64,000 bases of DNA from positions 261,970 to 325,969 of the forward strand of contig NZ_KL544005.1 of NCBI RefSeq assembly GCF_000711985.1, in the 5' to 3' direction. Positions 1 through 64,000 of the stretch are shown one piece after another (positions within the stretch are counted from its first letter, which is position 1; each line of letters begins with the position of its first letter). The notes under the pieces are model-generated. The model had not been told where the DNA came from. It did not search any database and saw only the letters and a program-made list of their open reading frames with translations. This DNA comes from Rheinheimera texasensis DSM 17496 (lineage in GTDB: Bacteria; Pseudomonadota; Gammaproteobacteria; Enterobacterales; Alteromonadaceae). The position numbers and the translations under genes are program-made.

Positions 1-670
1 CCGCGACTGCGCTCAGCGCCTGTTGCTGCACGCGGTATTCATTGCCGGCCAGCAGCAGATTGAGCGGAAAACTTTGATAAAACAGATTGTGACTTTGCGG
101 CAATGGCCGCCGGCTTAACGCAGTCTGCGTGGCGTCGGCCTGTGCATCGACCGGATAGTCGATGGCGTATTGGCGTTCTTGTAGCGCCACCCAGCCCAGC
201 CCTGCCAGCGTGCAGCTCCAAATCAGTGGCCGGCAGAAACGTGGCCAGTGCAGCTGCGCCGCCAGTAACAAACTGCTGGTCAGGCTAAATAGCAACAAAA
301 TCCCGAGAATCGCCGCGAACAACAACCAGCCAATGCCGGACAGATAACCCGCCGCTTCAGCCAAATCGGTTTCAAAAATAATCGCCATTGCATGCGCGTC
401 TGTGGCTTTGCCATAGGTCAGCTGATAAAACCACTCCTGCGGTACCAGCAGCGCCAGTGGCAACCATAACCACACCGAACGGCCGGGCGAGCGCTGCAGT
501 GACAGCAGCAGCAGCAGCAGTAGGGCGGCCGGCAGCAGGCCCAGGCGCAGCCACTGGCTCAGGTCCTGCCCGCGCTGCAGCACTAACCACTGAGGTGATA
601 ACACCAGCAGCAGCACACTCAGCAGCAAAACAACGGCCAGTAACTGGCTCTGCGGCAGTTTTTTTATCAT
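1..670 (-). CDS. Phosphoethanolamine transferase-like membrane protein, N-terminal part (partial)
   Basis: The minus-strand frame is open from an ATG at 670 to the left edge (223 codons), so only the N-terminal part is present. The product begins with several hydrophobic segments (about residues 8-25, 35-52, 60-75, 108-130, 140-160). It then has the pattern FETDLAEAAGYLS after the third segment and FPLNLLLAGNEYRVQQQ near the end of the visible part. Both resemble the membrane domain of the EptA/CptA family of lipid A or core phosphoethanolamine transferases, whose periplasmic sulfatase-fold catalytic domain would lie beyond the edge. A GAGGA ribosome binding site is about 11 bases upstream of the start. 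The family call rests on pattern memory; the catalytic residues cannot be seen. It could be another sulfatase-superfamily transferase. Confidence 0.6.
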   Translation of the reverse strand, partial: MIKKLPQSQLLAVVLLLSVLLLVLSPQWLVLQRGQDLSQWLRLGLLPAALLLLLLLSLQRSPGRSVWLWLPLALLVPQEWFYQLTYGKATDAHAMAIIFETDLAEAAGYLSGIGWLLFAAILGILLLFSLTSSLLLAAQLHWPRFCRPLIWSCTLAGLGWVALQERQYAIDYPVDAQADATQTALSRRPLPQSHNLFYQSFPLNLLLAGNEYRVQQQALSAVA

Positions 671-924
671 GCGGGATGAAGTCCTCGTCACAGCTCAGCA
701 GCGAAATTCGCAGAAAACGGCGGCATTATTCATAAATTCAGGCTGTTACTCAACCAGTCGCTACCAGGCGGGTCTGGCGTTGCTAAATTGCTAACATTTT
801 TCTGCAGAACGGCGCTGGCATTCTGTCATATTTTTATAGTATGGTGCTTGCGACTTTAAAAAACCGGCCGCCGGCGGATGCCCGTCAATGCAGGCCTCAG
901 ACAAGATCCAAAGGAAGTAGTAAC

Positions 925-1632
925 ATGCTCGCTCAACCAGTCGCCCTGACCCAGGACCAACACAAAGATCTGCGTATCCTGCCAAAATTCTCCGTTGAAA
1001 TCCTTGAAAACCGTCACGTCGCGCCATTAATGCTGCAGGAATTCACTGCTGCTGCGCCGTTTTATCCGATTTTCTTCTTAAAAGCCGGCGACGCCGAAGT
1101 CTACAACCCGGTGGCCGTGTTTGGTCTGCAGGAAGCACAAAACCTGTTCCTGCAAGATGGCGAGTGGAAAGGTGAATATGTGCCAGCCGGCATCCGTGCT
1201 TACCCGTTCACGCTGGCTCAGGCCAATGACGAGCAGTTAGTGCTGTGTGTCAACGAACAAGCTGACAACGTCAGCCGCACTGAAGGTCAGGCGCTGTTTG
1301 ATGCGGAAGGCAAAGCCACTGAATTCTTCGACGGCATCAATTCTTTCTTCAAAGATTACATCGATGCCAATACAGTAAGCCGCAACATCCTGAACCAAAT
1401 CACTGAGATGGGTCTGTTTAAAGCCGATGGTCTGCAGTATCGCGACCTGGCCGGTAACGAGCGCCGCCTGAACGGCTTCCATGTGATTGACCGGGAAAAA
1501 TTCGACGCATTAAGCGACGAACAATTCCTGCAATTACGCAAATTTGGTGTTTTACCGGCAATTTATGCGCATTTCACTTCACTGGAACGTATTGGTGCAC
1601 TGATCGCGCGCTTACCAGCCGCGACTGCATAA
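925..1632 (+). CDS. SapC family protein
   Basis: A 235-residue soluble protein matching the SapC family (named after an S-layer-associated Campylobacter gene; the biochemical role is unknown). Recognisable parts are the LRILPKFSVEILENRHVAPLML start region, FYPIFFLKAG, the YVPAGIRAYPF segment and the C-terminal FHVIDREKFDALSDEQFLQLRK stretch, all typical of the family. The start was placed at the ATG at 925, which follows AAGGAAG at a good distance. A longer reading from 841 adds 28 unconvincing residues. In many gammaproteobacteria SapC genes sit near TonB-dependent receptors and sugar-use genes, but here the neighbours are a phosphoethanolamine-transferase-like gene and a diguanylate cyclase. 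Transcription appears to end at the hairpin just downstream. Confidence 0.85.
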   Translation: MLAQPVALTQDQHKDLRILPKFSVEILENRHVAPLMLQEFTAAAPFYPIFFLKAGDAEVYNPVAVFGLQEAQNLFLQDGEWKGEYVPAGIRAYPFTLAQANDEQLVLCVNEQADNVSRTEGQALFDAEGKATEFFDGINSFFKDYIDANTVSRNILNQITEMGLFKADGLQYRDLAGNERRLNGFHVIDREKFDALSDEQFLQLRKFGVLPAIYAHFTSLERIGALIARLPAATA

Positions 1633-1650
1633 GCTAATGTTTTTGCAATA

Positions 1651-1676
1651 AAAAAAGCGGCTTTTGCCGCTTTTTT
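1651..1676. terminator. Bidirectional rho-independent terminator
   Basis: Hairpin GCGGC-TTTT-GCCGC flanked by A6 on the left and T6 on the right. It lies between the convergent SapC and diguanylate cyclase genes and could serve both. Confidence 0.85.
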
Positions 1677-1689
1677 ATTATCCAAAGGT

Positions 1690-3489
1690 TCAGGCAAAAT
1701 CACTGGCAAGCTGCACACAATTTTTACCGGCAGTCTTGGCGTCGTACATAGCCCGATCTGCGGCATCTATCAGCGCTTCAGCGGCAGTTTCGCCGGCTCG
1801 GCTGATTGCCACGCCGATACTGACCCCAAGCTGGATTTGTGTACTGCCATGATAAAACGGTTGCTGCACATGATGTAAGATGCGCTCTGTCAGCTGTACC
1901 AACACAGCGCCCTGGGTCAGGCCTTCACAGATCAGCAAAAATTCGTCACCGCCAATCCGGCAAATCAGATCCGTTTCCCGTACTGCATCTCGTAGTCGTT
2001 CACTGACCTCAAACAGCACTTTGTCGCCAGCCAGATGCCCAAACTGGTCGTTGACTGTTTTAAAACCATCAAGGTCCAGATACAACAAAGCCATACTGGA
2101 GCCTTGCCGCTTCGCCCGCGCCATCGCCTGACTGAGTTGCTGGTACATGGCATTGCGGTTGGCAAGACCGGTCAGCGGATCTGTAGTGGCCAGCCGCTGC
2201 AGTTTATCATTCATCTGTTCCAGCTCAGCGGTGCGCTCAGCCACCTTTTGCGCCAGTTGGTTTTCATGTTCACGCAATTGTTGGACCAGCTGCTGCTGGG
2301 CATCGAGCGCCTGCTGCTGGGCCTGACTGTGCTGCAATTTCAGCTGGTTAAAGCGGGCGGCCAAACCAAAGGACACCAGCAGCATTTCCAGCGCAGAGCC
2401 AAGTTGCATCGCATTGATTGTAAAGAAGTTTGATGGCAGCAGGCCAAGATTACGCAACGACATCACAATAGTGCCAAGCAACAACATAGCCCAGGCCAGC
2501 GCAAACAAGCGCGCACCCGGAGCCCGGTTCAGTACACTCTGAATAGCGCACAAAGTCAGCGCTAACACCGCAACAATGCCAATCAGCGACATCACAATAA
2601 GCGCTTGCTGCACCGGCATCCAAGCGGCAAAACCAACAGCAACCGCCATTAGCCAACTGAGTGGGCGCAATAATTTGTCCCATGCCGGACTAAACTGCGC
2701 TGTATCAAGAAATGCCCGGGTAAATAACACCGCCATCAGAGCTGCAACGGTAAAGCCAATCGGTAACAACCGGTTCGACAACTCAAGCGCACCCGGCCAC
2801 AAATAAATGGCACCAAGGCCGTTTAGCGAAGCACTGCCGACGCCGAACCAGAGCACAAACATGACATACCACAAAAAGACTCTTTCCCGAAGCACCAGAA
2901 ATAACAGTAAGTTATAACCAGCTAGTGCCAGCAAAGCACCAAAGTACAAGGCTGGCGCCAGATAAGCATCCGCCGTCAGACCGATAAATTCGTCGTTGCT
3001 GAGCAGTTGATTCTGCAGCGTCATGCTGCCCTGACTTTCCACCCGCAGCCACATCGTTGTGACATCATCAGCGGCTAAATCGAGCGGAAACACCGCTTGC
3101 CGGTGTACCAAAGCCCGGGATGCCAACGGGGCCATATCGCCGCTTTCAAACTGGCGGATGCCCTGGCTGTTCTCAATATATAAGGTCAGATGGTCCAGCG
3201 ACGGATAGGTAAACAACCACCACCAGCGGGCGCGCTCAGTTGATTTTACCTGTAAATACAGCCAGATAGCGCCGCTACGATAGCCGTAACTGAGATCTTC
3301 CCGCAGCGGCATCTGAAAATCAGCCTGTAAATTGCGTACCTGACTGAAGCTCAGTTCACCGGTGGGGTCAGACAGCACGCGGATATCCTGATGTGGATCA
3401 CAACAACCCTCGCCTTGCAGCAGCAAAGGCTCAGCCTGAGCGGTCCATGACCAGAGGAAAACAATCAGGCTCAGCCAGACAGCGCGCAT
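1690..3489 (-). CDS. 7TM-DISM diguanylate cyclase (GGDEF)
   Basis: A 599-residue sensor cyclase predicted to make c-di-GMP from two GTP. In order: signal peptide (residues 1-20), a periplasmic 7TMR-DISMED2-like sensor region to about 175, seven membrane segments to about 380, a Gln-rich coiled coil (about 390-430, with VAERTAELEQMNDKL), and a GGDEF domain. The active-site motif GGDEF is at 513-517, and an intact inhibitory RETD (RxxD) lies five residues before it, so product inhibition is expected. The DISM class is thought to bind carbohydrate-like or other small ligands outside the membrane; no ligand can be read from the sequence. The ATG at 3489 was preferred to the TTG at 3492; GGAG lies upstream. 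It is convergent with SapC and appears to be a single-gene unit. Confidence 0.93.
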   Translation of the reverse strand: MRAVWLSLIVFLWSWTAQAEPLLLQGEGCCDPHQDIRVLSDPTGELSFSQVRNLQADFQMPLREDLSYGYRSGAIWLYLQVKSTERARWWWLFTYPSLDHLTLYIENSQGIRQFESGDMAPLASRALVHRQAVFPLDLAADDVTTMWLRVESQGSMTLQNQLLSNDEFIGLTADAYLAPALYFGALLALAGYNLLLFLVLRERVFLWYVMFVLWFGVGSASLNGLGAIYLWPGALELSNRLLPIGFTVAALMAVLFTRAFLDTAQFSPAWDKLLRPLSWLMAVAVGFAAWMPVQQALIVMSLIGIVAVLALTLCAIQSVLNRAPGARLFALAWAMLLLGTIVMSLRNLGLLPSNFFTINAMQLGSALEMLLVSFGLAARFNQLKLQHSQAQQQALDAQQQLVQQLREHENQLAQKVAERTAELEQMNDKLQRLATTDPLTGLANRNAMYQQLSQAMARAKRQGSSMALLYLDLDGFKTVNDQFGHLAGDKVLFEVSERLRDAVRETDLICRIGGDEFLLICEGLTQGAVLVQLTERILHHVQQPFYHGSTQIQLGVSIGVAISRAGETAAEALIDAADRAMYDAKTAGKNCVQLASDFA

Positions 3490-3616
3490 CAATAAGATCT
3501 CCGAGGGTCTGATGATTAGACATCAACCTGATGACTGTACCCGTCGACAACTGACCGGTCAATCCGGCACACTGAGCGCCAGGGCCTACAATCGAACGCA
3601 AAGCTGCCGGAAAGAT

Positions 3617-3940
3617 ATGAAGCCGAAAAAATTGAGTCTCTGGTCGGGTTGGCTGGCGCTGCTGATGCTGCAGCCGTTCGGGCTTAGTGCAGAGCCCGCG
3701 TTCTGGTATCGCTGGCAAAGTGTCAAAACCGGCAAATATATCTGCAAACAAACCGGGCCGGGGCCAGGCTGGGTCAAACACAGCGGGCCTTATCTGGACG
3801 GCGGTTGTCGTGTGTTAAAGCAACCACCACCGGAAAAAGCGCAATCTGCGGCGCAGTCCGCGTTTACGCTTGCGGCTGCGGAAATGCTTTCAATGCCGTA
3901 CGGGCGATATTGTGCAACTGCTCAGCACAAGCACCATTAG
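3617..3940 (+). CDS. Small exported Cys-containing protein of unknown function
   Basis: A 107-residue protein with a clear signal peptide: basic MKPKK, a hydrophobic core, and a probable cut after the Ala of LSA near residue 25. The mature part begins with a Trp/Tyr-rich motif WYRWQSVKTGKYICKQTGPG followed by GWVKHSGPYLDGGC, in which two cysteines could pair. The tail is Ala/Gln-rich and has no recognised domain. The start at 3617 has GGAAAG a few bases upstream; the longer frame from 3512 lacks a signal peptide at its start and was not used. Its last 77 bases overlap the 3' end of the TetR gene on the other strand, so one of the two stops may be less certain than usual. I do not know its function. 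Confidence 0.6.
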   Translation: MKPKKLSLWSGWLALLMLQPFGLSAEPAFWYRWQSVKTGKYICKQTGPGPGWVKHSGPYLDGGCRVLKQPPPEKAQSAAQSAFTLAAAEMLSMPYGRYCATAQHKHH

Positions 3941-4502
3941 TCGCCTGTACTGATAGTCCCTGTAACACCGTGATAATAAAACCAGCCAGCCCCTGCGGGT
4001 CAGCATCCGCAGGCAAATCGCCAGCCGCTTTGGCCTGTTCAAACCGCTGCACCAACTGTTCAAAACCAGCTTTACGCCGTGCAATCAAAGCATCTTTCAC
4101 CGACTGACCGCTGTCACTGCAGGCCAAAGCGCCCTGCACCATCAGACATCCCGGCGGATGCTGCGGATTACTGTGTTCGGCCGCTGCGCCAAGCAGGATC
4201 CGCTCTGCGACCCGATAAGCCGTGGGCTCGGCCATCGACGGATAAAAAAACGCGCTGGGCCGGTTTTCATAGCGCTCTATCGCTTTGAGAAATAACTGTT
4301 CTTTATTGCCAAAAGCGGCATAGAGGCTGGGTTTGTTGATGCCCATGGCTTCAGTTAAGTCAGGCAGAGATGCGCCTTCATAACCTTTCTGCCAGAACAC
4401 TTCGAGCGCTTTTTGCAGCGCAGTTTCCAAATCAAAAGCGCGTGGCCGGCCAACCGGCGCGCTGTTATTGCATGTTGTGCTGTTTAGGGTGTTTGCACTC
4501 AT
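3864..4502 (-). CDS. TetR/AcrR family repressor of the efflux operon
   Basis: A 212-residue one-component regulator. Residues about 18-70 form the TetR helix-turn-helix domain (GRPRAFDLETALQKALEVFW, then GASLPDLTEAMGINKPSLYAAFGNKEQLF). The remainder is a ligand-binding alpha-helical domain with the HPPGCLMVQG pattern common in the YxaF/AcrR-like subgroup. GAGG lies before the ATG at 4502. It is divergently placed from an RND efflux operon, and the shared 359-bp interval contains three copies of a TetR-type near-palindrome over a promoter. It is therefore very probably the local repressor, relieved by a pump substrate. The inducer cannot be inferred. Confidence 0.92.
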   Translation of the reverse strand: MSANTLNSTTCNNSAPVGRPRAFDLETALQKALEVFWQKGYEGASLPDLTEAMGINKPSLYAAFGNKEQLFLKAIERYENRPSAFFYPSMAEPTAYRVAERILLGAAAEHSNPQHPPGCLMVQGALACSDSGQSVKDALIARRKAGFEQLVQRFEQAKAAGDLPADADPQGLAGFIITVLQGLSVQATNGACAEQLHNIARTALKAFPQPQA

Positions 4503-4696
4503 TTCTACCTCAGTGGCGGTCCGTTAGCGTGAACAAGAGCGCCCTTTATCTGCATGGGCCAGAGAATAACGCAGCAGCCCGCTGCGGTAAACACCGAAGC
4601 ACCCGGCGTCATCTCGCAACACTGCGCATGCACTGACAGCTTAATTTCTGCTTATAACCAACAGCATCGCTGCCCTGCGAAAAAGTTCCAAAGTAT

Positions 4697-4779
4697 TTTA
4701 CCAGTCAGTACAAAATTAAATTGACTCTGCAGTGCTTTCCTATATATTTACCGGTCAGTACATTATACCAATCAGTACA
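4697..4779. promoter_or_regulatory. Three-copy TetR-type operator array upstream of the RND operon
   Basis: Three direct copies of TWTACCRRTCAGTACA lie at 4697-4712, 4747-4762 and 4764-4779. Each holds the imperfect palindrome TACNGNNCNGTA. The second and third copies are 17 bp apart, the first is 50 bp upstream, and the second abuts the predicted -10 box. The rest of the 4503-4861 interval shows no gene. Confidence 0.75.
4721..4748 (+). promoter_or_regulatory. Predicted sigma-70 promoter of the efflux operon
   Basis: TTGACT at 4721-4726, a 16-bp spacer and TATATT at 4743-4748. It lies between the first and second operator copies, so a bound repressor would block RNA polymerase. The promoter is predicted, not measured. 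Confidence 0.6.
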
Positions 4780-4861
4780 GAAGTCAACAAATACCGACCT
4801 TAACCCGGTGTAATGCCAAAACCTTCCAGCCACCGACCCTAAGTAAGAGGAATTTTTGACC

Positions 4862-6112
4862 ATGGCCAGACCCCAGTTAAAACTGCCCCGTCGCCTGCTG
4901 CTGACCAGCCTGGCGACCCTTGTACTCGCTGCCTGCCAACCCGCAGCACCTGCTGCCAGCGGCCCTGCTGCGGTCAAAGTGGATGTGGCGACCGTACTCA
5001 GTCAGCAAATCAGCGAAACCGACGAATACACCGGCCGGCTCCAGGCGCCGGAATCAGTCAGCCTGATGCCGCGGGTGTCCGGTTACCTCGCCAAGGTGCA
5101 TTTCAGCGAAGGTGCAAAGGTTGCTGCCGGTGATTTGTTATTCAGCCTCGACAACGCACCTTTTGCCGCCGAAGTGGCGCGCCTCAGTGCCAGCCAGAGC
5201 GAAGCCAAAAGTGCTTTAGCCTTAGCCGAGCGCGAGTATCAGCGTGCACTGAGCCTGAAAAAGCAAAATGCAATTGCCACCGAATTGCTCGACAGCCGCT
5301 TCAGCCGGTTTGAACAAGCCAAAGCGCAACTCGCTGCGACCACAGCTGCGCTGAAAAAAGCTGAGCTAGATTTGTCCTACACCGAAATTCGCGCGCCAAT
5401 CGCCGGCGTGGTGTCGAACGCCTTTATCACCGCCGGTAACTATGTGCATGCCGGTCAATCGGTGCTGACCAGTCTGGTCTCCAGTGGTCGCATTTACGCC
5501 TGGTTTGATGCCGACGAGCAAAGCCTTCTGCGTTACTTGGGCCTCGACAGTGCCACTGGCACCGCCAGCCAGCTGCAGCAACAACAGCGACCAGTGCTGT
5601 TGGCATTAAGCGGTAGCACCGAGTTCCGCCACCAGGGCACTATCGACTTTATCGACAACCAGTTAAATGCCGCGACCGGCACCATCCGCATCCGCGCCAG
5701 TTTTGATAACGCCGACAACAGCCTGTTACCCGGCTTGTTCGCCCGGCTGAAACTGACCGGCAGAGCCCCCTATCAGGCGGTACTGGTCGACGATAAAGCC
5801 ATTGGCACCGATCTAGCCAGTCGTTTTGTGCTGGTAGTCGACCCGAAAGGGACTTTGCAATATCGCCCGGTCACGCTGGGTGAAAAAACCGGTGGCCTGC
5901 GCATCATCAAAACCGGTCTGAAACCGGCCGAACAAGTAGTGGTGAATGGTCTGCAACGAGTACGCCCTGGTGTCGTGATCGAACCGAACCGCGTAGAGAT
6001 GGCAACACCTCAGCAGCTGGCCGCGCTTGCCAGTGAACAACAACCCTTTCGCATCGCACAGCAACCTGCCGCCAGCTCAGGCAGTGGTAGCGTGAGTGGC
6101 GCCGGCCAATAG
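4862..6112 (+). CDS. RND efflux periplasmic adaptor (membrane fusion protein, AcrA/MexA type)
   Basis: A 416-residue lipoprotein adaptor that would join the inner-membrane pump to the outer-membrane channel. Signal peptide with lipobox LAAC, lipidated Cys25. Then a barrel-sandwich/lipoyl half (SLMPRVSGYLAKVHFSEGAKV), an alpha-helical hairpin (about 95-170), the second lipoyl half (TEIRAPIAGVVS), a beta-barrel with the AWFDADEQSLLR pattern and a membrane-proximal domain. An in-frame TTG at 4856 is possible, but the ATG at 4862 is better spaced from AGAGG. It is the first gene of a three-gene operon: 14 bp to the pump gene, which in turn overlaps the channel gene. Expected regulation is by the divergent TetR protein. 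Confidence 0.95.
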   Translation: MARPQLKLPRRLLLTSLATLVLAACQPAAPAASGPAAVKVDVATVLSQQISETDEYTGRLQAPESVSLMPRVSGYLAKVHFSEGAKVAAGDLLFSLDNAPFAAEVARLSASQSEAKSALALAEREYQRALSLKKQNAIATELLDSRFSRFEQAKAQLAATTAALKKAELDLSYTEIRAPIAGVVSNAFITAGNYVHAGQSVLTSLVSSGRIYAWFDADEQSLLRYLGLDSATGTASQLQQQQRPVLLALSGSTEFRHQGTIDFIDNQLNAATGTIRIRASFDNADNSLLPGLFARLKLTGRAPYQAVLVDDKAIGTDLASRFVLVVDPKGTLQYRPVTLGEKTGGLRIIKTGLKPAEQVVVNGLQRVRPGVVIEPNRVEMATPQQLAALASEQQPFRIAQQPAASSGSGSVSGAGQ

Positions 6113-6126
6113 CAGAGGCATCATCT

Positions 6127-9100
6127 ATGTTATCGAATTACTTTTTACGCCGGCCCATATTTGCCGCTGTGTTGTCGTTGCTGTTTGTCATCAGCGGCGC
6201 CATTGCAGTCTGGCAATTGCCGATCACGGAATATCCGGAAGTAGTGCCGCCAACTGTGGTGGTCACCGCCAGCTATCCGGGCGCTAACCCGAAAGTCATC
6301 GCTGACACCGTCGCAAGCCCGCTCGAGCAGGAAATCAACGGCGTCGAGAACATGCTGTATATGTCCTCGCAGGCAACCAGTGATGGCCGCATGACACTGA
6401 CCATCACTTTTGCCATCGGCAGCGATGTCGACAAAGCGCAGTCGCAGGTGCAGGCCCGCGTTGACCGTGCCAAACCACGCCTGCCGCAGGAAGTGCAGCG
6501 CCTTGGTATTGTCACCGAAAAGTCCTCGCCGGATTTAACCATGGTGGTGCACTTAACCTCGCCGGATAACCGCTATGACATGCTGTATCTGTCGAACTAT
6601 GCCGCGCAAAACATCAAAGATGAACTGGCGCGGATTGAAGGTGTCGGTGCTGTACGGTTATTTGGTGCCAGCGAATACAGCATGCGCGTCTGGTTAGATC
6701 CAAATAAAGTCGCGGCGCTGGGCTTGACGCCACCGCAAATTGTCAACGCGATTCGTGAGCAAAACCAACAAGCCGCGGCAGGTAGCTTAGGCGCGCAACC
6801 GTCTGGCAGCAGTGAATTTCAGCTGTTGATTAACGTCAAAGGCCGGCTGACCTCCACCGAAGAATTCGGCAATATCATTATCAAAACCGGCGTAAACGGC
6901 GAGCTGAGTTACCTCAAAGACGTGGCAAGGCTCGAGCTTGGTGCCAGCTCTTATGCGCTGCGATCCTTGCTGGATAACAAAGACGCCATCGCTATTCCGG
7001 TGTTTCAAGCCTCGGGTTCGAATGCGATTCAAATCTCGGACGATGTGCGTGCGCGCATGGCAGAACTTTCGCAGAATTTCCCGCAAGGGCTGAGCTACGA
7101 CATCGTCTACGACCCGACAGTCTTTGTGCGCGGTTCGATTGAAGCTGTGGTGAAAACGCTGTTTGAAGCCATTTTGCTGGTGGTGCTAGTTGTTGTGCTG
7201 TTCCTGCAAACCTGGCGCGCGTCCATTATTCCGTTGGTGGCAGTGCCGGTGTCGCTGATTGGTACTTTTGCCTTTATGCACCTGTTTGGTTTTTCACTGA
7301 ACGCGCTGAGCTTATTTGGTCTGGTGCTGGCGATTGGTATTGTCGTCGACGACGCCATCGTCGTGGTGGAAAACGTTGAACGCAATATCGAAGCCGGCTT
7401 GTCACCACTTGCAGCAACGCAACAGGCGATGAAAGAAGTCACAGGCCCTATCATCGCCACTACACTGGTGCTGGCGGCTGTGTTTGTGCCGACCGCGTTT
7501 ATGACCGGCCTTACCGGCCAGTTCTATAAACAGTTTGCCCTGACTATCACTATTTCAACGGTCATTTCCGCGCTGAACTCGCTGACGTTAAGCCCGGCGT
7601 TGGCAGCACTGCTATTAAAACCTCATGGCGCCGCACCGGATAAACTGACAGTCCTGCTGGATAAATTATTCGGCCGTCTGGTGTTTCAGCCTTTTAACCG
7701 GCTGTTTGCCCGAGGCAGCGAACGTTATGGCAAAGCGGTGACTAAAATCATCCGTTTTGGTGGCCTGACCGGCGTGTTGTATTTAGGTTTGCTGGGTCTT
7801 ACCGGCGGTATTTTTGCCAATACACCGACAGGGTATGTACCACAGCAAGACAAACAATATCTGGTGGCTTTTGCTCAGTTGCCGGACGCCGCGTCACTGG
7901 AACGGACAGAAGCTGTAATTAAGCAGATGTCCGAAATTGCGCTGAAACATCCTGGTGTGGCGCACTCAGTCGCCTTCCCTGGCCTGTCAATCAACGGTTT
8001 TACCAATAGCCCGAACGCCGGCATTGTGTTTACGCCGCTGAAAGACTTCAGTGAACGCCAAGATCCGTCGTTGTCTGCCGGTGCTATCGCTGCTGACTTA
8101 AACGCTCAGTTTGCCGGGATTCAGGACGCCTTTATCGCTATCTTCCCGCCGCCCCCGGTACAGGGGTTGGGCACTATCGGCGGTTTCCGCCTGCAGCTGG
8201 AAGACAAAGCCAACCTCGGCTACGAAGAGCTGTACAAAGTGACGATGGCGGTGCAGATGAAAGCCTGGCAAACGCCAGAGCTTGCCGGCGTGTTCTCGGG
8301 TTATCAGGTCAATGTACCGCAGCTGGATTTAGACGTCGACCGCGTCAAAGCCAAAGCGCAGGGCGTGTCCTTAGATGATTTGTTTGCAACCTTGCAGGGT
8401 TATTTGGGCGGCACTTATGCCAACGACTTTAACCAGTTTGGCCGCACTTATCAGGTCAATGTGCAGGCGGATGAAGCCTTCCGGCAGGACCCGGCGCAAA
8501 TAGCCAACCTGAAAGTGAACAATCAACAAGGCGCGTTGGTGCCGATTGGCAGCTTTGTGAATGTGAATTACAGCGCAGGCCCGGACCGCGTGATGCATTA
8601 CAACGGCTTTACCACCGCTGAAATCAATGGTGGCCCGGCACCAGGCTACAGCAGCGGTGAAGCACGTGCGGCGATTGAAAAAATTCTGGCTGAAACTTTG
8701 CCACCGGGCATCAGCTATGAATGGACTGAACTGACCTATCAGCAAATTCTGGCCGGTCATGCGGAATATCTGGTGTTCCCTCTGGTGTTGCTGCTGGTGT
8801 TTATGGTGCTGGCCGCCTTGTATGAAAGCCTTCGTTTGCCGCTCGCAATCCTGCTGATTGTGCCGATGACGCTGCTCTCCGCAATGATTGGCGTGTGGAT
8901 TTTCGGTGGTGACAACAACATCTTCACCCAAATCGGCTTGATTGTGCTGGTTGGTTTGGCGACCAAAAACGCCATCCTGATTGTCGAATTCGCCCGCGAA
9001 AAACAACAGCACGGTATGACCGCGCTGCAAGCGGTGCAGGAAGCAGCCCGGTTACGTTTACGGCCAATTTTAATGACGTCGATTGCCTTTGTGATGGGCG

Positions 9101-9303
9101 TGGTGCCGCTGGTGTTTAGTAGCGGTGCCGGCGCGGAAATGCGCCAGGCCATGGGCGTGGCGGTATTCGCCGGCATGATTGGTGTGACCTTGTTTGGTCT
9201 GCTGCTGACGCCACTGTTCTACACCATGCTGGCCGGCAAGAAGCCGCAACAAACTTCTGAGCAGATCAACCTGCCAAACCATGTTGGAGTGACTCATGAC
9301 TAA
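6127..9303 (+). CDS. RND multidrug efflux pump, HAE1 family (AcrB/MexB type)
   Basis: A 1058-residue inner-membrane proton/drug antiporter, full length for the HAE1 family. It begins with MLSNYFLRRPIFAAVLS and the first transmembrane helix. Porter-domain motifs include GVENMLYMSSQ and QVQARVDRAKPRLPQEVQ. The proton-relay residues are present: Asp408 and Asp409 in TM4 (IGIVVDDAIVVVENVER) and Lys947 in TM10 (VGLATKNAILIVEFA). These resemble multidrug rather than heavy-metal pumps; the exact substrates cannot be read. The stop overlaps the start of the channel gene by 8 bp, which supports translational coupling. The G+C-rich sequence throws long antisense reading frames that are not genes. Confidence 0.97.
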   Translation: MLSNYFLRRPIFAAVLSLLFVISGAIAVWQLPITEYPEVVPPTVVVTASYPGANPKVIADTVASPLEQEINGVENMLYMSSQATSDGRMTLTITFAIGSDVDKAQSQVQARVDRAKPRLPQEVQRLGIVTEKSSPDLTMVVHLTSPDNRYDMLYLSNYAAQNIKDELARIEGVGAVRLFGASEYSMRVWLDPNKVAALGLTPPQIVNAIREQNQQAAAGSLGAQPSGSSEFQLLINVKGRLTSTEEFGNIIIKTGVNGELSYLKDVARLELGASSYALRSLLDNKDAIAIPVFQASGSNAIQISDDVRARMAELSQNFPQGLSYDIVYDPTVFVRGSIEAVVKTLFEAILLVVLVVVLFLQTWRASIIPLVAVPVSLIGTFAFMHLFGFSLNALSLFGLVLAIGIVVDDAIVVVENVERNIEAGLSPLAATQQAMKEVTGPIIATTLVLAAVFVPTAFMTGLTGQFYKQFALTITISTVISALNSLTLSPALAALLLKPHGAAPDKLTVLLDKLFGRLVFQPFNRLFARGSERYGKAVTKIIRFGGLTGVLYLGLLGLTGGIFANTPTGYVPQQDKQYLVAFAQLPDAASLERTEAVIKQMSEIALKHPGVAHSVAFPGLSINGFTNSPNAGIVFTPLKDFSERQDPSLSAGAIAADLNAQFAGIQDAFIAIFPPPPVQGLGTIGGFRLQLEDKANLGYEELYKVTMAVQMKAWQTPELAGVFSGYQVNVPQLDLDVDRVKAKAQGVSLDDLFATLQGYLGGTYANDFNQFGRTYQVNVQADEAFRQDPAQIANLKVNNQQGALVPIGSFVNVNYSAGPDRVMHYNGFTTAEINGGPAPGYSSGEARAAIEKILAETLPPGISYEWTELTYQQILAGHAEYLVFPLVLLLVFMVLAALYESLRLPLAILLIVPMTLLSAMIGVWIFGGDNNIFTQIGLIVLVGLATKNAILIVEFAREKQQHGMTALQAVQEAARLRLRPILMTSIAFVMGVVPLVFSSGAGAEMRQAMGVAVFAGMIGVTLFGLLLTPLFYTMLAGKKPQQTSEQINLPNHVGVTHD

Positions 9304-10648
9304 GCTGTTTCGTCCATCGGCCCTTGCCTTGCTGCTGAGCCTCGGTGGCTGTGTCAGCAGCCAGTATCAGGCCCCGGTGCAGCTGACTGCTGAGCAGCCG
9401 TTGCCAGCGCAATATCAGCTGGTAGCAAAGCCAGCTGACTGGTGGCAACAACTGCACGACCCGCAACTGATGACGCTGTTACAGAAGGCCGGCGCACAAA
9501 ACGCCAGCTTGCTGGCAGCCAGTGCCAATGTAAAACGTTATGCCGCGCTGCAAAGTGATGCCGCTGACAATGATTTGCCAAAGCCTACCGCAACGGCAGG
9601 CATGGAACGTTCGCAGCAAGGTAAAGACGCTGTGGTATCCAGTCGCTATCAACAAGGTGTCAGCGTCAGCTGGCAACTGGACTTATCCGGCGCAGTCGCG
9701 CTGGCAGCACAGGCAGCAGAGCAAGACCGCGACATCGCCGTGTTGCGTCTGCAGGAACTGCAACTGGCGGTGCTGACCCAGGTCGCGCGGCATTATGGCG
9801 ACTGGCTGGGTGCGCAGCTGCAAATTGAAGTGGCGCAGGCCAACCTCGCCAATCTGGCGAAAACCCGCAGCATAGTGCAGGCGCAGCTCGATGCCGGTAG
9901 TGCGTCGGCACTGGAACTGACCCGCTTGCAGGCGCAGATTTATCAAGTGGAGGCCGGATTGCCGGCGCTCTATCTGCAGCAATCACAGGCGCAGCTGGCT
10001 TTGGCTGCGTTGACCGCGCAAACGGAAGTGAGGCTGACCAAACGCAGCCTGCCGCAATTCAGTCAGCCACTGGCGCTGGCGCAGTGGCAGGATGTATTGG
10101 CAAAACGGCCCGATTTGGCGATTGCCGAGCGGCAGCTGGCCAAAGTGCATACCCAGCTCGCGATTGATAAAGCCGCCTGGTATCCGCAGTTGTCGCTGCA
10201 GGGCTTTCTTGGGTTTGTCTCACTGGGTAGCGTCAAAACCGGCACTGAGCAGCAAAGCTGGAGCCTGGCACCGAGTTTAAGCTTGCCGGCGACAGATCCC
10301 TGGTCTGTGGCCGACCGCATAGACGCCAGCACTGCCGGCGCCGAAGTGGCGTTGCAGCAATACCGCGCTCAGGTGTTTGATGTCGTACGCGACCTCAAAG
10401 GCAGTCTGGATGCTTACAACCAGGGTCGGCGCGCCCAGTTACTGCAGCAGCAACAGCTCGCGGCGAGCAGCGAGGCGGTGCGGTTGACGCAATTACGCTA
10501 CCAGAGTGGTATGGCGGATTTCCTGCAGTTGCTGGATGCCGAGCGTGAACTACTGAGTGCGCGGGATCAGGCGGCTCGCCTCAGTCTGGCGAACTATCAA
10601 CAGATGGTTGGTTTATATCAGCAGTTTGCTGCGGGTATCGTGTTATAA
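9296..10648 (+). CDS. RND efflux outer membrane channel lipoprotein (OprM/NodT type)
   Basis: A 450-residue outer membrane factor with lipobox LGGC (Cys19) and the family pattern of two OEP repeats. The early segment KPADWWQQLHDPQLMTLLQKA and the later RPDLAIAERQLAKV and QYRAQVFDVVRDLK stretches are typical of the NodT/OprM family. It forms the TolC-like duct of the tripartite pump encoded just upstream; the gene starts inside the pump gene (8-bp overlap). Its stop overlaps the stop of the convergent binding-protein gene by 6 bp. No terminator hairpin is visible between the two. Confidence 0.95.
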   Translation: MTKLFRPSALALLLSLGGCVSSQYQAPVQLTAEQPLPAQYQLVAKPADWWQQLHDPQLMTLLQKAGAQNASLLAASANVKRYAALQSDAADNDLPKPTATAGMERSQQGKDAVVSSRYQQGVSVSWQLDLSGAVALAAQAAEQDRDIAVLRLQELQLAVLTQVARHYGDWLGAQLQIEVAQANLANLAKTRSIVQAQLDAGSASALELTRLQAQIYQVEAGLPALYLQQSQAQLALAALTAQTEVRLTKRSLPQFSQPLALAQWQDVLAKRPDLAIAERQLAKVHTQLAIDKAAWYPQLSLQGFLGFVSLGSVKTGTEQQSWSLAPSLSLPATDPWSVADRIDASTAGAEVALQQYRAQVFDVVRDLKGSLDAYNQGRRAQLLQQQQLAASSEAVRLTQLRYQSGMADFLQLLDAERELLSARDQAARLSLANYQQMVGLYQQFAAGIVL

Positions 10649-11413
10649 GCCGGTTTTCGCCGGCTGTTTCACACTGAGCTGCCAGCTGTATTTTTGCAGC
10701 AATGCCTTAAACTGGCCCTGGCTGGCACGGGCATTGATATAGTTATCCAGCAGCTGGCGCTGCAGCGGTCTTAAGCGTGGTGAATACACACAATGCACCT
10801 GATAATGCGCCAGCTCCAGTTGCTGCAACCGGTTCACCGGCAATAGATAATGAGCTTCCACTTCTGACATCACCACCGCATCCACTTTGCCAGCCAAAAA
10901 AGCTGCTGCTGCTTCTTCCGGTGACAAATAATCGTCTCGTTTCAGGCTGTTATTACGAAACAACGATTCTAATTGCGGGTACTTATAACCGGTAACTGTC
11001 GCGATAACACGAACTTGATCGCTCAGCGCCGTTAAGTCCGGCAAGGGCTTTTCACTGAGCACCACATCGGCATAAGCAAATAGTGGCGGACTCCAACGTA
11101 ATAAGGGTTCCGGATACCAGGCCGGATTGGCACGGCAATAGATATCGGCTTCGCTTTTCAGCAGCGCGCCGGCGATGGCGGCGCGTTCAAAAGATTTTAG
11201 CTGCAGCTGCATACCCAGTTGCTGGCTCAGTTCGCGATAAATATCAATGAGGTAACCGGAATGCTGTTGCGGATCTTTGGCGCGGATAATAGCCGGAGGC
11301 GTAATAAAAGCGCCATCGACGGCGGTCAGGACCTGCTCTGTGGCACTTGCGGTTGTTGTGACGATAAACAGCCCAATCAAGGTCAGGCTCCGCTGCATCC
11401 TGAAACTGCTCAC
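10643..11413 (-). CDS. Orphan periplasmic solute-binding protein (SBP_bac_3-like)
   Basis: A 256-residue protein with a signal peptide (about residues 1-24, ending TTTASA) followed by a two-lobed type II periplasmic binding fold. SGYLIDIYRELSQQLGMQLQLKSFERA and AFLAGKVDAVVMSEVEAHYLL are the recognisable halves of an amino-acid-type SBP_bac_3 domain. GTG at 11413 is chosen because GGGAAG lies six bases upstream; an internal ATG at 11398 lacks a site. No ABC permease or ATPase is nearby, so it may act as a sensor-type binding protein or pair with a distant system. Ligand unknown. Two other proteins of this kind lie in the window. Confidence 0.8.
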   Translation of the reverse strand: MSSFRMQRSLTLIGLFIVTTTASATEQVLTAVDGAFITPPAIIRAKDPQQHSGYLIDIYRELSQQLGMQLQLKSFERAAIAGALLKSEADIYCRANPAWYPEPLLRWSPPLFAYADVVLSEKPLPDLTALSDQVRVIATVTGYKYPQLESLFRNNSLKRDDYLSPEEAAAAFLAGKVDAVVMSEVEAHYLLPVNRLQQLELAHYQVHCVYSPRLRPLQRQLLDNYINARASQGQFKALLQKYSWQLSVKQPAKTGL

Positions 11414-11471
11414 TGCATACTTCCCTGTTGTTTTTTTCAGCAGTCTACGCCTTCAGGCGTCTGCTGACCAG

Positions 11472-11813
11472 TCAGATTTGTGCCAACATAGCGGACGAGC
11501 GCTCGCGGCGGCGATAGCTGGGATGCTGCCTTGCGCTGTGGCTGACCTGAAAGCGTTGACTGAAAAATTGCAGCACGCCATCGACACTGAGGCGGGCATA
11601 AGGTAATTGATGTCTGGCGATCACGGCGCTGCCGAGCTGGCTCAGCGCCTGCTCCAGTGTCAGTCCGGTTGGTTTGGGTAAACGATAGAGTTGAAACAGA
11701 AAATTCAGTGTGGACACAGCATAAGAAGCACCAGCCTGCACCCGGATTAATTGCAGCTCCTGTAAGCGGAAACCGATGTCGCGGATGCGTTGTAAACGAA
11801 GATGCTCGGTCAT
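11472..11813 (-). CDS. Hypothetical protein, 113 residues
   Basis: A short cytosolic-looking protein with an Arg/Leu/Gln-rich composition and no signal peptide, membrane segment or recognised domain. Its support is the good ribosome binding site (AAGGA, eight bases before the ATG at 11813) and a sensible amino-acid composition, which the competing frame from 11437 to 11880 lacks. It sits alone between a binding-protein gene and a divergent sugar-kinase gene. I do not recognise it. Confidence 0.5.
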   Translation of the reverse strand: MTEHLRLQRIRDIGFRLQELQLIRVQAGASYAVSTLNFLFQLYRLPKPTGLTLEQALSQLGSAVIARHQLPYARLSVDGVLQFFSQRFQVSHSARQHPSYRRRERSSAMLAQI

Positions 11814-12069
11814 GATGTCGGTCCTTACTGATACTGCTGATACTGCTGTATCGGAGTGAGACCGCTAAACTTGAATGCAAAACGCGGCCCTCTCAGGCGA
11901 GAACTTGTCGAAGTTACTATTATTCAGTTAGTTAGCGTTTATAAAAAACCGGGGAATACACAGCAGTAACGATCAGCGCAGCCAGACAGTAAAAATATTT
12001 GCGCCAGCCCCTTTAATAACATCATGTGATTAATTAAGCTTCGAGTTCAACAAGCCAGTGGAGAACAAC

Positions 12070-13011
12070 ATGATTGCAGTGATTGGCGAGAACGTTATCG
12101 ATATTTTCAGCGAAGCAGACGGCCGTTTTGTGGCGAAAACCGGCGGTTCGCCATTAAATCTGGCCATCGCCTGTGCTTTGCAGCAGGTGCCGGTCAGCTA
12201 TATGTCACCGTTGTCGTCAGATGCTTTTGGTGATGCTTTTCGTCAGCTGTTGCAAAGCCGTGGAGTCAGCGCCGGCTTTCCGCAGCCATCCACGGCACCC
12301 AGTTCTTTGGCTTTTGTCCGCATTGATGCGAATGGTCAACCCAGCTACAGCTTGTATCGTCAAGGTATTGCCGATCGGGATTACAGCGCCGAGCAGCTGA
12401 TTGCAGCGTTGCCGGCGGACTGCCGTGTCCTGCACACCGGGTCGCTGGCGCTGGAACCGCAAGATGCCGGGAAATTAATCCCGGTGTTACAGGCCGCCAA
12501 ACAGCGCGGGATCAGGCTCAGCATCGATATCAATGTGCGGTTGCAGTTTGTCAGCGATGTTGCAGCGTACCGTGCTGTGATTGAGCAGGTGCTGACAATG
12601 GCCGACTATATCAAAGCCAGTGATGAAGATTTAGCGGCACTTTATCCGGCGCTCAGCTTGCAAAGCGCGGTCGGAAAAATCCGCGCTCTGGCACCAGAGG
12701 CGCTGTTGGCGCTGACGTGTGGGGCCGAAGGTGCGAGCCTGTATCTGGGCAGCCAAGTCATTTCACAGCCGGTGATTCAACCGACGGTTTTTGTTGACAC
12801 CGTCGGTGCCGGCGATACCTTTTTTGCTAATTTGCTGGTGCAGTTGCTGCAGTTACATCAAGCGAATCAATCACTTACCGATTTAGATTTAGCCTTGTGC
12901 CAAAGCGCACTGCAGCGCGCCTGCCTCGCCGCCAGTCTGAATATTGCCAAAGCTGGCTGTCAGCCGCCGGATAAAGCCACGCTCGATGCAGCCTTACTGA
13001 AACTTGCATAA
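12070..13011 (+). CDS. PfkB family carbohydrate kinase (fructokinase-like)
   Basis: A 313-residue ribokinase-fold sugar kinase. The N-terminus (AVIGENVIDIF), the substrate-binding GGSPLNLAIACA and the C-terminal PfkB signature DTVGAGDTFFANLL with its catalytic Asp and anion hole are all intact. ATP-dependent phosphorylation of a ketose or nucleoside is expected; fructokinase is the commonest activity for this subgroup, but the sugar is not certain. The ATG at 12070 is preferred (GGAG six bases upstream) over a GTG at 12058. It stands alone, with no transporter or glycosidase beside it, and is 20 kb from the GalNAc locus. A role there as the missing tagatose-6-phosphate kinase is possible but unsupported. 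Confidence 0.88.
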   Translation: MIAVIGENVIDIFSEADGRFVAKTGGSPLNLAIACALQQVPVSYMSPLSSDAFGDAFRQLLQSRGVSAGFPQPSTAPSSLAFVRIDANGQPSYSLYRQGIADRDYSAEQLIAALPADCRVLHTGSLALEPQDAGKLIPVLQAAKQRGIRLSIDINVRLQFVSDVAAYRAVIEQVLTMADYIKASDEDLAALYPALSLQSAVGKIRALAPEALLALTCGAEGASLYLGSQVISQPVIQPTVFVDTVGAGDTFFANLLVQLLQLHQANQSLTDLDLALCQSALQRACLAASLNIAKAGCQPPDKATLDAALLKLA

Positions 13012-13051
13012 AAACTAATTTAACCTGTTCCCATTTTACCTAATATCAGTT

Positions 13052-13084
13052 ATAGATATCCGTAGTTTTTATATGGATATCTAT
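13052..13084. repeat. Perfect inverted repeat in the leader of a diguanylate cyclase gene
   Basis: ATAGATATCC at 13052-13061 and GGATATCTAT at 13075-13084 form a 10-bp stem with a 13-base T-rich loop. It ends 16 bases before the cyclase start codon. It could be an operator or an mRNA hairpin near the ribosome binding site. Confidence 0.6.
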
Positions 13085-13100
13085 TAACGGATTGCAGGAC

Positions 13101-14264
13101 ATGGACAGTTATACCCTGATGATCACCACCTGCCTGACGGCAGCGACCATGGCATTGACATTTTTTGGTCTGGCCGCTGCCAGCCGGCGTGAAACTTACC
13201 TGATCATGTGGGGCTGTGCCGGCCTGATGTTTTTGTGTAACAGTGTGTTGGCCTGTATCGCATTTCATGTGCAGTTACCCTATCTGCTGGCTCCCGGCTT
13301 TGCCAACACCTGCACTGTACTTGGTTATCTGTTTTTGTTACTGGGGCTGCGGCTATATCTCAGGCTGGCCATTCAGTTGTACTGGCTGCCCCTGCTGGCA
13401 ACGCTGACTTATGCTGTCAATCTGCTACCCTGGACTCAAATCGATGTCAGCCATCGCATCTTGTTAAACTTCCCGATTTTGTTTGGTCTGCAGACGATAA
13501 TAGTGCTGTTATTATTCCGCCATCGCCAGCCACAACTAAAAAAGGCCTATACCGCACTCGCGCTGGTTTTCATCCTGAATGCAGCGCAGATGGCAGCGCG
13601 CTGGTGTTATTTGCTGGTCGACGATACACCGGGTCTGACCTTCCTCGGCAGCCAGCTGGTACAGACGCTGGGCCGGCTGGCGATGTTTGTCTTTGTCCTG
13701 ATGGCTACTTTTGCCTGCGCTTTACTGGTGATCCGACGACAGGAACTGGTCCTGCGCGAACATTCTGACAAAGACCCGCTGACGGGTTGTTACAATCGCC
13801 GTGCCCTGCAGCGGCTGCTGGACCAGATAGAACAGCGCCGGCCCCCCCAACCACAGCCTCTGAGCCTGATTATTTTTGACGTCGATCACTTTAAACACAT
13901 CAATGACAATTTTGGCCATGCCTGCGGCGATCAGGTGCTGGCTGAGCTTTGCCTGAGCATCCAGCAGGAGCTGCGCAGCACTGATTTACTGTTTCGTTTA
14001 GGCGGCGAAGAATTTGCCGTGGCACTGCCAAATACTCAGCTGCACGTCGCCAGCCAGATCGCCGAACGTCTGCGACAGCGGGCGCTGGCGCTGAAACTAT
14101 CGCAGCAGCCAGATTGCCGGATCAGTATCAGCCTGGGCGTCAGTGCCGGGTTTACCAACACCAGGCCCTGGACTGAATTACTCAAACAAGCCGATAGCGC
14201 TTTATACCAGGCCAAGCATCTTGGCCGGAATCAGACGCTTTGTTATGCTGAAACCAACTGTTAG
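13101..14264 (+). CDS. Membrane diguanylate cyclase (GGDEF)
   Basis: A 387-residue protein with about six transmembrane helices in its first 210 residues, without a recognised sensory domain, followed by a GGDEF domain. The motif is GGEEF at 301-305, an active variant, and RSTD (RxxD inhibitory site) sits five residues before it, so c-di-GMP synthesis with feedback inhibition is expected. The start is ambiguous: ATG at 13101 is very close to AGGA, and TTG at 13092 has only a weak site. A perfect hairpin precedes it. The K+ channel gene begins 18 bp after the stop and is probably co-transcribed. Confidence 0.92.
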   Translation: MDSYTLMITTCLTAATMALTFFGLAAASRRETYLIMWGCAGLMFLCNSVLACIAFHVQLPYLLAPGFANTCTVLGYLFLLLGLRLYLRLAIQLYWLPLLATLTYAVNLLPWTQIDVSHRILLNFPILFGLQTIIVLLLFRHRQPQLKKAYTALALVFILNAAQMAARWCYLLVDDTPGLTFLGSQLVQTLGRLAMFVFVLMATFACALLVIRRQELVLREHSDKDPLTGCYNRRALQRLLDQIEQRRPPQPQPLSLIIFDVDHFKHINDNFGHACGDQVLAELCLSIQQELRSTDLLFRLGGEEFAVALPNTQLHVASQIAERLRQRALALKLSQQPDCRISISLGVSAGFTNTRPWTELLKQADSALYQAKHLGRNQTLCYAETNC

Positions 14265-14282
14265 GTTTTCGGTCCGTTTTTA

Positions 14283-14651
14283 ATGAAAAAATTATTGATT
14301 TACATAGCAAATCGTCTTTGGCTCATTCTGGCAATTTATGCCGGCAGTTTGATTTTCGGCGCGATTAGCTTTGCCGTGATTGAACAAAAATCGCTGGCTG
14401 ACGGCATATGGTGGGCCACAGTCACGTCGCTGACCATTGGCTACGGTGATTTAACCCCCGTGACTCCCATCGGGCGTTTTGTCGGCATTCTGTTTGGCCA
14501 TTTCTGGATTTTTGTCGTGATCCCGATGATTGTCGCCAACATCATTATGCATCTGGTCGAAGATAAACATCTGTTCAGTGACGAAGAACAACGTGAACTG
14601 ATGCAGCGCCTCAAACGCATAGAAGCACGTTTGGAACAAAGCAAAGACTAA
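14283..14651 (+). CDS. Small two-helix potassium channel (Ion_trans_2)
   Basis: A 122-residue membrane protein with helix, pore loop, helix topology. The selectivity filter TIGYGD is at residues 51-56, diagnostic of K+ channels, and no ligand-binding RCK domain follows. The C-terminus is a short charged amphipathic helix (FSDEEQRELMQRLKRIEARLEQ) that may form a tetrameric coiled coil, as in KcsA-like channels. It lies directly behind a diguanylate cyclase gene and is probably read from the same transcript. Whether this coupling is functional is not known. Confidence 0.88.
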   Translation: MKKLLIYIANRLWLILAIYAGSLIFGAISFAVIEQKSLADGIWWATVTSLTIGYGDLTPVTPIGRFVGILFGHFWIFVVIPMIVANIIMHLVEDKHLFSDEEQRELMQRLKRIEARLEQSKD

Positions 14652-14661
14652 GTCATATCAC

Positions 14662-14699
14662 CAAGCGCAGCCGCTTTGGATTCACGTCGGCTGCGCTTG
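14662..14699. terminator. Inverted repeat between convergent genes (probable terminator)
   Basis: CAAGCGCAGCCG at 14662-14673 pairs with CGGCTGCGCTTG at 14688-14699: a 12-bp perfect stem with a 14-base loop. There is no T-run on either side, so termination would be weak or the hairpin may protect the 3' ends. Confidence 0.55.
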
Positions 14700-14709
14700 T
14701 CAGAGCATA

Positions 14710-16407
14710 TCAACGCTTGGGGATCACTAGTTGATGCGGCGCCAGCCACTGCGCGGTAGCGCTATGAACTGAGGCGATTTGATGCCATTGAGCACGACAT
14801 TCTTGATGACTGAACTCCACCAATAAATACCCGCGCCGCGACAATTCACACCAGGCTAATTCGTCAATCAGCTGTGGTAACAAATGCGCTAACTGCGCCG
14901 CCTGCGCACCATCCAGTTTCAGATACTCTTCAATACCAGGCGATGACACTGAAGCCGTGGCCAGCTCAGTCGCCACAGGCTCACCTGCCGCGTTTTTCAG
15001 TTCGCTGTGCCAGGCATTGTGAGTATCGCCCGCCAGTACCAGCACTTGGCGACCACTCTGTTGCAAGCGCTGATACAAGTGTTCACGTTCGGCCGGGAAC
15101 CCGTCCCAGGCGTCGAGATTATAAGGCAACACGCCTTGCAGCCGCTGTTGTTCAGCAGCAGTCAGTTTCGCCAGCGGTTGCGCTTTTAAATCAGCCAGTT
15201 GTTGTAATTGTGGTAATAACTCCGCGCCGGGTTTACCTAGCGCGGCCAAAGCTTCCCCCGGTAGTTCCATCCGCGCCATCAGCACCTGCTGCGCCAGCAC
15301 CTGCCAGTGGCAAGCGGATTGACTCAGGCCCTGGCTCAGCCAGTCCAACTGCGCCGGCCCCAACAAAGTCCGCGCCGGGTCCTGCACCGCTTTGATCATT
15401 GCCGCGACATCGAGTTTGCCATCGCGCTGAAACTGCGGGAAATCCAGCCATTGGCTGCGGGCACAAACCCGGGTATCCAGCAGATACAGCTGGACTAAGT
15501 CGCCATAAGCCAGACTGCGGTACAAAGGTTCACCTTGCTGCACCTGTGGCCGGATCGGCAGCCACTCGTAATACGCCTGCAGCGCCGCCAGTTTACGCGC
15601 CTGAAAATCGCCCTCGCCCGGGCTGTGGTTTTCGGCACCGCCAGTCCAGGTATCGTTGGCGATTTCATGGTCGTCCCAGACCAGTAAAAACGGATGACGA
15701 CCATGCAGTTGCGCCAGCGCAGCATCGGCGCGATAGCAAGCGTAGCGCCGGCGATAGTCTTGCAAAGTTAACAATTCACAGCGGTTATCCGGCGCATACA
15801 AACGGCCAAACTCGGCGGCGCGCTCTGTGGCATAACCATCGGCGGCATATTCATACAGATAATCACCAAGGTGGATCACCGCGTCTAAATCGCTGCGTTC
15901 TGCCAGTTGCTGATAAACATGAAAATAACCGGCTGGATAATTACTGCAGCTGACCACAGCAAAACGGGCGGCAGTTAAAGCGCCTTGCGGCAGCGTGCGG
16001 GTCTGCCCCACCGGTGAGGACACCGAACCGGCCCGAAAACGATAAAAATAGGACTGGCCGGCGCTTAAACCGGCGGCATCGACTTTAGCGCAATAATCCT
16101 GGTCAGCATGCGCCACACAATTGGCGGCGACCACTAAGTTGCGAAACGCCGCATCTGTGGCGACTTCCAGTAGCATCTGCACCTGAGCCAGCGGGCCGGC
16201 GGGCGTCACCCGCGTCCATAACACCACCCGGTCATGCAGCGGGTCGCCGCTGGCGACACCATGCAGAAAATTAACCGGAAACTCAGGCTCTGCGCCCCCC
16301 AACGTTGCACCTGGCGCGCTGACACAACCACTGACAGTACTAAAACCACCGGCTGCAGCCACTATGGCGGACAACCTCAAAAACTCACGACGACTCCACT
16401 GCTTCAT
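14710..16407 (-). CDS. PhoD-like alkaline phosphatase/phosphodiesterase, Tat-exported
   Basis: A 565-residue metallophosphatase of the alkaline phosphatase D family. It begins with a twin-arginine signal (SRREFLRLS, then a hydrophobic core ending at a Cys, VSGC, which could also be lipidated). It has the family N-terminal domain (GVASGDPLHDRVVLWTRVTP) and metal-site motifs SCSNYPAGYFHVY, VIHLGDYLYEY, VWDDHEIANDTW and LAGDTHNAWHSEL. PhoD enzymes use Ca2+/Fe3+ and hydrolyse phosphate monoesters and diesters outside the cytoplasm. ATG 16407 was chosen because GGAG lies six bases upstream and the Tat motif follows at once; the longer frame adds 24 unsupported residues. No Pho box was recognised upstream. 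Confidence 0.93.
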   Translation of the reverse strand: MKQWSRREFLRLSAIVAAAGGFSTVSGCVSAPGATLGGAEPEFPVNFLHGVASGDPLHDRVVLWTRVTPAGPLAQVQMLLEVATDAAFRNLVVAANCVAHADQDYCAKVDAAGLSAGQSYFYRFRAGSVSSPVGQTRTLPQGALTAARFAVVSCSNYPAGYFHVYQQLAERSDLDAVIHLGDYLYEYAADGYATERAAEFGRLYAPDNRCELLTLQDYRRRYACYRADAALAQLHGRHPFLLVWDDHEIANDTWTGGAENHSPGEGDFQARKLAALQAYYEWLPIRPQVQQGEPLYRSLAYGDLVQLYLLDTRVCARSQWLDFPQFQRDGKLDVAAMIKAVQDPARTLLGPAQLDWLSQGLSQSACHWQVLAQQVLMARMELPGEALAALGKPGAELLPQLQQLADLKAQPLAKLTAAEQQRLQGVLPYNLDAWDGFPAEREHLYQRLQQSGRQVLVLAGDTHNAWHSELKNAAGEPVATELATASVSSPGIEEYLKLDGAQAAQLAHLLPQLIDELAWCELSRRGYLLVEFSHQECRAQWHQIASVHSATAQWLAPHQLVIPKR

Positions 16408-16714
16408 ATCAGACTCCGGCTGTATTTGCGCCAGTCTGCGTGAAGAAAATGACCGGTTGATGACGTTGACACCACACAATGCTGCGCCATAAATCTTTCA
16501 CGGAATTGTCAGAAATTTGCCGCATCGCGCAGGCAAGATGCTCGCGGCTTCTTCCTGTGGCCACCCCGTTTTGGGTTGTTGTGTATCCTTGTCCTTGGTC
16601 CTTGCCGATTTTTTGGGGCCTGAATGGTGACGTCATCTGACGTCACCTTTTTTATTGGCGAATCACAACGCCGGCGTCACCGGCGCTTCATCACGGTGGT
16701 GAATTCATGCACGG
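16408..16714. other. Intergenic region with an orphan terminator
   Basis: This 307-bp gap between two minus-strand genes holds no convincing coding frame. Its notable content is the plus-strand hairpin with T-run described separately and a pair of GC-rich hairpin-forming segments around 16670. Confidence 0.5.
16626..16653 (+). terminator. Strong rho-independent terminator with no upstream plus-strand gene
   Basis: GGTGACGTCA-TC-TGACGTCACC followed by TTTTTT. The 10-bp perfect stem and T-run are oriented for plus-strand transcription, yet no plus-strand gene lies upstream of it for 2 kb. It may end a small RNA starting around 16500-16560. Confidence 0.7.
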
Positions 16715-19150
16715 CTAATGCGGGAAAAAATCTGACCAGGGTGCCGGATGACCCAAACCATACCCCTGACCATAATGCACACCGATACTGCGCAGCAGCA
16801 CACAAGTGGCTTCATCCGGCACAAATTCGGCAATGGTCTGAATTTGCAGACTGCGGGCGATATCGGCCATCGCCCTTACCATCACCGCATCAGTGGCGTT
16901 TTGCGTCATGGCTTTAACAAAAGAGCCGTCAATTTTCAGGTAATCCACCGGCAGATGTTTCAGATAAGCAAAAGATGACATGCCAACACCAAAATCATCC
17001 AACGCAAATTTGCAGCCGATTTGGCGCAGACTATCAATAAAACGCCGGGCGGCCGCCATGTTCGTGATAGCCGCAGTTTCGGTGATCTCAAAGCAGATTT
17101 TGCCAGCCGGAACACGGTACAGCGCAAGCTGCTGCTGAATATAAGGCAACAGATCCGGGTCACTGAGCGACGGCCCGGAAAGATTGATAGCGATTTTATC
17201 CAGCAGCTGCAGCTGCTGCGGGCTTTGAGCCAGCAGTTGCAGCACACTGCGGATCACCCGGCGGTCAATCAAACCCATCAAGCCCTGCTGTTCTGCCAGC
17301 GGAATAAACAACGCAGGACTCACCATCTGCCCGTCGCTGTCGCGCAGCCGCAGCAGCACTTCCAGGTGTGTGCCCTGCCCTGCTACCGACAGCGGCACTA
17401 TCGGCTGGGCATAGAGTTCAAACAAATCTTCATCCAACGCTTTGTGCAACAAGGATAAAAGCTGGCGCTGCTGAGCCAGATGATTCAGTTCTGGCCCGTT
17501 GGTATCAACAATAAAATAGCGGTTGCGACCCTGATGTTTCGCCAGATAACAGCCACTGTCGGCAGCTTTGATTAAGTCTGTCAGGCTGCCCTGATAACCA
17601 TCCAGCGCCACGACACCGACACTGGCGCCAATGGTAAAAATCTGTTGTTGCCAGTCAAAGCGAAAAGCGGCGATTTGCCGCAATAACTGCTGTAAATGCT
17701 GGCTGACTTCGGCCAGATCTCGGCCAGTTAACACCAGACAAAACTCGTCACCGCCGACCCGGGCCAGCACGTCAGCTGCAGTTAAATCGGTGCTGAGTAA
17801 ACTGGCGACCCGGCGCAACAGCTCATCGCCGGCCAGATGACCGCAACTGTCATTGATTTGTTTAAACTGGTCCATGTCGATGTAACACAAAGCCCCGGCC
17901 TGCGGTGATTGCAGCAGGCCCGCGAGGCGTTGCTCAAAGGCGTAGCGGTTTAATAAACCGGTCAGCTGGTCATGTTCAGCCTGGTAGCGGATTTGCTGTT
18001 GCAGCGCCTGCTCCTGACTGACGTCGCGAAAAGTCATGGCCAGCCCCTGTGCCGATTTCACCACCTGCAAGCGCAGCCAGCGCGCGTGAATCAGCGTGGA
18101 CGGCTGCGCCAATACCGCTTCATACGGCTGGCCAGTCTGGTCCACTTTCAAACAGCGGCGCAATAACCATGCTGCATCCAACTGCTGGCAAAGCAGCGCC
18201 AGCGATTGGCCGGGCAATAACAAAGCTGCATCACACAGCTGGGCGGCAACTTTGTTACTTTGTTGCAGTAAAAAATCACCGGTCGCAGCATCGGTCTGGC
18301 GCGACCACAATAACATCGCATCCAAAGACGCATCGGCTGCTGACTGATATAGTTGCTGGAAACGCCGCACTTGTGCGTCTTTGGCAAACTGGCGATACAA
18401 CAACAGGCCGATGCCGCAAGAGATAACAAAACCAAGCCCGGCCATCCAGCAGGCGCTTTGCCAGATATCGGTCTGGCTCTGCACGGTAAAATGCCATTGC
18501 CGGCCGGCAAAAACCAGAGGTTGAGTGACTTCCGGTGCCGAAGTAGTAAAACTACCGCTTTGCAGCAACACCCGGGCGCCATCCTGCATGCGAAAACTCA
18601 ACCCGCCCGCTTCCAGCTCACTGGTATAAACCCCGATAATGGTGGTGATATCAAAGAATGCGGATACATAACCATGGGGTTTACCCTGCATACTGATAGC
18701 GCGGCTGACCACCAGGCTCTGTGGCTGTTGTGGCGGGTGCAGCACGGCGCTATTTTCGAGTAGTGGCGTGCCGAGTAAGGTTGGTAAATGCAGCTGCAAC
18801 AGCTGTTTGCGCCGCAGCGGGTCAATCGACCAGGCCACCCGCCCCTGCTGATCGAGCAGCGCCAAATCGCGCAATCCCGGCAGCATCTTCGCTAAGGTCA
18901 CGGCCCGGACATTAAACCAGTCTATTTCATTGGCGGCCGCAACCGGCCAGTGTCCGACTAAATCATCCAGCGCCCGTACCCGGTCCGCCGCCATAATTTC
19001 CAGCGCATTGCTGACTTGCTGCGCCACAGTTCTGGCTTTGATTTCGCTGGTTTTTTGGTTGCTAAGCCCAAGATAGAATGCGATCAGCAGAATGATGGAA
19101 AAAATAAACAAACTGGCCAGACTGGCGACTAAAGCGGGACGACGCTGCAT
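16715..19150 (-). CDS. GGDEF-EAL membrane sensor protein
   Basis: An 811-residue bifunctional-type c-di-GMP enzyme. Two membrane helices (about 8-30 and 233-252) enclose a periplasmic sensor region. A PAS-like segment (260-375) follows, then GGDEF (motif GGDEF at 466-470) and EAL. The inhibitory position reads TAAD (457-460) rather than RxxD, so product inhibition may be lost. The EAL signature reads EVL at 597-599, keeping the metal-binding Glu. The other phosphodiesterase residues are visible (NLSG, FEITET, LDDFGVGMSSFAYLK, KIDG), while the usual AEGVE is AEFVP. Net activity is undecided. The ATG at 19150 has GGAG upstream; the TTG at 19162 was rejected. It is followed on the same strand by the phosphatase gene but separated by 307 bp. 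Confidence 0.93.
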   Translation of the reverse strand: MQRRPALVASLASLFIFSIILLIAFYLGLSNQKTSEIKARTVAQQVSNALEIMAADRVRALDDLVGHWPVAAANEIDWFNVRAVTLAKMLPGLRDLALLDQQGRVAWSIDPLRRKQLLQLHLPTLLGTPLLENSAVLHPPQQPQSLVVSRAISMQGKPHGYVSAFFDITTIIGVYTSELEAGGLSFRMQDGARVLLQSGSFTTSAPEVTQPLVFAGRQWHFTVQSQTDIWQSACWMAGLGFVISCGIGLLLYRQFAKDAQVRRFQQLYQSAADASLDAMLLWSRQTDAATGDFLLQQSNKVAAQLCDAALLLPGQSLALLCQQLDAAWLLRRCLKVDQTGQPYEAVLAQPSTLIHARWLRLQVVKSAQGLAMTFRDVSQEQALQQQIRYQAEHDQLTGLLNRYAFEQRLAGLLQSPQAGALCYIDMDQFKQINDSCGHLAGDELLRRVASLLSTDLTAADVLARVGGDEFCLVLTGRDLAEVSQHLQQLLRQIAAFRFDWQQQIFTIGASVGVVALDGYQGSLTDLIKAADSGCYLAKHQGRNRYFIVDTNGPELNHLAQQRQLLSLLHKALDEDLFELYAQPIVPLSVAGQGTHLEVLLRLRDSDGQMVSPALFIPLAEQQGLMGLIDRRVIRSVLQLLAQSPQQLQLLDKIAINLSGPSLSDPDLLPYIQQQLALYRVPAGKICFEITETAAITNMAAARRFIDSLRQIGCKFALDDFGVGMSSFAYLKHLPVDYLKIDGSFVKAMTQNATDAVMVRAMADIARSLQIQTIAEFVPDEATCVLLRSIGVHYGQGYGLGHPAPWSDFFPH

Positions 19151-19208
19151 AGACTTCTCCAAACAATCTTCGCAGTCTATGCAGGCAATATGACAGTATT
19201 AAGACATT

Positions 19209-20147
19209 TCAGATCAGGCTCTCGTCCACTAACAGCCGGTTGCGGCCCTGTTGTTTGGCTTTGTAGAGCATTTCATCAGCGCGTTGCAGCAGTTGGCGGG
19301 CCTGGGTGTGTTCCTGCGGCACCACAGTCGCGAGGCCGGCGCTGAGCGTGACGATGCCGCCGGGCGAATATGGGTGCGGCAAGGCCAGGTGCTGGATTTT
19401 CAGCAGGATATTCTGCGCCAGAAACTGCGCGCCATGACTATTAGTACGAGGCAACAATACGGCAAATTCCTCACCGCCAAAGCGCGCCAACAAGTCATAA
19501 GGCCGGCCAATCGCCTGTTGCATCGCCATGGCGACCCGGCGCAGACATTCATCGCCGGCCAGATGCCCAAACTCATCGTTATATTGTTTAAAATAATCAA
19601 TATCCAGCATCAGCAGCGACAACGGCTCATTTGCCCTGCAGCAGCTGCGCCATTCCAGTTCCAGTTGCTGGTCAAAGCGCCGGCGGTTGGCAATACCGGT
19701 CAGGCCATCTATCTGCGAAATAGCTCTTAATAAATCAGCTTGTTGTTTGAGCTGTAGCTGGGTTTTAACCCGGGCTTTGGTGATAATCGGATTGACCGGC
19801 TTATGAATAAAATCTACTGCGCCCAGTTCGAAGCCGCGTACCTCATCGGCTTCATCAAAATGGGAAGTGATAAAAATCACCGGAATAGCCGCCAGTTCCG
19901 GATCGGCTTTTAACCGGCGGCAGACTTCAAAGCCGTCCAGCCGCGGCATCACGACGTCGAGCAAGATCAGATCCGGATGCAGTTCAGCGCATTTCTCCAG
20001 AGCCTGTTCGCCATTCAATGCAATAAACACATCAAACTCATGGCGGAAAATCTCATACATCACCCGGATATTCAGCTGGTGATCGTCCACCAGTAACAAA
20101 CGCGGTTGCGCACCGGGTGTGGCATACCACTGGGTATCATGCGACAT
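19209..20147 (-). CDS. Response regulator diguanylate cyclase (REC-GGDEF)
   Basis: A 312-residue two-domain regulator. The receiver domain has the acidic pair Asp21-Asp22, phospho-acceptor Asp64 (LILLDVVMP) and the conserved Lys of HKPVNP. The GGDEF domain has GGEEF at 224-228 and an intact RPYD inhibitory site at 215-218. Phosphorylation should switch on c-di-GMP synthesis, as in PleD/WspR-type proteins. Its ATG overlaps the stop codon of the upstream hybrid kinase gene (TGATG), with GGAAGG seven bases before the start, so the two are translationally coupled. The kinase's HPt domain is the likely phosphate donor. Confidence 0.95.
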   Translation of the reverse strand: MSHDTQWYATPGAQPRLLLVDDHQLNIRVMYEIFRHEFDVFIALNGEQALEKCAELHPDLILLDVVMPRLDGFEVCRRLKADPELAAIPVIFITSHFDEADEVRGFELGAVDFIHKPVNPIITKARVKTQLQLKQQADLLRAISQIDGLTGIANRRRFDQQLELEWRSCCRANEPLSLLMLDIDYFKQYNDEFGHLAGDECLRRVAMAMQQAIGRPYDLLARFGGEEFAVLLPRTNSHGAQFLAQNILLKIQHLALPHPYSPGGIVTLSAGLATVVPQEHTQARQLLQRADEMLYKAKQQGRNRLLVDESLI

Positions 20148-23100
20148 CAAATTACCTTCCTTGCCAATTGTCTGAGCGTATTCAGCGCAGCGCAAAAATC
20201 CAGTTGCTCGACCTGCGCGCTAAGTTGTTGATAACGTGGATCCGCTGCCAGTAATCTGGCAGTCAAATCCAACGCCGATAAATGTTGTTGTTGCAACGCC
20301 AGCTCCAACTGCCGCAACAGTTCAGTTTCTCCCGGAGGTTCAGACTCCGATAGCGCCTGTGGGTTCAGTGTGGGCAGCGCCGGTTGCTGCGCGGCAAACT
20401 CGGTCCAGCATAGCCTGAATTGCTGCAGGCTTTGCTCCAGCAGCGGTTCTAATGCCTGAATATCCGCCGGCCCCCCCTGCTGTAGCTGTTTACCGGCCAC
20501 CCGCAATGCCTGCGCCAGTTGCGCGGCGCCAAGTGTCGCAACGACACCCTGCAAGGTATGTAACACGGCACGGCGGGCGTTATTGTCAACAGCTGCTGTG
20601 TACATCTCACTTTGCTGCTGCCATTCCTGCGGCAGGCGCTGCCAGGCCTGGTATAACAACTGGCTGTTACCACCAAAGCGCGACAACAACTGCGGCAACG
20701 GCTGTAAAAGACCGCCGCTGGCCGACTCCTGGCAGTGGATCTGGCTGTCAGCTTGCTGCGCCGGAATTTCGCGGCCACACAGCGCCAGCAATTGCGGGCA
20801 CAAAGTTTTTAAATCAATCGGTTTGGCAATATGCGCGTTCATGCCGGCTGCCTGACAGGCGATCTGGTCATCGGCGGTGGCGTTGGCGGTCATCGCCACA
20901 ACAGGTAACTGTGCCGGCGTATAAAGCTGGCGGATTTGTCTGGTGGCGGTCAGTCCATCCATCCCAGGCATCTGCAAATCCATCAGCACCAAATCAAAAT
21001 ATTGCTGCTGCACCAATGCCACCGCAATAAAACCATCGACCGCCAGCGTGACGCGGGCGCCCGCCGACAACAGCAACTGCTCAGCGACTTCACGGTTCAG
21101 CGCATTATCCTCCACCACCAGCAAAGACAAGCCAGCCAGTGGTTTATCCGCCAACCTGACTGGAGCCTGCACTCTGGGCGTGGCTGGTCGCAGGGCTTGC
21201 TGAATGCGGCTAGCCAGTTGCTGCGGCGTGACGGGTTTAATCAGCACGTCACAGATCGGCTGATCTTGCTGGCGCGCCAGTTGCTGCAACACCTCGCTTT
21301 CAAAAGCGGTGACCATCATCAACATCGGCATCGGATTTGGCGTGGTATGCGCCGCAATGCGGCCCTGGTTTTGCTGCAGCATTTGCTGTGCAGCCGCAAG
21401 GCCATCAAGCCCGGGCATCCGCCAGTCCAGCAACACCAGCTGGAACGGACAGTCAGCCTCTGCCGCCAGGCGTACAGCCTGTACCGCAGCTTCCCCATCA
21501 GATACGGCGGTGACGTCACAGCCGAACTGTTGCAAACTGGCGCTCAGACTCTGGCGCACCAGCACCTGGTCATCCGCTACCAACACTTTCAGCGACTGCG
21601 GCAACAATGCCGGTGCCTGCTCTGCAACCAGCGGAAATTCCACGCTGAAGCTAAAACAGCTGCCTTGCCCCGGTGTGCTGTCCAACTGCAGTTTCGCCGC
21701 CATTAAAGCCAGCAGACGCTGACAAATGACGAGGCCAAGGCCAGTGCCGCCAAAGCGGCGGCTGATCGACGTTTCCGCCTGACTGAAGGCATTAAACAAG
21801 CGTTGCTGCTGTTCGGCTGAAATGCCAATGCCGCTGTCTTCCACCTGAAACAACAGTCGCACTTTACCCGGTGCTGCCGTTTGCCGGCTGACACAAAGCC
21901 GGACATAACCTTGCTGGGTAAATTTCAGTGCATTGCCGGCCAAATTGACCAGTACCTGCTGCAAACGCAGCCGGTCAGCCAAAATGCTGGCCGGTAAATC
22001 TGCTGCCAAATCAAACAGTAATTCCACGTGTGGGTTCTGGTGGGTCGCACCAAGCAATACAGCGACGTCCTGAAAGAAGCTGGCCAGATCCAGTGGTGCC
22101 GGGTCCAGCTCCAGCCGGCCAGCGTCAATTTTGGAGAAATCGAGAATATTGTTCAGCAGCCCTAACAGCGCAGTCGCGGCTATCTGGGTTTTGCCGACAT
22201 AGTCGGTCTGCAAATCACTGAGAGCTGTTTGTTGCAGCAGCTGTAACATACCGAGCACTGCATTCAGCGGCGTGCGGATCTCGTGGCTCATGTTCGCCAG
22301 AAATTGCGACTTGGCCTGATTGGCGCTGTCGGCCTGTTCTTTGGCCTGCCGTAATTGCATCTCCAGTTCACGCTGGGCGGTGATATCGAGGTTAATCCCG
22401 GTCATGCGCCAGGGCGTGCCGTCGGCTTTGCGTTCGACCGTGGCCGCGCCCTGAATGTAACGCACACCGCGGTCCGGCGTAACGATGCGGAAAATCGGCT
22501 CATACTGGCCGGTACCGGCGAGCGCATGCTGCAGCGCAGCTTCGGTTACCGCCAAATCCTCCGGATGCACCCGCTCCTGCCAGTGCTGATAACGCAGGCC
22601 GGACTGCGCCAGAGCCGGATCTTGCCGGTAAATATCAAACATCCGGCCATTCCACCATAATTCGTTATTTTCCGGCTGCCAGGTCCAAACGCCCATGTGC
22701 GCAACTTCAGCAGCAATACTGAGCTGGTCGCGCAACATAGTTAAATCCAGCTCGGATTGCAGCTGTTCGCTGAAATCCAGCGCAATCAGCAGATAACCCA
22801 GCAGTTCGCAGCTGGTATCGCGGATTGCGGTTAAGGTCAGTAGCGCCGGTAAACTACTGCCGTCCTGACACGTCAGCTGACTACGCCAGGTTTCCGGTGC
22901 TCCGGTTTGTGCCAGATGCGCCAGTAAATCGGTCTGAGTTTCACCAGATAAACCCATTTCCCGGCTACGGCTGATAAGCTCGCTGCTATTGAGTAACGCC
23001 GTCAGCTGAGCCTGCCCGGCCATCTCCGTCGCCTGATAGCCCAGCATCAGCTCGGCGCCGCGGTTAAACAGTTGCACCACGCCGTGTTTGTCGAGACTGA

Positions 23101-24964
23101 TAATGGCGACTTCCGAAGCGGCCCGCAGCACGGTATCAATCAGTTGATGCAGTTCGGCACGATGTGATTCGGCCTGTTTACGGTCAGTGATGTCGCTGGA
23201 CAATGCAATGTAACGTTCGGTCAGTCCGGTGGCATTGAGCAGCGGCATAATCACAGTGTCGTACCAGCGCAAACTGCCATTTTGATGCCTGTTACAAATC
23301 TCACCGCGCCAGGCCTTTTGCTGGCTAATCTGCCCCCAGAGCTGCTGCCAGAACAGCACCGGGTGTACGCCGGAGTTGACGTGCTGATGCGTCTGCCCAA
23401 CCAACTCGACCCGGCTGTAGCCGAGGCTTTGACAAAACACCGGATTGACATCAAGGATCCGGCCCGACGGGTCGGTTTCGACATATAGAAACTGCGCATT
23501 AATAGTCGCCAGTAAGGTTTGATGCTGGCGCAGCGCCTGATCGAGCTGACGCCGGCTGGCGACCAGCTCGCCGATATCCCGCAGCGTTTTTGCTGCCGCG
23601 ATAATGCGGCCTTTTTCATCATAAACCGGCGAGACATTCACCAGCACATCCAGCAAAGTACCGGATTGATGCCGGCGCTGCGTGACAAATTGCTTCACGC
23701 TGTCACCACGACGGATTTGCTGCAGGATTTGTTCTTCCTGCGATTTCAGCTCAGGCGGAATGATCAGGTCAGTCAGCGGCCGGTCAATCGCCTCGCACGT
23801 ACTGTAACCAAACATCAGCTCTGCACCCTGGTTCCAGCTGGTGACCGCCCCCTGCAAATCCTGGCTGATAATGGCATCAGAGGAGCTGCGCACTATGGCC
23901 GCCAGTCGGCTTTTATGCTCATGAAACTGCTGACGCGACAGATAAATCCGCATGCTCATACTGGCGGTCAGCGCCAATAACAACGTCAGCAGCAGCCCCA
24001 ATGCCGACTGCTGCTGCACGGATGGCAGGCCGAGCTGCTGACTGAACTGCTGATCTGCATGAAAATGCCATTGCCAGTGCCGGCCGAACACTTCACTGTC
24101 CAGCACAACATCGCCCTGTAACCCGGACGGCAAAGGGGCCAAACCAGACTGATAAAACACGCTGGGTTCGCCGGTGACATCGCGCATTTCCAAACCGATG
24201 CCACCGGCTTGCGGTAATAAATCATGCAACACTTCACCGGCGATCAGCGGCGCATAGCTCCAGCCCTGTAACAGCTGTTGCCGCTGCGCCACAGTCGCCG
24301 GCGTGACCCAGCCCTGATAGACCGGCAATAACATCAGAAACGCCTGCAAGGGTTTACCGCCAGCTTGCACCAGCGTGATCGGCCCGGTCAGTCTGGCTTC
24401 ACCACTTTGCATCGCGGCGACCGCTGCCGCATAGCGATTGGGTTCCGAGCTGATATCCAGACCGATGGCCGCCTGATTACGCGCCAGCGGTTCGATATAT
24501 TGAATGATGAAATGCTCATGCGGATGAGGCGCCAGCACGGTCAGCTTAAAATCGGCCGGACCAGTCTGCTGCGCCTGCTGTAAAAACTGCGACAACTGTG
24601 CCGGAGCGACCCGATGGATGTAACCAAAACCATGGGCACCGGGAAACTCCAGCGCAATATCCCGGCTTTGGTTGTAAGCATGGAAAGTCGCTGCGTTCAG
24701 TGCGCTTCCCGCAGTCAGCACATGGCCACGCACACCGCGCAGGCCGTATTGATAACGCTGCAGACGATCTTTGCTTTGCCGCACTATCTGCCCGGCCACA
24801 TCGGTTAAAGCCTGCAGTGTGCGCTGATGGTTGCGCTGCTCCAGCGACCGGGCATACAGCAGTACCGCGGCAATCCCTGACAATAAAATCACCACAGCCA
24901 GCCATAGCGGCCACCGGGTTGGGGTTGCATTCTGCTGATCAGTCCAATGAGGTTGCTGTGTCAT
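20147..24964 (-). CDS. CHASE-PAS hybrid histidine kinase with two receivers and HPt
   Basis: A 1605-residue membrane hybrid sensor kinase. A transmembrane helix near residue 20 precedes a periplasmic CHASE domain (about 60-250, with PGAHGFGYIHRV) and a second helix near 315. About four PAS/PAC units follow (345-870), then a HisKA domain with His894 (NMSHEIRTPL) and an HATPase_c domain (NLAGNALKFT, DSGIGIS, FGGTGLGLVIC). Two receiver domains carry Asp1180 and Asp1329, and a C-terminal HPt domain carries His1469 (LHTLQGVVATLGA). All phosphorelay residues are present, giving a full His-Asp-His chain to the coupled REC-GGDEF protein. CHASE domains of this type sense small molecules in the periplasm; the ligand is unknown. 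ATG 24964 was chosen over TTG 24970. Confidence 0.95.
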   Translation of the reverse strand: MTQQPHWTDQQNATPTRWPLWLAVVILLSGIAAVLLYARSLEQRNHQRTLQALTDVAGQIVRQSKDRLQRYQYGLRGVRGHVLTAGSALNAATFHAYNQSRDIALEFPGAHGFGYIHRVAPAQLSQFLQQAQQTGPADFKLTVLAPHPHEHFIIQYIEPLARNQAAIGLDISSEPNRYAAAVAAMQSGEARLTGPITLVQAGGKPLQAFLMLLPVYQGWVTPATVAQRQQLLQGWSYAPLIAGEVLHDLLPQAGGIGLEMRDVTGEPSVFYQSGLAPLPSGLQGDVVLDSEVFGRHWQWHFHADQQFSQQLGLPSVQQQSALGLLLTLLLALTASMSMRIYLSRQQFHEHKSRLAAIVRSSSDAIISQDLQGAVTSWNQGAELMFGYSTCEAIDRPLTDLIIPPELKSQEEQILQQIRRGDSVKQFVTQRRHQSGTLLDVLVNVSPVYDEKGRIIAAAKTLRDIGELVASRRQLDQALRQHQTLLATINAQFLYVETDPSGRILDVNPVFCQSLGYSRVELVGQTHQHVNSGVHPVLFWQQLWGQISQQKAWRGEICNRHQNGSLRWYDTVIMPLLNATGLTERYIALSSDITDRKQAESHRAELHQLIDTVLRAASEVAIISLDKHGVVQLFNRGAELMLGYQATEMAGQAQLTALLNSSELISRSREMGLSGETQTDLLAHLAQTGAPETWRSQLTCQDGSSLPALLTLTAIRDTSCELLGYLLIALDFSEQLQSELDLTMLRDQLSIAAEVAHMGVWTWQPENNELWWNGRMFDIYRQDPALAQSGLRYQHWQERVHPEDLAVTEAALQHALAGTGQYEPIFRIVTPDRGVRYIQGAATVERKADGTPWRMTGINLDITAQRELEMQLRQAKEQADSANQAKSQFLANMSHEIRTPLNAVLGMLQLLQQTALSDLQTDYVGKTQIAATALLGLLNNILDFSKIDAGRLELDPAPLDLASFFQDVAVLLGATHQNPHVELLFDLAADLPASILADRLRLQQVLVNLAGNALKFTQQGYVRLCVSRQTAAPGKVRLLFQVEDSGIGISAEQQQRLFNAFSQAETSISRRFGGTGLGLVICQRLLALMAAKLQLDSTPGQGSCFSFSVEFPLVAEQAPALLPQSLKVLVADDQVLVRQSLSASLQQFGCDVTAVSDGEAAVQAVRLAAEADCPFQLVLLDWRMPGLDGLAAAQQMLQQNQGRIAAHTTPNPMPMLMMVTAFESEVLQQLARQQDQPICDVLIKPVTPQQLASRIQQALRPATPRVQAPVRLADKPLAGLSLLVVEDNALNREVAEQLLLSAGARVTLAVDGFIAVALVQQQYFDLVLMDLQMPGMDGLTATRQIRQLYTPAQLPVVAMTANATADDQIACQAAGMNAHIAKPIDLKTLCPQLLALCGREIPAQQADSQIHCQESASGGLLQPLPQLLSRFGGNSQLLYQAWQRLPQEWQQQSEMYTAAVDNNARRAVLHTLQGVVATLGAAQLAQALRVAGKQLQQGGPADIQALEPLLEQSLQQFRLCWTEFAAQQPALPTLNPQALSESEPPGETELLRQLELALQQQHLSALDLTARLLAADPRYQQLSAQVEQLDFCAALNTLRQLARKVI

Positions 24965-25161
24965 GCTCAATAATCCCTGACGCGATCAGTAAAAGAAGTG
25001 AACAGCACTGTGGCTTGATCACTGACCGCTGCTCATGCAGCTCCTGACTTTTGAAATTAGCACAGCGCGGCCCGACGTCCACTTTTTCGCAACAACCGGC
25101 GGTAATTTAACAAAAACTTCTGGTCAGATCTGTGGCAAAACTTTAGAGTCAATCAGGCAAC

Positions 25162-25175
25162 AATTGCCGGCAATT
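25162..25175. promoter_or_regulatory. 14-bp perfect palindrome upstream of the M20 peptidase gene
   Basis: AATTGCCGGCAATT, 62 bp before the peptidase start and about 190 bp before the divergent kinase gene. It could be an operator for either gene; no regulator is assigned. Confidence 0.35.
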
Positions 25176-25237
25176 ACCAGGCATTGGCGGCGAAAAGCAG
25201 AAAAATAACAATAACTCAGTTACAGTGAGGACCATTA

Positions 25238-26710
25238 GTGGCTAAAACCATCATTAAATACAGCGCCGGCGTGTTACTGTTGCTCATTAGCATCATTGTC
25301 GTCCGGACTCTCAGCTTTAGCCCGCAGCCAGTTGCAGCGGTTGAACCCGTCGCTTTGACAGTCGATGTCGAGAAGGTCAGCCAGCATCTTTCAGCCGCGA
25401 TCCAATTCCAGACCATTTCTTATGACAACAGCGCCAGACGCAATAAAAGCCGGTTTGTTGAATTCACGCAGTGGGTCGGTCAGACCTATCCGCAGCTGCA
25501 GCAGCTGGAGCTGACGCCGGTCAATGAGCTGACTTTACTCTATCGCTGGAAAGGCAAAGACAGCCAGCGTGCAGCGATGCTGCTATCAGCCCACTACGAC
25601 GTGGTACCAGTCACGCCGGGCACCGAAAAATTGTGGCAACACAGCCCGTTTTCCGGCGCCATTGCCGACGGTTATGTCTGGGGACGTGGTGCGATGGACG
25701 ATAAAGGCGCGGCAGTTGCCATGCTCGAAGCCATCAGCCTGCTACTGCAGCAAGGTTATCAGCCGCCGCATGATGTGTATCTGGCGTTGACGCACGACGA
25801 AGAGATCGGCAGCAAAGAAGGCGCCGCGGCAGTCACAGCGCTGCTGCAACAACGGGAAGTAAAATTGGCCTGGTCGCTGGACGAAGGCTCTTTTGTGCTG
25901 CGGGAGATGGTGCCGGGCGTGACGGCTGATATCGCCAGTATCAATGTCGCAGAAAAAGGTTTTCTGAATCTGCAGCTGACAGTGCAAAGCCCGGGTGGCC
26001 ACAGCTCGATGCCGCCGGCCGAAACAGCCGTCAGTATTCTGGCCCGTGCTTTGACCCGCCTGACCGACCAGCAGGTACCCGGCGGCATCGACGGCCTGAC
26101 TGCCGATTTTTATGACCAGCTTGGCCCGCATATGGCCCTGCTGCAACGGATGTTATTGGCTAACCGCTGGTTGTTCGGCGCTTTGCTGGAACATGAACTG
26201 AGCAAAATGCCGACCGCCAATGCCATGCTCAGGACCACCACGGCGCCGACTATGCTCACCGGCAGTATCAAAGCCAATGTATTGCCGCAACAGGCGACGG
26301 CTATCGTGAACTTTCGCCTGCATCCGCGCGACAGTGTCGATGCGATCCTGGCGCATGCCACAACCGTGATCAATGACCCAAGGGTTGAACTCAACGTGTT
26401 GCAGGGTATGGCTGCTTCTAAAGTCGCATCAAAAGACGCCGATGGTTTCCGGCGTATCAGCAACGCGGCACAAAGTACCTACGCGGTGCCTGGCGCGCAA
26501 CATGCTCCGCTGGTGGTCGTTTCCGGACTGACCATCGGCGGCACCGACAGCCGCTTTTATGAAGAAGTGGCCGGTGCCAGTTACCGGTTTAATCCAATGG
26601 TGCTGACTTCGGCCGAACTCGGTGGCTTTCATGGTAATAATGAGCGGATCAGCCAGGACAATCTGGTCAAAGCCGTACAGTTTTACTACAGCCTGCTCAG
26701 TGCGCTTTGA
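25238..26710 (+). CDS. M20 family metallopeptidase, membrane anchored (PM20D1/CPS1-like)
   Basis: A 490-residue zinc peptidase with one N-terminal membrane helix (residues 8-26), placing the catalytic part outside the cytoplasm. Metal and catalytic residues follow the M20 pattern: His119 in SAHYDVVPV, Asp154 in GAMDDKGA, the Glu188-Glu189 pair in THDEEIG, an Asp in WSLDEGS, and the late His in GGFHGNNERI. The dimerisation domain lies at about 240-370. The long form with a membrane anchor resembles the carboxypeptidase S / N-acyl-amino-acid hydrolase branch. Substrate is likely a peptide or N-acyl amino acid. The GTG start at 25238 has GAGGA six bases upstream. It is a single-gene unit ending at a strong hairpin. 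Confidence 0.9.
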   Translation: MAKTIIKYSAGVLLLLISIIVVRTLSFSPQPVAAVEPVALTVDVEKVSQHLSAAIQFQTISYDNSARRNKSRFVEFTQWVGQTYPQLQQLELTPVNELTLLYRWKGKDSQRAAMLLSAHYDVVPVTPGTEKLWQHSPFSGAIADGYVWGRGAMDDKGAAVAMLEAISLLLQQGYQPPHDVYLALTHDEEIGSKEGAAAVTALLQQREVKLAWSLDEGSFVLREMVPGVTADIASINVAEKGFLNLQLTVQSPGGHSSMPPAETAVSILARALTRLTDQQVPGGIDGLTADFYDQLGPHMALLQRMLLANRWLFGALLEHELSKMPTANAMLRTTTAPTMLTGSIKANVLPQQATAIVNFRLHPRDSVDAILAHATTVINDPRVELNVLQGMAASKVASKDADGFRRISNAAQSTYAVPGAQHAPLVVVSGLTIGGTDSRFYEEVAGASYRFNPMVLTSAELGGFHGNNERISQDNLVKAVQFYYSLLSAL

Positions 26711-26743
26711 CAACCCGGAGTTCACGCTGGCTTTTTTGCGCCC

Positions 26744-26772
26744 GCTAAAACGCACTGCAAGTGCGTTTTAGC
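26744..26772. terminator. Bidirectional terminator hairpin
   Basis: GCTAAAACGCACT-GCA-AGTGCGTTTTAGC: a 13-bp perfect stem with a 3-base loop between convergent genes. It includes the stop codon of the minus-strand gene. The A/T runs are inside the stem, giving short U-tracts for both directions. Confidence 0.7.
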
Positions 26773-27265
26773 CCTGACGCACCGGGCCGGCGTCTGCTTC
26801 AATTTGTTGTTTTAGTTCGCTGGCAAAGCCGGCGATAAACACCCACTCGGCGACGATAAACAAAGGCCCGATTAGGAGCCCCATCAGGTCGTCGACAAAA
26901 GCCGGCTTTTTGCCCTCAAAATAATGACCAATAAACTGCAGCACCCAGCCAACGACGAACACCCCGACCGAGCCCCACAACCACTGTTCAGCAAACAGCT
27001 GCACCAGCTGTTGCGACAAGGCAAAACAGCCGCCGCTGAATAACAGCATCAGCACACCGAATTTCACATCAAGCAGCAAATAATACAGGCAGCTCAGCAC
27101 CAGCAGCACCAACGCTGCACTGATGGGGCTACCAAACAGCGGGAACGACAACATGCCAAACACGCTGATCACAATCAGCGGAATGCCGGCAAAATGGGTC
27201 AGAATATTCCGCTGATCGCGGTGATACAGTGCATATTGGCTTAATTGTTCACGTAAAGTCCGCAT
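26768..27265 (-). CDS. Mpo1-like 2-hydroxy fatty acid dioxygenase (DUF962)
   Basis: A 165-residue membrane protein with about four to five hydrophobic helices. It belongs to the Mpo1/YGL010w family, whose yeast member is an Fe2+-dependent dioxygenase that shortens 2-hydroxypalmitate by one carbon (alpha-oxidation). The conserved histidines are seen in YHRDQRNILTHFAGIPL near the N-terminus and QFIGHYFEGKKPAFVDDL in the middle. In bacteria its role is little studied; a function in odd-chain or hydroxy-fatty-acid metabolism is inferred from the family. A Crp-family-type palindrome lies 61 bp upstream, between this gene and the Crp/Fnr regulator gene on the same strand. Confidence 0.85.
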   Translation of the reverse strand: MRTLREQLSQYALYHRDQRNILTHFAGIPLIVISVFGMLSFPLFGSPISAALVLLVLSCLYYLLLDVKFGVLMLLFSGGCFALSQQLVQLFAEQWLWGSVGVFVVGWVLQFIGHYFEGKKPAFVDDLMGLLIGPLFIVAEWVFIAGFASELKQQIEADAGPVRQG

Positions 27266-27325
27266 TGTTTTTCCTTATTGTCAGAGGCTTTGCGATTCAA
27301 TCTAAATCTGGTTGCAGTTAAACTC

Positions 27326-27341
27326 TGTCAGATACCTGACA
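27326..27341. promoter_or_regulatory. Crp/Fnr-family-type palindrome TGTCA-N6-TGACA
   Basis: TGTCAGATACCTGACA has half-sites TGTCAG and CTGACA, with the geometry of a Crp-family operator. It lies upstream of the Mpo1-like gene and 55 bp beyond the end of a Crp/Fnr-family gene, which may be its regulator. Confidence 0.5.
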
Positions 27342-27395
27342 TTTAAGAGTGCCATCTTGTTGAATCAGCGAACAGCAGAGCAACTTGAACCGGCG

Positions 27396-28076
27396 CTACC
27401 CCTGCGCCAGCTTTAATAAAGCCGGCCGGTTCAATACTGTAATTCCACCGTATTGCGTCTGGATCAGGCCTTGCGCAACAAGCTGGCGTAGTAGCTGATT
27501 GGTGGTCTGGCGGGATAACGACAATAGCTGGCCCAGTTGCTCTTGTTGCAGCGGTACTGCAGCCTGTTGCAGACTAAGCTGGCAAAGCCGGCGGACCAGC
27601 CGCTGCTCTGCACTCAGCACTGCCCGGTCTTCTAATTCGATAAACACCTGACGCAGTTTACTGGTCAGCAGCTGACCAAAAGCCTGCCACCACAGCGGAT
27701 CTGTATTGACCAGTTGCTGCAGCGCCGTCTTAGGTATCTGCCACAGCACGGTATCTTGCAGCGCAGCGGCATCATGAGTACGCGGCTTATGGTCAAACAA
27801 GGCTATCTCACCCAGCCATTGGCCCGGCGTCAGCAGCGTCAGCAGTGCCTGTCGCCCCGACTGATGCAAACCCGAGATCAGCAACTGGCCGTCTAGCAGC
27901 ACGTAGATGCCACAAAAAGCGTCGCCGCGGCTAAACAGCGGTTGCCCGCCTTGCAGCAGACGTTTACGCCCAAAGCTCAGCAGTTGTTGCTGTTGTTGGC
28001 TGCTCAGCGCAGCAAACCAGGGATCGGCATCAAGCACCGCCAGCTCCTGCCTGGTCAATGCCATAGCAGTGCTCAT
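27396..28076 (-). CDS. Crp/Fnr family transcriptional regulator
   Basis: A 226-residue regulator. The cyclic-nucleotide-binding fold covers about 20-140, with PLFSRGDAFCGIYVLLDGQLLIS and the PGQWLGEIALFDHKPRTHDAAA loop at the phosphate-binding cassette. The winged helix-turn-helix (about 165-222) is at LGQLLSLSRQTTNQLLRQLVAQGLI. No Fe-S cysteine set is seen, so it is not an FNR-like oxygen sensor. The cassette differs from E. coli Crp, so the effector is uncertain. Its ATG overlaps the stop of the upstream HDOD gene by four bases (ATGA), implying coupled translation. Confidence 0.9.
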   Translation of the reverse strand: MSTAMALTRQELAVLDADPWFAALSSQQQQQLLSFGRKRLLQGGQPLFSRGDAFCGIYVLLDGQLLISGLHQSGRQALLTLLTPGQWLGEIALFDHKPRTHDAAALQDTVLWQIPKTALQQLVNTDPLWWQAFGQLLTSKLRQVFIELEDRAVLSAEQRLVRRLCQLSLQQAAVPLQQEQLGQLLSLSRQTTNQLLRQLVAQGLIQTQYGGITVLNRPALLKLAQG

Positions 28077-29083
28077 GTCGCCGGCCAGTGCTGGAGCAGT
28101 CCCAGTTTTTGCAACACTTTTTCCAGCGCTGGCTCCGGTACCCGCAGCGGCTGTCGCGAACGCGCCAGATAAAGTCCAAGCGCCGCTGGTTGCTTAGCGG
28201 CTTGTTGCAACGATTGCTGCGCCAGCAACAGCTTCGCCACCGGAGCGGCAAAACCCCACAACGTCAGCATAAAAGCGCCGGCCTGCGCCGCTGTAAGCGC
28301 ACTGACTTCGCCGTCGGCGCTTTGCAGCAACGCCTGACCCAGCTGATAAAACAGCGCAGCCAGCATCATCTGTTCCATTGCGGCCTGATCCAGCCCCAAC
28401 CACTGGCCAACCTGCCGGCAATGTCCGGCTAAACGGACTCCGGCTAAGCCATCGCCCGAGTCGCGGTCCTGTGACACGCTCAGCGCCAGCACCACGCCAT
28501 ATAACAAACTGAGCCCCAGCCGGCTGATCGCCATCTGAATCGAATAGGTTTCCTGGTTAAAACCCATATAGGCCGAATTGGCCAGTTGCAGCAGGCGCGC
28601 ACTCAGCACAGCATCCTGCTCAATTAGTTCTGCCAGTTTGTCAATACGCACATCGGGGTCCAGCAACAGTTGTTGCAACTGGCTCACTAAGGGCGGGATC
28701 AGAGGCAGATGGGAGCAGGCTAGTAACTGATTGCGACAGCGTTCGCTCAGTCCCAGCGCGTCTAAAGCAGTTGCGACATCGATAAGCCCGGGCAGGCTCT
28801 CTGCCGGCACAGGCTGTAAACAAAATAAATGATAATGCTGCAGATAAGGCAGCAGCTGCTCGTCCTGACAATCCGGCACCGCCAATACCCGGATACTATG
28901 AGCAAAATGTCGTGCTATGTCGTCAACCAGTGGCGATTGCGTCAAATCCGTGATGACCAGTGCGGGCGAATCTGTTAATTGCAGTGCGCCGGCGGGATCT
29001 GTTCCGCTCAGTTGCCAGCCTTGCGGTAATACTGCCTGAATAGCAGTTGCAGGGTCTGAGATCCAGAGTAAATGCCCGGCCAT
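28073..29083 (-). CDS. HDOD domain signalling protein with degenerate receiver-like N-terminus
   Basis: A 336-residue protein. The first 110 residues look like a receiver fold without clear phosphorylation residues (LLWISDPATAIQAVLP, ALVITDLTQSPLVDDI). An HDOD domain follows at about 125-310, with LPLIPPLVSQLQQLLLDPDV, LIEQDAVLSARLLQLANSAYMGF and AISRLGLSLLYGVV. HDOD domains are non-enzymatic relatives of HD phosphohydrolases that often act in signalling, motility or c-di-GMP networks. The ATG at 29083 was chosen because GGAGG is five bases upstream; GTG 29095 and ATG 29086 are poorer. It overlaps the Crp/Fnr gene downstream, so the pair probably works together. Confidence 0.85.
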   Translation of the reverse strand: MAGHLLWISDPATAIQAVLPQGWQLSGTDPAGALQLTDSPALVITDLTQSPLVDDIARHFAHSIRVLAVPDCQDEQLLPYLQHYHLFCLQPVPAESLPGLIDVATALDALGLSERCRNQLLACSHLPLIPPLVSQLQQLLLDPDVRIDKLAELIEQDAVLSARLLQLANSAYMGFNQETYSIQMAISRLGLSLLYGVVLALSVSQDRDSGDGLAGVRLAGHCRQVGQWLGLDQAAMEQMMLAALFYQLGQALLQSADGEVSALTAAQAGAFMLTLWGFAAPVAKLLLAQQSLQQAAKQPAALGLYLARSRQPLRVPEPALEKVLQKLGLLQHWPAT

Positions 29084-29126
29084 CATGACCTCCACCAGTA
29101 AGAGTTAAACCGCGGCAATGCCGCAG

Positions 29127-29504
29127 TTATGGTAATGCTGCAGCTTTTGCAATGACTTGCTGTGCGGTCAAACCATGTGTTTGTTGTCCCAAAAACTGAT
29201 AATTCACATGCTGTATTGCGGTGTCACTCTGCAGCAATGCGGCCGCCTGCATTTGTCCGGCGTGCACCTGAATTTTCACTAAGGCCAGCAAAAATTCAGC
29301 TTGTTGTGATTCCGGCATACTGCGTACCACCCGCTGCACACTTTGCTGCGTAGTTTCTGAGTTACTGCCATCGATAGTCAATGTGCGGTATGACTGCGGT
29401 GCCGCGCAGCCTTGTACCGCCAGTAACAGTAATGCGCAAATGAGGCTTTTGCCACTGCGGCTGGACGCACAAATAACCCGGTTGTGAAACAATTCGGTAA
29501 GCAT
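29127..29504 (-). CDS. Small predicted lipoprotein (DUF6694-like)
   Basis: A 125-residue protein with a hydrophobic stretch ending in the lipobox-like AVQGC at Cys33. The n-region is unusually long (about 20 residues). The mature part has the pattern TIDGSNSETTQQSVQRVVRS followed by EFLLALVKIQ, which resembles the short DUF6694 lipoprotein family of unknown role. AGGAG lies eight bases before the ATG at 29504. The gene is 43 bp downstream of the next convergently oriented space and is followed by the HDOD-Crp pair on the same strand, possibly in one transcript. The function is unknown. Confidence 0.65.
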   Translation of the reverse strand: MLTELFHNRVICASSRSGKSLICALLLLAVQGCAAPQSYRTLTIDGSNSETTQQSVQRVVRSMPESQQAEFLLALVKIQVHAGQMQAAALLQSDTAIQHVNYQFLGQQTHGLTAQQVIAKAAALP

Positions 29505-29574
29505 GGTGTCGACTCCTGTCGGTAAGTGTTAACAGCATGTATAGTTTTAACAAAAAATATCGGAACTGACCAGA

Positions 29575-30441
29575 TTAATCTGCCGGTGCTGCTGCGACAG
29601 GCTGAAACCATAACGAACTGTCTGGTAAAGGGAAATTAACTGGCGCCAATGGATTTTCCATTCGGATCTGCCGGCGCTTCGCCAGACCAGCCCGGGCAAT
29701 CGCCACGCCATATCGTTGCTGAAATAACCTTTCAAACCTGCCGCTGGCGATCAGCCGGTGTAAACCACGTTCGATAGCATTGGCCAGCCGTTGATTATTG
29801 CGATTGACAAAAAAATACACCGCAGACGGATATACCAGCACCAGCTGAGGTTCTACCATGAACTGCCCTGGCTGAAGCAGTACATCGTCATAAGCTTCAA
29901 ATACGGCTCTGGGAAATGCGTCTCCCCGTCCTTTTTGCAGCATGTCAAACAGCTGCGGCGGATGAGTACTAGTCAACACTGATAAGCCGTTATGCTGCAA
30001 AATTTCTGTATCCGGCCAGTCATGCCCCTGAATAAACGTGAGTTTTTTTAACTGAGATAATCTCTGAAGCTGCTGAAATTTTGCCTGTTCGCCCTGACGG
30101 ATCAGCAATAATCGCCAGCCGTTCAGGCCTCGATCCAGTGGGATCCGCACCGGTAGCAATTGTTGTTCGCGTGCTGCTGAAGTCATACTCCAGTACACAT
30201 CGACCTGACCGGCAGCGATTTCTTTCAGCACCCGGCTTTGCACCATGTCCTGCCCTGAGGGTTGCAACAAATAAGTTTCACCGGACGCCTGCAACGCCTC
30301 TGTGAGTAGCCGCAACGGATAACTCTGTTCAACCGAGACGGGTTGGCGCTCCGGACTGCCATAAATCACCCGCATAGCGGGCTCGGCATCGGCGCTGACA
30401 ATAAAAGGCAGCAACACAGCTATCAACAAAACTGCACGCAA
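29575..30441 (-). CDS. Orphan periplasmic solute-binding protein
   Basis: A 288-residue exported protein: signal peptide at residues 1-20, then a two-lobed binding-protein fold. Family-type segments are YPLRLLTEALQASG, IAAGQVDVYWSMTSAAREQQLLPVRIPLDRGLNGWRLLLI (split across the two lobes) and the C-terminal IERGLHRLIASGRFERLFQQRYG, typical of amino-acid-type SBP_bac_3 proteins. TTG at 30441 is the probable start, with GGGAG eight bases upstream. There is no permease or ATPase nearby. This is one of three such orphans in the window. It is divergent from the TonB-like gene. Ligand unknown. Confidence 0.75.
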   Translation of the reverse strand: MRAVLLIAVLLPFIVSADAEPAMRVIYGSPERQPVSVEQSYPLRLLTEALQASGETYLLQPSGQDMVQSRVLKEIAAGQVDVYWSMTSAAREQQLLPVRIPLDRGLNGWRLLLIRQGEQAKFQQLQRLSQLKKLTFIQGHDWPDTEILQHNGLSVLTSTHPPQLFDMLQKGRGDAFPRAVFEAYDDVLLQPGQFMVEPQLVLVYPSAVYFFVNRNNQRLANAIERGLHRLIASGRFERLFQQRYGVAIARAGLAKRRQIRMENPLAPVNFPLPDSSLWFQPVAAAPAD

Positions 30442-30635
30442 TTCACCGGCTCCCTGGTTATGTGTGTTCGCATTCTGTGGCTCCCATTACCTTACAACAG
30501 CCCTAACGGCTGTACCAGTAGTGTTGCTCCGGTTTCGGAGACAAACAACTGGAAATTGGCTGTTCGCCGCCCGGAACCTCGGCGTTTCATCCGGGTCATA
30601 GCAGCTGACTGATTCGATGATTGGCAGGCAAGGTA

Positions 30636-31385
30636 TTGTCAGAGCACAAGGTTTTCTCGTTTTATCGCTGGTTGTTGCTGTCGTTGCTGGTCCATCTGGC
30701 CATCGCTGCATTGGTATTGCTGCAACAACCGAAAGCTGCAGTAACGCAGCCAAGAGCCGTCCCAATCACTGTGTTTGCTATCAGCAAGCCGAAACCGACC
30801 GCCCCGACTGAGCCTGTTAAAGCCGGGGCGGTGACCGCTGAAACGATGAAACCAGAAAAGCTGCAGCCATTAGCGCCAAGGCAACCTAAACCCACTGTCG
30901 CGGTGGCGGTCAAAACCACAAAAACGGCCCGTCAACGCAAACCCGACAACAGACCAGCGGCAGCGGTAGTAGCAGCGCCTCGCCAAAAAGCACCACCGCC
31001 GGAGTCAGCTACGGCACCCGTCGAATTCTCAACTTTGCTGGATTCAGTTGCGTCGCGAACGGCGCAACGTGAACTGTCAGCAGAAGAACTCGTAGCCTTG
31101 ACCACGCCCAAAACTGAAACTACAGCCAAACCTGAAACAACCATCCGCCGGCCAGCCGTCAAACCCGGCACAGGCCCGGCCGCAGACGTGCTGGAAACCT
31201 TGCCCGATGGATCGCAGCTGGTACGGGTTGGCAAAGGTTGTGTACTGGCGACACCGGGCGCAGACCTTCGAAAAGATATTCACAGTATGAAAGTGGTCGG
31301 CTGTGGTGCCGGCGGGCGCAGTGAACAGGACCGGATTGATGCCCACTTTGAGCAGGTGATGTCCAAAGTAGGTCAGCACCGCTGA
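30636..31385 (+). CDS. TonB-N-terminus-like membrane-anchored protein of unknown function
   Basis: About 249 residues. One membrane helix (about residues 9-30) is followed by a long Pro/Lys/Ala/Thr-rich stretch (to about 180) of the kind that spans the periplasm in TonB/TolA proteins. It then has a small globular C-terminus with two or three cysteines (GKGCVLATPGADLRK and VVGCGAGGRSEQDRIDAHFE). The usual TonB C-terminal domain (YP..A...G..G.V) is absent, so it is not a standard TonB. The TTG at 30636 gives a clean MSEHK start; TTG 30621 is also possible. It is followed 88 bp later by an exported hydrolase gene. I do not recognise a function. Confidence 0.6.
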   Translation: MSEHKVFSFYRWLLLSLLVHLAIAALVLLQQPKAAVTQPRAVPITVFAISKPKPTAPTEPVKAGAVTAETMKPEKLQPLAPRQPKPTVAVAVKTTKTARQRKPDNRPAAAVVAAPRQKAPPPESATAPVEFSTLLDSVASRTAQRELSAEELVALTTPKTETTAKPETTIRRPAVKPGTGPAADVLETLPDGSQLVRVGKGCVLATPGADLRKDIHSMKVVGCGAGGRSEQDRIDAHFEQVMSKVGQHR

Positions 31386-31473
31386 GATGAATTCTGCCCC
31401 TGCTTATCCCTTTTACGACACTTCCGCGTCTGATAACCGGCATGCTGTAGTAAAGAGTAACCAGGACATCACC

Positions 31474-32511
31474 ATGAAATCACTGCTGTTTTTTGCCTTG
31501 CTGTTCAGTGCAGCACTGCAGGCATTGCCCAAGGGCTCGACCTTATACCCGCTGCCCGATGGTGCGTTGCATGTCAGGCTGATGCAGCCTGACAGCCAAA
31601 AAACACAGCAGGTTGATACGGCAATAGTGCTGATCGCCGGCCCTAATGAATACTTTTTTGCCGATAGCGGTTTTTTTGCCTTATTGCAGCCGGTGTTAGC
31701 AAAGCATCACCGCACTTATGCAGTAGACCGGCAAAGCAGTGGCTTCAGTTCAGACACCGCCACACCGTCTTATCGCAGGTTCGCCAAAGATTTAGCGCAG
31801 GTGTTACCGCAGTTACAGGCGAAAAAATTTCTGCTGGTCAGCTTCGCCAGTGGCAGTATCACAGCCCGTCTGCTGGCCGATGATCCGGCTATAGCGCCCC
31901 GTCTGCACGGTTTGTTGCTGCTGGACCCGGACGTTCCCACGCCAGCCGCACTCGAGCTTTATAATGGTGCACCGGCCGACTGGTATCGGGCGCATCTGCT
32001 TGAACTCCTGCCGGAACTGGCCAAAGGCGTGTGGAATGACAGAACTGCCAAAAAAATCAGTGCAGAACTGACGCAAATCCGCCAGTTAGTGCCGACGGCA
32101 CAGCAGCAATTGACTGACTGGGATTACCTGCAGCAACTGCAGGCGAGCCGTTTGCCAGTGAACCGTCAACAGGCCAGAGCGATAGAAATTGCCCAGTATC
32201 AGGCCGATTTAGCCGCTTATAGCCAAACCCCCTGGCAACAGAGTGCGGTACCAGTGTCAGTGGTGGACGGTGATTTTGAAGCGCCTTTGATCGCAGAAGC
32301 CAAAGAAGACAAAGCCCGCCTTGCACGCTGGCGGCAGGATGGGCTCGAATTCGCTGCTACTTTGGCGAAAAACAGTGGCGGCCGTTTTGTCGCCTTGCCG
32401 GCACAGAACCATTTGCTGATGTTCAGCCATAGCGCTGAGCTGACACAGCTAATTGACGAACTAATCGCTGCACCCGCCGGTGCAGCATCTGGCAACTCAG
32501 CCCGCCGCTAA
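31474..32511 (+). CDS. Exported alpha/beta hydrolase
   Basis: A 345-residue protein with a signal peptide (MKSLLFFALLFSAALQA) and an alpha/beta hydrolase fold. The nucleophile elbow is at SFASGSITARLL, with Ser in the G/A-x-S-x-G/S position, after the strand KKFLLVSF. The oxyanion region is IVLIAGPNEYFF, and the late catalytic His is in AQNHLLMFSHSAEL. An esterase or lipase-like activity in the periplasm is inferred; the substrate is unknown. The ATG at 31474 has AGGA seven bases upstream; the longer reading from 31387 adds an unconvincing N-terminus. The 3' end overlaps the convergent ROK kinase gene by 15 bp. Confidence 0.8.
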   Translation: MKSLLFFALLFSAALQALPKGSTLYPLPDGALHVRLMQPDSQKTQQVDTAIVLIAGPNEYFFADSGFFALLQPVLAKHHRTYAVDRQSSGFSSDTATPSYRRFAKDLAQVLPQLQAKKFLLVSFASGSITARLLADDPAIAPRLHGLLLLDPDVPTPAALELYNGAPADWYRAHLLELLPELAKGVWNDRTAKKISAELTQIRQLVPTAQQQLTDWDYLQQLQASRLPVNRQQARAIEIAQYQADLAAYSQTPWQQSAVPVSVVDGDFEAPLIAEAKEDKARLARWRQDGLEFAATLAKNSGGRFVALPAQNHLLMFSHSAELTQLIDELIAAPAGAASGNSARR

Positions 32512-33408
32512 ACGTGCGCCCAGAATCGCCGCACCGCGCTCGCCACTGGCGGCGCCAAACTCAGCGCGGCGCAGCGGTGGCACTTCGACACCGGCAAACA
32601 GATGGCGGCTGATTGCGGCCGGTAACGCCGCGAAGATTTCATCAATGTCAGACAAACCGCCGCCAAGCACCAGCACGTCCGGATCATAAGCCAGCACCTG
32701 CGCCGCTAAGGCCGCCCCCAAGGCGTCCAGATAACAGGCAAAACAATGTTGCGCCACTGCATCACCGGCACGCAGCGCCTGCAACCAGTCGTAAGTGGTC
32801 ACTTGTCGCTGACTGAAATGCGTGTAAAGCCGGGCCAATCCAGTACCGGAAATATAAGTCTCCGCACAACCATCCAGGCCACAACCACAGCGATACAGCG
32901 GCAACTGATATTTGGCCAGCACCCGGGCCGCAATCGACTGATGGCCCAGCTCGCCGGCCAGCTGATGCCGGCCCTGATAGAGTTCACCATCAACACAAAG
33001 ACCACCGCCGGCACCGGTGCCCAGGATCACGCCAAATACCCGGCGATAACCGCGGCCAGCGCCAAGCAAAGCTTCTGACAACACAAACAGCCTGCAGTCA
33101 TTACCAATCGCCACCGGACGCTGCAAACGTGCGGTTAAATCAGTGCCGACCAACTGCTGATTCAGGCAAGCCACATTGGATGAGGTCACCAGCCCCTGTG
33201 GCGCCACCACGCCAGGCAAAGCAATACCCACCGCTGCTTTGTGGCCAAATTTCTGGTCCGCCAGCGCCACCTGCGCACTGACAGTTTGCAAAAACACGGC
33301 ATAATCATCAGTTGGCGTCGGTACGCGCCAGCGCTCGACCAGGCTAAAATCGGGCCGAAATACCGCCATTTCAATTTTGGTGCCGCCAATATCCAGACCA
33401 TAAATCAT
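32497..33408 (-). CDS. ROK family amino-sugar kinase (GalNAc/GlcNAc kinase)
   Basis: A 303-residue sugar kinase. ATP-phosphate loop GLDIGGTKIEMAVF at the start; catalytic Asp in GNDCRLFVLSEALLGAG; GTGAGGGL second loop; and the ROK zinc motif HQ...RCGCGLDGCAETYISG. The overall pattern is nearest to NagK-type N-acetylglucosamine kinases. Because it is the last gene of a run with agaS, the KbaZ-type gene and agaR, phosphorylation of N-acetylgalactosamine to GalNAc-6-phosphate (the AgaK role) is the likely function; this is inferred from context. Its ATG overlaps the stop of agaS (TGATG), and GGAG lies upstream. A longer start at 33489 was rejected because it runs inside agaS. Confidence 0.88.
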   Translation of the reverse strand: MIYGLDIGGTKIEMAVFRPDFSLVERWRVPTPTDDYAVFLQTVSAQVALADQKFGHKAAVGIALPGVVAPQGLVTSSNVACLNQQLVGTDLTARLQRPVAIGNDCRLFVLSEALLGAGRGYRRVFGVILGTGAGGGLCVDGELYQGRHQLAGELGHQSIAARVLAKYQLPLYRCGCGLDGCAETYISGTGLARLYTHFSQRQVTTYDWLQALRAGDAVAQHCFACYLDALGAALAAQVLAYDPDVLVLGGGLSDIDEIFAALPAAISRHLFAGVEVPPLRRAEFGAASGERGAAILGARLAAG

Positions 33409-34571
33409 CAGGCTCTCTCCGTAAGTGTCGGGGCGAACGGATATAAAGTTACGCCCTGCACCACCCGGTTGACTTCGCCGGTCGGACACGGATTATCTGG
33501 TGAGATCTGAAGCTGCAGCGCTTTAAAAAATGCCAGCGTCTGGCAATACACAATCAGTGGCAAAGCCAACCAGGCATCTGCCAGCGAATCAGCACCACAA
33601 CAGCTGTCGAACTTTACCAGCCGGGTATAGGCAGCCCGGCGGTCACGGTGCACTTCTTCATATAAATCAACATCGTACTTTGCGGTATAGGGGTCGTTCG
33701 AACGCAAAATAAACACTTGAGTCTGCGCATTCACTACCGACTTCGGGCCATGGCGAAAACCAAGGCTGCTTTCATAAAAACTGCTGATTTGGCCTGCGGT
33801 CAGTTCCAGATATTTCAGTGCCGCTTCGCGGGCGATGCCGGCCAGGCCGCCACTGCCGACAAAAACCACACGCTCAGCTGGTAATTCGGCCTCGGCGCGG
33901 ACCGCCGCACTTTGCGACAGTAGCTGTTTTGTCACGTCAATAGTCTTGCTGAGCTGTGACTGCTCTGGCTGAAACAGCCATAAAGTCGCCAGATACATAC
34001 CGGTAAAACTGCTGGTCATGGCAAAACTGCGGTCGTGGCAAGCGTCCGGCAATTGCAGCACCTTACTCTGGCGATGGTTCTGGCCATATTGCGCCAGTCG
34101 CCCGGCGGCATTGCAGGTGATGATCAGATGCCGGCAATCCGGTACTAACTGATCAGCCAGCTCGGTGGTTTTCAGGCTTTCCGGGCTGTTGCCGGAGCGG
34201 CCGTAACTGATCAGCAATGTCGGATATTGCGCCTGCAGATATTGCGCCGGATTACTGACCAAATCTGTAGTACTGATAGCCTCCAGTCGCTGCGTCGGGT
34301 GTGGTAGTCCTACCGAGAGCGCCGGCAATAACGCCTGGCCAATGTAAGCCGAAGTGCCGGCGCCGGTCAGAATAATGCGCAGGCCGGGTTCAGCCAGTTG
34401 TACCCTGAACCACTGGCTGAGTTCAGTGTCAGCATTGATTTGGCTGACAATTTGCTGCCAGATGCTTGGCTGCTGAGCAATTTCGCGCGCCGTCCATTCT
34501 GCGGCGGCTTCAGATAAGCAAGCTGCAGTCAGGCCCAGTGTTGTTGAATTTGATAAAGAGTAAGCGACCAC
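33408..34571 (-). CDS. agaS: Galactosamine-6-phosphate deaminase/isomerase AgaS
   Basis: A 387-residue protein with two SIS (sugar isomerase) domains. The first (about 45-190) has GAGTSAYIGQALLP and SYGRSGNSPES. The second (about 210-370) has GSGGLAGIAREAALKYLELTAG followed by SFYESSLGFRHGPKS, the sugar-phosphate site region characteristic of AgaS. In the aga pathway AgaS converts galactosamine-6-phosphate to tagatose-6-phosphate and ammonia. The start is GTG 34571, seven bases after GGGAG; the longer frame from 34649 runs inside the upstream aldolase-subunit gene. It is 22 bp from that gene and one base overlapped with the kinase gene, so this is a tight operon, presumably repressed by AgaR. 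Confidence 0.92.
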   Translation of the reverse strand: MVAYSLSNSTTLGLTAACLSEAAAEWTAREIAQQPSIWQQIVSQINADTELSQWFRVQLAEPGLRIILTGAGTSAYIGQALLPALSVGLPHPTQRLEAISTTDLVSNPAQYLQAQYPTLLISYGRSGNSPESLKTTELADQLVPDCRHLIITCNAAGRLAQYGQNHRQSKVLQLPDACHDRSFAMTSSFTGMYLATLWLFQPEQSQLSKTIDVTKQLLSQSAAVRAEAELPAERVVFVGSGGLAGIAREAALKYLELTAGQISSFYESSLGFRHGPKSVVNAQTQVFILRSNDPYTAKYDVDLYEEVHRDRRAAYTRLVKFDSCCGADSLADAWLALPLIVYCQTLAFFKALQLQISPDNPCPTGEVNRVVQGVTLYPFAPTLTERA

Positions 34572-34593
34572 AATAAAACTCCCGGACCCGGTT

Positions 34594-35922
34594 TCAGGCT
34601 GCTTGCGCAGGTAAAGACGGTACAGCCGCCAGACCGCAGGCACTGGCATACATTTGTAGCACCAGGCGGATATGATGTTCCACCAACGCCACAGGCTCAG
34701 CTACCAGCAGACCATTCAGCACGGCCTGATACTGCTGTGGCATAAACTGGCTTAATAACGGCAGCGGAATTTGGTTTTGGCTCAGGTTGCCGACAAGCCG
34801 GCTCACCGCCTGCTGTAAGGCCGGCTGTTGCCAGTAGTAACGAATGCGGTCGCTGTAACTGTATTGGCGCAGCAACTGCTGCTCCAACATATTGCCGGGA
34901 TAAAATTTCTGCCAATAGCCAGGCTGCAACTGCATCACCCGCTCGCACACGGCGATAAGGTGCGACTGCTGCTCCACCGGCACCAGTTGTTGTTCGATGT
35001 AACAGAGCGCAAACAACGCTTCGCGCAGCGCAAAAGTCAGCTGAGGCCCGACTTTAAGAATGGCAAAATGCTGTTGCACCAGCTGCTGATAGCGGCTTTG
35101 TGGCTGGTAATCTGTGGAATGGGCCTCAAAGACTAGCGCTGGGTCTTTACTAATAAAATCAGCAAGTTGTACGCTCGCCACCGCATCAAATGCATGCACC
35201 TGGGTATTATCAAACTCAACGCCAGGCTGTACCACTACGGCAATGACTTTTTGCCAGACATCATCGCCTAAACCCAAACTGGCAAAGGCCTGCTGATGCA
35301 CCGCGATAGTGGCCGCGACATTAGCAACCGGAGTAGGCTCAAGATGTTGCTCAAGGCTGCTGACGCCGCCGGGCGCCGGCACTTCAGTGCCAATCACGTA
35401 ACAAAGCTGAACCAGGGACTGCTGGCCCGCTGCGATTTGTTCAGCCAGCGTTTGCTCGGCAACCTGGCACAACCGCGCCGCACGCGCTGCGATCACCGCA
35501 TCCGGCAGTGGTTTTGGGTCATCAGCACAAGGCATGCTGGTGTCCAAATGGATTTTATGAAAACCGGCGCGGACGAAAGCCACGATTAAGGTTTCAGCTT
35601 TGGCCATCGCCACTGCCGCAGGCTCTGCCGTCCAGCACACCGGGCCTAAGTGATCACCACCAAAACACAGTTGGTTCATGCACAGGCCCTGCTCCGCCGC
35701 CAGCTCTTTGACGAAGGCAATAAAATCAGCCGGTTGCATGCCGGTGTAACCACCGTCCTGATTGACCTGATTGGCAGTAGCTTCAATCAAAAGCAGCGAT
35801 TGATCCGCTTTGGCCTGTTGGATGGCTGCCCTCAGCACCATCGGGTGCGCCGAGCAGACTGCGTAGATTCCCTTGCTTTGGCCCTTTTTGTTGGCGCAAA
35901 GCAGTTCAAGCAAAGCGTTCAT
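34594..35922 (-). CDS. kbaZ: D-tagatose-bisphosphate aldolase non-catalytic subunit, KbaZ/GatZ/AgaZ type
   Basis: A 442-residue protein with the family hallmarks: IYAVCSAHPMVLRAA near the start, LIEATANQVNQDGGYTGM, FGGDHLGP, the HLDTSMPCADDP segment, FEAHSTDYQ, and LKVGPQLTFALREALFAL. In E. coli the KbaZ/GatZ proteins stabilise the catalytic aldolase KbaY/GatY. Some have been proposed to act as tagatose-6-phosphate kinase. The catalytic partner is not in this window, which leaves the role open. It lies between agaR (8 bp) and agaS (22 bp) in one transcript. The length is normal for the family (about 420-430). Confidence 0.92.
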   Translation of the reverse strand: MNALLELLCANKKGQSKGIYAVCSAHPMVLRAAIQQAKADQSLLLIEATANQVNQDGGYTGMQPADFIAFVKELAAEQGLCMNQLCFGGDHLGPVCWTAEPAAVAMAKAETLIVAFVRAGFHKIHLDTSMPCADDPKPLPDAVIAARAARLCQVAEQTLAEQIAAGQQSLVQLCYVIGTEVPAPGGVSSLEQHLEPTPVANVAATIAVHQQAFASLGLGDDVWQKVIAVVVQPGVEFDNTQVHAFDAVASVQLADFISKDPALVFEAHSTDYQPQSRYQQLVQQHFAILKVGPQLTFALREALFALCYIEQQLVPVEQQSHLIAVCERVMQLQPGYWQKFYPGNMLEQQLLRQYSYSDRIRYYWQQPALQQAVSRLVGNLSQNQIPLPLLSQFMPQQYQAVLNGLLVAEPVALVEHHIRLVLQMYASACGLAAVPSLPAQAA

Positions 35923-35930
35923 ACCCCTCC

Positions 35931-36707
35931 TTATGGACTGATCACATGCACTTGCACCCCCATCCGGGTCAGCTCTTCAACATAAGCCGGCGGAATTCCG
36001 GCATCTGTCACCAGCGTATGCACTTGCATCACATTACAAATCAGATGAAAACCACGACGGTCAAACTTGGATGAATCAGTGACCACTATCACTTCGCGCG
36101 CCACTTCACACATCAGCCGGTTCAACGTCGCCTCGGCTTCAAAGTGGGTCGACAGGCCGGTTTTTAAATCAAAGCCATCCACCCCTAACACAACTTTGTC
36201 GAACTGATAGTTTTTCAGCGCCTGCTCGGCCTGAGCACCATAAAACGACATCGATTTTTTCCTGAGCGTGCCGCCGGTCATCATCACTTCGACTTTGTCG
36301 ACCTGCGACAATTCCAGCGCGATGTTCAGACCGTTGGTCATCACAATCAGGTTTTTATGTTCACGTAAATTCGCTGCCACTTCTTCAGTGGTGGTGCCGG
36401 AATCGAGGATGATGCGTTCATCATCTTTAATCAGCGCAGCCACTGCGCGACCCAGCCGCTGCTTGAGTTCCGAATGCTTCTGCCGTTTTTCTTTTAACGA
36501 CAACTCGCGACTTAGATCATCGTTAACCATGGCGCCACCACGCGAGCGCACCAGCAGTCGTTTGCTATCAAGCACAGCCAAATCACTGCGGATCGTCACT
36601 TCAGATACGCCAAAGCGCTGCGACAATTCCGCCACCGACACTTTGCCCCGGGCATTGGTCAACCGGACTATTTCCTGCTGCCGTTCAATGGTATTTAAGG
36701 TTTCCAC
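35931..36707 (-). CDS. agaR: DeoR family repressor AgaR
   Basis: A 258-residue DeoR-family repressor. The N-terminal HTH covers about 6-58 (RQQEIVRLTNARGKVSVAEL then FGVSEVTIRSDLAVLDSK), and the sugar-phosphate sensor domain includes ILDSGTTTEEVAANLREHKNLIVMTNGLNIA, DKVVLGVDGFDLKTGLSTHFEAEA and VTDSSKFDRRGFHLIC. It is placed first in the agaR-kbaZ-agaS-kinase run, which points to AgaR, the repressor of N-acetylgalactosamine utilisation, released by a pathway amino-sugar phosphate. The intergenic region in front of it is enriched in CTTTC pentamers, the core of AgaR sites, so autoregulation and control of the divergent receptor-glycosidase operon are expected. Confidence 0.9.
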   Translation of the reverse strand: METLNTIERQQEIVRLTNARGKVSVAELSQRFGVSEVTIRSDLAVLDSKRLLVRSRGGAMVNDDLSRELSLKEKRQKHSELKQRLGRAVAALIKDDERIILDSGTTTEEVAANLREHKNLIVMTNGLNIALELSQVDKVEVMMTGGTLRKKSMSFYGAQAEQALKNYQFDKVVLGVDGFDLKTGLSTHFEAEATLNRLMCEVAREVIVVTDSSKFDRRGFHLICNVMQVHTLVTDAGIPPAYVEELTRMGVQVHVISP

Positions 36708-37162
36708 CTTGTCTCCCTGCCCGTTACCGGGCTGTTGCGTTGTACCTTACCAGCTAAAATAAAACTTTCAATATCTTTCGTTTTATTTCTTTTGCTGCAT
36801 TTCCATTAATGACTGCTGATATTCAAAAGTCTACTTTATTAAAGTGAAATAAAATAAACACTAATATCATATACACATCAATACTTTAGCCAATCAAGAG
36901 GCATTTTAATCAACACCTCAGCATAACTTTCAGATCTATTCGAAGCCAATTTTAGCGCCAAATCTTCTAATCGAAAACAAAATAAACATTGCGATCACTT
37001 TCGGCTCAGATTTATAAAGAATCTCGAAAGGTTTTGATCGCTGTCGTAATCGTCTAACTGTCGTCAAGCTGTGCTTTCACTGCAGTTTACGCCAACTGAC
37101 GTTCTGACGATATCAGCTTTCGAAATATTCAAAACAAAAAATAACCACAGCGTGGAGGGACT
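36708..37162. promoter_or_regulatory. Divergent regulatory region of the GalNAc locus
   Basis: This 455-bp AT-rich gap between agaR and the TonB-dependent receptor holds no gene. Six CTTTC pentamers lie on the plus strand (36765, 36775, 36927, 36998, 37074, 37117) and one on the minus strand (37026-37030). About one would be expected by chance. AgaR motifs in proteobacteria are known to be built from repeated CTTTC units. Confidence 0.7.
36765..36789. promoter_or_regulatory. Candidate AgaR operator (YTTTC units one helical turn apart)
   Basis: CTTTC at 36765, CTTTC at 36775 and ATTTC at 36785 are spaced exactly 10 bp, facing the same side of the helix. The cluster lies about 60 bp before the agaR start codon. 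Confidence 0.6.
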
Positions 37163-39979
37163 ATGTCACAGGGTACATTTCGATATCACAAGCTGGCGCA
37201 GCTGGTGATGCTGGCCATACTGGCACCGCAGCAAGCTTTCGCAGCAGATGCCGACAGCGACAAACAAAAGCAGAAGAAAGCCAAAACCGAACAAGTCGAA
37301 AAAATTCAGGTTACTGGTATTCGCAGCAGTATTAAAGAATCGCTATTTTTAAAACAAAATGCGGTGTCGGTGATCGATGTGGTCGTGGCTGAGGATATCG
37401 GCAAATTTCCCGACGAAAATCTGGCAGAGGCGCTGCAACGGGTGCCTGGCATCACTATCACCCGTAACGGCGGTGAAGGCCAGAAAGTCATAGTCCGTGG
37501 TATGGGTGATGGCTACAACGTGACGACTGTCAACGGCCGGCGCGTTGCTTCCGAAAACAGCGGCCGTGATTTTAACTACGATACTATCGCCTCAGAACTG
37601 GTCAACTCTATCGCTGTATACAAATCGCCGGAAGCGCGCTTGCAGGAAGGCGGCATTGGCGCTGTGGTCGACATTCAGACCCGCAAACCGCTAGATTTAA
37701 AAGGTTTTACCCTGACAGGTTCGGCCAAAGGCGTCTATGAAAACCGTACCGGCGACACCCAGCCGCATGCGTCTTTTCTAGTTGGCGATTTATTCGAAGA
37801 TGGCAAACTCGGCGTGATTTTCACCGGTGCATATTCAGAACGCACCATCCGTAATGACACTTATTCAGCCTCAGGTTTTTATGACGAGCAGGAAGGCGTG
37901 ACCGAAGCGACCTTACCGATCGACAAAAACAACGATGGCAAAATCGACGAAGCCAGCGAATTATTTCCATCCAAAATCCCGGCTTACATGTATTACGCCA
38001 ACGCGCAGGACGTGCGGGAACGGATGGGCGGCACGCTGTCACTGCAATATCAGCCGAACGACTGGATTGACCTGAGCCTCGATACTATTTATTCACGTTA
38101 TACCACCAAAGGTAACCGCTACCAGATTGGTTTCGTCAACTATGACGAGAGTTGGACGCCGGGCACACCGCTGTTTAACAACGCCAGTTTTGGCCCGGAT
38201 GGCCGGGTGACTGCGGTAACACAAACCGCCAATCCGATGGTGGAGCTTTTAAACTTAACGACACCGCGCAAAACTGACACCTGGCAAGTTGGTGCCAATG
38301 CCAAATTCCAAATCAGTGAGTCGTTCAGCCTGACAGCCGATGCATCCAGTTCAGAAGCCAAAGATCAAAACAACGGTGATAACCGCTTTATTGTGGCGCG
38401 CGGTTTTGTCGACTCAATCAAAATCGACTACAGCAAAGACAATAAACTGCCGGACGTGACCATAGCTCCGGCGCTGAATGCCGACCAAACCTACGGCGCG
38501 CACTACAGCTACAACAGCGGCACCGGCGTCACTGATAAAGTCGACGAAGCCAAGCTGATTGGCCAGTATAAAATTGACGATTCAGTGCTGACGCAGGTCG
38601 ATTTTGGTCTGACCTACGGCAAACAAAGCAAAGGCCGCAGTGAATATTCGTCGAAAAACCCCAGCCAGTTCAGTCGCGGCGGTTTTTATCTGGCGCGGGA
38701 TAAATACACCTTTGATGCCAGTTCGGTGTTTAAACAAGGTGAATTTGAACTGTTCCGCATCCCCAAAGACGTGTTCGTTGCACCGAATTTCGACAATTTC
38801 CTCGACGGCGAAAACAGTATCCAGCCCAATCCATGGCCAAGCTTTGACTATGACAAACTGCTGGCGTTTTACCGTTCCATTAATGCCGAAGCGGCGGACA
38901 AAAGCATTGTCGCGAGCTTAAATCAGGCCGGTGCATTTGAAGTCAGCGAAGCTGTGACCGCTGCTTTTATTCAGGCCAATATTGAAGATACGGTATTTGG
39001 TCTGCCGTATTCGTTAAACCTCGGTCTACGTCAAAGCAAAACTGAAGTCACCAGTGAAGGTTATTCCTATGATTTCAGCAAAATTACCCTTGATAGCGCA
39101 GGGTTACCATCGAACAGTGACTGGCGCAAGATTGTCCGCGTCAGCTATGACGGCAGCTACAGTAAGTTATTGCCAAGCATGAACTTTAAACTGAGTTTGC
39201 AGGATGATTTACAACTGAGGGTCTCGGCTGCAGAAGTGATGGCAAGGCCAAGCCTCGATCAGTTAAAACCTTGGGTATCGCCCAATTACACCAGCAAGGT
39301 CAATGGCTTGCCGGAGCTGGATATCCGTTTTCCGGATCTGCCTCCAGAGCTGGCCAATCAATATGACGTGACACTGGAATGGTATCTGGCTGACAGTTCG
39401 CAGCTGGCGTTGGGCTATTTTGTCAAAGACATCAAGTCCTTCATTGATACAAAAAAAGGCAAAGTGACCTTTGGTACTATTGATTATTGGGCCACCTATC
39501 CGGCAGTTGGTGAATATGGCGCGAAAATTAATGGCCTGGAAGCAGCCTGGCAACAATCGATGGAACAATGGTTACCGTCACCTTTTGATGGTTTGGGTAT
39601 TCAGCTGAACTATACCTATGTTGACAGCAAGTTTGACGACCCGGCATTAAAAGACTTGTCCTACACCGGCATGTCAAAAGACTCCTACAACGCCGTGGTG
39701 TATTACGAAAAATATGGCGTGCAGGCGCGACTGGCCTACAACTGGCGCAGCAAGTTCCTCAGCTACCCGGGTGACTGGGGTGGTGACAGCTGGACTGCCG
39801 CTTATGGCCAGCTGGATGCCAGCGCCAGCTACGACTTTAACGAACACCTGACAGTGTTTGTCGAAGCGTCGAACCTGACCAATGAACGTTATTGGGGTTA
39901 TGTCAAACAACCGGATCAGGTCAATTATCTGGAACGCTTTGGTACCCAGATTGCGGTTGGTGTGCGCGGTAACTTCTAA
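37163..39979 (+). CDS. TonB-dependent outer membrane receptor for a GalNAc-containing ligand
   Basis: A 938-residue receptor with a signal peptide (cut near AFA, residue 27), a TonB-box-like EKIQVTG (about 46-52), a plug domain (to about 175, with RVPGITITRNGGEGQKVIVRG), and a 22-strand-type barrel ending in the aromatic VGVRGNF. The architecture is the long Xanthomonas/Caulobacter-type carbohydrate receptor (TIGR01782-like). An acidic EF-hand-like loop, DKNNDGKIDE at 254-263, could bind calcium. Placed after AgaR sites and before the secreted GH31 enzyme, it is inferred to import N-acetylgalactosamine or small glycans. GGAGG precedes the ATG. No nearby tonB-exbBD is present. Confidence 0.92.
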   Translation: MSQGTFRYHKLAQLVMLAILAPQQAFAADADSDKQKQKKAKTEQVEKIQVTGIRSSIKESLFLKQNAVSVIDVVVAEDIGKFPDENLAEALQRVPGITITRNGGEGQKVIVRGMGDGYNVTTVNGRRVASENSGRDFNYDTIASELVNSIAVYKSPEARLQEGGIGAVVDIQTRKPLDLKGFTLTGSAKGVYENRTGDTQPHASFLVGDLFEDGKLGVIFTGAYSERTIRNDTYSASGFYDEQEGVTEATLPIDKNNDGKIDEASELFPSKIPAYMYYANAQDVRERMGGTLSLQYQPNDWIDLSLDTIYSRYTTKGNRYQIGFVNYDESWTPGTPLFNNASFGPDGRVTAVTQTANPMVELLNLTTPRKTDTWQVGANAKFQISESFSLTADASSSEAKDQNNGDNRFIVARGFVDSIKIDYSKDNKLPDVTIAPALNADQTYGAHYSYNSGTGVTDKVDEAKLIGQYKIDDSVLTQVDFGLTYGKQSKGRSEYSSKNPSQFSRGGFYLARDKYTFDASSVFKQGEFELFRIPKDVFVAPNFDNFLDGENSIQPNPWPSFDYDKLLAFYRSINAEAADKSIVASLNQAGAFEVSEAVTAAFIQANIEDTVFGLPYSLNLGLRQSKTEVTSEGYSYDFSKITLDSAGLPSNSDWRKIVRVSYDGSYSKLLPSMNFKLSLQDDLQLRVSAAEVMARPSLDQLKPWVSPNYTSKVNGLPELDIRFPDLPPELANQYDVTLEWYLADSSQLALGYFVKDIKSFIDTKKGKVTFGTIDYWATYPAVGEYGAKINGLEAAWQQSMEQWLPSPFDGLGIQLNYTYVDSKFDDPALKDLSYTGMSKDSYNAVVYYEKYGVQARLAYNWRSKFLSYPGDWGGDSWTAAYGQLDASASYDFNEHLTVFVEASNLTNERYWGYVKQPDQVNYLERFGTQIAVGVRGNF

Positions 39980-39982
39980 GCT

Positions 39983-40066
39983 GCGGACCAAACGAGCTGT
40001 AAACGACTGCGCTGGCATGGCCAGTTGTAAACAACCCAGCTGGCTTGGCCAGTTGTAAACAAGTTG
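39983..40066 (+). repeat. 28-bp tandem repeat (three units) between receptor and glycosidase genes
   Basis: Two close copies of GCTGGCWTGGCCAGTTGTAA plus ACAA start at 40011 and 40039. A degenerate third copy starts at 39983 (sharing TGTAAAC at the same phase). The unit is 28 bp and contains TGGCCA. It lies in the transcribed gap right after the receptor stop. Confidence 0.8.
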
Positions 40067-40070
40067 TACG

Positions 40071-40118
40071 CTGCCCGGCTTTCGGGCAGCATCTTCCAAT
40101 GCCGCCGTCCCAGGCGGC
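40071..40118 (+). other. Two RNA hairpins in the receptor-glycosidase gap
   Basis: CTGCCCG-N5-CGGGCAG (40071-40089) and GCCGCC-N6-GGCGGC (40101-40118). Neither is followed by a T-run, so they more likely stabilise or modulate the mRNA between the two genes than end it. Confidence 0.55.
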
Positions 40119-40144
40119 ACTGCTTTATCTGAGGAATCCTGAAA

Positions 40145-43100
40145 ATGCTGATGTCGGCTGCTAAGTTACTGTTGGATAGAAAGTTCCCTAAACGCCCGCT
40201 GGCTGTTTCTGTGTCTGTTTTGCTGCTGTCGGTACCACTCAGCCACACCGTCCACGCGGCGCCGGTCGGCAATCTAAGTGCGCTGCAACAGCAAGCCGGG
40301 ATGATCCAAATCTCCACCGACGCCAAAGTCGCCGTGACAGTCCAGCTGTTAAAACCCGATTTACTGCGCATCCGAGCCGGCCTGAACGGCACGCTGAGCG
40401 ACGAAGGCAGCAAAGCTGCGCCTATTGTGATCAAAACCGACTATGCGCCTGTGCCTTATCAGCTTAAAGATATGGGCGATTATCAGCTGGTCAGCACCGA
40501 AGCAATGGCGCTTCGGATCTACAAAACACCACTGACTTTTGCCCTGTATAAAGCCGACAACCAGACGCTGATAGTGCAAGAGCTGCAGCCGCTTGAACTG
40601 AATGACAGCAAAGGCAGTGCGCAAAGCGTGCAGACCTTAAGTACCACGCCGGACGAGCGCTTTTACGGCGGTGGTCAGCAAAATGGTGCCTTTGAATTTA
40701 AAGGCAAAAGTATGGAGATTTCCTATTCCGGCGGCTGGGAAGAAGGCGACCGACCAAGCCCGGCACCGTTTTATTTATCGAGTAAGGGTTATGGCGTGCT
40801 CAGAAATACCTGGGCCAATGGCAGCTACGACTTCCGCTCGGCTGAATACCTGAATTTATCGCATCAGGAAGGCCGTTTTGATGTTTATTTCTTTGCGGGC
40901 GGTTCGATTCAGGACGTCTTAGCGGACTACACCGAACTGACTGGCCGCGCCAGGCTGATCCCGCGCTGGGCCTTTGAATATGGCGACGCCGATTGTTACA
41001 ACGACGGCGACAACGGGAAAAAACCCGGCACAGTACCGGATGGCTGGACTGACGGCCCAACCGGCACTACACCGGATGTGATTGAAACCGTTGCCAAAAA
41101 ATACCGCGAACACGACATGCCGGGCGGCTGGATTCTCCCCAACGACGGCTACGGCTGTGGTTACACCGATTTACCCAAAGTAGTCAAAGGCCTCGCTAAA
41201 TACGGTTTCAGAACCGGGCTTTGGACCGAAAACGGCGTCGATAAAATCGCCTGGGAAGTCGGCACTGCCGGCAGCCGAGCACAAAAACTTGACGTGGCCT
41301 GGACCGGCCAGGGTTATCAGTTTGCTTTAGATGCCAATAAAGCCGCGGCAGATGGCATTTTAGATAACTCCGACTCCCGGCCATTTTTATGGACAGTGAT
41401 GGGCTGGGCAGGCATGCAACGCTACGCCGTGACCTGGACCGGCGACCAGTCGGCCAGCTGGGACTATATCCGCTGGCATATTCCAACACTGATTGGCTCA
41501 GGCTTGTCCGGTCAGGCCTATGCCACCGGCGATGTCGATGCGATTTTTGGTGGCAGCCCTGAGACTTATACCCGCGATTTACAATGGAAGGCCTTTACGC
41601 CCGTGTTAATGGGCATGTCCGGCTGGTCGAAAGCGGCGCGCAAGCACCCCTGGTGGTATGACGAGCCCTACCGCAGCATTAACCGCGATTACCTGAAACT
41701 GAAAATGCGCCTGACACCTTATATGTACACACTGGCACATGAGACGGAACAAACCGGCGCGCCGATAGTGCGCGGCCTGATGTGGGATTATCCGCAGACG
41801 CCCAAAGCCTTAACCGAAGCGCATAAATATCAGTTTTTACTCGGCCGCGATTTACTGGTGGCGCCGGTGTATCGCTCACAAACCGCCAGTCAGGGCTGGC
41901 GCAAAAACGTGTTTTTACCGCAAGGCCAATGGATAGATTATTGGGATGGCCGCGTCGTTGATGCGTCTGCAGCCGGCCAGCTGCTGGATTATCAGGTCGA
42001 TTTAAAAACCATCCCGCTGTTTGTCCGCGCCGGCGCCATTATCCCGATGTATGACGCCATGTTGTATGACGGTGAAAAACCCAAAGATGTGCTGACGCTG
42101 GATATCTACCCTCATGGCGACAGCGCATTAAGCCTGTACGAGGATGACGGCAACACGCGACAGTATCAGCAAGGGGCGTTCAGTACCCAGCAATTCAGTG
42201 TCAAAGCGCCATCTTTTGCCAGCGGCAAAGCCGGTGACATTCAGGTCGAGATCGCGCCGGTCAGCGGCCAGTATCAGGGCCAGGAACCAGCACGGGTGTA
42301 TCAGCTGCAACTACACAGTCGGGTCAAACCCGATGCGGTGCAGCTGAACGGCAAGCCGCTGCCGACCCTGCCGGACGCCACCGCTTTTGCCAAGGCCAGT
42401 GCCGGCTGGTATTTCAGCATTGAAAAATACGGTGTGGTGCATGTTAAAACCGCCAAAACCGATATCCGTCAGGCGCTTAGTTTCACCGTGCAAATCAATG
42501 GCGGGCAAAGCCTTGCCGCCACCGCCGGTTATGCCAAAGCACCGGATCTTGGCAATGAAATCGCCGCCGATAGCATTCTGGTGCTGAACCGGCCGGCGGA
42601 AGAATCCGGTCATGTGCTGGAAAACGCTTTTGACGGCAAACCCGGTACCTGGTTTCGCACCAAACGCGACCAGTCGCTGAAAACCGGTGCCCATGAATTT
42701 ACGCTGGCACTCGGCGAGCGACGCATGGTGAATGGCTTTGAAATCGCACCGCGCAACGACCAGCATTGGCAATATGGTCAGGTCGCCGATTATGAGGTTT
42801 ATCTGGGCGAGAACAATGGCGAATGGGGTGAGCCGGTCGCGCGCGGCCGTTTGCAAAAACTGCAGCAAAAACAAAAGGTCGAGTTTGAAGCTCGCCCCGG
42901 CAGTTTATTCCGCTTCCGGATCTTAAGCACACAAGATCAAGCAGAGGCAGACCCAATGGTAACAGCTGCGGCCCAAGGCAGCGCCAAAGCCTATAACGCT
43001 TTATTGCCAAAAGTGGTGAGCCCGATTGCGATTTCTGAGTTCCGTGTGCTGCAACAACCGGAACCTGAAACGGAGCCGGTCCAGCTGTTTTTGGCAGAGC

Positions 43101-43525
43101 AAAAACCGCTGCGAAGCGATAACGCAAGCGGACCGGTCGAGCTGAATCAAAGCAACGGCGGCAACAAAGCTAATGATGGCGCTGTGATGTCGATGAATGG
43201 GCTGAAATTCCGTAAAGGCCTTGGCGTGGCGGCGCAAAGCCGGATTGATTATCAGCTGACCGGCCAATGGCGGTTGCTACGTGCCGATGTCGGTATTGAC
43301 GACAGCTGCCGCGATAAAGGCGGTGTGCAGTTCCAGATTTATGGCGACGATAAGCTACTGTACGACTCAGGCCTGGTCCAAGCGCCGGCGGTGGTGAAAC
43401 CGGAGCTTGATATCCGCGGCATCCGCCTGTTAAGCCTGCGGACTACCGGCGGCAAGGCAGGTGTTTGTGCCAACTGGGCCAATGCCTCAGTGCTGGGATA
43501 CCCGGCGAAAAATAGCAAGTTGTAA
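40145..43525 (+). CDS. Secreted GH31 glycosidase with CBM32-like and NPCBM modules, probable alpha-N-acetylgalactosaminidase
   Basis: An 1126-residue exported enzyme. Signal peptide to about 39, then an N-terminal beta-sandwich (FYGGGQQNGAFEFKGK at about 173-188). The GH31 barrel spans about 270-620: RWAFEYGDADCY, KLDVAWTG with likely nucleophile Asp383, and VTWTGDQSASW with likely acid/base Asp434, then GSGLSGQAYATGDVDAIFGG. A C-terminal GH31 beta domain follows, then an F5/8C (CBM32-like) module at about 811-972 and an NPCBM (CBM51-like) module at about 980-1119. The sequence style around both catalytic residues, with a 51-residue spacing, resembles the GH31 alpha-GalNAcase subgroup rather than alpha-glucosidases. 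This fits the GalNAc catabolic genes next door. Substrate is inferred. GAGGA lies nine bases before the ATG. It is co-transcribed with the receptor. Confidence 0.85.
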   Translation: MLMSAAKLLLDRKFPKRPLAVSVSVLLLSVPLSHTVHAAPVGNLSALQQQAGMIQISTDAKVAVTVQLLKPDLLRIRAGLNGTLSDEGSKAAPIVIKTDYAPVPYQLKDMGDYQLVSTEAMALRIYKTPLTFALYKADNQTLIVQELQPLELNDSKGSAQSVQTLSTTPDERFYGGGQQNGAFEFKGKSMEISYSGGWEEGDRPSPAPFYLSSKGYGVLRNTWANGSYDFRSAEYLNLSHQEGRFDVYFFAGGSIQDVLADYTELTGRARLIPRWAFEYGDADCYNDGDNGKKPGTVPDGWTDGPTGTTPDVIETVAKKYREHDMPGGWILPNDGYGCGYTDLPKVVKGLAKYGFRTGLWTENGVDKIAWEVGTAGSRAQKLDVAWTGQGYQFALDANKAAADGILDNSDSRPFLWTVMGWAGMQRYAVTWTGDQSASWDYIRWHIPTLIGSGLSGQAYATGDVDAIFGGSPETYTRDLQWKAFTPVLMGMSGWSKAARKHPWWYDEPYRSINRDYLKLKMRLTPYMYTLAHETEQTGAPIVRGLMWDYPQTPKALTEAHKYQFLLGRDLLVAPVYRSQTASQGWRKNVFLPQGQWIDYWDGRVVDASAAGQLLDYQVDLKTIPLFVRAGAIIPMYDAMLYDGEKPKDVLTLDIYPHGDSALSLYEDDGNTRQYQQGAFSTQQFSVKAPSFASGKAGDIQVEIAPVSGQYQGQEPARVYQLQLHSRVKPDAVQLNGKPLPTLPDATAFAKASAGWYFSIEKYGVVHVKTAKTDIRQALSFTVQINGGQSLAATAGYAKAPDLGNEIAADSILVLNRPAEESGHVLENAFDGKPGTWFRTKRDQSLKTGAHEFTLALGERRMVNGFEIAPRNDQHWQYGQVADYEVYLGENNGEWGEPVARGRLQKLQQKQKVEFEARPGSLFRFRILSTQDQAEADPMVTAAAQGSAKAYNALLPKVVSPIAISEFRVLQQPEPETEPVQLFLAEQKPLRSDNASGPVELNQSNGGNKANDGAVMSMNGLKFRKGLGVAAQSRIDYQLTGQWRLLRADVGIDDSCRDKGGVQFQIYGDDKLLYDSGLVQAPAVVKPELDIRGIRLLSLRTTGGKAGVCANWANASVLGYPAKNSKL

Positions 43526-43542
43526 TGAGCAAATAGGAAAGC

Positions 43543-43568
43543 AAGCCGGCCATAGCGCCGGCTTTTTT
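43543..43568 (+). terminator. Rho-independent terminator after the GH31 gene
   Basis: AAGCCGGC-N6-GCCGGC followed by T6 or more, 18 bp after the GH31 stop. It closes the receptor-glycosidase transcript. Confidence 0.88.
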
Positions 43569-43675
43569 GTAACAGTATCACAACTCATCGACATGATCCG
43601 GCCATCAGCCGCATTCCGCTGCACCAATGCAAGGTTCTGACGTATCAATGAGCTTTTATCACTCTGGGAGCATTT

Positions 43676-45175
43676 ATGCGCTTACGTTATTCATTTGCCT
43701 TGTTGGCTTTGAGCATCAGCGGCCTGACTCAGGCCGCCATAGATCCACAATATCAGTACCTGAACGCCCTGCCGGCCCCACAGGATACGCTGGTGCTGCC
43801 ACTGCGCAGCAACGATGTCAAAGACGGCAAGCACAGCCTGCTCACCGACCCACAGCTAAAACAGCAAATAGCTGCCGCCGGTTTTACCGGCAAAGCGGGT
43901 ACCATCAGCCAGCTTTATCAGGTCGCGGGTTATCAACGGGTATTGCTATTGGGCCTGGGTGATAAGCCGGTGATCGCCGATGACAAGCTGGCCGCTTATG
44001 GCGGCGATTTAGCGGTAGCGCTGGATAAAAGCAGTGCGCAGCAGGTCACCATTGATGGCCGTTATCTGGCCGCGATGCCACAGCTGATCCATGGCCTGGA
44101 GCTGCGGGCCTATCGCTTTGACCAGCTGAAATCCAAAGCAGAAGCGCCACGCAAAGTTGCGGTGAATGTGGTAGTGGCAGATGTCAAAAATGCTGAGCAA
44201 CAGCATCAGCAGCTACAAGCCGTGGCCGAGGGCGTCTATCTGGCGCGTGATCTGACCAATCTACCGGCCGCTGATTTAACACCACAAAGCTTCGCTGAAG
44301 CTGCTTTGGCGCTACAAAAGCTCGGTGTCAAAGTCACGGTACTGGATGAAAAAGCCATCGACAAGCTCGGCATGGGTGCTTTGGCGGCTGTCGGTCGCGG
44401 CAGTGAGCGCCCGCCACGCCTCGTGATCGCACAGTGGCAGGGCGATAATAAAGCGCCGCTGGCGATCGTCGGTAAAGGCATCACCTTTGATACCGGCGGT
44501 TACAACCTGAAAACTGATGGCGAATCCATAGTGCGGATGACCAGCGACATGGCGGGTGCGGCAGCTGTGCTTGGTACTATCAAAGCGCTGGCGCTGCAAA
44601 AAGCCAAAGTGAATGTGGTCGGCCTGATGGCGATGGCGGAAAACATGATTTCCTCCAACGCGTATTTACCCGGTGATGTATTAAAAACCGCGCAGGGCCT
44701 GACAGTGCAAATCACCTCGACAGACGCCGAAGGCCGTTTGGTGATGGCCGATGCGATGTGGTACGCCCGCAAAGAATACCAACCGCGCGCCATGGTGGAC
44801 ATTGCCACTTTAACCGGCAGTAAAGTCGGCGCGCTGGGCAGTTACTACGCCGGGCTTTTCAGTGAAGATGAAGCCTTGACCGGCGCTTTGTTACAAGCCG
44901 CGAAACAGAGTGGCGAGCCGCTGTGGCGTTTACCGCTCAGCGATGAATTTGCCGGCGAACTGAAAAGTGACATTGCGGATTTACGCAACACCGGCAAAAC
45001 CACCGGCGCCTCGACCGCTGCCTGGTTCCTGAAACAATTCGCCGGTGACACGCCCTGGGCCCATCTGGATATCGCCGGCAATGCGCTCGCCAGCAGCGAC
45101 AAAGGCGTGCATCCCACTGGTGCCACCGGTTTTGGTGTTCGTCTGTTAACCCAGTGGTCGCTGCAACAGCCATAA
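43676..45175 (+). CDS. Exported M17 leucyl aminopeptidase family protein
   Basis: A 499-residue M17 aminopeptidase with a clear signal peptide (MRLRYSFALLALSISGLTQA), unlike the cytosolic PepA. The active-site elements are kept: GKGITFDTGG with the metal-binding Lys and Asp, SDMAGAAAV, AENMISSNAYLPGDVL and the signature STDAEGRLVMADA with its bicarbonate-site Arg. Two metal ions would cleave N-terminal residues from peptides in the periplasm or outside. The segment YNLKTDGESIVRM differs slightly from the usual SISLKP loop. GGGAG lies five bases before the ATG. It is a single-gene unit closed by a strong terminator. Confidence 0.93.
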   Translation: MRLRYSFALLALSISGLTQAAIDPQYQYLNALPAPQDTLVLPLRSNDVKDGKHSLLTDPQLKQQIAAAGFTGKAGTISQLYQVAGYQRVLLLGLGDKPVIADDKLAAYGGDLAVALDKSSAQQVTIDGRYLAAMPQLIHGLELRAYRFDQLKSKAEAPRKVAVNVVVADVKNAEQQHQQLQAVAEGVYLARDLTNLPAADLTPQSFAEAALALQKLGVKVTVLDEKAIDKLGMGALAAVGRGSERPPRLVIAQWQGDNKAPLAIVGKGITFDTGGYNLKTDGESIVRMTSDMAGAAAVLGTIKALALQKAKVNVVGLMAMAENMISSNAYLPGDVLKTAQGLTVQITSTDAEGRLVMADAMWYARKEYQPRAMVDIATLTGSKVGALGSYYAGLFSEDEALTGALLQAAKQSGEPLWRLPLSDEFAGELKSDIADLRNTGKTTGASTAAWFLKQFAGDTPWAHLDIAGNALASSDKGVHPTGATGFGVRLLTQWSLQQP

Positions 45176-45192
45176 ATCGAAGCGTTTACCTG

Positions 45193-45230
45193 AAAGCCCC
45201 CTGCGACTTATTGTCGCAGGGGGCTTTTTT
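45193..45230 (+). terminator. Rho-independent terminator after the aminopeptidase gene
   Basis: AAAGCCCCCTGCGAC-TTATT-GTCGCAGGGGGCTTT, a 15-bp perfect stem, with the T-run continuing to 45230. Confidence 0.92.
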
Positions 45231-45281
45231 ATTCTGACGCCACTGCTAAAGTGTTTTCTAATTAAAATCTGAGACTTAGCT

Positions 45282-46010
45282 ATGGCCTTTCCAAATCTGC
45301 GCCGCGAGCGTTTCTGGCGTCAGCTGCATTTCTATCTGGGTCTGGTGCTGTCTTTACAACTGGTCGCCTGGTTTGCCAGTGGTGTAGTGATGAGCTGGTT
45401 TGAAATTGAGCAAGTGCGTGGCGAACATTTGCAATCCCCGGCGCCGGCGGCGCGCTGGAGCGAAGCGCTGGTCACGCCGGCCGCTGCCGTAGCGCAAGCG
45501 CCGGCGCAATTCCGACAAGCGCAGTTAAGTCTCAGCCAACGCGGCACTGAGCCGGTATATCAGTTACAACAAGATGACCAACAGCTGTTTATCAGCGCCT
45601 CGTCTGGTCAGATTTTGCAGCCTTTGGCTGCCAATGAAGTGCAGATCTTGGCACAGCAACGCTACAAAGGCACTGGGGCATTACGCAGCGCCGAATGGTT
45701 AACGCAAACGCCTGCTGAAGTGCGTGGATTAACAGCGCCATTGTGGCAGGTGCAATTTGCCGACGCTGAACAAACCGCATTTTATTTCCACCCGATCACC
45801 GGACAATTATTGCGGGTGAGAACAGATACCTGGCGTCTGTACGATTTCTTCTGGATGCTGCACATCATGGATTACCAGGATCGCAGTGACTTTAATCATC
45901 CGCTCCTGATCATCAGCGCCGGCAGTGCGCTGGGGTTTACCCTGGGGGGTTTTGTGCTACTTGGATTTCGGCTGGCACGGCTTCGTCGCCCCGGCTTGCC
46001 CACCACTTAA
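45282..46010 (+). CDS. PepSY domain membrane protein
   Basis: A 242-residue membrane protein of the PepSY-TM type. It begins with RRERFWRQLHFYLGLVLSLQLVAWFASGVVMSW (first helix, about 15-38), has a periplasmic PepSY-like part (about 60-180, with QVQFADAEQTAFYFHPITGQLLRVR) and ends with a second helix (about 205-230) preceded by FFWMLHIMDYQDRSDFNHPLL. Such proteins are often tied to ferric reduction or protease inhibition; the precise role here is unknown. It stands alone after the aminopeptidase terminator, 85 bp before a DUF2789 gene that may share its transcript. Confidence 0.85.
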   Translation: MAFPNLRRERFWRQLHFYLGLVLSLQLVAWFASGVVMSWFEIEQVRGEHLQSPAPAARWSEALVTPAAAVAQAPAQFRQAQLSLSQRGTEPVYQLQQDDQQLFISASSGQILQPLAANEVQILAQQRYKGTGALRSAEWLTQTPAEVRGLTAPLWQVQFADAEQTAFYFHPITGQLLRVRTDTWRLYDFFWMLHIMDYQDRSDFNHPLLIISAGSALGFTLGGFVLLGFRLARLRRPGLPTT

Positions 46011-46095
46011 CCCGTCCGCAGCGCAGGAACCGATAGACCTCTATACTGTCAGAAGTTATCTGTACATTTTTCAACCAAAGACAGTGGGGTGCGAC

Positions 46096-46323
46096 ATGGA
46101 TACCAGCAAACACAATCTGTATACCCTGTTTGACCAGTTGGGGCTGCCCAGCGATGATGCCAGCATTGAACGCTTTGCCCGGCATTATCGCCTCAACGAG
46201 GGCCAGTATCTGTATCAGGCGGAGTTCTGGACGCCGGCGCAGGCCAGCTTTCTCAAAGATGCCTATCAGCAGGATGCAGAGTGGTCAGACGCGCTGGACC
46301 AGCTGAACGGCCTGATGCGCTGA
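46096..46323 (+). CDS. DUF2789 family small protein
   Basis: A 75-residue acidic protein with the family pattern: LYTLFDQLGLPSDDASIERFARHY, LYQAEFWTPAQASFLKDAYQQDAEWSDALDQLN. DUF2789 proteins are short, conserved in gammaproteobacteria and of unknown function. The ATG at 46096 is preceded by a GGGGTG stretch; a longer upstream reading would overlap the PepSY gene in another frame and is not credible. Confidence 0.88.
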   Translation: MDTSKHNLYTLFDQLGLPSDDASIERFARHYRLNEGQYLYQAEFWTPAQASFLKDAYQQDAEWSDALDQLNGLMR

Positions 46324-46331
46324 CTTGAAGG

Positions 46332-47642
46332 TCAGCGCCCCAGCTGATACAGCGGTAAGGCGTTTAAACGTCGGTCGATTTCTGCCACCATTTGTTGATA
46401 AACGGCCGAATCGATCGACTGATATTGCTGCTCGAACATTTCCTGCGGTAAACCTTCTGGCAGCCGGCTTTTACTCGGGAACAGTTCTTGTTCGGTGCGC
46501 TCTGCCGCAGCAAAAAACTGCTGCAATGCCCGCGCCGACTCCGGTGTCGCCACCGCCAGCCGGGCGAAGCGGATACCGGCACGGTCCGCCAGCAAATCGA
46601 CAAAACTGAAACCACTGCCGCCCTTTAACGAATCGAGCAGTTCTTTCGCCTCGCCGACCGCTGAAGATAACCGTTGATTACCCAGCACATGGATAGTTGC
46701 GGAATAGATAAAATGCTGTTGTAAATCAGGCCGGCGTGCCAGTGTCACCCGCGGGGTTTTGCCCTGCGGATTGGCCTTAACTTCATTGACCAGCAGCTGC
46801 AGATTACGTCCCCCCAACAACTGCGCCAACGCCAGGATCACTGCCTGGTTTTCCTGCACGGCGAGTTCAGGTTTGGCCTCGCTGCGCTTATCTGCTTCAC
46901 GCAGCAATAGCTGCAAATAGCTAATCAGGCTTTGTGACGCCGCAGACTGCTGGCTATGTTGCAGCGCCAGCGCATAATAATGCTCAATCAGCTCTTTCTG
47001 GCTTTCATCGCGAAACCATTGTTTATATAAATTCAGCCCTGAATGCTTCAGAGCACTGAAGCTGAAATCGGCAGATTTGTTCAGCTCCACCTTCACCGCA
47101 TCCTGTTGCACTGTGACAGAACGAACTTTTGCCAGTAATTCAGCGCCTTGTCCCGGCCCCCACACCTGATCGGCGACCCAGCCTAACAAACCAAGCGCCA
47201 TACCGCCCGGTAGCGTCAGGCTGCCAATTTGTACTTTTTTCAACTGCAAAGGACCAACGGAAGGTTCAATCTGTAAATGTGCGTTGACATACCAATGCCA
47301 GGTAAACAGCTGCAAAGGCATCGTCATCAGGATAGTTAAACCACTGTCATTGATCTGAGTTTTGCCCTGAAATCCGGGCAAACTGCGGCTCGCGATGGTA
47401 AACGCCGCATTGAGTTCATCAGCATTAGTCTGGATCACCAGCTGCTGACCGGGGTCCCGCATCGACTGGTTCAGATTATTCAGCAACTGCTGACTGTTGC
47501 GCACCGCCGCAGCATTTAACTGACCGGTTTCGTTTAATACAGGCGTACTGTCCAGCAATAGCCAGGCAACACACAGCACCACTGTGCTGAGTAACACGAA
47601 TAAAGTCAGGAGCTGGCGAAACAGATGCTGAACGGCCTGCAT
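46332..47642 (-). CDS. Membrane-anchored protein of unknown function
   Basis: A 436-residue protein with one N-terminal membrane helix (about residues 8-31, LLTLFVLLSTVVLCVAWLLL) and a large, probably periplasmic remainder. The middle has beta-rich and amphipathic stretches (LTILMTMPLQLFTWHWYVNAHLQIEP), and the later half is helical and Gln/Leu-rich (HSQQSAASQSLISYLQLLLREADKR). No catalytic motif was recognised. AGAGG lies seven bases before the ATG at 47642. It appears to be a conserved hypothetical of gammaproteobacteria, but I cannot name a family. It is convergent with the DUF2789 gene, with eight bases between the stops. Confidence 0.75.
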   Translation of the reverse strand: MQAVQHLFRQLLTLFVLLSTVVLCVAWLLLDSTPVLNETGQLNAAAVRNSQQLLNNLNQSMRDPGQQLVIQTNADELNAAFTIASRSLPGFQGKTQINDSGLTILMTMPLQLFTWHWYVNAHLQIEPSVGPLQLKKVQIGSLTLPGGMALGLLGWVADQVWGPGQGAELLAKVRSVTVQQDAVKVELNKSADFSFSALKHSGLNLYKQWFRDESQKELIEHYYALALQHSQQSAASQSLISYLQLLLREADKRSEAKPELAVQENQAVILALAQLLGGRNLQLLVNEVKANPQGKTPRVTLARRPDLQQHFIYSATIHVLGNQRLSSAVGEAKELLDSLKGGSGFSFVDLLADRAGIRFARLAVATPESARALQQFFAAAERTEQELFPSKSRLPEGLPQEMFEQQYQSIDSAVYQQMVAEIDRRLNALPLYQLGR

Positions 47643-47863
47643 CAAAAAACCTCTTGAGGCGTAAAGGGCTTCATCTTACCAGAAGCATTTGCTACTGGGC
47701 GAAGATTTCCGGCCGGGCAAAATTTGTAACTAAATTTTTCGTAAACAATAGCTTGGCACTACCGCTTTGCTGCTTTTTCTAGCTAAGATACCAACAAAGC
47801 CGCAGATGCGAAGTGCCGGTTCCCGGAACTACTACTATTAAAAGAAATCGCTGAGGAGTTCGT

Positions 47864-49906
47864 TTGAACCCATTGTTATCACTGTTTGGTATTTGTTTAT
47901 TTCTGTGCAGCCAGCTGCTTTCTGTTGCGATAGCTGAGCCACTGGACGCTGAACTGGACAAATACCTGCAACTGACCAACGAACAACCGGCGCAGGCATC
48001 CGCTTTTATCCGGTCTTTAGAGGCACAGTTAACTCCTTCCACCCCTGCCATCGCCCGGGCCAGATTGTGGTCATATCTCGGCAGTGACTATCGTGAACAC
48101 CGCGATTTTGCCAAAGCGCAACACTATATCGATCTGAATCTGGAGCTTGCCGAAAAAAGCCAAAGTGAGGATATTCGCACTGAAGCGCTGACCGACCAAC
48201 TGGCGTTACATCTGGCACAAAATCAACCTGGCAAAGCCAGAGCACTGGTCTCTCAGCTGCAGGAAGCGCTCTCCGGCGCTAATCTGGAGCGGGTGCGCTA
48301 CTACGCCGCCAATACGCTGGGTAGTTTCTTGCAATCAGAAGACCGCTATGAAGATGCCCTGCAGGCGTATTATCAGGCCTTTCATGCCATCGAAAATTCC
48401 AGCCACCCGCGCACAGCAGTGCGCAGAATTTACTTGCAGGGCGCCATTGCCGGTCTGAATACAGTGCTTGCGCAATATCAAAAAGCCGACGAATTGCTGC
48501 AAACCGCGATCAAACAAGCGCAAAGCGACGCCGGGCTGAATTTTATGCTACCTGACTTGTATCTGCAGCTGGGGGTCAACTATGCATCGCAGCAGCAAAA
48601 CAGCTCGGCAGAACAGGCAAATCAGCAAGGGTTGCAATGGGCGCGCAGGCTCAATAACAAACTGTCGATTGCCACATTATTGAATAATCTTGGCGATTTA
48701 AGATTAAAACAGGGGCAGTATGCCGAGGCAGTGCAGCTCTTTACCGAATCCAGACAATTGGCTGAGCAGCTGAATTATTCCGCCATGGTGCTGACTGCAG
48801 AATTTAATTTGGGTTACATCCAGGTCTTGCAGGGCAAACAGCAGGAAGGTCTGGCGCAAATGGCGGCTATGGTGGCAAAAGCGCGCGAGCTGCAACTGGC
48901 CGACACAGAGCTGTTGAGTTATGTCGGCGAGCTGGCCGATGCCTATGGCATCGCCAAAGCCCATGCCGACGAGGCCCGTTTGCTGCGCGAATACAATGTG
49001 CTGAGCCAGAATATTTTTAAAACTGACCGCGACCAGGAGATCAGCGCGCTACAGGAAGCCTTTTCTGCCAAAGAAAAGGCCAAACAAATTGAAAGTCTGG
49101 AGCAACAAAACAAACTCAACACGGCAGAACTGGCGCAAAAACAACTGCAGCAACGGGTGATGCTATTGTTCGGACTGGTGGTGCTGTTAGCCACAGCTTT
49201 GTTGTATTTGCTGTATCGCAAAGTACGCAATGCCAACCTGCAACTGCGTCAGGCCAATGACCAGCTGGCTTATAACTCGTTGCACGACCCGCTGACCGGC
49301 TTGTTGAATCGCCGCTCTTTGCACGAATTTATGCAAAAACGTACAGAACAAGGCGAACGCCGGCAGTTACCGACCGCGGCTACCGATGGTTTTATCCTGC
49401 TCGATATCGATTACTTCAAACATATCAATGACCATCATGGCCACGCCGCCGGTGACGCTGTGTTAGTCGAAATCGGTCAGCGGTTGAAACAGCTCACCCG
49501 TCAGGGCGATATGGTACTGCGCTGGGGCGGCGAAGAGTTTCTAATAGTACTGCGCAATCTGAATCAAACCGCCCTGACCAATTTCACCAACCGGGCCTTA
49601 CAGGTCATCGGCAGTACCCCGGTGCCTTATCAAAACAGCAGCATTCCGGTCACGGCATCTGCCGGTTTTCTGACCTTGCCATTTGCCGGTGTTGACGAAA
49701 CCCAGCTGAACTGGGAAAAGGCGCTGAAACTGGCTGATATGGCGTTGTATATGGGCAAAGTGCACGGCCGTAACCGCGGTTATGGTCTGGTGGCGCTGCA
49801 CCGGCCTTATGAAGAACTAAAAGCCCAGCTGGAAACCGACTTAAGTTTACCCATTGAACAAGGTCATCTGGAAATTACCCTGGTACTGGGCCCGCCACAA
49901 AGTTAA
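47864..49906 (+). CDS. TPR-repeat diguanylate cyclase (GGDEF)
   Basis: A 680-residue protein: signal peptide (residues 1-24), then a long helical periplasmic region (about 25-420) with tetratricopeptide-like units such as ATLLNNLGDLRLKQGQYAEAVQLF. A coiled coil (about 400-435) and one transmembrane helix (about 438-456) lead to a cytosolic GGDEF domain. The motif is GGEEF at 555-559, with RQGD (RxxD) before it, so it should make c-di-GMP with feedback inhibition. The TPR sensor implies a protein or peptide input. TTG 47864 is the start, five bases after GAGGAG. It is convergent with a binding-protein gene 13 bp away, with no hairpin between. Confidence 0.92.
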   Translation: MNPLLSLFGICLFLCSQLLSVAIAEPLDAELDKYLQLTNEQPAQASAFIRSLEAQLTPSTPAIARARLWSYLGSDYREHRDFAKAQHYIDLNLELAEKSQSEDIRTEALTDQLALHLAQNQPGKARALVSQLQEALSGANLERVRYYAANTLGSFLQSEDRYEDALQAYYQAFHAIENSSHPRTAVRRIYLQGAIAGLNTVLAQYQKADELLQTAIKQAQSDAGLNFMLPDLYLQLGVNYASQQQNSSAEQANQQGLQWARRLNNKLSIATLLNNLGDLRLKQGQYAEAVQLFTESRQLAEQLNYSAMVLTAEFNLGYIQVLQGKQQEGLAQMAAMVAKARELQLADTELLSYVGELADAYGIAKAHADEARLLREYNVLSQNIFKTDRDQEISALQEAFSAKEKAKQIESLEQQNKLNTAELAQKQLQQRVMLLFGLVVLLATALLYLLYRKVRNANLQLRQANDQLAYNSLHDPLTGLLNRRSLHEFMQKRTEQGERRQLPTAATDGFILLDIDYFKHINDHHGHAAGDAVLVEIGQRLKQLTRQGDMVLRWGGEEFLIVLRNLNQTALTNFTNRALQVIGSTPVPYQNSSIPVTASAGFLTLPFAGVDETQLNWEKALKLADMALYMGKVHGRNRGYGLVALHRPYEELKAQLETDLSLPIEQGHLEITLVLGPPQS

Positions 49907-49919
49907 ACCTGTTACAAAG

Positions 49920-50687
49920 CTAAAGCTCGTTCGGGTTACAAGGTGGCGGCGCAGCCGCTGTTGCATTGCCAAAATAACGTTCCTGCAGCAAGGTATAAGC
50001 CGAAGACTTTTGTACCTGCTGCAACGCCTGATTAAAGGCGCTGGCCAGCTCTTTACTGCGAAACGCGGCACGATAAAAAGTCGGCGCAAACAACGGATGG
50101 ATTTGCACCTGAGCGCTTTGCTCTGCTTTGCTGTTGTAATAAAAAAAGATGTTCATATCCATCACCACCACCTGCACCCGCTGTTTCTGTAGCATCTCCA
50201 CCTGAGTGCGCTGGTCGACAGTTTCACGGTAGCTCGGAGATGTCAGGGCAATGCGCTGAAAAGCTTCAGGCAACACCTGCACCGCATTCTGAAAAGCCAG
50301 AACAGACAAAGGCGCCAGATCTGCCACATCATTTAAGCTGATTTGATTCGCCGCCAGCGTGACGGCGACATTCTGGTAACGGATATAAGGGCAACTGTAA
50401 AAAATTTTTGGATTGCCTTCGGCTTTTATTTGCAGCGTGGCAATGTCGCCAATACCCTGCTGCAACAATGTGAAAATGCGTTTGTTCGGTACATAAGTGA
50501 ATTCTGCCGGCAACTGCATCACCCGGGCCACTTCACGCAGCAATTCAATTTCATAGCCATCCGAACTATCCACCTGAATATAAGGCGGTTTGTTCATGCC
50601 AACCAATACTTGCAGCGGTTTATCTGCCCGTGCCACGCCAGCCCAGATGCCAGACAATAACCAAAGCCCTGTCAGCCACAGACGCAT
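49920..50687 (-). CDS. Orphan periplasmic solute-binding protein (SBP_bac_3-like)
   Basis: A 255-residue exported protein. Signal peptide MRLWLTGLWLLSGIWAGVARA, then the lobe motifs LVGMNKPPYIQVDSSDGYEIELLREVARVMQLP and GDIATLQIKAE, and the second lobe with LLQERYFG near the C-terminus. This is an amino-acid-type SBP_bac_3 protein without a transporter nearby. GAGG lies before the ATG at 50687; the longer frame from 50768 was rejected because it has no ribosome site or signal at its start. It is the third orphan of this kind in the window. Its tail is Pro/Cys-rich (APPPCNPNEL), an unusual ending. Confidence 0.8.
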   Translation of the reverse strand: MRLWLTGLWLLSGIWAGVARADKPLQVLVGMNKPPYIQVDSSDGYEIELLREVARVMQLPAEFTYVPNKRIFTLLQQGIGDIATLQIKAEGNPKIFYSCPYIRYQNVAVTLAANQISLNDVADLAPLSVLAFQNAVQVLPEAFQRIALTSPSYRETVDQRTQVEMLQKQRVQVVVMDMNIFFYYNSKAEQSAQVQIHPLFAPTFYRAAFRSKELASAFNQALQQVQKSSAYTLLQERYFGNATAAAPPPCNPNEL

Positions 50688-50793
50688 GCCAGACCTCACT
50701 TTTAAAGCGGCGATAACAGAAGCATAGCGGAGCAAATGGCAGGCACAACCGTGCTGACTATACTGCAACTATCAGGTTGTCACGGAACGCCTC

Positions 50794-51531
50794 ATGAATA
50801 CACACCAGCTATTGTCTGCCCCAGCGATCTTGCTGCTGAGTTTTTTTGCGCTGCCTCTTCGCGCTGACGTGCTGTGGCAAGACTTTCGACTCACCTATTT
50901 AAACGGCAGTCATTACCGGCTTGGTGACCCAAACCGTCAGGTGCTGACCATTGAACATGCCGCCGCCACCAGCTGGGGCGACAGCTTTTTCTTCCTCGAC
51001 CATATGAAATCCGCCAACGGCCAACACACAAACTACGCAGAATTACAGCCACGCTTTAGCCTCTGGAAAAACGGCTGGCAGCTTCAGCCCGGCGGTTTGA
51101 TTAAAGATGTTTTACTGGCAAGCCATATCGAAATGTCGTCCCAACGCACCAATTTGCTCTACGGCGTCGGGCTTGATTTGGCGGTCCCCGGCATGAAGTT
51201 TACCCAGCTGAATTTTTACCGGCGTAACAACGAACACATCGCCGATAACTGGCAAGCCACTTTGGCCTGGGGTGCGCCTTTTCAGCTTGGCGGTCAACCG
51301 TTTTTGTATGACGGTTTTATCGACTGGGCCAGTGGCAGCGTCGATCAACATGCCAATTTTAACTGGACCTCGCAGTTCAAATGGCTGGCAAGTTCACTGT
51401 GGCAGGGCAAGAGCCAGGTCTGGCTCGGTGTGGAGTATGTCTGGTGGCGGCATAAGTTTGGGGTCAGTGACAGCCCAACGCTTCGAAGCCACGAGAACAA
51501 CGTCAATCTGCTACTGAAATGGCATTTTTAA
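50794..51531 (+). CDS. Tsx/OmpK-like nucleoside-specific channel protein
   Basis: A 245-residue outer membrane protein: signal peptide (ending ALPLRA), then a beta-barrel with alternating aromatic strands and the Tsx-family pattern (WQDFRLTYLNGSHYRLGDPNRQVLTIEHAAATSWGDSFFFLDHM). It ends with the strand VNLLLKWHF, whose terminal Phe is typical for BAM-assembled barrels. Tsx channels pass nucleosides; OmpK is the Vibrio phage receptor of this fold. Substrate here is inferred. It is divergent from the binding-protein gene (106 bp), so a functional link is possible. Confidence 0.85.
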   Translation: MNTHQLLSAPAILLLSFFALPLRADVLWQDFRLTYLNGSHYRLGDPNRQVLTIEHAAATSWGDSFFFLDHMKSANGQHTNYAELQPRFSLWKNGWQLQPGGLIKDVLLASHIEMSSQRTNLLYGVGLDLAVPGMKFTQLNFYRRNNEHIADNWQATLAWGAPFQLGGQPFLYDGFIDWASGSVDQHANFNWTSQFKWLASSLWQGKSQVWLGVEYVWWRHKFGVSDSPTLRSHENNVNLLLKWHF

Positions 51532-51563
51532 CCAGGGGCTGCTGATGTTTGGTGAGCAAGACA

Positions 51564-51590
51564 AAAACGCCGGGTGAGCCCCGGCGTTTT
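51564..51590. terminator. Bidirectional terminator between the Tsx-like gene and tdh
   Basis: AAAACGCCGGG-TGAGC-CCCGGCGTTTT: an 11-bp perfect stem with A/T ends on both sides. Confidence 0.8.
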
Positions 51591-51610
51591 AAATGTGGTT
51601 CGAACGGGAA

Positions 51611-52636
51611 TTATTCCCAGTTCAGCACCACTTTGCCGCTCTGGCCAGAGCACATAATGTCAAAGCCTTGTTGGAATTCAGCAACCGGCATTTCGTGGGT
51701 GACGATAGGCGTTAAATCCAAACCGGATTGAATCAGGCTGGCCATTTTGTACCAGGTCTCGAACATTTCGCGGCCGTAAATGCCTTTAATCACCAGGCCT
51801 TTAAAAATCACTTTGTTCCAGTCAACCGCCATATCAGACGGCGGAATACCCAGCATCGCAATCTTGCCTCCGTGGTTGATGGTATCGAGCATAGAGCGGA
51901 AGGCCGACGGCACGCCGGACATCTCTAAACCAACATCAAACCCTTCCGTCATGCCTAATTCGGCCATGACATCCGTCAAATTTTGTTTGCTGACGTCCAC
52001 TGCGCGCGTCGCGCCCATTTTCATGGCAAGCTCAAGCCGGAATGGATTGACGTCGGTGATAACAATATGGCGGGCGCCAACATGGCGCGCCACCGCCACT
52101 GCCATGATGCCGATTGGGCCGGCGCCGGTGATCAGCACGTCTTCACCGACCAAATCAAACGACAGCGTGGTGTGCACAGCATTACCGAACGGGTCAAAAA
52201 TCGCTGCGATGTTATCCGGGATACTGTCCGGAATTTTAAAAGCGTTAAAAGCCGGGATCACCAGGTATTCTGCAAAAGAACCCTGACGGTTCACGCCCAC
52301 ACCAATAGTGTTGCGGCACAAATGTACCCGACCTGCGCGACAGTTGCGGCAATGGCCACAGACTAAATGTCCTTCGCCGGACACGCGATCGCCGACGGCA
52401 AAACCACGTACTTCCGAGCCCATGCCCACCACCACACCAACATATTCATGACCAACCACCATGCCATGTGGAATAGTTTTTTGCGCCCAGTCATCCCACT
52501 TGTAGATATGGACGTCAGTGCCACAAATGGCGGTCTTTTTGATTTTGATTAAAACGTCGTTTGGCCCGACTTCCGGCATTGGCACTTCGGTTTGCCAAAT
52601 GCCCGGTTCTGCTTTTAATTTCGCTAATGCTTTCAT
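51611..52636 (-). CDS. tdh: L-threonine 3-dehydrogenase
   Basis: A 341-residue zinc alcohol dehydrogenase-family enzyme, the standard length. It oxidises L-threonine with NAD+ to 2-amino-3-ketobutyrate in the cytosol. Catalytic-zinc region [16 protein letters not shown], then GHEYVGVV; structural-zinc cysteines in [18 protein letters not shown]-binding [18 protein letters not shown]. The following gene order (kbl then tdh on the minus strand, 9-bp gap) is the conserved threonine-degradation pair; the product is the substrate of Kbl. AAGG lies before the ATG at 52636. Confidence 0.98.
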
Positions 52637-52645
52637 GTTGTTACC

Positions 52646-53842
52646 TTAAGAAATCACGCCCATGTCTTTACCGGTGCGGATAAAAGCGGCAATGGCTTTA
52701 TCCAGCTGCGCTTTACTGTGTGCCGCCGAAATTTGCGTGCGAATACGCGCCTGGCCTTTTGGCACCACCGGGAACGAGAAGCCGACTACATAAACGCCTT
52801 GCTCCAGCATACGGCGGGCAAATTCACCGGCAACTTTGGCATCGCCCAGCATCACCGGAATAATCGCATGGTCTTTACCAGCCAGCGTGAAACCTGCTGC
52901 GGTCATCTGTTCACGGAAATAGGCCGCGTTGTCCCAGAGTTTAGCTCTGAGCGCGTCGCCTTGCGCTAGCATGTCGAGTACTTTAATCGACGCGGTGACA
53001 ATAGATGGCGCCAGACTGTTCGAAAACAGATACGGCCGTGAGCGCTGTCGTAGCCACTCGATGATTTCTTTTTTGCCTGAAGTGTAACCGCCGGAGGCGC
53101 CACCTAAGGCTTTGCCGAGCGTGCCTGTGATGATATCTACACGGTCTAACACGTTGCAGTATTCATGAGTGCCGCGACCGTTTTTACCAACAAAACCGAC
53201 GGCATGGCTGTCATCGACCATCACTAAGGCATTGTATTTGTCGGCTAAATCACAAATGGATTTGAGATCAGCAATGACGCCGTCCATCGAGAACACACCG
53301 TCGGTGGCAATCAACTTAAAGCGCGCGCCATCAGCATCGGCTTGTTGTAACTGCGCTTCGAGTTCCGCCATATCGTTGTTGGCGTAGCGGTACCGTTTGG
53401 CTTTACACAAGCGCACGCCGTCGATGATTGACGCATGGTTCAGCGCATCGGAGATCACCGCATCTTCCGCGCCTAAAATGGTTTCAAACAAACCACCATT
53501 GGCGTCAAAGCAGCTCGAATACAAAATGGTATCTTCAGTGCCTAAAAACGCACTGATGCGCGCTTCTAAGGTTTTGTGAATATCCTGGGTACCGCAGATA
53601 AAACGCACTGAGGCGACACCAAAACCGTGGCTGTCGAGGCCTTGCTGAGCCGCAGCAATCAGTTCCGGTGAATTAGCGAGGCCTAAGTAATTGTTGGCGC
53701 AGAAGTTTAACACCTGCTCGCCGTTGACGGTGACATCAGAGAATTGCTGCGACGTGATGATCCGCTCACCTTTGTACAGGCCTTCGGCTTTCACGTCATC
53801 GATTTGGTGTTGGATATGGCTGAGGAACGCGGAATTGCGCAT
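52646..53842 (-). CDS. kbl: 2-amino-3-ketobutyrate CoA ligase (glycine C-acetyltransferase)
   Basis: A 398-residue PLP enzyme that cleaves 2-amino-3-ketobutyrate with CoA into glycine and acetyl-CoA. Seen motifs: [12 protein letters not shown], the substrate region [17 protein letters not shown], the PLP-stacking His and Asp in [15 protein letters not shown], and the Schiff-base Lys in [13 protein letters not shown]. The ATG at 53842 has AGGAGG upstream and gives [11 protein letters not shown], like E. coli Kbl; the longer frame from 53965 was rejected. It is the first gene of the kbl-tdh operon. Confidence 0.98.
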
Positions 53843-54167
53843 AACGCCTCCTGTTGGGACATTGGTATTTATACCCTTCGTCATTGCAGATAGGGCGGTT
53901 TTGGCCGCCTGACTCAAACTGCAAAGATTTGGGTATATCTTATTATCGAAAGCATTCGAAATCATTATTTATTTTCGATAAACAACAAATCGCTGCTTCA
54001 TTAGAATTTGCTGCCGATTGTACCGTAAACCTTCAGCTATGGCAGTGTATTTGCGGCTGGTCGGTGCACAGCAGGGACTGTTTGCCTCAAAGCACGAATT
54101 GGTCGGGCAGAAACAACAAAGGCCGCTGCTGCGGCCTTTGTTCGGTCAAGTTCAGTTCACACCGAGC
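53843..54167. other. Intergenic region between lpd and kbl
   Basis: About 325 bp upstream of kbl and downstream of lpd. Besides the lpd terminator hairpin it holds a GGCGG-N6-CCGCC hairpin near 53894-53909 and AT-rich stretches that may be the kbl promoter. A plus-strand open frame here has no ribosome site or recognisable product. Confidence 0.5.
54115..54142 (-). terminator. Rho-independent terminator of the pyruvate dehydrogenase operon
   Basis: AACAAAGGCCGC-loop TGCT-GCGGCCTTTGTT, a 12-bp stem. On the minus strand a T-rich TTTGTTGTTT follows, 26 bp after the lpd stop. Confidence 0.85.
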
Positions 54168-55580
54168 TTATTTCTTTTTCGCTTTTGGATTTGGCAGGTC
54201 AGTAATTGAACCTTCGTAAATCTCAGCCGCAAGGCCAATAGACTCGTTCAGTGTTGGGTGCGCGTGGATAGTCAGTGCGATATCTTCAGCATCTGCGCCC
54301 ATTTCAACTGCTAAACAAATTTCACCCAGCATCTCACCGGCGTTGATACCAACAATAGCGCCACCCAGGATACGGTGTGATTCTTTGTCGAAAATCAGTT
54401 TGGTGAAGCCTTCAGTACGGGCTGAGGCGATAGCACGGCCAGACGCAGCCCATGGGAAGGTGGCAGTTTCCACCGCGATGCCTTTTTCTTTGGCTTCTTT
54501 TTCAGTGATACCCACCCAGGCCATTTCCGGATCTGTGTAAGCCACAGAAGGAATGCAACGTGGGTCGAAGAAGTGTTTCATACCAGAGATGACTTCTGCA
54601 GCCACATGGCCTTCATGCACTGCTTTGTGTGCCAGCATTGGCTGACCAATCACGTCGCCAATCGCGAAAATGTGTGGCACGTTGGTGCGCAGCTGTTTGT
54701 CGACGTTGATGAAACCACGCTCATCGACGTTCACGCCAGCTTTCGCTGCATCTAACAGATTGCCGTTTGGACGACGACCCACGGCCACCAGGATTTTGTC
54801 GTAACGCACTGGTGAAGCCGGGGCATTTTTGCCTTCAAACGTGACGTACAGGCCGTCAGCTTTGGCTTCAACAGCAGTCACTTTGGTTGACAGCATCAGG
54901 GTGTAATTGTCTTTGTTGTATTTGGTGTAGGCTTTAACCAGGTCCGCATCTGCTGCCGGAACCAGCTGGTCAGCGAATTCAACCACAGATACTTTAGAGC
55001 CTAAAGCACGGTACACAGTGCCCATTTCCAGGCCGATGATACCGCCACCTAATACCAGCATTTCGCCAGGAATGTCTTTGAGTTCCAGTGCGCCGGTTGA
55101 ATCGATGACGCGTGGGTCATCTTTTGGAATAAATGGCAGTGCAACTGGCTCAGAACCGGCAGCGATGATGGCGCTGTCAAAAGTGATAGTGGTATCACCA
55201 ACCACTAAAGTGTTTGGGCCGGTGAATTTGCCGTAGCCGTTGACGACTTTGACTTTACGCATTTTGGCCATGCCAGACAGACCGTTGGTCAGCTGACCTA
55301 CTACTTTGTCTTTCCAGGCTCGGATTTTATCTAAATCGATTTGTGGTGCACCGAAAGTAACGCCGTGAGATGCCATCTCTTTCGCGTCATCAATGACTTT
55401 GGCAACGTGTAATAAGGCTTTAGACGGGATACAGCCAACGTTTAAGCAAACACCGCCGAGGGTGCTGCGGGCTTCAACCAGGGTCACTTCCAGACCTAAA
55501 TCTGCTGCGCGGAATGCAGCTGAATAACCACCAGGGCCAGCGCCCAGCACTACTACCTGAGTTTTGATTTCGTTGCTCAT
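54168..55580 (-). CDS. lpd: Dihydrolipoyl dehydrogenase (E3)
   Basis: A 470-residue flavoprotein that reoxidises dihydrolipoamide of the pyruvate, 2-oxoglutarate and glycine-cleavage complexes with NAD+. FAD-binding VVVLGAGPGGYSAAFRAADLG, redox disulfide in GGVCLNVGCIPSKALL, NAD-binding VLGGGIIGLEMGTVYRALG, the second FAD motif PHIFAIGDVIGQPMLAHKA, and the C-terminal catalytic His-Glu in HAHPTLNES are all present. It is last in the pdhR-aceE-aceF-lpd cluster, 219 bp after aceF, and probably has an additional promoter in that gap. Confidence 0.98.
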   Translation of the reverse strand: MSNEIKTQVVVLGAGPGGYSAAFRAADLGLEVTLVEARSTLGGVCLNVGCIPSKALLHVAKVIDDAKEMASHGVTFGAPQIDLDKIRAWKDKVVGQLTNGLSGMAKMRKVKVVNGYGKFTGPNTLVVGDTTITFDSAIIAAGSEPVALPFIPKDDPRVIDSTGALELKDIPGEMLVLGGGIIGLEMGTVYRALGSKVSVVEFADQLVPAADADLVKAYTKYNKDNYTLMLSTKVTAVEAKADGLYVTFEGKNAPASPVRYDKILVAVGRRPNGNLLDAAKAGVNVDERGFINVDKQLRTNVPHIFAIGDVIGQPMLAHKAVHEGHVAAEVISGMKHFFDPRCIPSVAYTDPEMAWVGITEKEAKEKGIAVETATFPWAASGRAIASARTEGFTKLIFDKESHRILGGAIVGINAGEMLGEICLAVEMGADAEDIALTIHAHPTLNESIGLAAEIYEGSITDLPNPKAKKK

Positions 55581-55673
55581 TGTTTTACCTTGCTATTTTA
55601 GCTTGCAATTTTACTTGCATCGGGCTCGTAGGTTGCCACGGCAGCGCCGGTGGCACAGCGTAAAAGTTGGCGG

Positions 55674-55682
55674 ATTTTAGCA
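55674..55682 (-). promoter_or_regulatory. Candidate extended -10 promoter element for lpd
   Basis: On the minus strand TGCTAAAAT (TGN plus TAAAAT) lies 94-102 bp before the lpd start. No good -35 box was found at 17 bp. The idea that lpd has its own promoter follows the E. coli arrangement. Confidence 0.4.
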
Positions 55683-55771
55683 CCCTGCCTGAAAGATGTC
55701 CCGTAACTTTTCAGCCACATCAACATCAGACATCTCAACACCGGCAGCGCTGTTGCACCGCAACAACAGCA

Positions 55772-55791
55772 GCGGCAGCCGAAGCTACCGC
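55772..55791 (-). other. cUUCGg tetraloop hairpin after aceF
   Basis: On the minus strand GCGGTAGC-TTCG-GCTGCCGC forms an 8-bp stem with an ultra-stable UUCG loop, starting 8 bp after the aceF stop. With no T-run it is more likely an mRNA-stabilising 3' element than a terminator. Confidence 0.6.
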
Positions 55792-55799
55792 TTTGCTTT

Positions 55800-57437
55800 T
55801 TACATAATAATCTGACGGATATCAGCCAAGTATGACGCCAGCGTCGCAGTGAAACGCGCCGCTAAAGCACCATCGATCACGCGGTGATCATAAGACACCG
55901 ACAGTGGCACCATCAGACGCGGCTGGAAGGCTTTGCCATCCCATTTCGGTTTAATGTCAGATTTTGACACCCCGAGAATAGCCACTTCCGGCGCGTTCAC
56001 GATAGGCGTAAAGGCAGTACCGCCGATGCCACCGAGGCTGGAAATAGTGAAACAACCACCCTGCATATCCGCCGCCGTCAGCTTGCCTTCGCGCGCTTTC
56101 ACCGAGATTTCCTGCAGCTCACGCGACAGCTCGATAATGCCTTTTTTGTTGACATCACGCACCACCGGCACCACTAAGCCATTAGGTGTATCGACCGCAA
56201 TGCCTAAGTGCACATATTTCTTCAGGATCAGGCTCGCGCCGTCTTCTGATAACGAGCTGTTAAAGGTCGGGAATTCTTCCAGCGCCTTCGCCGCGGCTTT
56301 CATGATAAACACCAGCGGGGTGTATTTCACACCGAGTTTTTTCTTCTCGGCCAGCGCGTTTTGCTCTTTGCGGAAATCTTCCAGATCTGTGATGTCCGCT
56401 TCGTCAAACTGCGTCACATGCGGGATGCGCACCCAGTTGCGGTGTAAGTTAGCACCAGACAGCTTCTGAATACGTGACAGTGGTTTTTCTTCCACAGCGC
56501 CAAATTTGCTGAAATCCACTTTCGGCCATGGGATCAGGTCAAAACCAACACTGTTGCCGCTGCTGGTGACACTGCCTTTGCCGGCAGTGACCTGAGCAAT
56601 AATGTTTTTCACATAATTCTGCACGTCTTCACGTTGTACCCGGCCTTTCCGCGCTGTGCCTGCCACTTTCGACAGGTCGACGCCAAATTCACGGGCTAAG
56701 CGGCGTACCACCGGCGAAGCGTGAGCAAAAGCTGAGCTTTGCGTGACTTCGCTGTCGCTGACGGCCACGGCTGGGGTTGCAGCAGGAGCAGCTGCAGGTG
56801 CCGCAGCAACTGGTGCAGCGGCCGGTGCCGGAGCTGCAACCGGAGCTGGCGCTGCAGCAACTGCTGCTGGCGCTGCCGCACCGGTCGAAAATACAAAGAC
56901 TAGCGAACCAGTCTGAACCTTGTCGCCGACTTTGACTTTCACTTCCGTTACAGTACCAGCAAATGGCGCTGGTACTTCCATCGCGGCCTTGTCGCCTTCG
57001 ACCGATAACAGCGACTGTTCAGCTTTAACTACGTCACCGACTTTCACCAATACTTCAGTGACTTCCACCGCGTCACCGCCGATATCCGGCACTTTGACGT
57101 CTTTGCTTTCTGTAAGCGCTGGCGCGGTGGTAGCAGCTGGCGCTGCAGCAACAGGGGCCGCAGCAGGCGCTGGCGCAGCTGCCGGAGCCACAGCGGCTGC
57201 AGAACCGGCACCGGCAAAGACCATAATCAGCGAACCGGTTTTGACTTTATCACCGGCTTTCACCCGAATTTCCTGCACAACGCCAGCCTGAGCAGCTGGT
57301 ACTTCCATCGAGGCTTTATCGCCTTCGACCGACAGCAGTGACTGGTCCACACTGACAGTGTCGCCGACTTTCACCAGAATTTCGGTGACTTCCACTTCAT
57401 CCGCGCCGATATCCGGCACAAAAATTTCGATTGTCAT
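55800..57437 (-). CDS. aceF: Pyruvate dehydrogenase E2, dihydrolipoyllysine acetyltransferase
   Basis: A 545-residue E2 core protein. It has two lipoyl domains, with lipoylated Lys41 (EGDKASMEV) and Lys150 (EGDKAAMEV), joined by Ala/Pro-rich flexible linkers. The E1/E3-binding domain follows (about 250-290, [15 protein letters not shown]), then the catalytic acetyltransferase domain with His518 in DHRVIDGA. E. coli AceF has three lipoyl domains; two is common elsewhere. The ATG at 57437 (MTIEIFVP) is preferred: AGAGG is seven bases upstream, whereas the ATG at 57443 is too close. It is 11 bp after aceE. Confidence 0.97.
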
Positions 57438-57448
57438 TGCCATTCCTC

Positions 57449-60115
57449 TTATGCGAACAGTGGGTTCGGCTTATTGGTGTCGATGCCAAAACGCACGATG
57501 GCATCGGCGACCAGTTGTTTGTCGATAGTGCCTTGTTTGGCCAGCTCACGCAGCGCTGCCAGTACGACGTAACCAGCGTTCACCTCAAAGTGACGGCGCA
57601 GATTTTCGCGGCTGTCAGAGCGGCCAAAGCCGTCAGTGCCCAGCACTTTGTACGACACTGCCGGCACAAAAGCACGGACCTGGTCGACATAGTTTTTGAT
57701 GTAGTCGGTAGCGGCAATCGCCGGCTCTTTGCCCATCACTTGTGCAATGTAAGGCACTTTCTCGGCTTCATTTGGATGCAGCATATTGTGACGTTCACAG
57801 TCCTGACCGTCGCGTGCCAGTTCGTTGAATGAGGTCACTGAGTAGACATCTGAAGCAATGCCATATTCTTCTGACAGAATTTCAGCGGCGCGGCGCACTT
57901 CGTTCAGGATGGTGCCTGAACCTAATAACTGCACTTTGCCTTTGTTACCGGTCAGCGTTTCCAGCTTGTAAATACCGCGACGGATGCCTTCTTCGGCGCC
58001 TTGTGGCATGGCCGGGTGATGATAGTTTTCGTTCATCACAGTGATGTAGTAGTAGACGTTTTCCTGCGCCGGGCCATACATGCGGCGGATACCGTCCTGC
58101 ATGATCACTGCCAGTTCATAGGCGTAAGTCGGGTCATAAGAGATACAGTTTGGTACTGTACCGGCCAGAATATGGCTGTGACCGTCTTCATGCTGTAAAC
58201 CTTCACCGTTTAATGTGGTGCGGCCGGCGGTGGCGCCTAACAGGAAACCACGCGCTTGTTGGTCACCTGCCAGCCAGGCCATATCGCCGACGCGCTGGAA
58301 GCCAAACATGGAGTAATAAATGTAGAACGGGATCATCGGCAGGTCATTGGTGCTGTACGACGTTGCCGCCGCCACCCAGGATGCCATGGCGCCCAGTTCG
58401 TTGATACCTTCCTGCAGTACCTGGCCTGAAGTTTCTTCTTTATAGTAAGAAACAATGGCGCGGTCTTCCGGCGTGTACGTCTGGCCGTGCGGGTTATAAA
58501 TACCGATTTGACGAAATAAGCCCTCCATACCAAAGGTACGGGCTTCGTCGGCAATAATCGGCACAATTTGCTGACCGATATTCGGGTCTTTTAACAGAAT
58601 GTTCAGGCCACGCACGAATGCCATAGTGGTCGAAATTTCGCGTTTTTGCTCTTCCAGCAAGCCTTCAAACGCCGGCAATTCCGGCAGGGTCAGTGGCTTG
58701 GTGAAATTCGGCAGACGTACCGGCGTGTAGCCGTTTAACGCCTTACGACGCGCATGCAGGTACTGATGCTCAGGCGAGCCTTCCGGCAGCGTCAGATATG
58801 GCAGGCTATGCACGTCTTCTTCAGACAGGTATTCTTCCAGATTCAGACGCTTACGGATTTGCAGCACATGCGTCATATCCATTTTCTTCACCTGGTGGGC
58901 GATGTTTTTGCCTTCAGCGGCTTCACCCATGCCATACCCTTTGATGGTTTTGGCCAGAATGACGGTCGGACGACCTTTGGTCTCTTGTGCCGCTTTAAAT
59001 GCAGCGTAGAGTTTGGAAGGTTCATGACCACCACGTTTTAACGCGAAGATCTCTTCGTCGGTCATGTCAGCCACTAATGCCGCAGTTTCCGGGTAACGGC
59101 CAAAGAAATGCTGACGCACATAAGCACCGTCTTTGGATTTATAAGTCTGATAATCGCCGTCGATGGTTTCGTTCATCAGTTGCAGCAGTTTGCCGGTGGT
59201 GTCTTTGGCCAACAGCTTGTCCCAGCCGCTGCCCCATACCACTTTGATCACGTTCCAGCCGGCGCCACGGAATAAACCTTCCAGTTCCTGGATGATTTTG
59301 CCGTTGCCCATCACCGGGCCATCTAAACGCTGCAGGTTACAGTTGACCAGGAAACACAGGTTATCCAGTTTTTCCCGCGCCGCAAAAGACAGCGAACCAC
59401 GGCTTTCCGGCTCGTCCATCTCACCGTCACCGAGGAAAGCGTACACGCGCTGTGCGCTGGTGTCTTTCAGGCCACGGCCGTGTAAATACTTCAGGAATCG
59501 CGCTTGATAAATTGAAGTAATCGGGCCTAAACCCATCGACACAGTCGGGAACTGCCAGAATTCCGGCATCAGTTTCGGGTGCGGGTAAGACGATAAACCT
59601 TCGCCACCCACTTCCTGACGGAAGTTGTCCAGCTGGTCCGCAGTTAAACGGCCTTCAACAAAAGCACGGGCGTAAATACCCGGTGAAATATGGCCCTGGT
59701 AATAGACTAAATCGCCGCCGTCTTTTTCGTTCGGCGCACGGAAGAAGTGGTTAAAACAGGTCTCGTAAAACGCGGCAGCAGACTGGTAAGACGCCATATG
59801 GCCGCCTAATTCCAGCTCTTTTTTCGAGGCGCGCAGCACGATCATGATGGCGTTCCAGCGAATGACGGAGCGGATTTTCTTTTCCAGATTCACATCGCCC
59901 GGATAAGCCGGTTCCTGTTGCGGCGGAATAGTGTTGATATAGTTGGTGGTGACGCCGGTTGGCATGTCGACCCCTTCCAGCCGCGCCTGTTCCAGCACCT
60001 GCTCGAGCAGGAATTGCGCCCGCTCGACACCTTCGGTGCGTACTACGGATTCCAGCGCTTCCAACCACTCCTGGGTTTCGAGCACGTCGACGTCAAGCTT
60101 ATTGACTTCAGACAT
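57449..60115 (-). CDS. aceE: Pyruvate dehydrogenase E1 component
   Basis: An 888-residue homodimeric E1, the usual length. It decarboxylates pyruvate with thiamine diphosphate and transfers acetyl to AceF lipoyl groups. The ThDP/Mg2+ motif is in [33 protein letters not shown], with [20 protein letters not shown] and the E1-specific [17 protein letters not shown] and [16 protein letters not shown] segments. AAGGA lies eight bases before the ATG. It is 65 bp after pdhR and presumably under PdhR control. Confidence 0.98.
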
Positions 60116-60180
60116 ATCAATTTTCCTTTCAAACCGTCCTGCCGCGCAGGACCTTGCTGTTATTGTTCTGCTGTGCTGTT

Positions 60181-60942
60181 TCAGTTCTGTTGCGAACGAC
60201 GCAGCGAGCGTTCAAGTCGTGAGCGTTCCCGGTCGGCTTCCAGCAAAGCCTCTTCAATAAAGGCCAGATGGCTGTTGCTGGCTTGCCGGGCTTGTTCCGG
60301 CTCACCATTGATCACCGCTTCCATTAACCGTTGCCGATGTGAATTCAGCTGGCCCACAATGCCGTCCTTCTGCTGCAGAATTTCCAGGTTTAACCGGATA
60401 TTCTGCTCCACCAGCGGCGTTAAGCCGCGCACCAGATGCAAAAGCACCACATTGTGGGATGCTTCTGCCACTGCTGAATAAAAACGTCCAACCGCAGCGG
60501 CCTCGGCATTGATGTCATGCTGTTGCTGCGCCAGACAAATCTCGTCGTAGCGTTGTTTAATCTGACTGAAATCGTTGGCTGTACCACGCAGCGCCGCGTA
60601 ATAGGCGCAAATGCCTTCTAAGGCGTGACGAAATTCCAGTAAATCAAATTGGGATTCAGGGTGGCGGCCAATCAGTTCAAATAACGGATCTGTGAGGCCA
60701 CCGACTAAGGTGTCGCAAACAAAAGTGCCGCCACCTTGTTTACGGCTGACCAACCCTTTGGCTTCGAGTTTTTGTAGCGCTTCGCGCACCGAGGGCCGCG
60801 ACACTTCAAATTGTTCGGCCAGTTCGCGTTCGGTCGGTAATTTCTGGCCAGGCGCAAAACTGCCCTCGAGCAACATTTGCTCCAGCTGTCCGACAATTTG
60901 ATCCGACAATTTAGCCGGTTTAATTTTGAGTGCGTTTTTCAT
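60181..60942 (-). CDS. pdhR: Pyruvate-responsive repressor PdhR (GntR/FadR family)
   Basis: A 253-residue regulator: an N-terminal winged helix (about 10-75, with LPTERELAEQFEVSRPSVREALQKLEAKGLV) and an all-helical FadR-C effector domain with metal-coordinating residues (ALEGICAYYAALR, then HNVVLLHLV and HRQRLMEAV). In E. coli pyruvate releases PdhR from its operators. The gene heads the aceE-aceF-lpd cluster. Two TGGT-N3-ACCA boxes lie in the 309-bp space upstream, so autoregulation is expected. The ribosome site is weak. Confidence 0.96.
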   Translation of the reverse strand: MKNALKIKPAKLSDQIVGQLEQMLLEGSFAPGQKLPTERELAEQFEVSRPSVREALQKLEAKGLVSRKQGGGTFVCDTLVGGLTDPLFELIGRHPESQFDLLEFRHALEGICAYYAALRGTANDFSQIKQRYDEICLAQQQHDINAEAAAVGRFYSAVAEASHNVVLLHLVRGLTPLVEQNIRLNLEILQQKDGIVGQLNSHRQRLMEAVINGEPEQARQASNSHLAFIEEALLEADRERSRLERSLRRSQQN

Positions 60943-61030
60943 GGCTTCAACAGCGTAGCAAAGCGTCGCTGTTTGTCATTCCTGTCCAGAGCTGTTGTTC
61001 TTGTCGGTGTGAAAGCTTCCACATCGTGTA

Positions 61031-61046
61031 AATTGGTAAGACCATT
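61031..61046. promoter_or_regulatory. pdhR: PdhR box, proximal
   Basis: AATTGGTAAGACCATT, containing TGGTAAGACCA, matches the PdhR consensus ATTGGTATGACCAAT. It lies about 90 bp before the pdhR start codon. Confidence 0.85.
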
Positions 61047-61176
61047 TTACTTTAATGCGCATCAAATTAGCAGAAAAGGCCTGCACTGTAAATCGATGCA
61101 AGCTGCAGCGTTGAATTTTTGCGCAGAATAGTTAGAGCTAAAACTCTAGAAAAAGCGAAGGGACAAGAAAAAACGG

Positions 61177-61192
61177 AATTGGTCAGACCATT
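61177..61192. promoter_or_regulatory. pdhR: PdhR box, distal
   Basis: AATTGGTCAGACCATT, containing TGGTCAGACCA. It lies 146 bp (about 14 helical turns) upstream of the first box, 235 bp before pdhR and 60 bp beyond the ampE stop. The rest of the gap shows no gene. Confidence 0.8.
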
Positions 61193-61251
61193 GATTATAT
61201 TGGATGCAGGCTTGAGGTCAGGTCTTGACCCCAATCCCACAGTTCAACGAC

Positions 61252-62157
61252 TTAGCTCAACCAGCCGCTAAGCGTTAAGACGGCAATCAAGGCGAGGAAA
61301 AACAGCACATTACGTTTGGCAAGTGCTACAGCACTGACGGCGGCATCCGGCGTATTCAGCAGATCTTCCGGAACAGGCTCAGCAGCCAGGCTTAGTTCGG
61401 CCAGTAAATCCGGCGCACTCAGCTGCAGCGCGCCGGCATGCTGTAATAACACAGCAGAAGTACGGCTGAAATCGCCAACCAGCGCAAGGCCCAAACCAAA
61501 CAACCGCACCGGCAGCCAGTCGGCCCAATGCAACAGGTCGTCAGCAAAACGCCGCCATTGTTCATCAACGACCACATCTGCAGGCGCTGGCTCAGGCGCC
61601 GGGTTATCTGCAGCGGCTTGCCCTGCCACTTCGTCGGTGATGGTCTCAGCCGCAGGTCCGGGCTCAGACAGCTGACGCAAACAGGCATAAGCCACAGCAC
61701 CAAAAGCGCCCAGCAGCGCATACCAGAACAACACCGCGGCGTAATAACGGAAGTTCAGCCAAATCAGCTGCGGGCCATAACTCAGTTCCGGCGCGCCTTG
61801 TGCGATACGGATTTGTTGCATCGATAAAAAAGCTGCTTCCTGATCGTCGCGCTGTGCCGCATTTAGAAATTGTTTGTAAGTTTGCCGGTAAGACCAGCTA
61901 CCGATGCAAAGCAGCAACACCAGCGTATTCAGCACCAGTTGCAACAACCAGAATTGCACACTGTATATCAGCAGCGACACCAGCAGAGCCGGTAATAACC
62001 ACCACAACATCATCATGTATGTCTGCGGCAATCCGGGTAAAGCCATGTGTTGGCCACGCTGCAGGAATGGCCTCAAATAAGTGGTCAGCTGCCACACGCT
62101 GCCCCGCACCGCCAGACGCTCGACAATTAAGGCAATCAACATCGTTAACAAGGTCAT
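61252..62157 (-). CDS. ampE: AmpE-like membrane protein
   Basis: A 301-residue inner-membrane protein of the AmpE family. Four or five membrane helices (about 1-20, 50-68, 70-88, 140-160, 283-300) are separated by a large loop that is Ala/Pro/Glu-rich here (AAETITDEVAGQAAADNPAPEPAP). The family pattern is visible in QWRRFADDLLHWADWLPVRLFGLGLALVGDF. AmpE is associated with AmpD in beta-lactamase induction and peptidoglycan recycling; its biochemical role is unclear. It starts four bases inside ampD (ATGA overlap), so the two are translated together. Confidence 0.93.
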   Translation of the reverse strand: MTLLTMLIALIVERLAVRGSVWQLTTYLRPFLQRGQHMALPGLPQTYMMMLWWLLPALLVSLLIYSVQFWLLQLVLNTLVLLLCIGSWSYRQTYKQFLNAAQRDDQEAAFLSMQQIRIAQGAPELSYGPQLIWLNFRYYAAVLFWYALLGAFGAVAYACLRQLSEPGPAAETITDEVAGQAAADNPAPEPAPADVVVDEQWRRFADDLLHWADWLPVRLFGLGLALVGDFSRTSAVLLQHAGALQLSAPDLLAELSLAAEPVPEDLLNTPDAAVSAVALAKRNVLFFLALIAVLTLSGWLS

Positions 62158-62765
62158 GCGGGCTCTCCTGCTGCTGGTGGTGCTGACTGTTGCTCAGCCA
62201 GTAATTGCCGAAAATAAGTCCAGTTAAACGCCGGACCGGGGTCAGTTTTACGGCCTGGGGCTATATCACTGTGACCGAGGATCCGTTCAGGTGCAAGTGT
62301 CGGATACTGGCTGAGCAACCAGTGACACAGGCGGCTCAACGCCTGATATTGTGCTGCAGTAAAAGGCACATCGTCGGCGCCTTCAAGCTCAATGCCGATG
62401 GAAAAATCATTACATTTATCCCGACCGTCAAACAAACTGAGGCCGGCGTGCCAGGCGCGTTTGGCAAAAGGCACATATTGCCAGATGCGGCCGTCACGGA
62501 AGATCACGCAATGCGCAGACACCCGCACACCGGCTAAACGGGCGAAATAAGGATGCGCATTGCAATCGAGCCTGCCGCCAAAGAAGTCATCAATATAAGG
62601 TGTATTAAAAGTGGCAGGTGGCAAACTGATGTTGTGGATCACCAGCAGACTGATGTCTGCCGGATCTGGCCTGTCATCATAATGAGTACAAGGCCTGGTA
62701 ATCATTTTAAATGGTGGCAATGGCGCAGAAAAGTCTGTCGCTTCGGTTCGGGCCGCACTTGGCAA
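62154..62765 (-). CDS. ampD: 1,6-anhydro-N-acetylmuramyl-L-alanine amidase AmpD
   Basis: About 203 residues. A cytosolic zinc amidase that removes the peptide from anhydro-muropeptides in peptidoglycan recycling and so limits AmpC induction. Zinc ligands are His in LVIHNISLPP, and the late His and Asp in GHSDIAPGRKTDPGPAFNW. CNDFSIGIELEGADD and KRAWHAGLS are also typical. The start is uncertain: TTG 62765 has GAGGA six bases upstream and gives an N-terminus of E. coli-like length before HYD, while ATG 62705 has no ribosome site. It overlaps ampE by four bases. Confidence 0.95.
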   Translation of the reverse strand: MPSAARTEATDFSAPLPPFKMITRPCTHYDDRPDPADISLLVIHNISLPPATFNTPYIDDFFGGRLDCNAHPYFARLAGVRVSAHCVIFRDGRIWQYVPFAKRAWHAGLSLFDGRDKCNDFSIGIELEGADDVPFTAAQYQALSRLCHWLLSQYPTLAPERILGHSDIAPGRKTDPGPAFNWTYFRQLLAEQQSAPPAAGEPA

Positions 62766-62819
62766 AGCCAATCCTCACTGGTTATGCTGTGGCATTATTC
62801 TCTGCGTCATGGCTGTCGA

Positions 62820-64000
<1,181 letters not shown>

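Follow-up and report, generated by a model that had tools for sequence, protein, structure and literature searches.

The 64,000-nt window, the whole stretch of DNA that was analysed (Rheinheimera texasensis DSM 17496, GCF_000711985.1, NZ_KL544005.1 positions 261,970-325,969, forward strand), contains an agaR-agaZ-agaS-ROK kinase run that is divergent from a TonB-dependent receptor gene and a gene encoding a GH31-CBM32-NPCBM protein (Table 1). All six genes have the coordinates and strands given in the first-pass annotation. Specifically, the Aga regulon members AgaS, AgaZ and AgaR and the kinase are all present, with AgaR and AgaZ (583 bits to TIGR02810, cut-off 569) scoring over their NCBIfam cut-offs, and AgaS and the kinase, whose best NCBIfam model is NagK (278 bits, cut-off 380), scoring under theirs. 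In its listed form the agaS reading frame shares 56 bp with agaZ, and the true agaS start is therefore probably internal. For the kinase, 33408 (MIYGLDIGG) is the most likely start, not 33489; the kinase gene holds the same position at loci L022, L023 and L031, the first of which encodes a 303-aa orthologue. On the other arm, Pfam and NCBIfam models resolve GH31, F5/8 type C (CBM32-like) and NPCBM domains behind a signal-peptide-like start, judged by eye, which agrees with the earlier description of this enzyme as secreted. The M17 aminopeptidase encoded next to it also has a signal-peptide-like N-terminus (by eye) and, among the genus loci seen, adjoins GH31 only in the window, L022 and L028.

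Table 1. Features of the locus, with positions counted in the window.
Feature	Position	Strand	Evidence
agaK, ROK sugar kinase, probable GalNAc kinase	32497..33408	-	PF00480, 209 bits
agaS, AgaS family	33408..34649	-	TIGR02815, 430 bits, under cut-off 529; PF01380 SIS
agaZ/kbaZ, tagatose-bisphosphate aldolase subunit or proposed Tag-6-P kinase	34594..35922	-	PF08013, 601 bits
agaR, DeoR-family repressor	35931..36707	-	NF040755 AgaR, 344 bits, cut-off 260
Candidate AgaR-type operator CTTTCAATATCTTTCGTTTT, between agaR and receptor	36765..36784	+	pattern match
TonB-dependent receptor, possible importer of GalNAc or GalNAc-peptides	37163..39979	+	TIGR01782 TonB-Xanth-Caul, 638 bits, cut-off 310
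GH31 (GH31_18-type) predicted alpha-N-acetylgalactosaminidase, probably exported; CBM32-like + NPCBM	40145..43525	+	family models, tree, alignment
M17 leucyl aminopeptidase, possible associate, directly downstream of GH31	43676..45175	+	PF00883, 386 bits

The candidate operator is the sole exact match in the genome to CTTTCRNNNNCTTTCRTTTT, a pattern built on this same region. The candidate CTTTC tandem site also precedes agaR, exactly, at five further loci of the genus, L022, L023, L024, L031 and L141, and with one mismatch at L032, and appears at L030 only at two mismatches. No site within two mismatches was found in five GH109-type loci, and none within three mismatches in the 165-bp gap between the receptor and GH31 genes. 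Because the genome holds 18 matches at up to two mismatches versus 11 in a reversed control, only the exact site was used and AgaR sites beyond the locus were rejected. A site with three mismatches upstream of an orphan GH109 gene (L142) is only suggestive.

The GH31 domain is closest, among GH31 enzymes, to a characterised alpha-N-acetylgalactosaminidase (alpha-GalNAcase), which by sequence points to GH31_18 membership. Among PDB entries it matches the E. faecalis alpha-GalNAcase (6m76/7f7q/7f7r) best, with 371 bits versus 188 for the next GH31, and a 30-row profile gives 522 bits versus 268. A control segment from another GH31 of the genus (L015) instead scores 449 against the oligosaccharide 4-alpha-glucosyltransferase 4b9y and 110 against the alpha-GalNAcase. 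In the tree, which holds only one GH31_18 reference and long branches that are flagged, the alpha-GalNAcase and all 30 window-type rows form one 100/100 clade that excludes the five remaining PDB segments and nine further GH31 sequences. DVAWTG and WTGDQ are present in each of the 30 window-type rows, whereas W.D[LM][GN]E is found in 9/9 other GH31 sequences (seven from the genus, two from the order). By alignment, D383 would be the nucleophile and D434, in WTGDQ, the acid/base, a role that we take the aspartate of WTGD to play; D383 lines up with the residue mutated in the PDB entries, to N in 7f7r and to A in 7f7q, and both aspartates are invariant in the 30 aligned orthologues. Bit scores, profile, control, tree and motifs thus agree on a predicted alpha-GalNAcase. 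The first-pass annotation had read Asp383 and Asp434 as pointing to this activity and had proposed a phylogenetic placement: the letters are right, and the domain falls with the alpha-GalNAcase, apart from other GH31. An AlphaFold model (mean pLDDT 65.9, below 50 over residues 353-483) has a barrel too poor to use, and the structural route was dropped.

GH31_18 is reported to include every GH31 that acts on alpha-GalNAc and to show no further activity (PMC13096917). Its characterised enzymes reportedly cut core GalNAc on mucin (PMC11992087, PMC11790493), with Amuc_1008 acting solely on core GalNAc on peptide (PMC11790493). The blood-group-A-like substrates proposed earlier are not supported: BT3169 and the GH31 enzymes of B. 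caccae and E. faecalis reportedly do not act on blood group A (PMC11992087). The H. mucinilytica GH31_18 is reported to cleave pNP-alpha-GalNAc but none of the native substrates it was given (PMC13096917). That native-substrate result counts against the best explanation offered below.

A scan that kept the best 80 of 198 GH31 relatives (59-95% identity) spans beta- and gammaproteobacteria. At 55 of these best 80 loci, agaR, agaZ, agaS and agaK all lie within 10 kb of GH31, at 22 none of the four is near it, and agaS is divergent from GH31 in 56 of 58. At L032, a single run of genes comprises GH31, agaR-Z-S-K, an amidohydrolase and an MFS permease. GH31 beside aga genes is common in beta- and gammaproteobacteria, but the window's receptor is not: its type occurs at only 3-4 of the same 80 loci, with relatives at L045 (91%), L047 (77%), L061 (48%) and L101 (27%) only. 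Receptor relatives also stand at the GH109-type aga loci L136-L140 (64-65%), and one at L032 (51%). Genome G009 is syntenic with the window, and all six genes recur in an identical layout in G013 and G020; given these relatives and the clustering in the scan, the arrangement is beyond chance. GH31 next to aga genes was not met in the titles and abstract openings searched; Leyn 2012 and Rahfeld 2019 were outside their reach, and we do not claim absence from print.

Among 22 genomes of the genus, GH31 occurs in 10, agaZ in 11 and both in six. Since agaZ accompanies GH31 in 6/10 carriers versus 5/12 non-carriers, the other four carriers having no agaZ anywhere, genus co-occurrence was rejected as evidence, and it is the clustering, rather than presence or absence, that carries the link. 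Indeed, GH31 is not tied to aga, and G011, G017 and G019 keep it with no aga genes adjacent. GH109, an established alpha-GalNAcase family, tracks agaZ better than GH31 does, being found in 10/11 agaZ genomes and 0/11 others (E 1e-20). In five sister genomes the aga operon holds GH109 in place of GH31; all five genus genomes with agaZ but without GH31 have GH109 inside the operon. The R. texasensis genome has a GH109 as well, elsewhere than at the window locus, and GH31 may therefore be dispensable. Taken together, the clustering in the scan, the same-layout relatives and the GH109-type sister loci support the tie to GalNAc catabolism that was first suggested.

Neither a GalNAc-6-P deacetylase nor an inner-membrane permease gene was found in the window locus. 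Two strong nagA matches sit at L042 and L043, whose genes look like those of GlcNAc clusters; there the nearest deacetylase copies share 59% and 53% identity with the agaA-like protein of L136, and the nearest permease copies 64% and 59% with its agaP-like protein. In E. coli, NagA is reported to replace AgaA (PMC3668189). The earlier statement that GalNAc is fed directly to the aga pathway thus stands for the aga link, but "directly" is too strong, as the deacetylase and permease steps are missing from the locus.

From the observed gene content, family and clade placement, catalytic residues, conservation and candidate operator, we infer the activities, substrate, localisation, transport specificity and regulation of what is probably an AgaR-controlled GalNAc scavenging locus with an exported GH31 alpha-GalNAcase. 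The exported enzyme would hydrolyse alpha-linked GalNAc, and its most likely target is the core GalNAc that mucin-type glycopeptides carry on Ser/Thr; its CBM32-like and NPCBM domains would anchor it on galacto-configured glycans, and the TonB-dependent receptor would bring in small GalNAc-peptides or GalNAc itself. The cytoplasmic steps would begin with the formation of GalNAc-6-P by the ROK kinase; a NagA recruited from a GlcNAc cluster would then deacetylate it, AgaS would convert GalN-6-P to tagatose-6-P, and AgaZ, acting as aldolase subunit or as Tag-6-P kinase, the latter a literature proposal (PMC4694137), would yield triose phosphates together with the single PF01116 aldolase. AgaR may repress both divergent arms via the CTTTC-type site.

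A different reading is that GalNAc is removed mainly to free peptide as a nitrogen source, with an exported-looking M17 aminopeptidase finishing the peptide and aga neighbours profiting in some species. The M17 gene with a signal-peptide-like start directly downstream of GH31 in the window, L022 and L028 is consistent with this, as are G011, G017 and G019, the genus carriers devoid of agaZ and the 22 scanned loci (best 80 of 198) without any of the four aga genes; yet M17 adjoins GH31 in just 3/10 genus GH31 genomes and all four aga genes lie near GH31 at the majority of scanned loci, and we regard this reading as improbable. A role of the locus in the use of GlcNAc-type or mixed aminosugars instead of GalNAc is very unlikely: the kinase does match NagK best, though under cut-off, but AgaZ and AgaR exceed theirs, the sister operon carries GH109, and the genome has two other clusters for GlcNAc, to judge from their genes (L042, L043).

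Most GH31 members have alpha-glucosidase-, alpha-xylosidase- or alpha-galactosidase-type activity, which speaks for another such alpha-glycosidase activity in this enzyme as well. The three NCBIfam models that it matches are indeed alpha-xylosidase (155 bits, cut-off 606), MalA (140, 800) and alpha-glucosidase (112, 553), all far under cut-off. Against this, PDB scores, profile, L015 control, tree and motifs place the protein with the alpha-GalNAcase, which makes another activity very unlikely; alpha-glucosidase or alpha-xylosidase identity was rejected on the PDB bit scores, control and tree.

Beyond the aga loci, eight of the best 80 of 198 loci carry a different cluster, consisting of a DgoK-like gene and partners, that is possibly an oxidative galactosamine route. 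Here galactosamine would be oxidised to galactosaminate, a D-serine-deaminase-like lyase helped by RidA would deaminate this to 2-keto-3-deoxygalactonate, and a DgoK-type kinase would phosphorylate the product; the word galactosaminate had no match in the literature searched. Of 21 searched genomes whose GH31 has no adjacent agaZ, 11 lack both agaZ and the alternative-cluster marker. That one environmental-proteobacterial GH31 alpha-GalNAcase lineage is coupled both to the phosphorylative Aga route and, in Oxalobacteraceae, to an undescribed oxidative route is a tentative and rather doubtful proposal.

Each part of the locus is of a known kind. The named characterised GH31_18 enzymes come mostly from gut bacteria (PMC11992087, PMC13096917, PMC11790493), and here the same type, extended by an NPCBM tail, occurs across beta- and gammaproteobacteria (80 loci kept of 198 relatives). 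The loci offer a source of O-glycan-trimming enzymes, show GH31 and GH109 naturally exchanged around a single operon, and provide a setting in which to test a possible second route of GalNAc catabolism. The closest known enzymes are the GH31_18 alpha-GalNAcases of E. faecalis (6m76/7f7q) and B. caccae, BT3169 and Amuc_1008; with that of E. faecalis, the one compared, the window enzyme shares DVAW and WTGD in its catalytic domain, and CBM32 domains are reported for the H. mucinilytica GH31_18 (PMC13096917), as the window enzyme has a CBM32-like one. Distinct from known GH31_18, the window type, known here from sequence, has NPCBM in 30/30 proteobacterial rows and hosts from water and soil, not gut. 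The Shewanella Aga pathway (PMC2996990) similarly uses a kinase and permease instead of a PTS, a dedicated outer-membrane receptor, agaK and agaS; the window differs in having GH31 clustered and in lacking the deacetylase and permease at the locus (AgaR and AgaZ were compared with E. coli, PMC4694137, not Shewanella). In the GH109-type aga operon of other Rheinheimera (L136-L140), the receptor is likewise divergent from agaR and the order agaZ, agaS, agaK is shared, whereas the alpha-GalNAcase is a GH109 inside the operon and deacetylase-like and permease-like genes then follow. The B. thetaiotaomicron PUL BT4240-50 (PMC11992087) also combines mucin GalNAc release and a GalNAc kinase, reported to act on O1, in one locus; unlike the window, it has GH109 in the locus, GH31 (BT3169) elsewhere and SusD-type binding.

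Family searches and coordinates show that the six-gene finding of the first-pass annotation is real (table below). The window lies in a 4.59-Mb Rheinheimera genome in which its GH31 is the sole match to PF01055. In a phmmer search of the PDB, the top hit is the E. faecalis GH31 alpha-N-acetylgalactosaminidase (371 bits, against 188 for 6jr6 and 160 for a cycloalternan-forming enzyme), and a profile built from 30 orthologues scores the top three different PDB proteins at 522, 268 and 198 bits. The L015 segment, taken from a different GH31 of the genus, served as control: its preferred match is 4b9y (oligosaccharide 4-alpha-glucosyltransferase, 449 bits), and it reaches 110 bits against the alpha-GalNAcase. 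A 45-row maximum-likelihood tree, built from 30 window-type rows, 7 other GH31 from the genus, 2 from the order and 6 PDB segments, unites the alpha-GalNAcase and all 30 window-type rows in a single group (support 100/100); because the tool flagged long branches and a single GH31_18 reference was included, this is a placement among sampled types, not a GH31 phylogeny. Within that scope, the comparison with alpha-GalNAcase and other GH31 enzymes proposed earlier comes out on the alpha-GalNAcase side. D383 lies within KLDVAW and aligns with the position occupied by N in 7f7r and by A in 7f7q, two entries of the E. faecalis enzyme; D434 lies in WTGDQ. DVAWTG and WTGDQ are present in 30/30 window-type rows, and the nucleophile stretch of the other GH31 reads W.D[LM][GN]E in 9/9. 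NPCBM is found in 30/30 rows and F5/8C (PF00754) in 27/30 (E 0.001), and by eye the N-terminus resembles a Sec signal peptide. The GH31_18 subfamily is reported (PMC13096917) to gather all alpha-GalNAc-active GH31 and no other activity.

Features of the window locus and of the related clusters
Feature	Location	Orientation	Basis
agaK	window 32497-33408	leftward	family searches
agaS, agaZ, agaR	beside agaK	leftward	family searches
Candidate AgaR-type site CTTTCAATATCTTTCGTTTT	window 36765-36784		exact match to CTTTCRNNNNCTTTCRTTTT
TonB-dependent receptor	window 37163-39979	rightward	family searches
GH31-F5/8C-NPCBM protein	window 40145-43525	rightward	family searches
M17 leucyl aminopeptidase, exported-looking	window 43676-45175		
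BadF-type kinase, SIS protein, NagP-like gene	L042 (window genome)		sequence reading
BadF-type kinase, SIS protein, NagP-like gene, GH89-like gene, receptor	L043 (window genome)		sequence reading
GH109 of the window genome	G000:C4:798281-799654 (L142:9276-10655)	minus (L142)	
LanB, LanC and GT2 genes (G004)	L024:7592-13700		
Example of the alternative cluster	L064:851-8423		

The GH31 reading finds its best contextual support in five sister genomes, where GH109, an unrelated enzyme with the same predicted activity, holds a place in the same operon. These genomes (G005, G008, G010, G012 and G016) have agaZ and no full-length window-type GH31, and all five share the order receptor, divergent from agaR - GH109 - agaZ - agaS - agaK - deacetylase-like - permease-like. 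The extra operon gene, tested in one of them (L136), matches PF21252 and the solved GH109 proteins 6t2b (495 bits) and 2ixa (293 bits), the latter an alpha-N-acetylgalactosaminidase. Ten of the 22 genus genomes carry GH109, and each of these also has agaZ; the only agaZ genome lacking GH109, G018, is 91% complete. The window genome itself carries a GH109, 78% identical to the sister-species operon protein, with no adjoining aga gene; this orphan has a twin-arginine-like start and, upstream, a weak AgaR-type site with 3 mismatches. In one metagenome-assembled genome (L061), a GH109-like gene, judged by eye, and GH31 share an aga locus.

A scan of genome contigs returned 198 GH31 relatives, of which the best 80, 59-95% identical, were retained; some of these loci are truncated by contig ends, and the 80 are not independent events because many come from close kin (Stenotrophomonas, Lysobacter, Janthinobacterium, Duganella). 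Among these best 80 of 198, agaR, agaZ and agaS lie within 10 kb of GH31 at 56 loci, the same three with agaK at 55, and all four with a NagA/AgaA-like deacetylase at 50; none of the four is that close at 22. Also within this set, agaS is divergent from GH31 at 56 of 58 loci, a window-type receptor occurs at four (91, 77, 48 and 27% identical) and an L032-like permease at two. GH31 beside aga genes is widespread. In G096, from another family of the order (locus L032), agaR-agaZ-agaS-agaK-amidohydrolase-GH31-MFS permease form a single run with the receptor divergent. A Bacillus subtilis SK7B5-titled record, L120 (JAHREJ010000011.1), bears a proteobacterial GH31-aga locus, and its assembly is therefore probably mislabelled or contaminated.

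Within the genus, the complete window layout is retained in G013, G020 and the near relative G009, whose GH31 is 95% identical to that of the window. G006 retains agaR, a kinase and GH31; G011, G017 and G019 have GH31 without adjoining aga genes; and G018 has the two on different contigs. Of the genus loci viewed, only those of G009, G018 and the window have the M17 gene directly after GH31. G004 (Rheinheimera riviphila) retains agaR-Z-S-K and GH31, with LanB (PF04738+PF14028), LanC (PF05147) and GT2 genes at the receptor position and a 66-aa precursor-like peptide (GGG and four Cys) in the same region, a predicted class I lanthipeptide-like cluster with glycosyltransferase beside the predicted GalNAc-cutting enzyme. 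In G018, two genes similar by eye adjoin GH31 (L029), and the agaS match (L141; C581:2712-3959) contains one in-frame TAG. This TAG probably precedes the true start, leaving agaS possibly intact, since a 392-aa frame is open from 2793 to 3971; an internal agaS start in the window would fit this frame.

The pattern CTTTCRNNNNCTTTCRTTTT has one exact match in the window genome and 17 others at two mismatches (reversed control, 11 matches); because it was built from the window region itself, uniqueness alone proves little. The evidence for this candidate operator is its conservation before agaR, exact at genus loci L022, L023, L024, L031 and L141 and with one mismatch in L032. A single operator common to all loci appears disfavoured, as the five GH109-type loci have no match within two mismatches and the best site of L030 has two.

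Direct feeding into the aga pathway, as first proposed, overstates the case, as deacetylase and permease are absent from the window locus. The two strong NagA matches in the window genome lie in L042 and L043, read from gene content as putative GlcNAc clusters, with names from sequence reading, not family search. Compared with the L136 agaA-like protein, their NagA-like proteins show 59% and 53% identity; the NagP-like proteins beside them reach 64% and 59% against the L136 permease. In E. coli, AgaA is replaceable by NagA, as reported in PMC3668189. The genome has a single PF01116 aldolase, whose neighbours look from sequence like genes for phosphoglycerate kinase and for a dehydrogenase of GAPDH type; a Tag-6-P kinase role has been proposed for AgaZ (PMC12118421, PMC4694137).

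The most surprising matter is an alternative cluster outside the window. Among the best 80 of 198, a DgoK-like gene (PF05035, 135 bits, tested in L056) lies near GH31 at eight loci (L051, L053, L056, L057, L059, L060, L064 and L067), partnered by a LysR gene (8/8), a ~400-aa protein (7/8), RidA (6/8), an SDR (5/8) and a D-serine-deaminase-like PLP protein (5/8; 3gwq, 351 bits, tested in L059). Several have sugar ABC genes, and L053 and L059 a NagP-type MFS. The ~400-aa protein had no Pfam or NCBIfam match (tested in L056) and no PDB match (tested in L064). Of the best 80, 24 loci lack agaZ nearby, including L122, with agaS at a contig edge. Among 21 of their genomes searched, including G011 and G019 (loci L046 and L050), 3 had agaZ and 8 the ~400-aa marker, with 1 carrying both, and 11 had neither; the marker was absent from 4/4 aga-type genomes added to the same search. 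The predicted chemistry fits a possible oxidative galactosamine route in Oxalobacteraceae; a literature search did not find the word 'galactosaminate'.

Taken together, the main interpretation is likely right, with substrate, completeness and uniqueness corrected, and the component parts are all of known kinds. Blood group A, one of the substrates first suggested, is unlikely for the window GH31: according to PMC11992087, it is left uncut by BT3169 and by the GH31 enzymes of B. caccae and E. faecalis, and BT3169 is active on desialylated submaxillary mucin and inactive on free Tn antigen. Amuc_1008 takes off core GalNAc on peptide only (PMC11790493). By analogy with these reported GH31 activities, a mucin-type O-glycopeptide would be the likeliest substrate, and blood group A could instead be cleaved by a GH109, as BT4243 of that family acts on it (PMC11992087).
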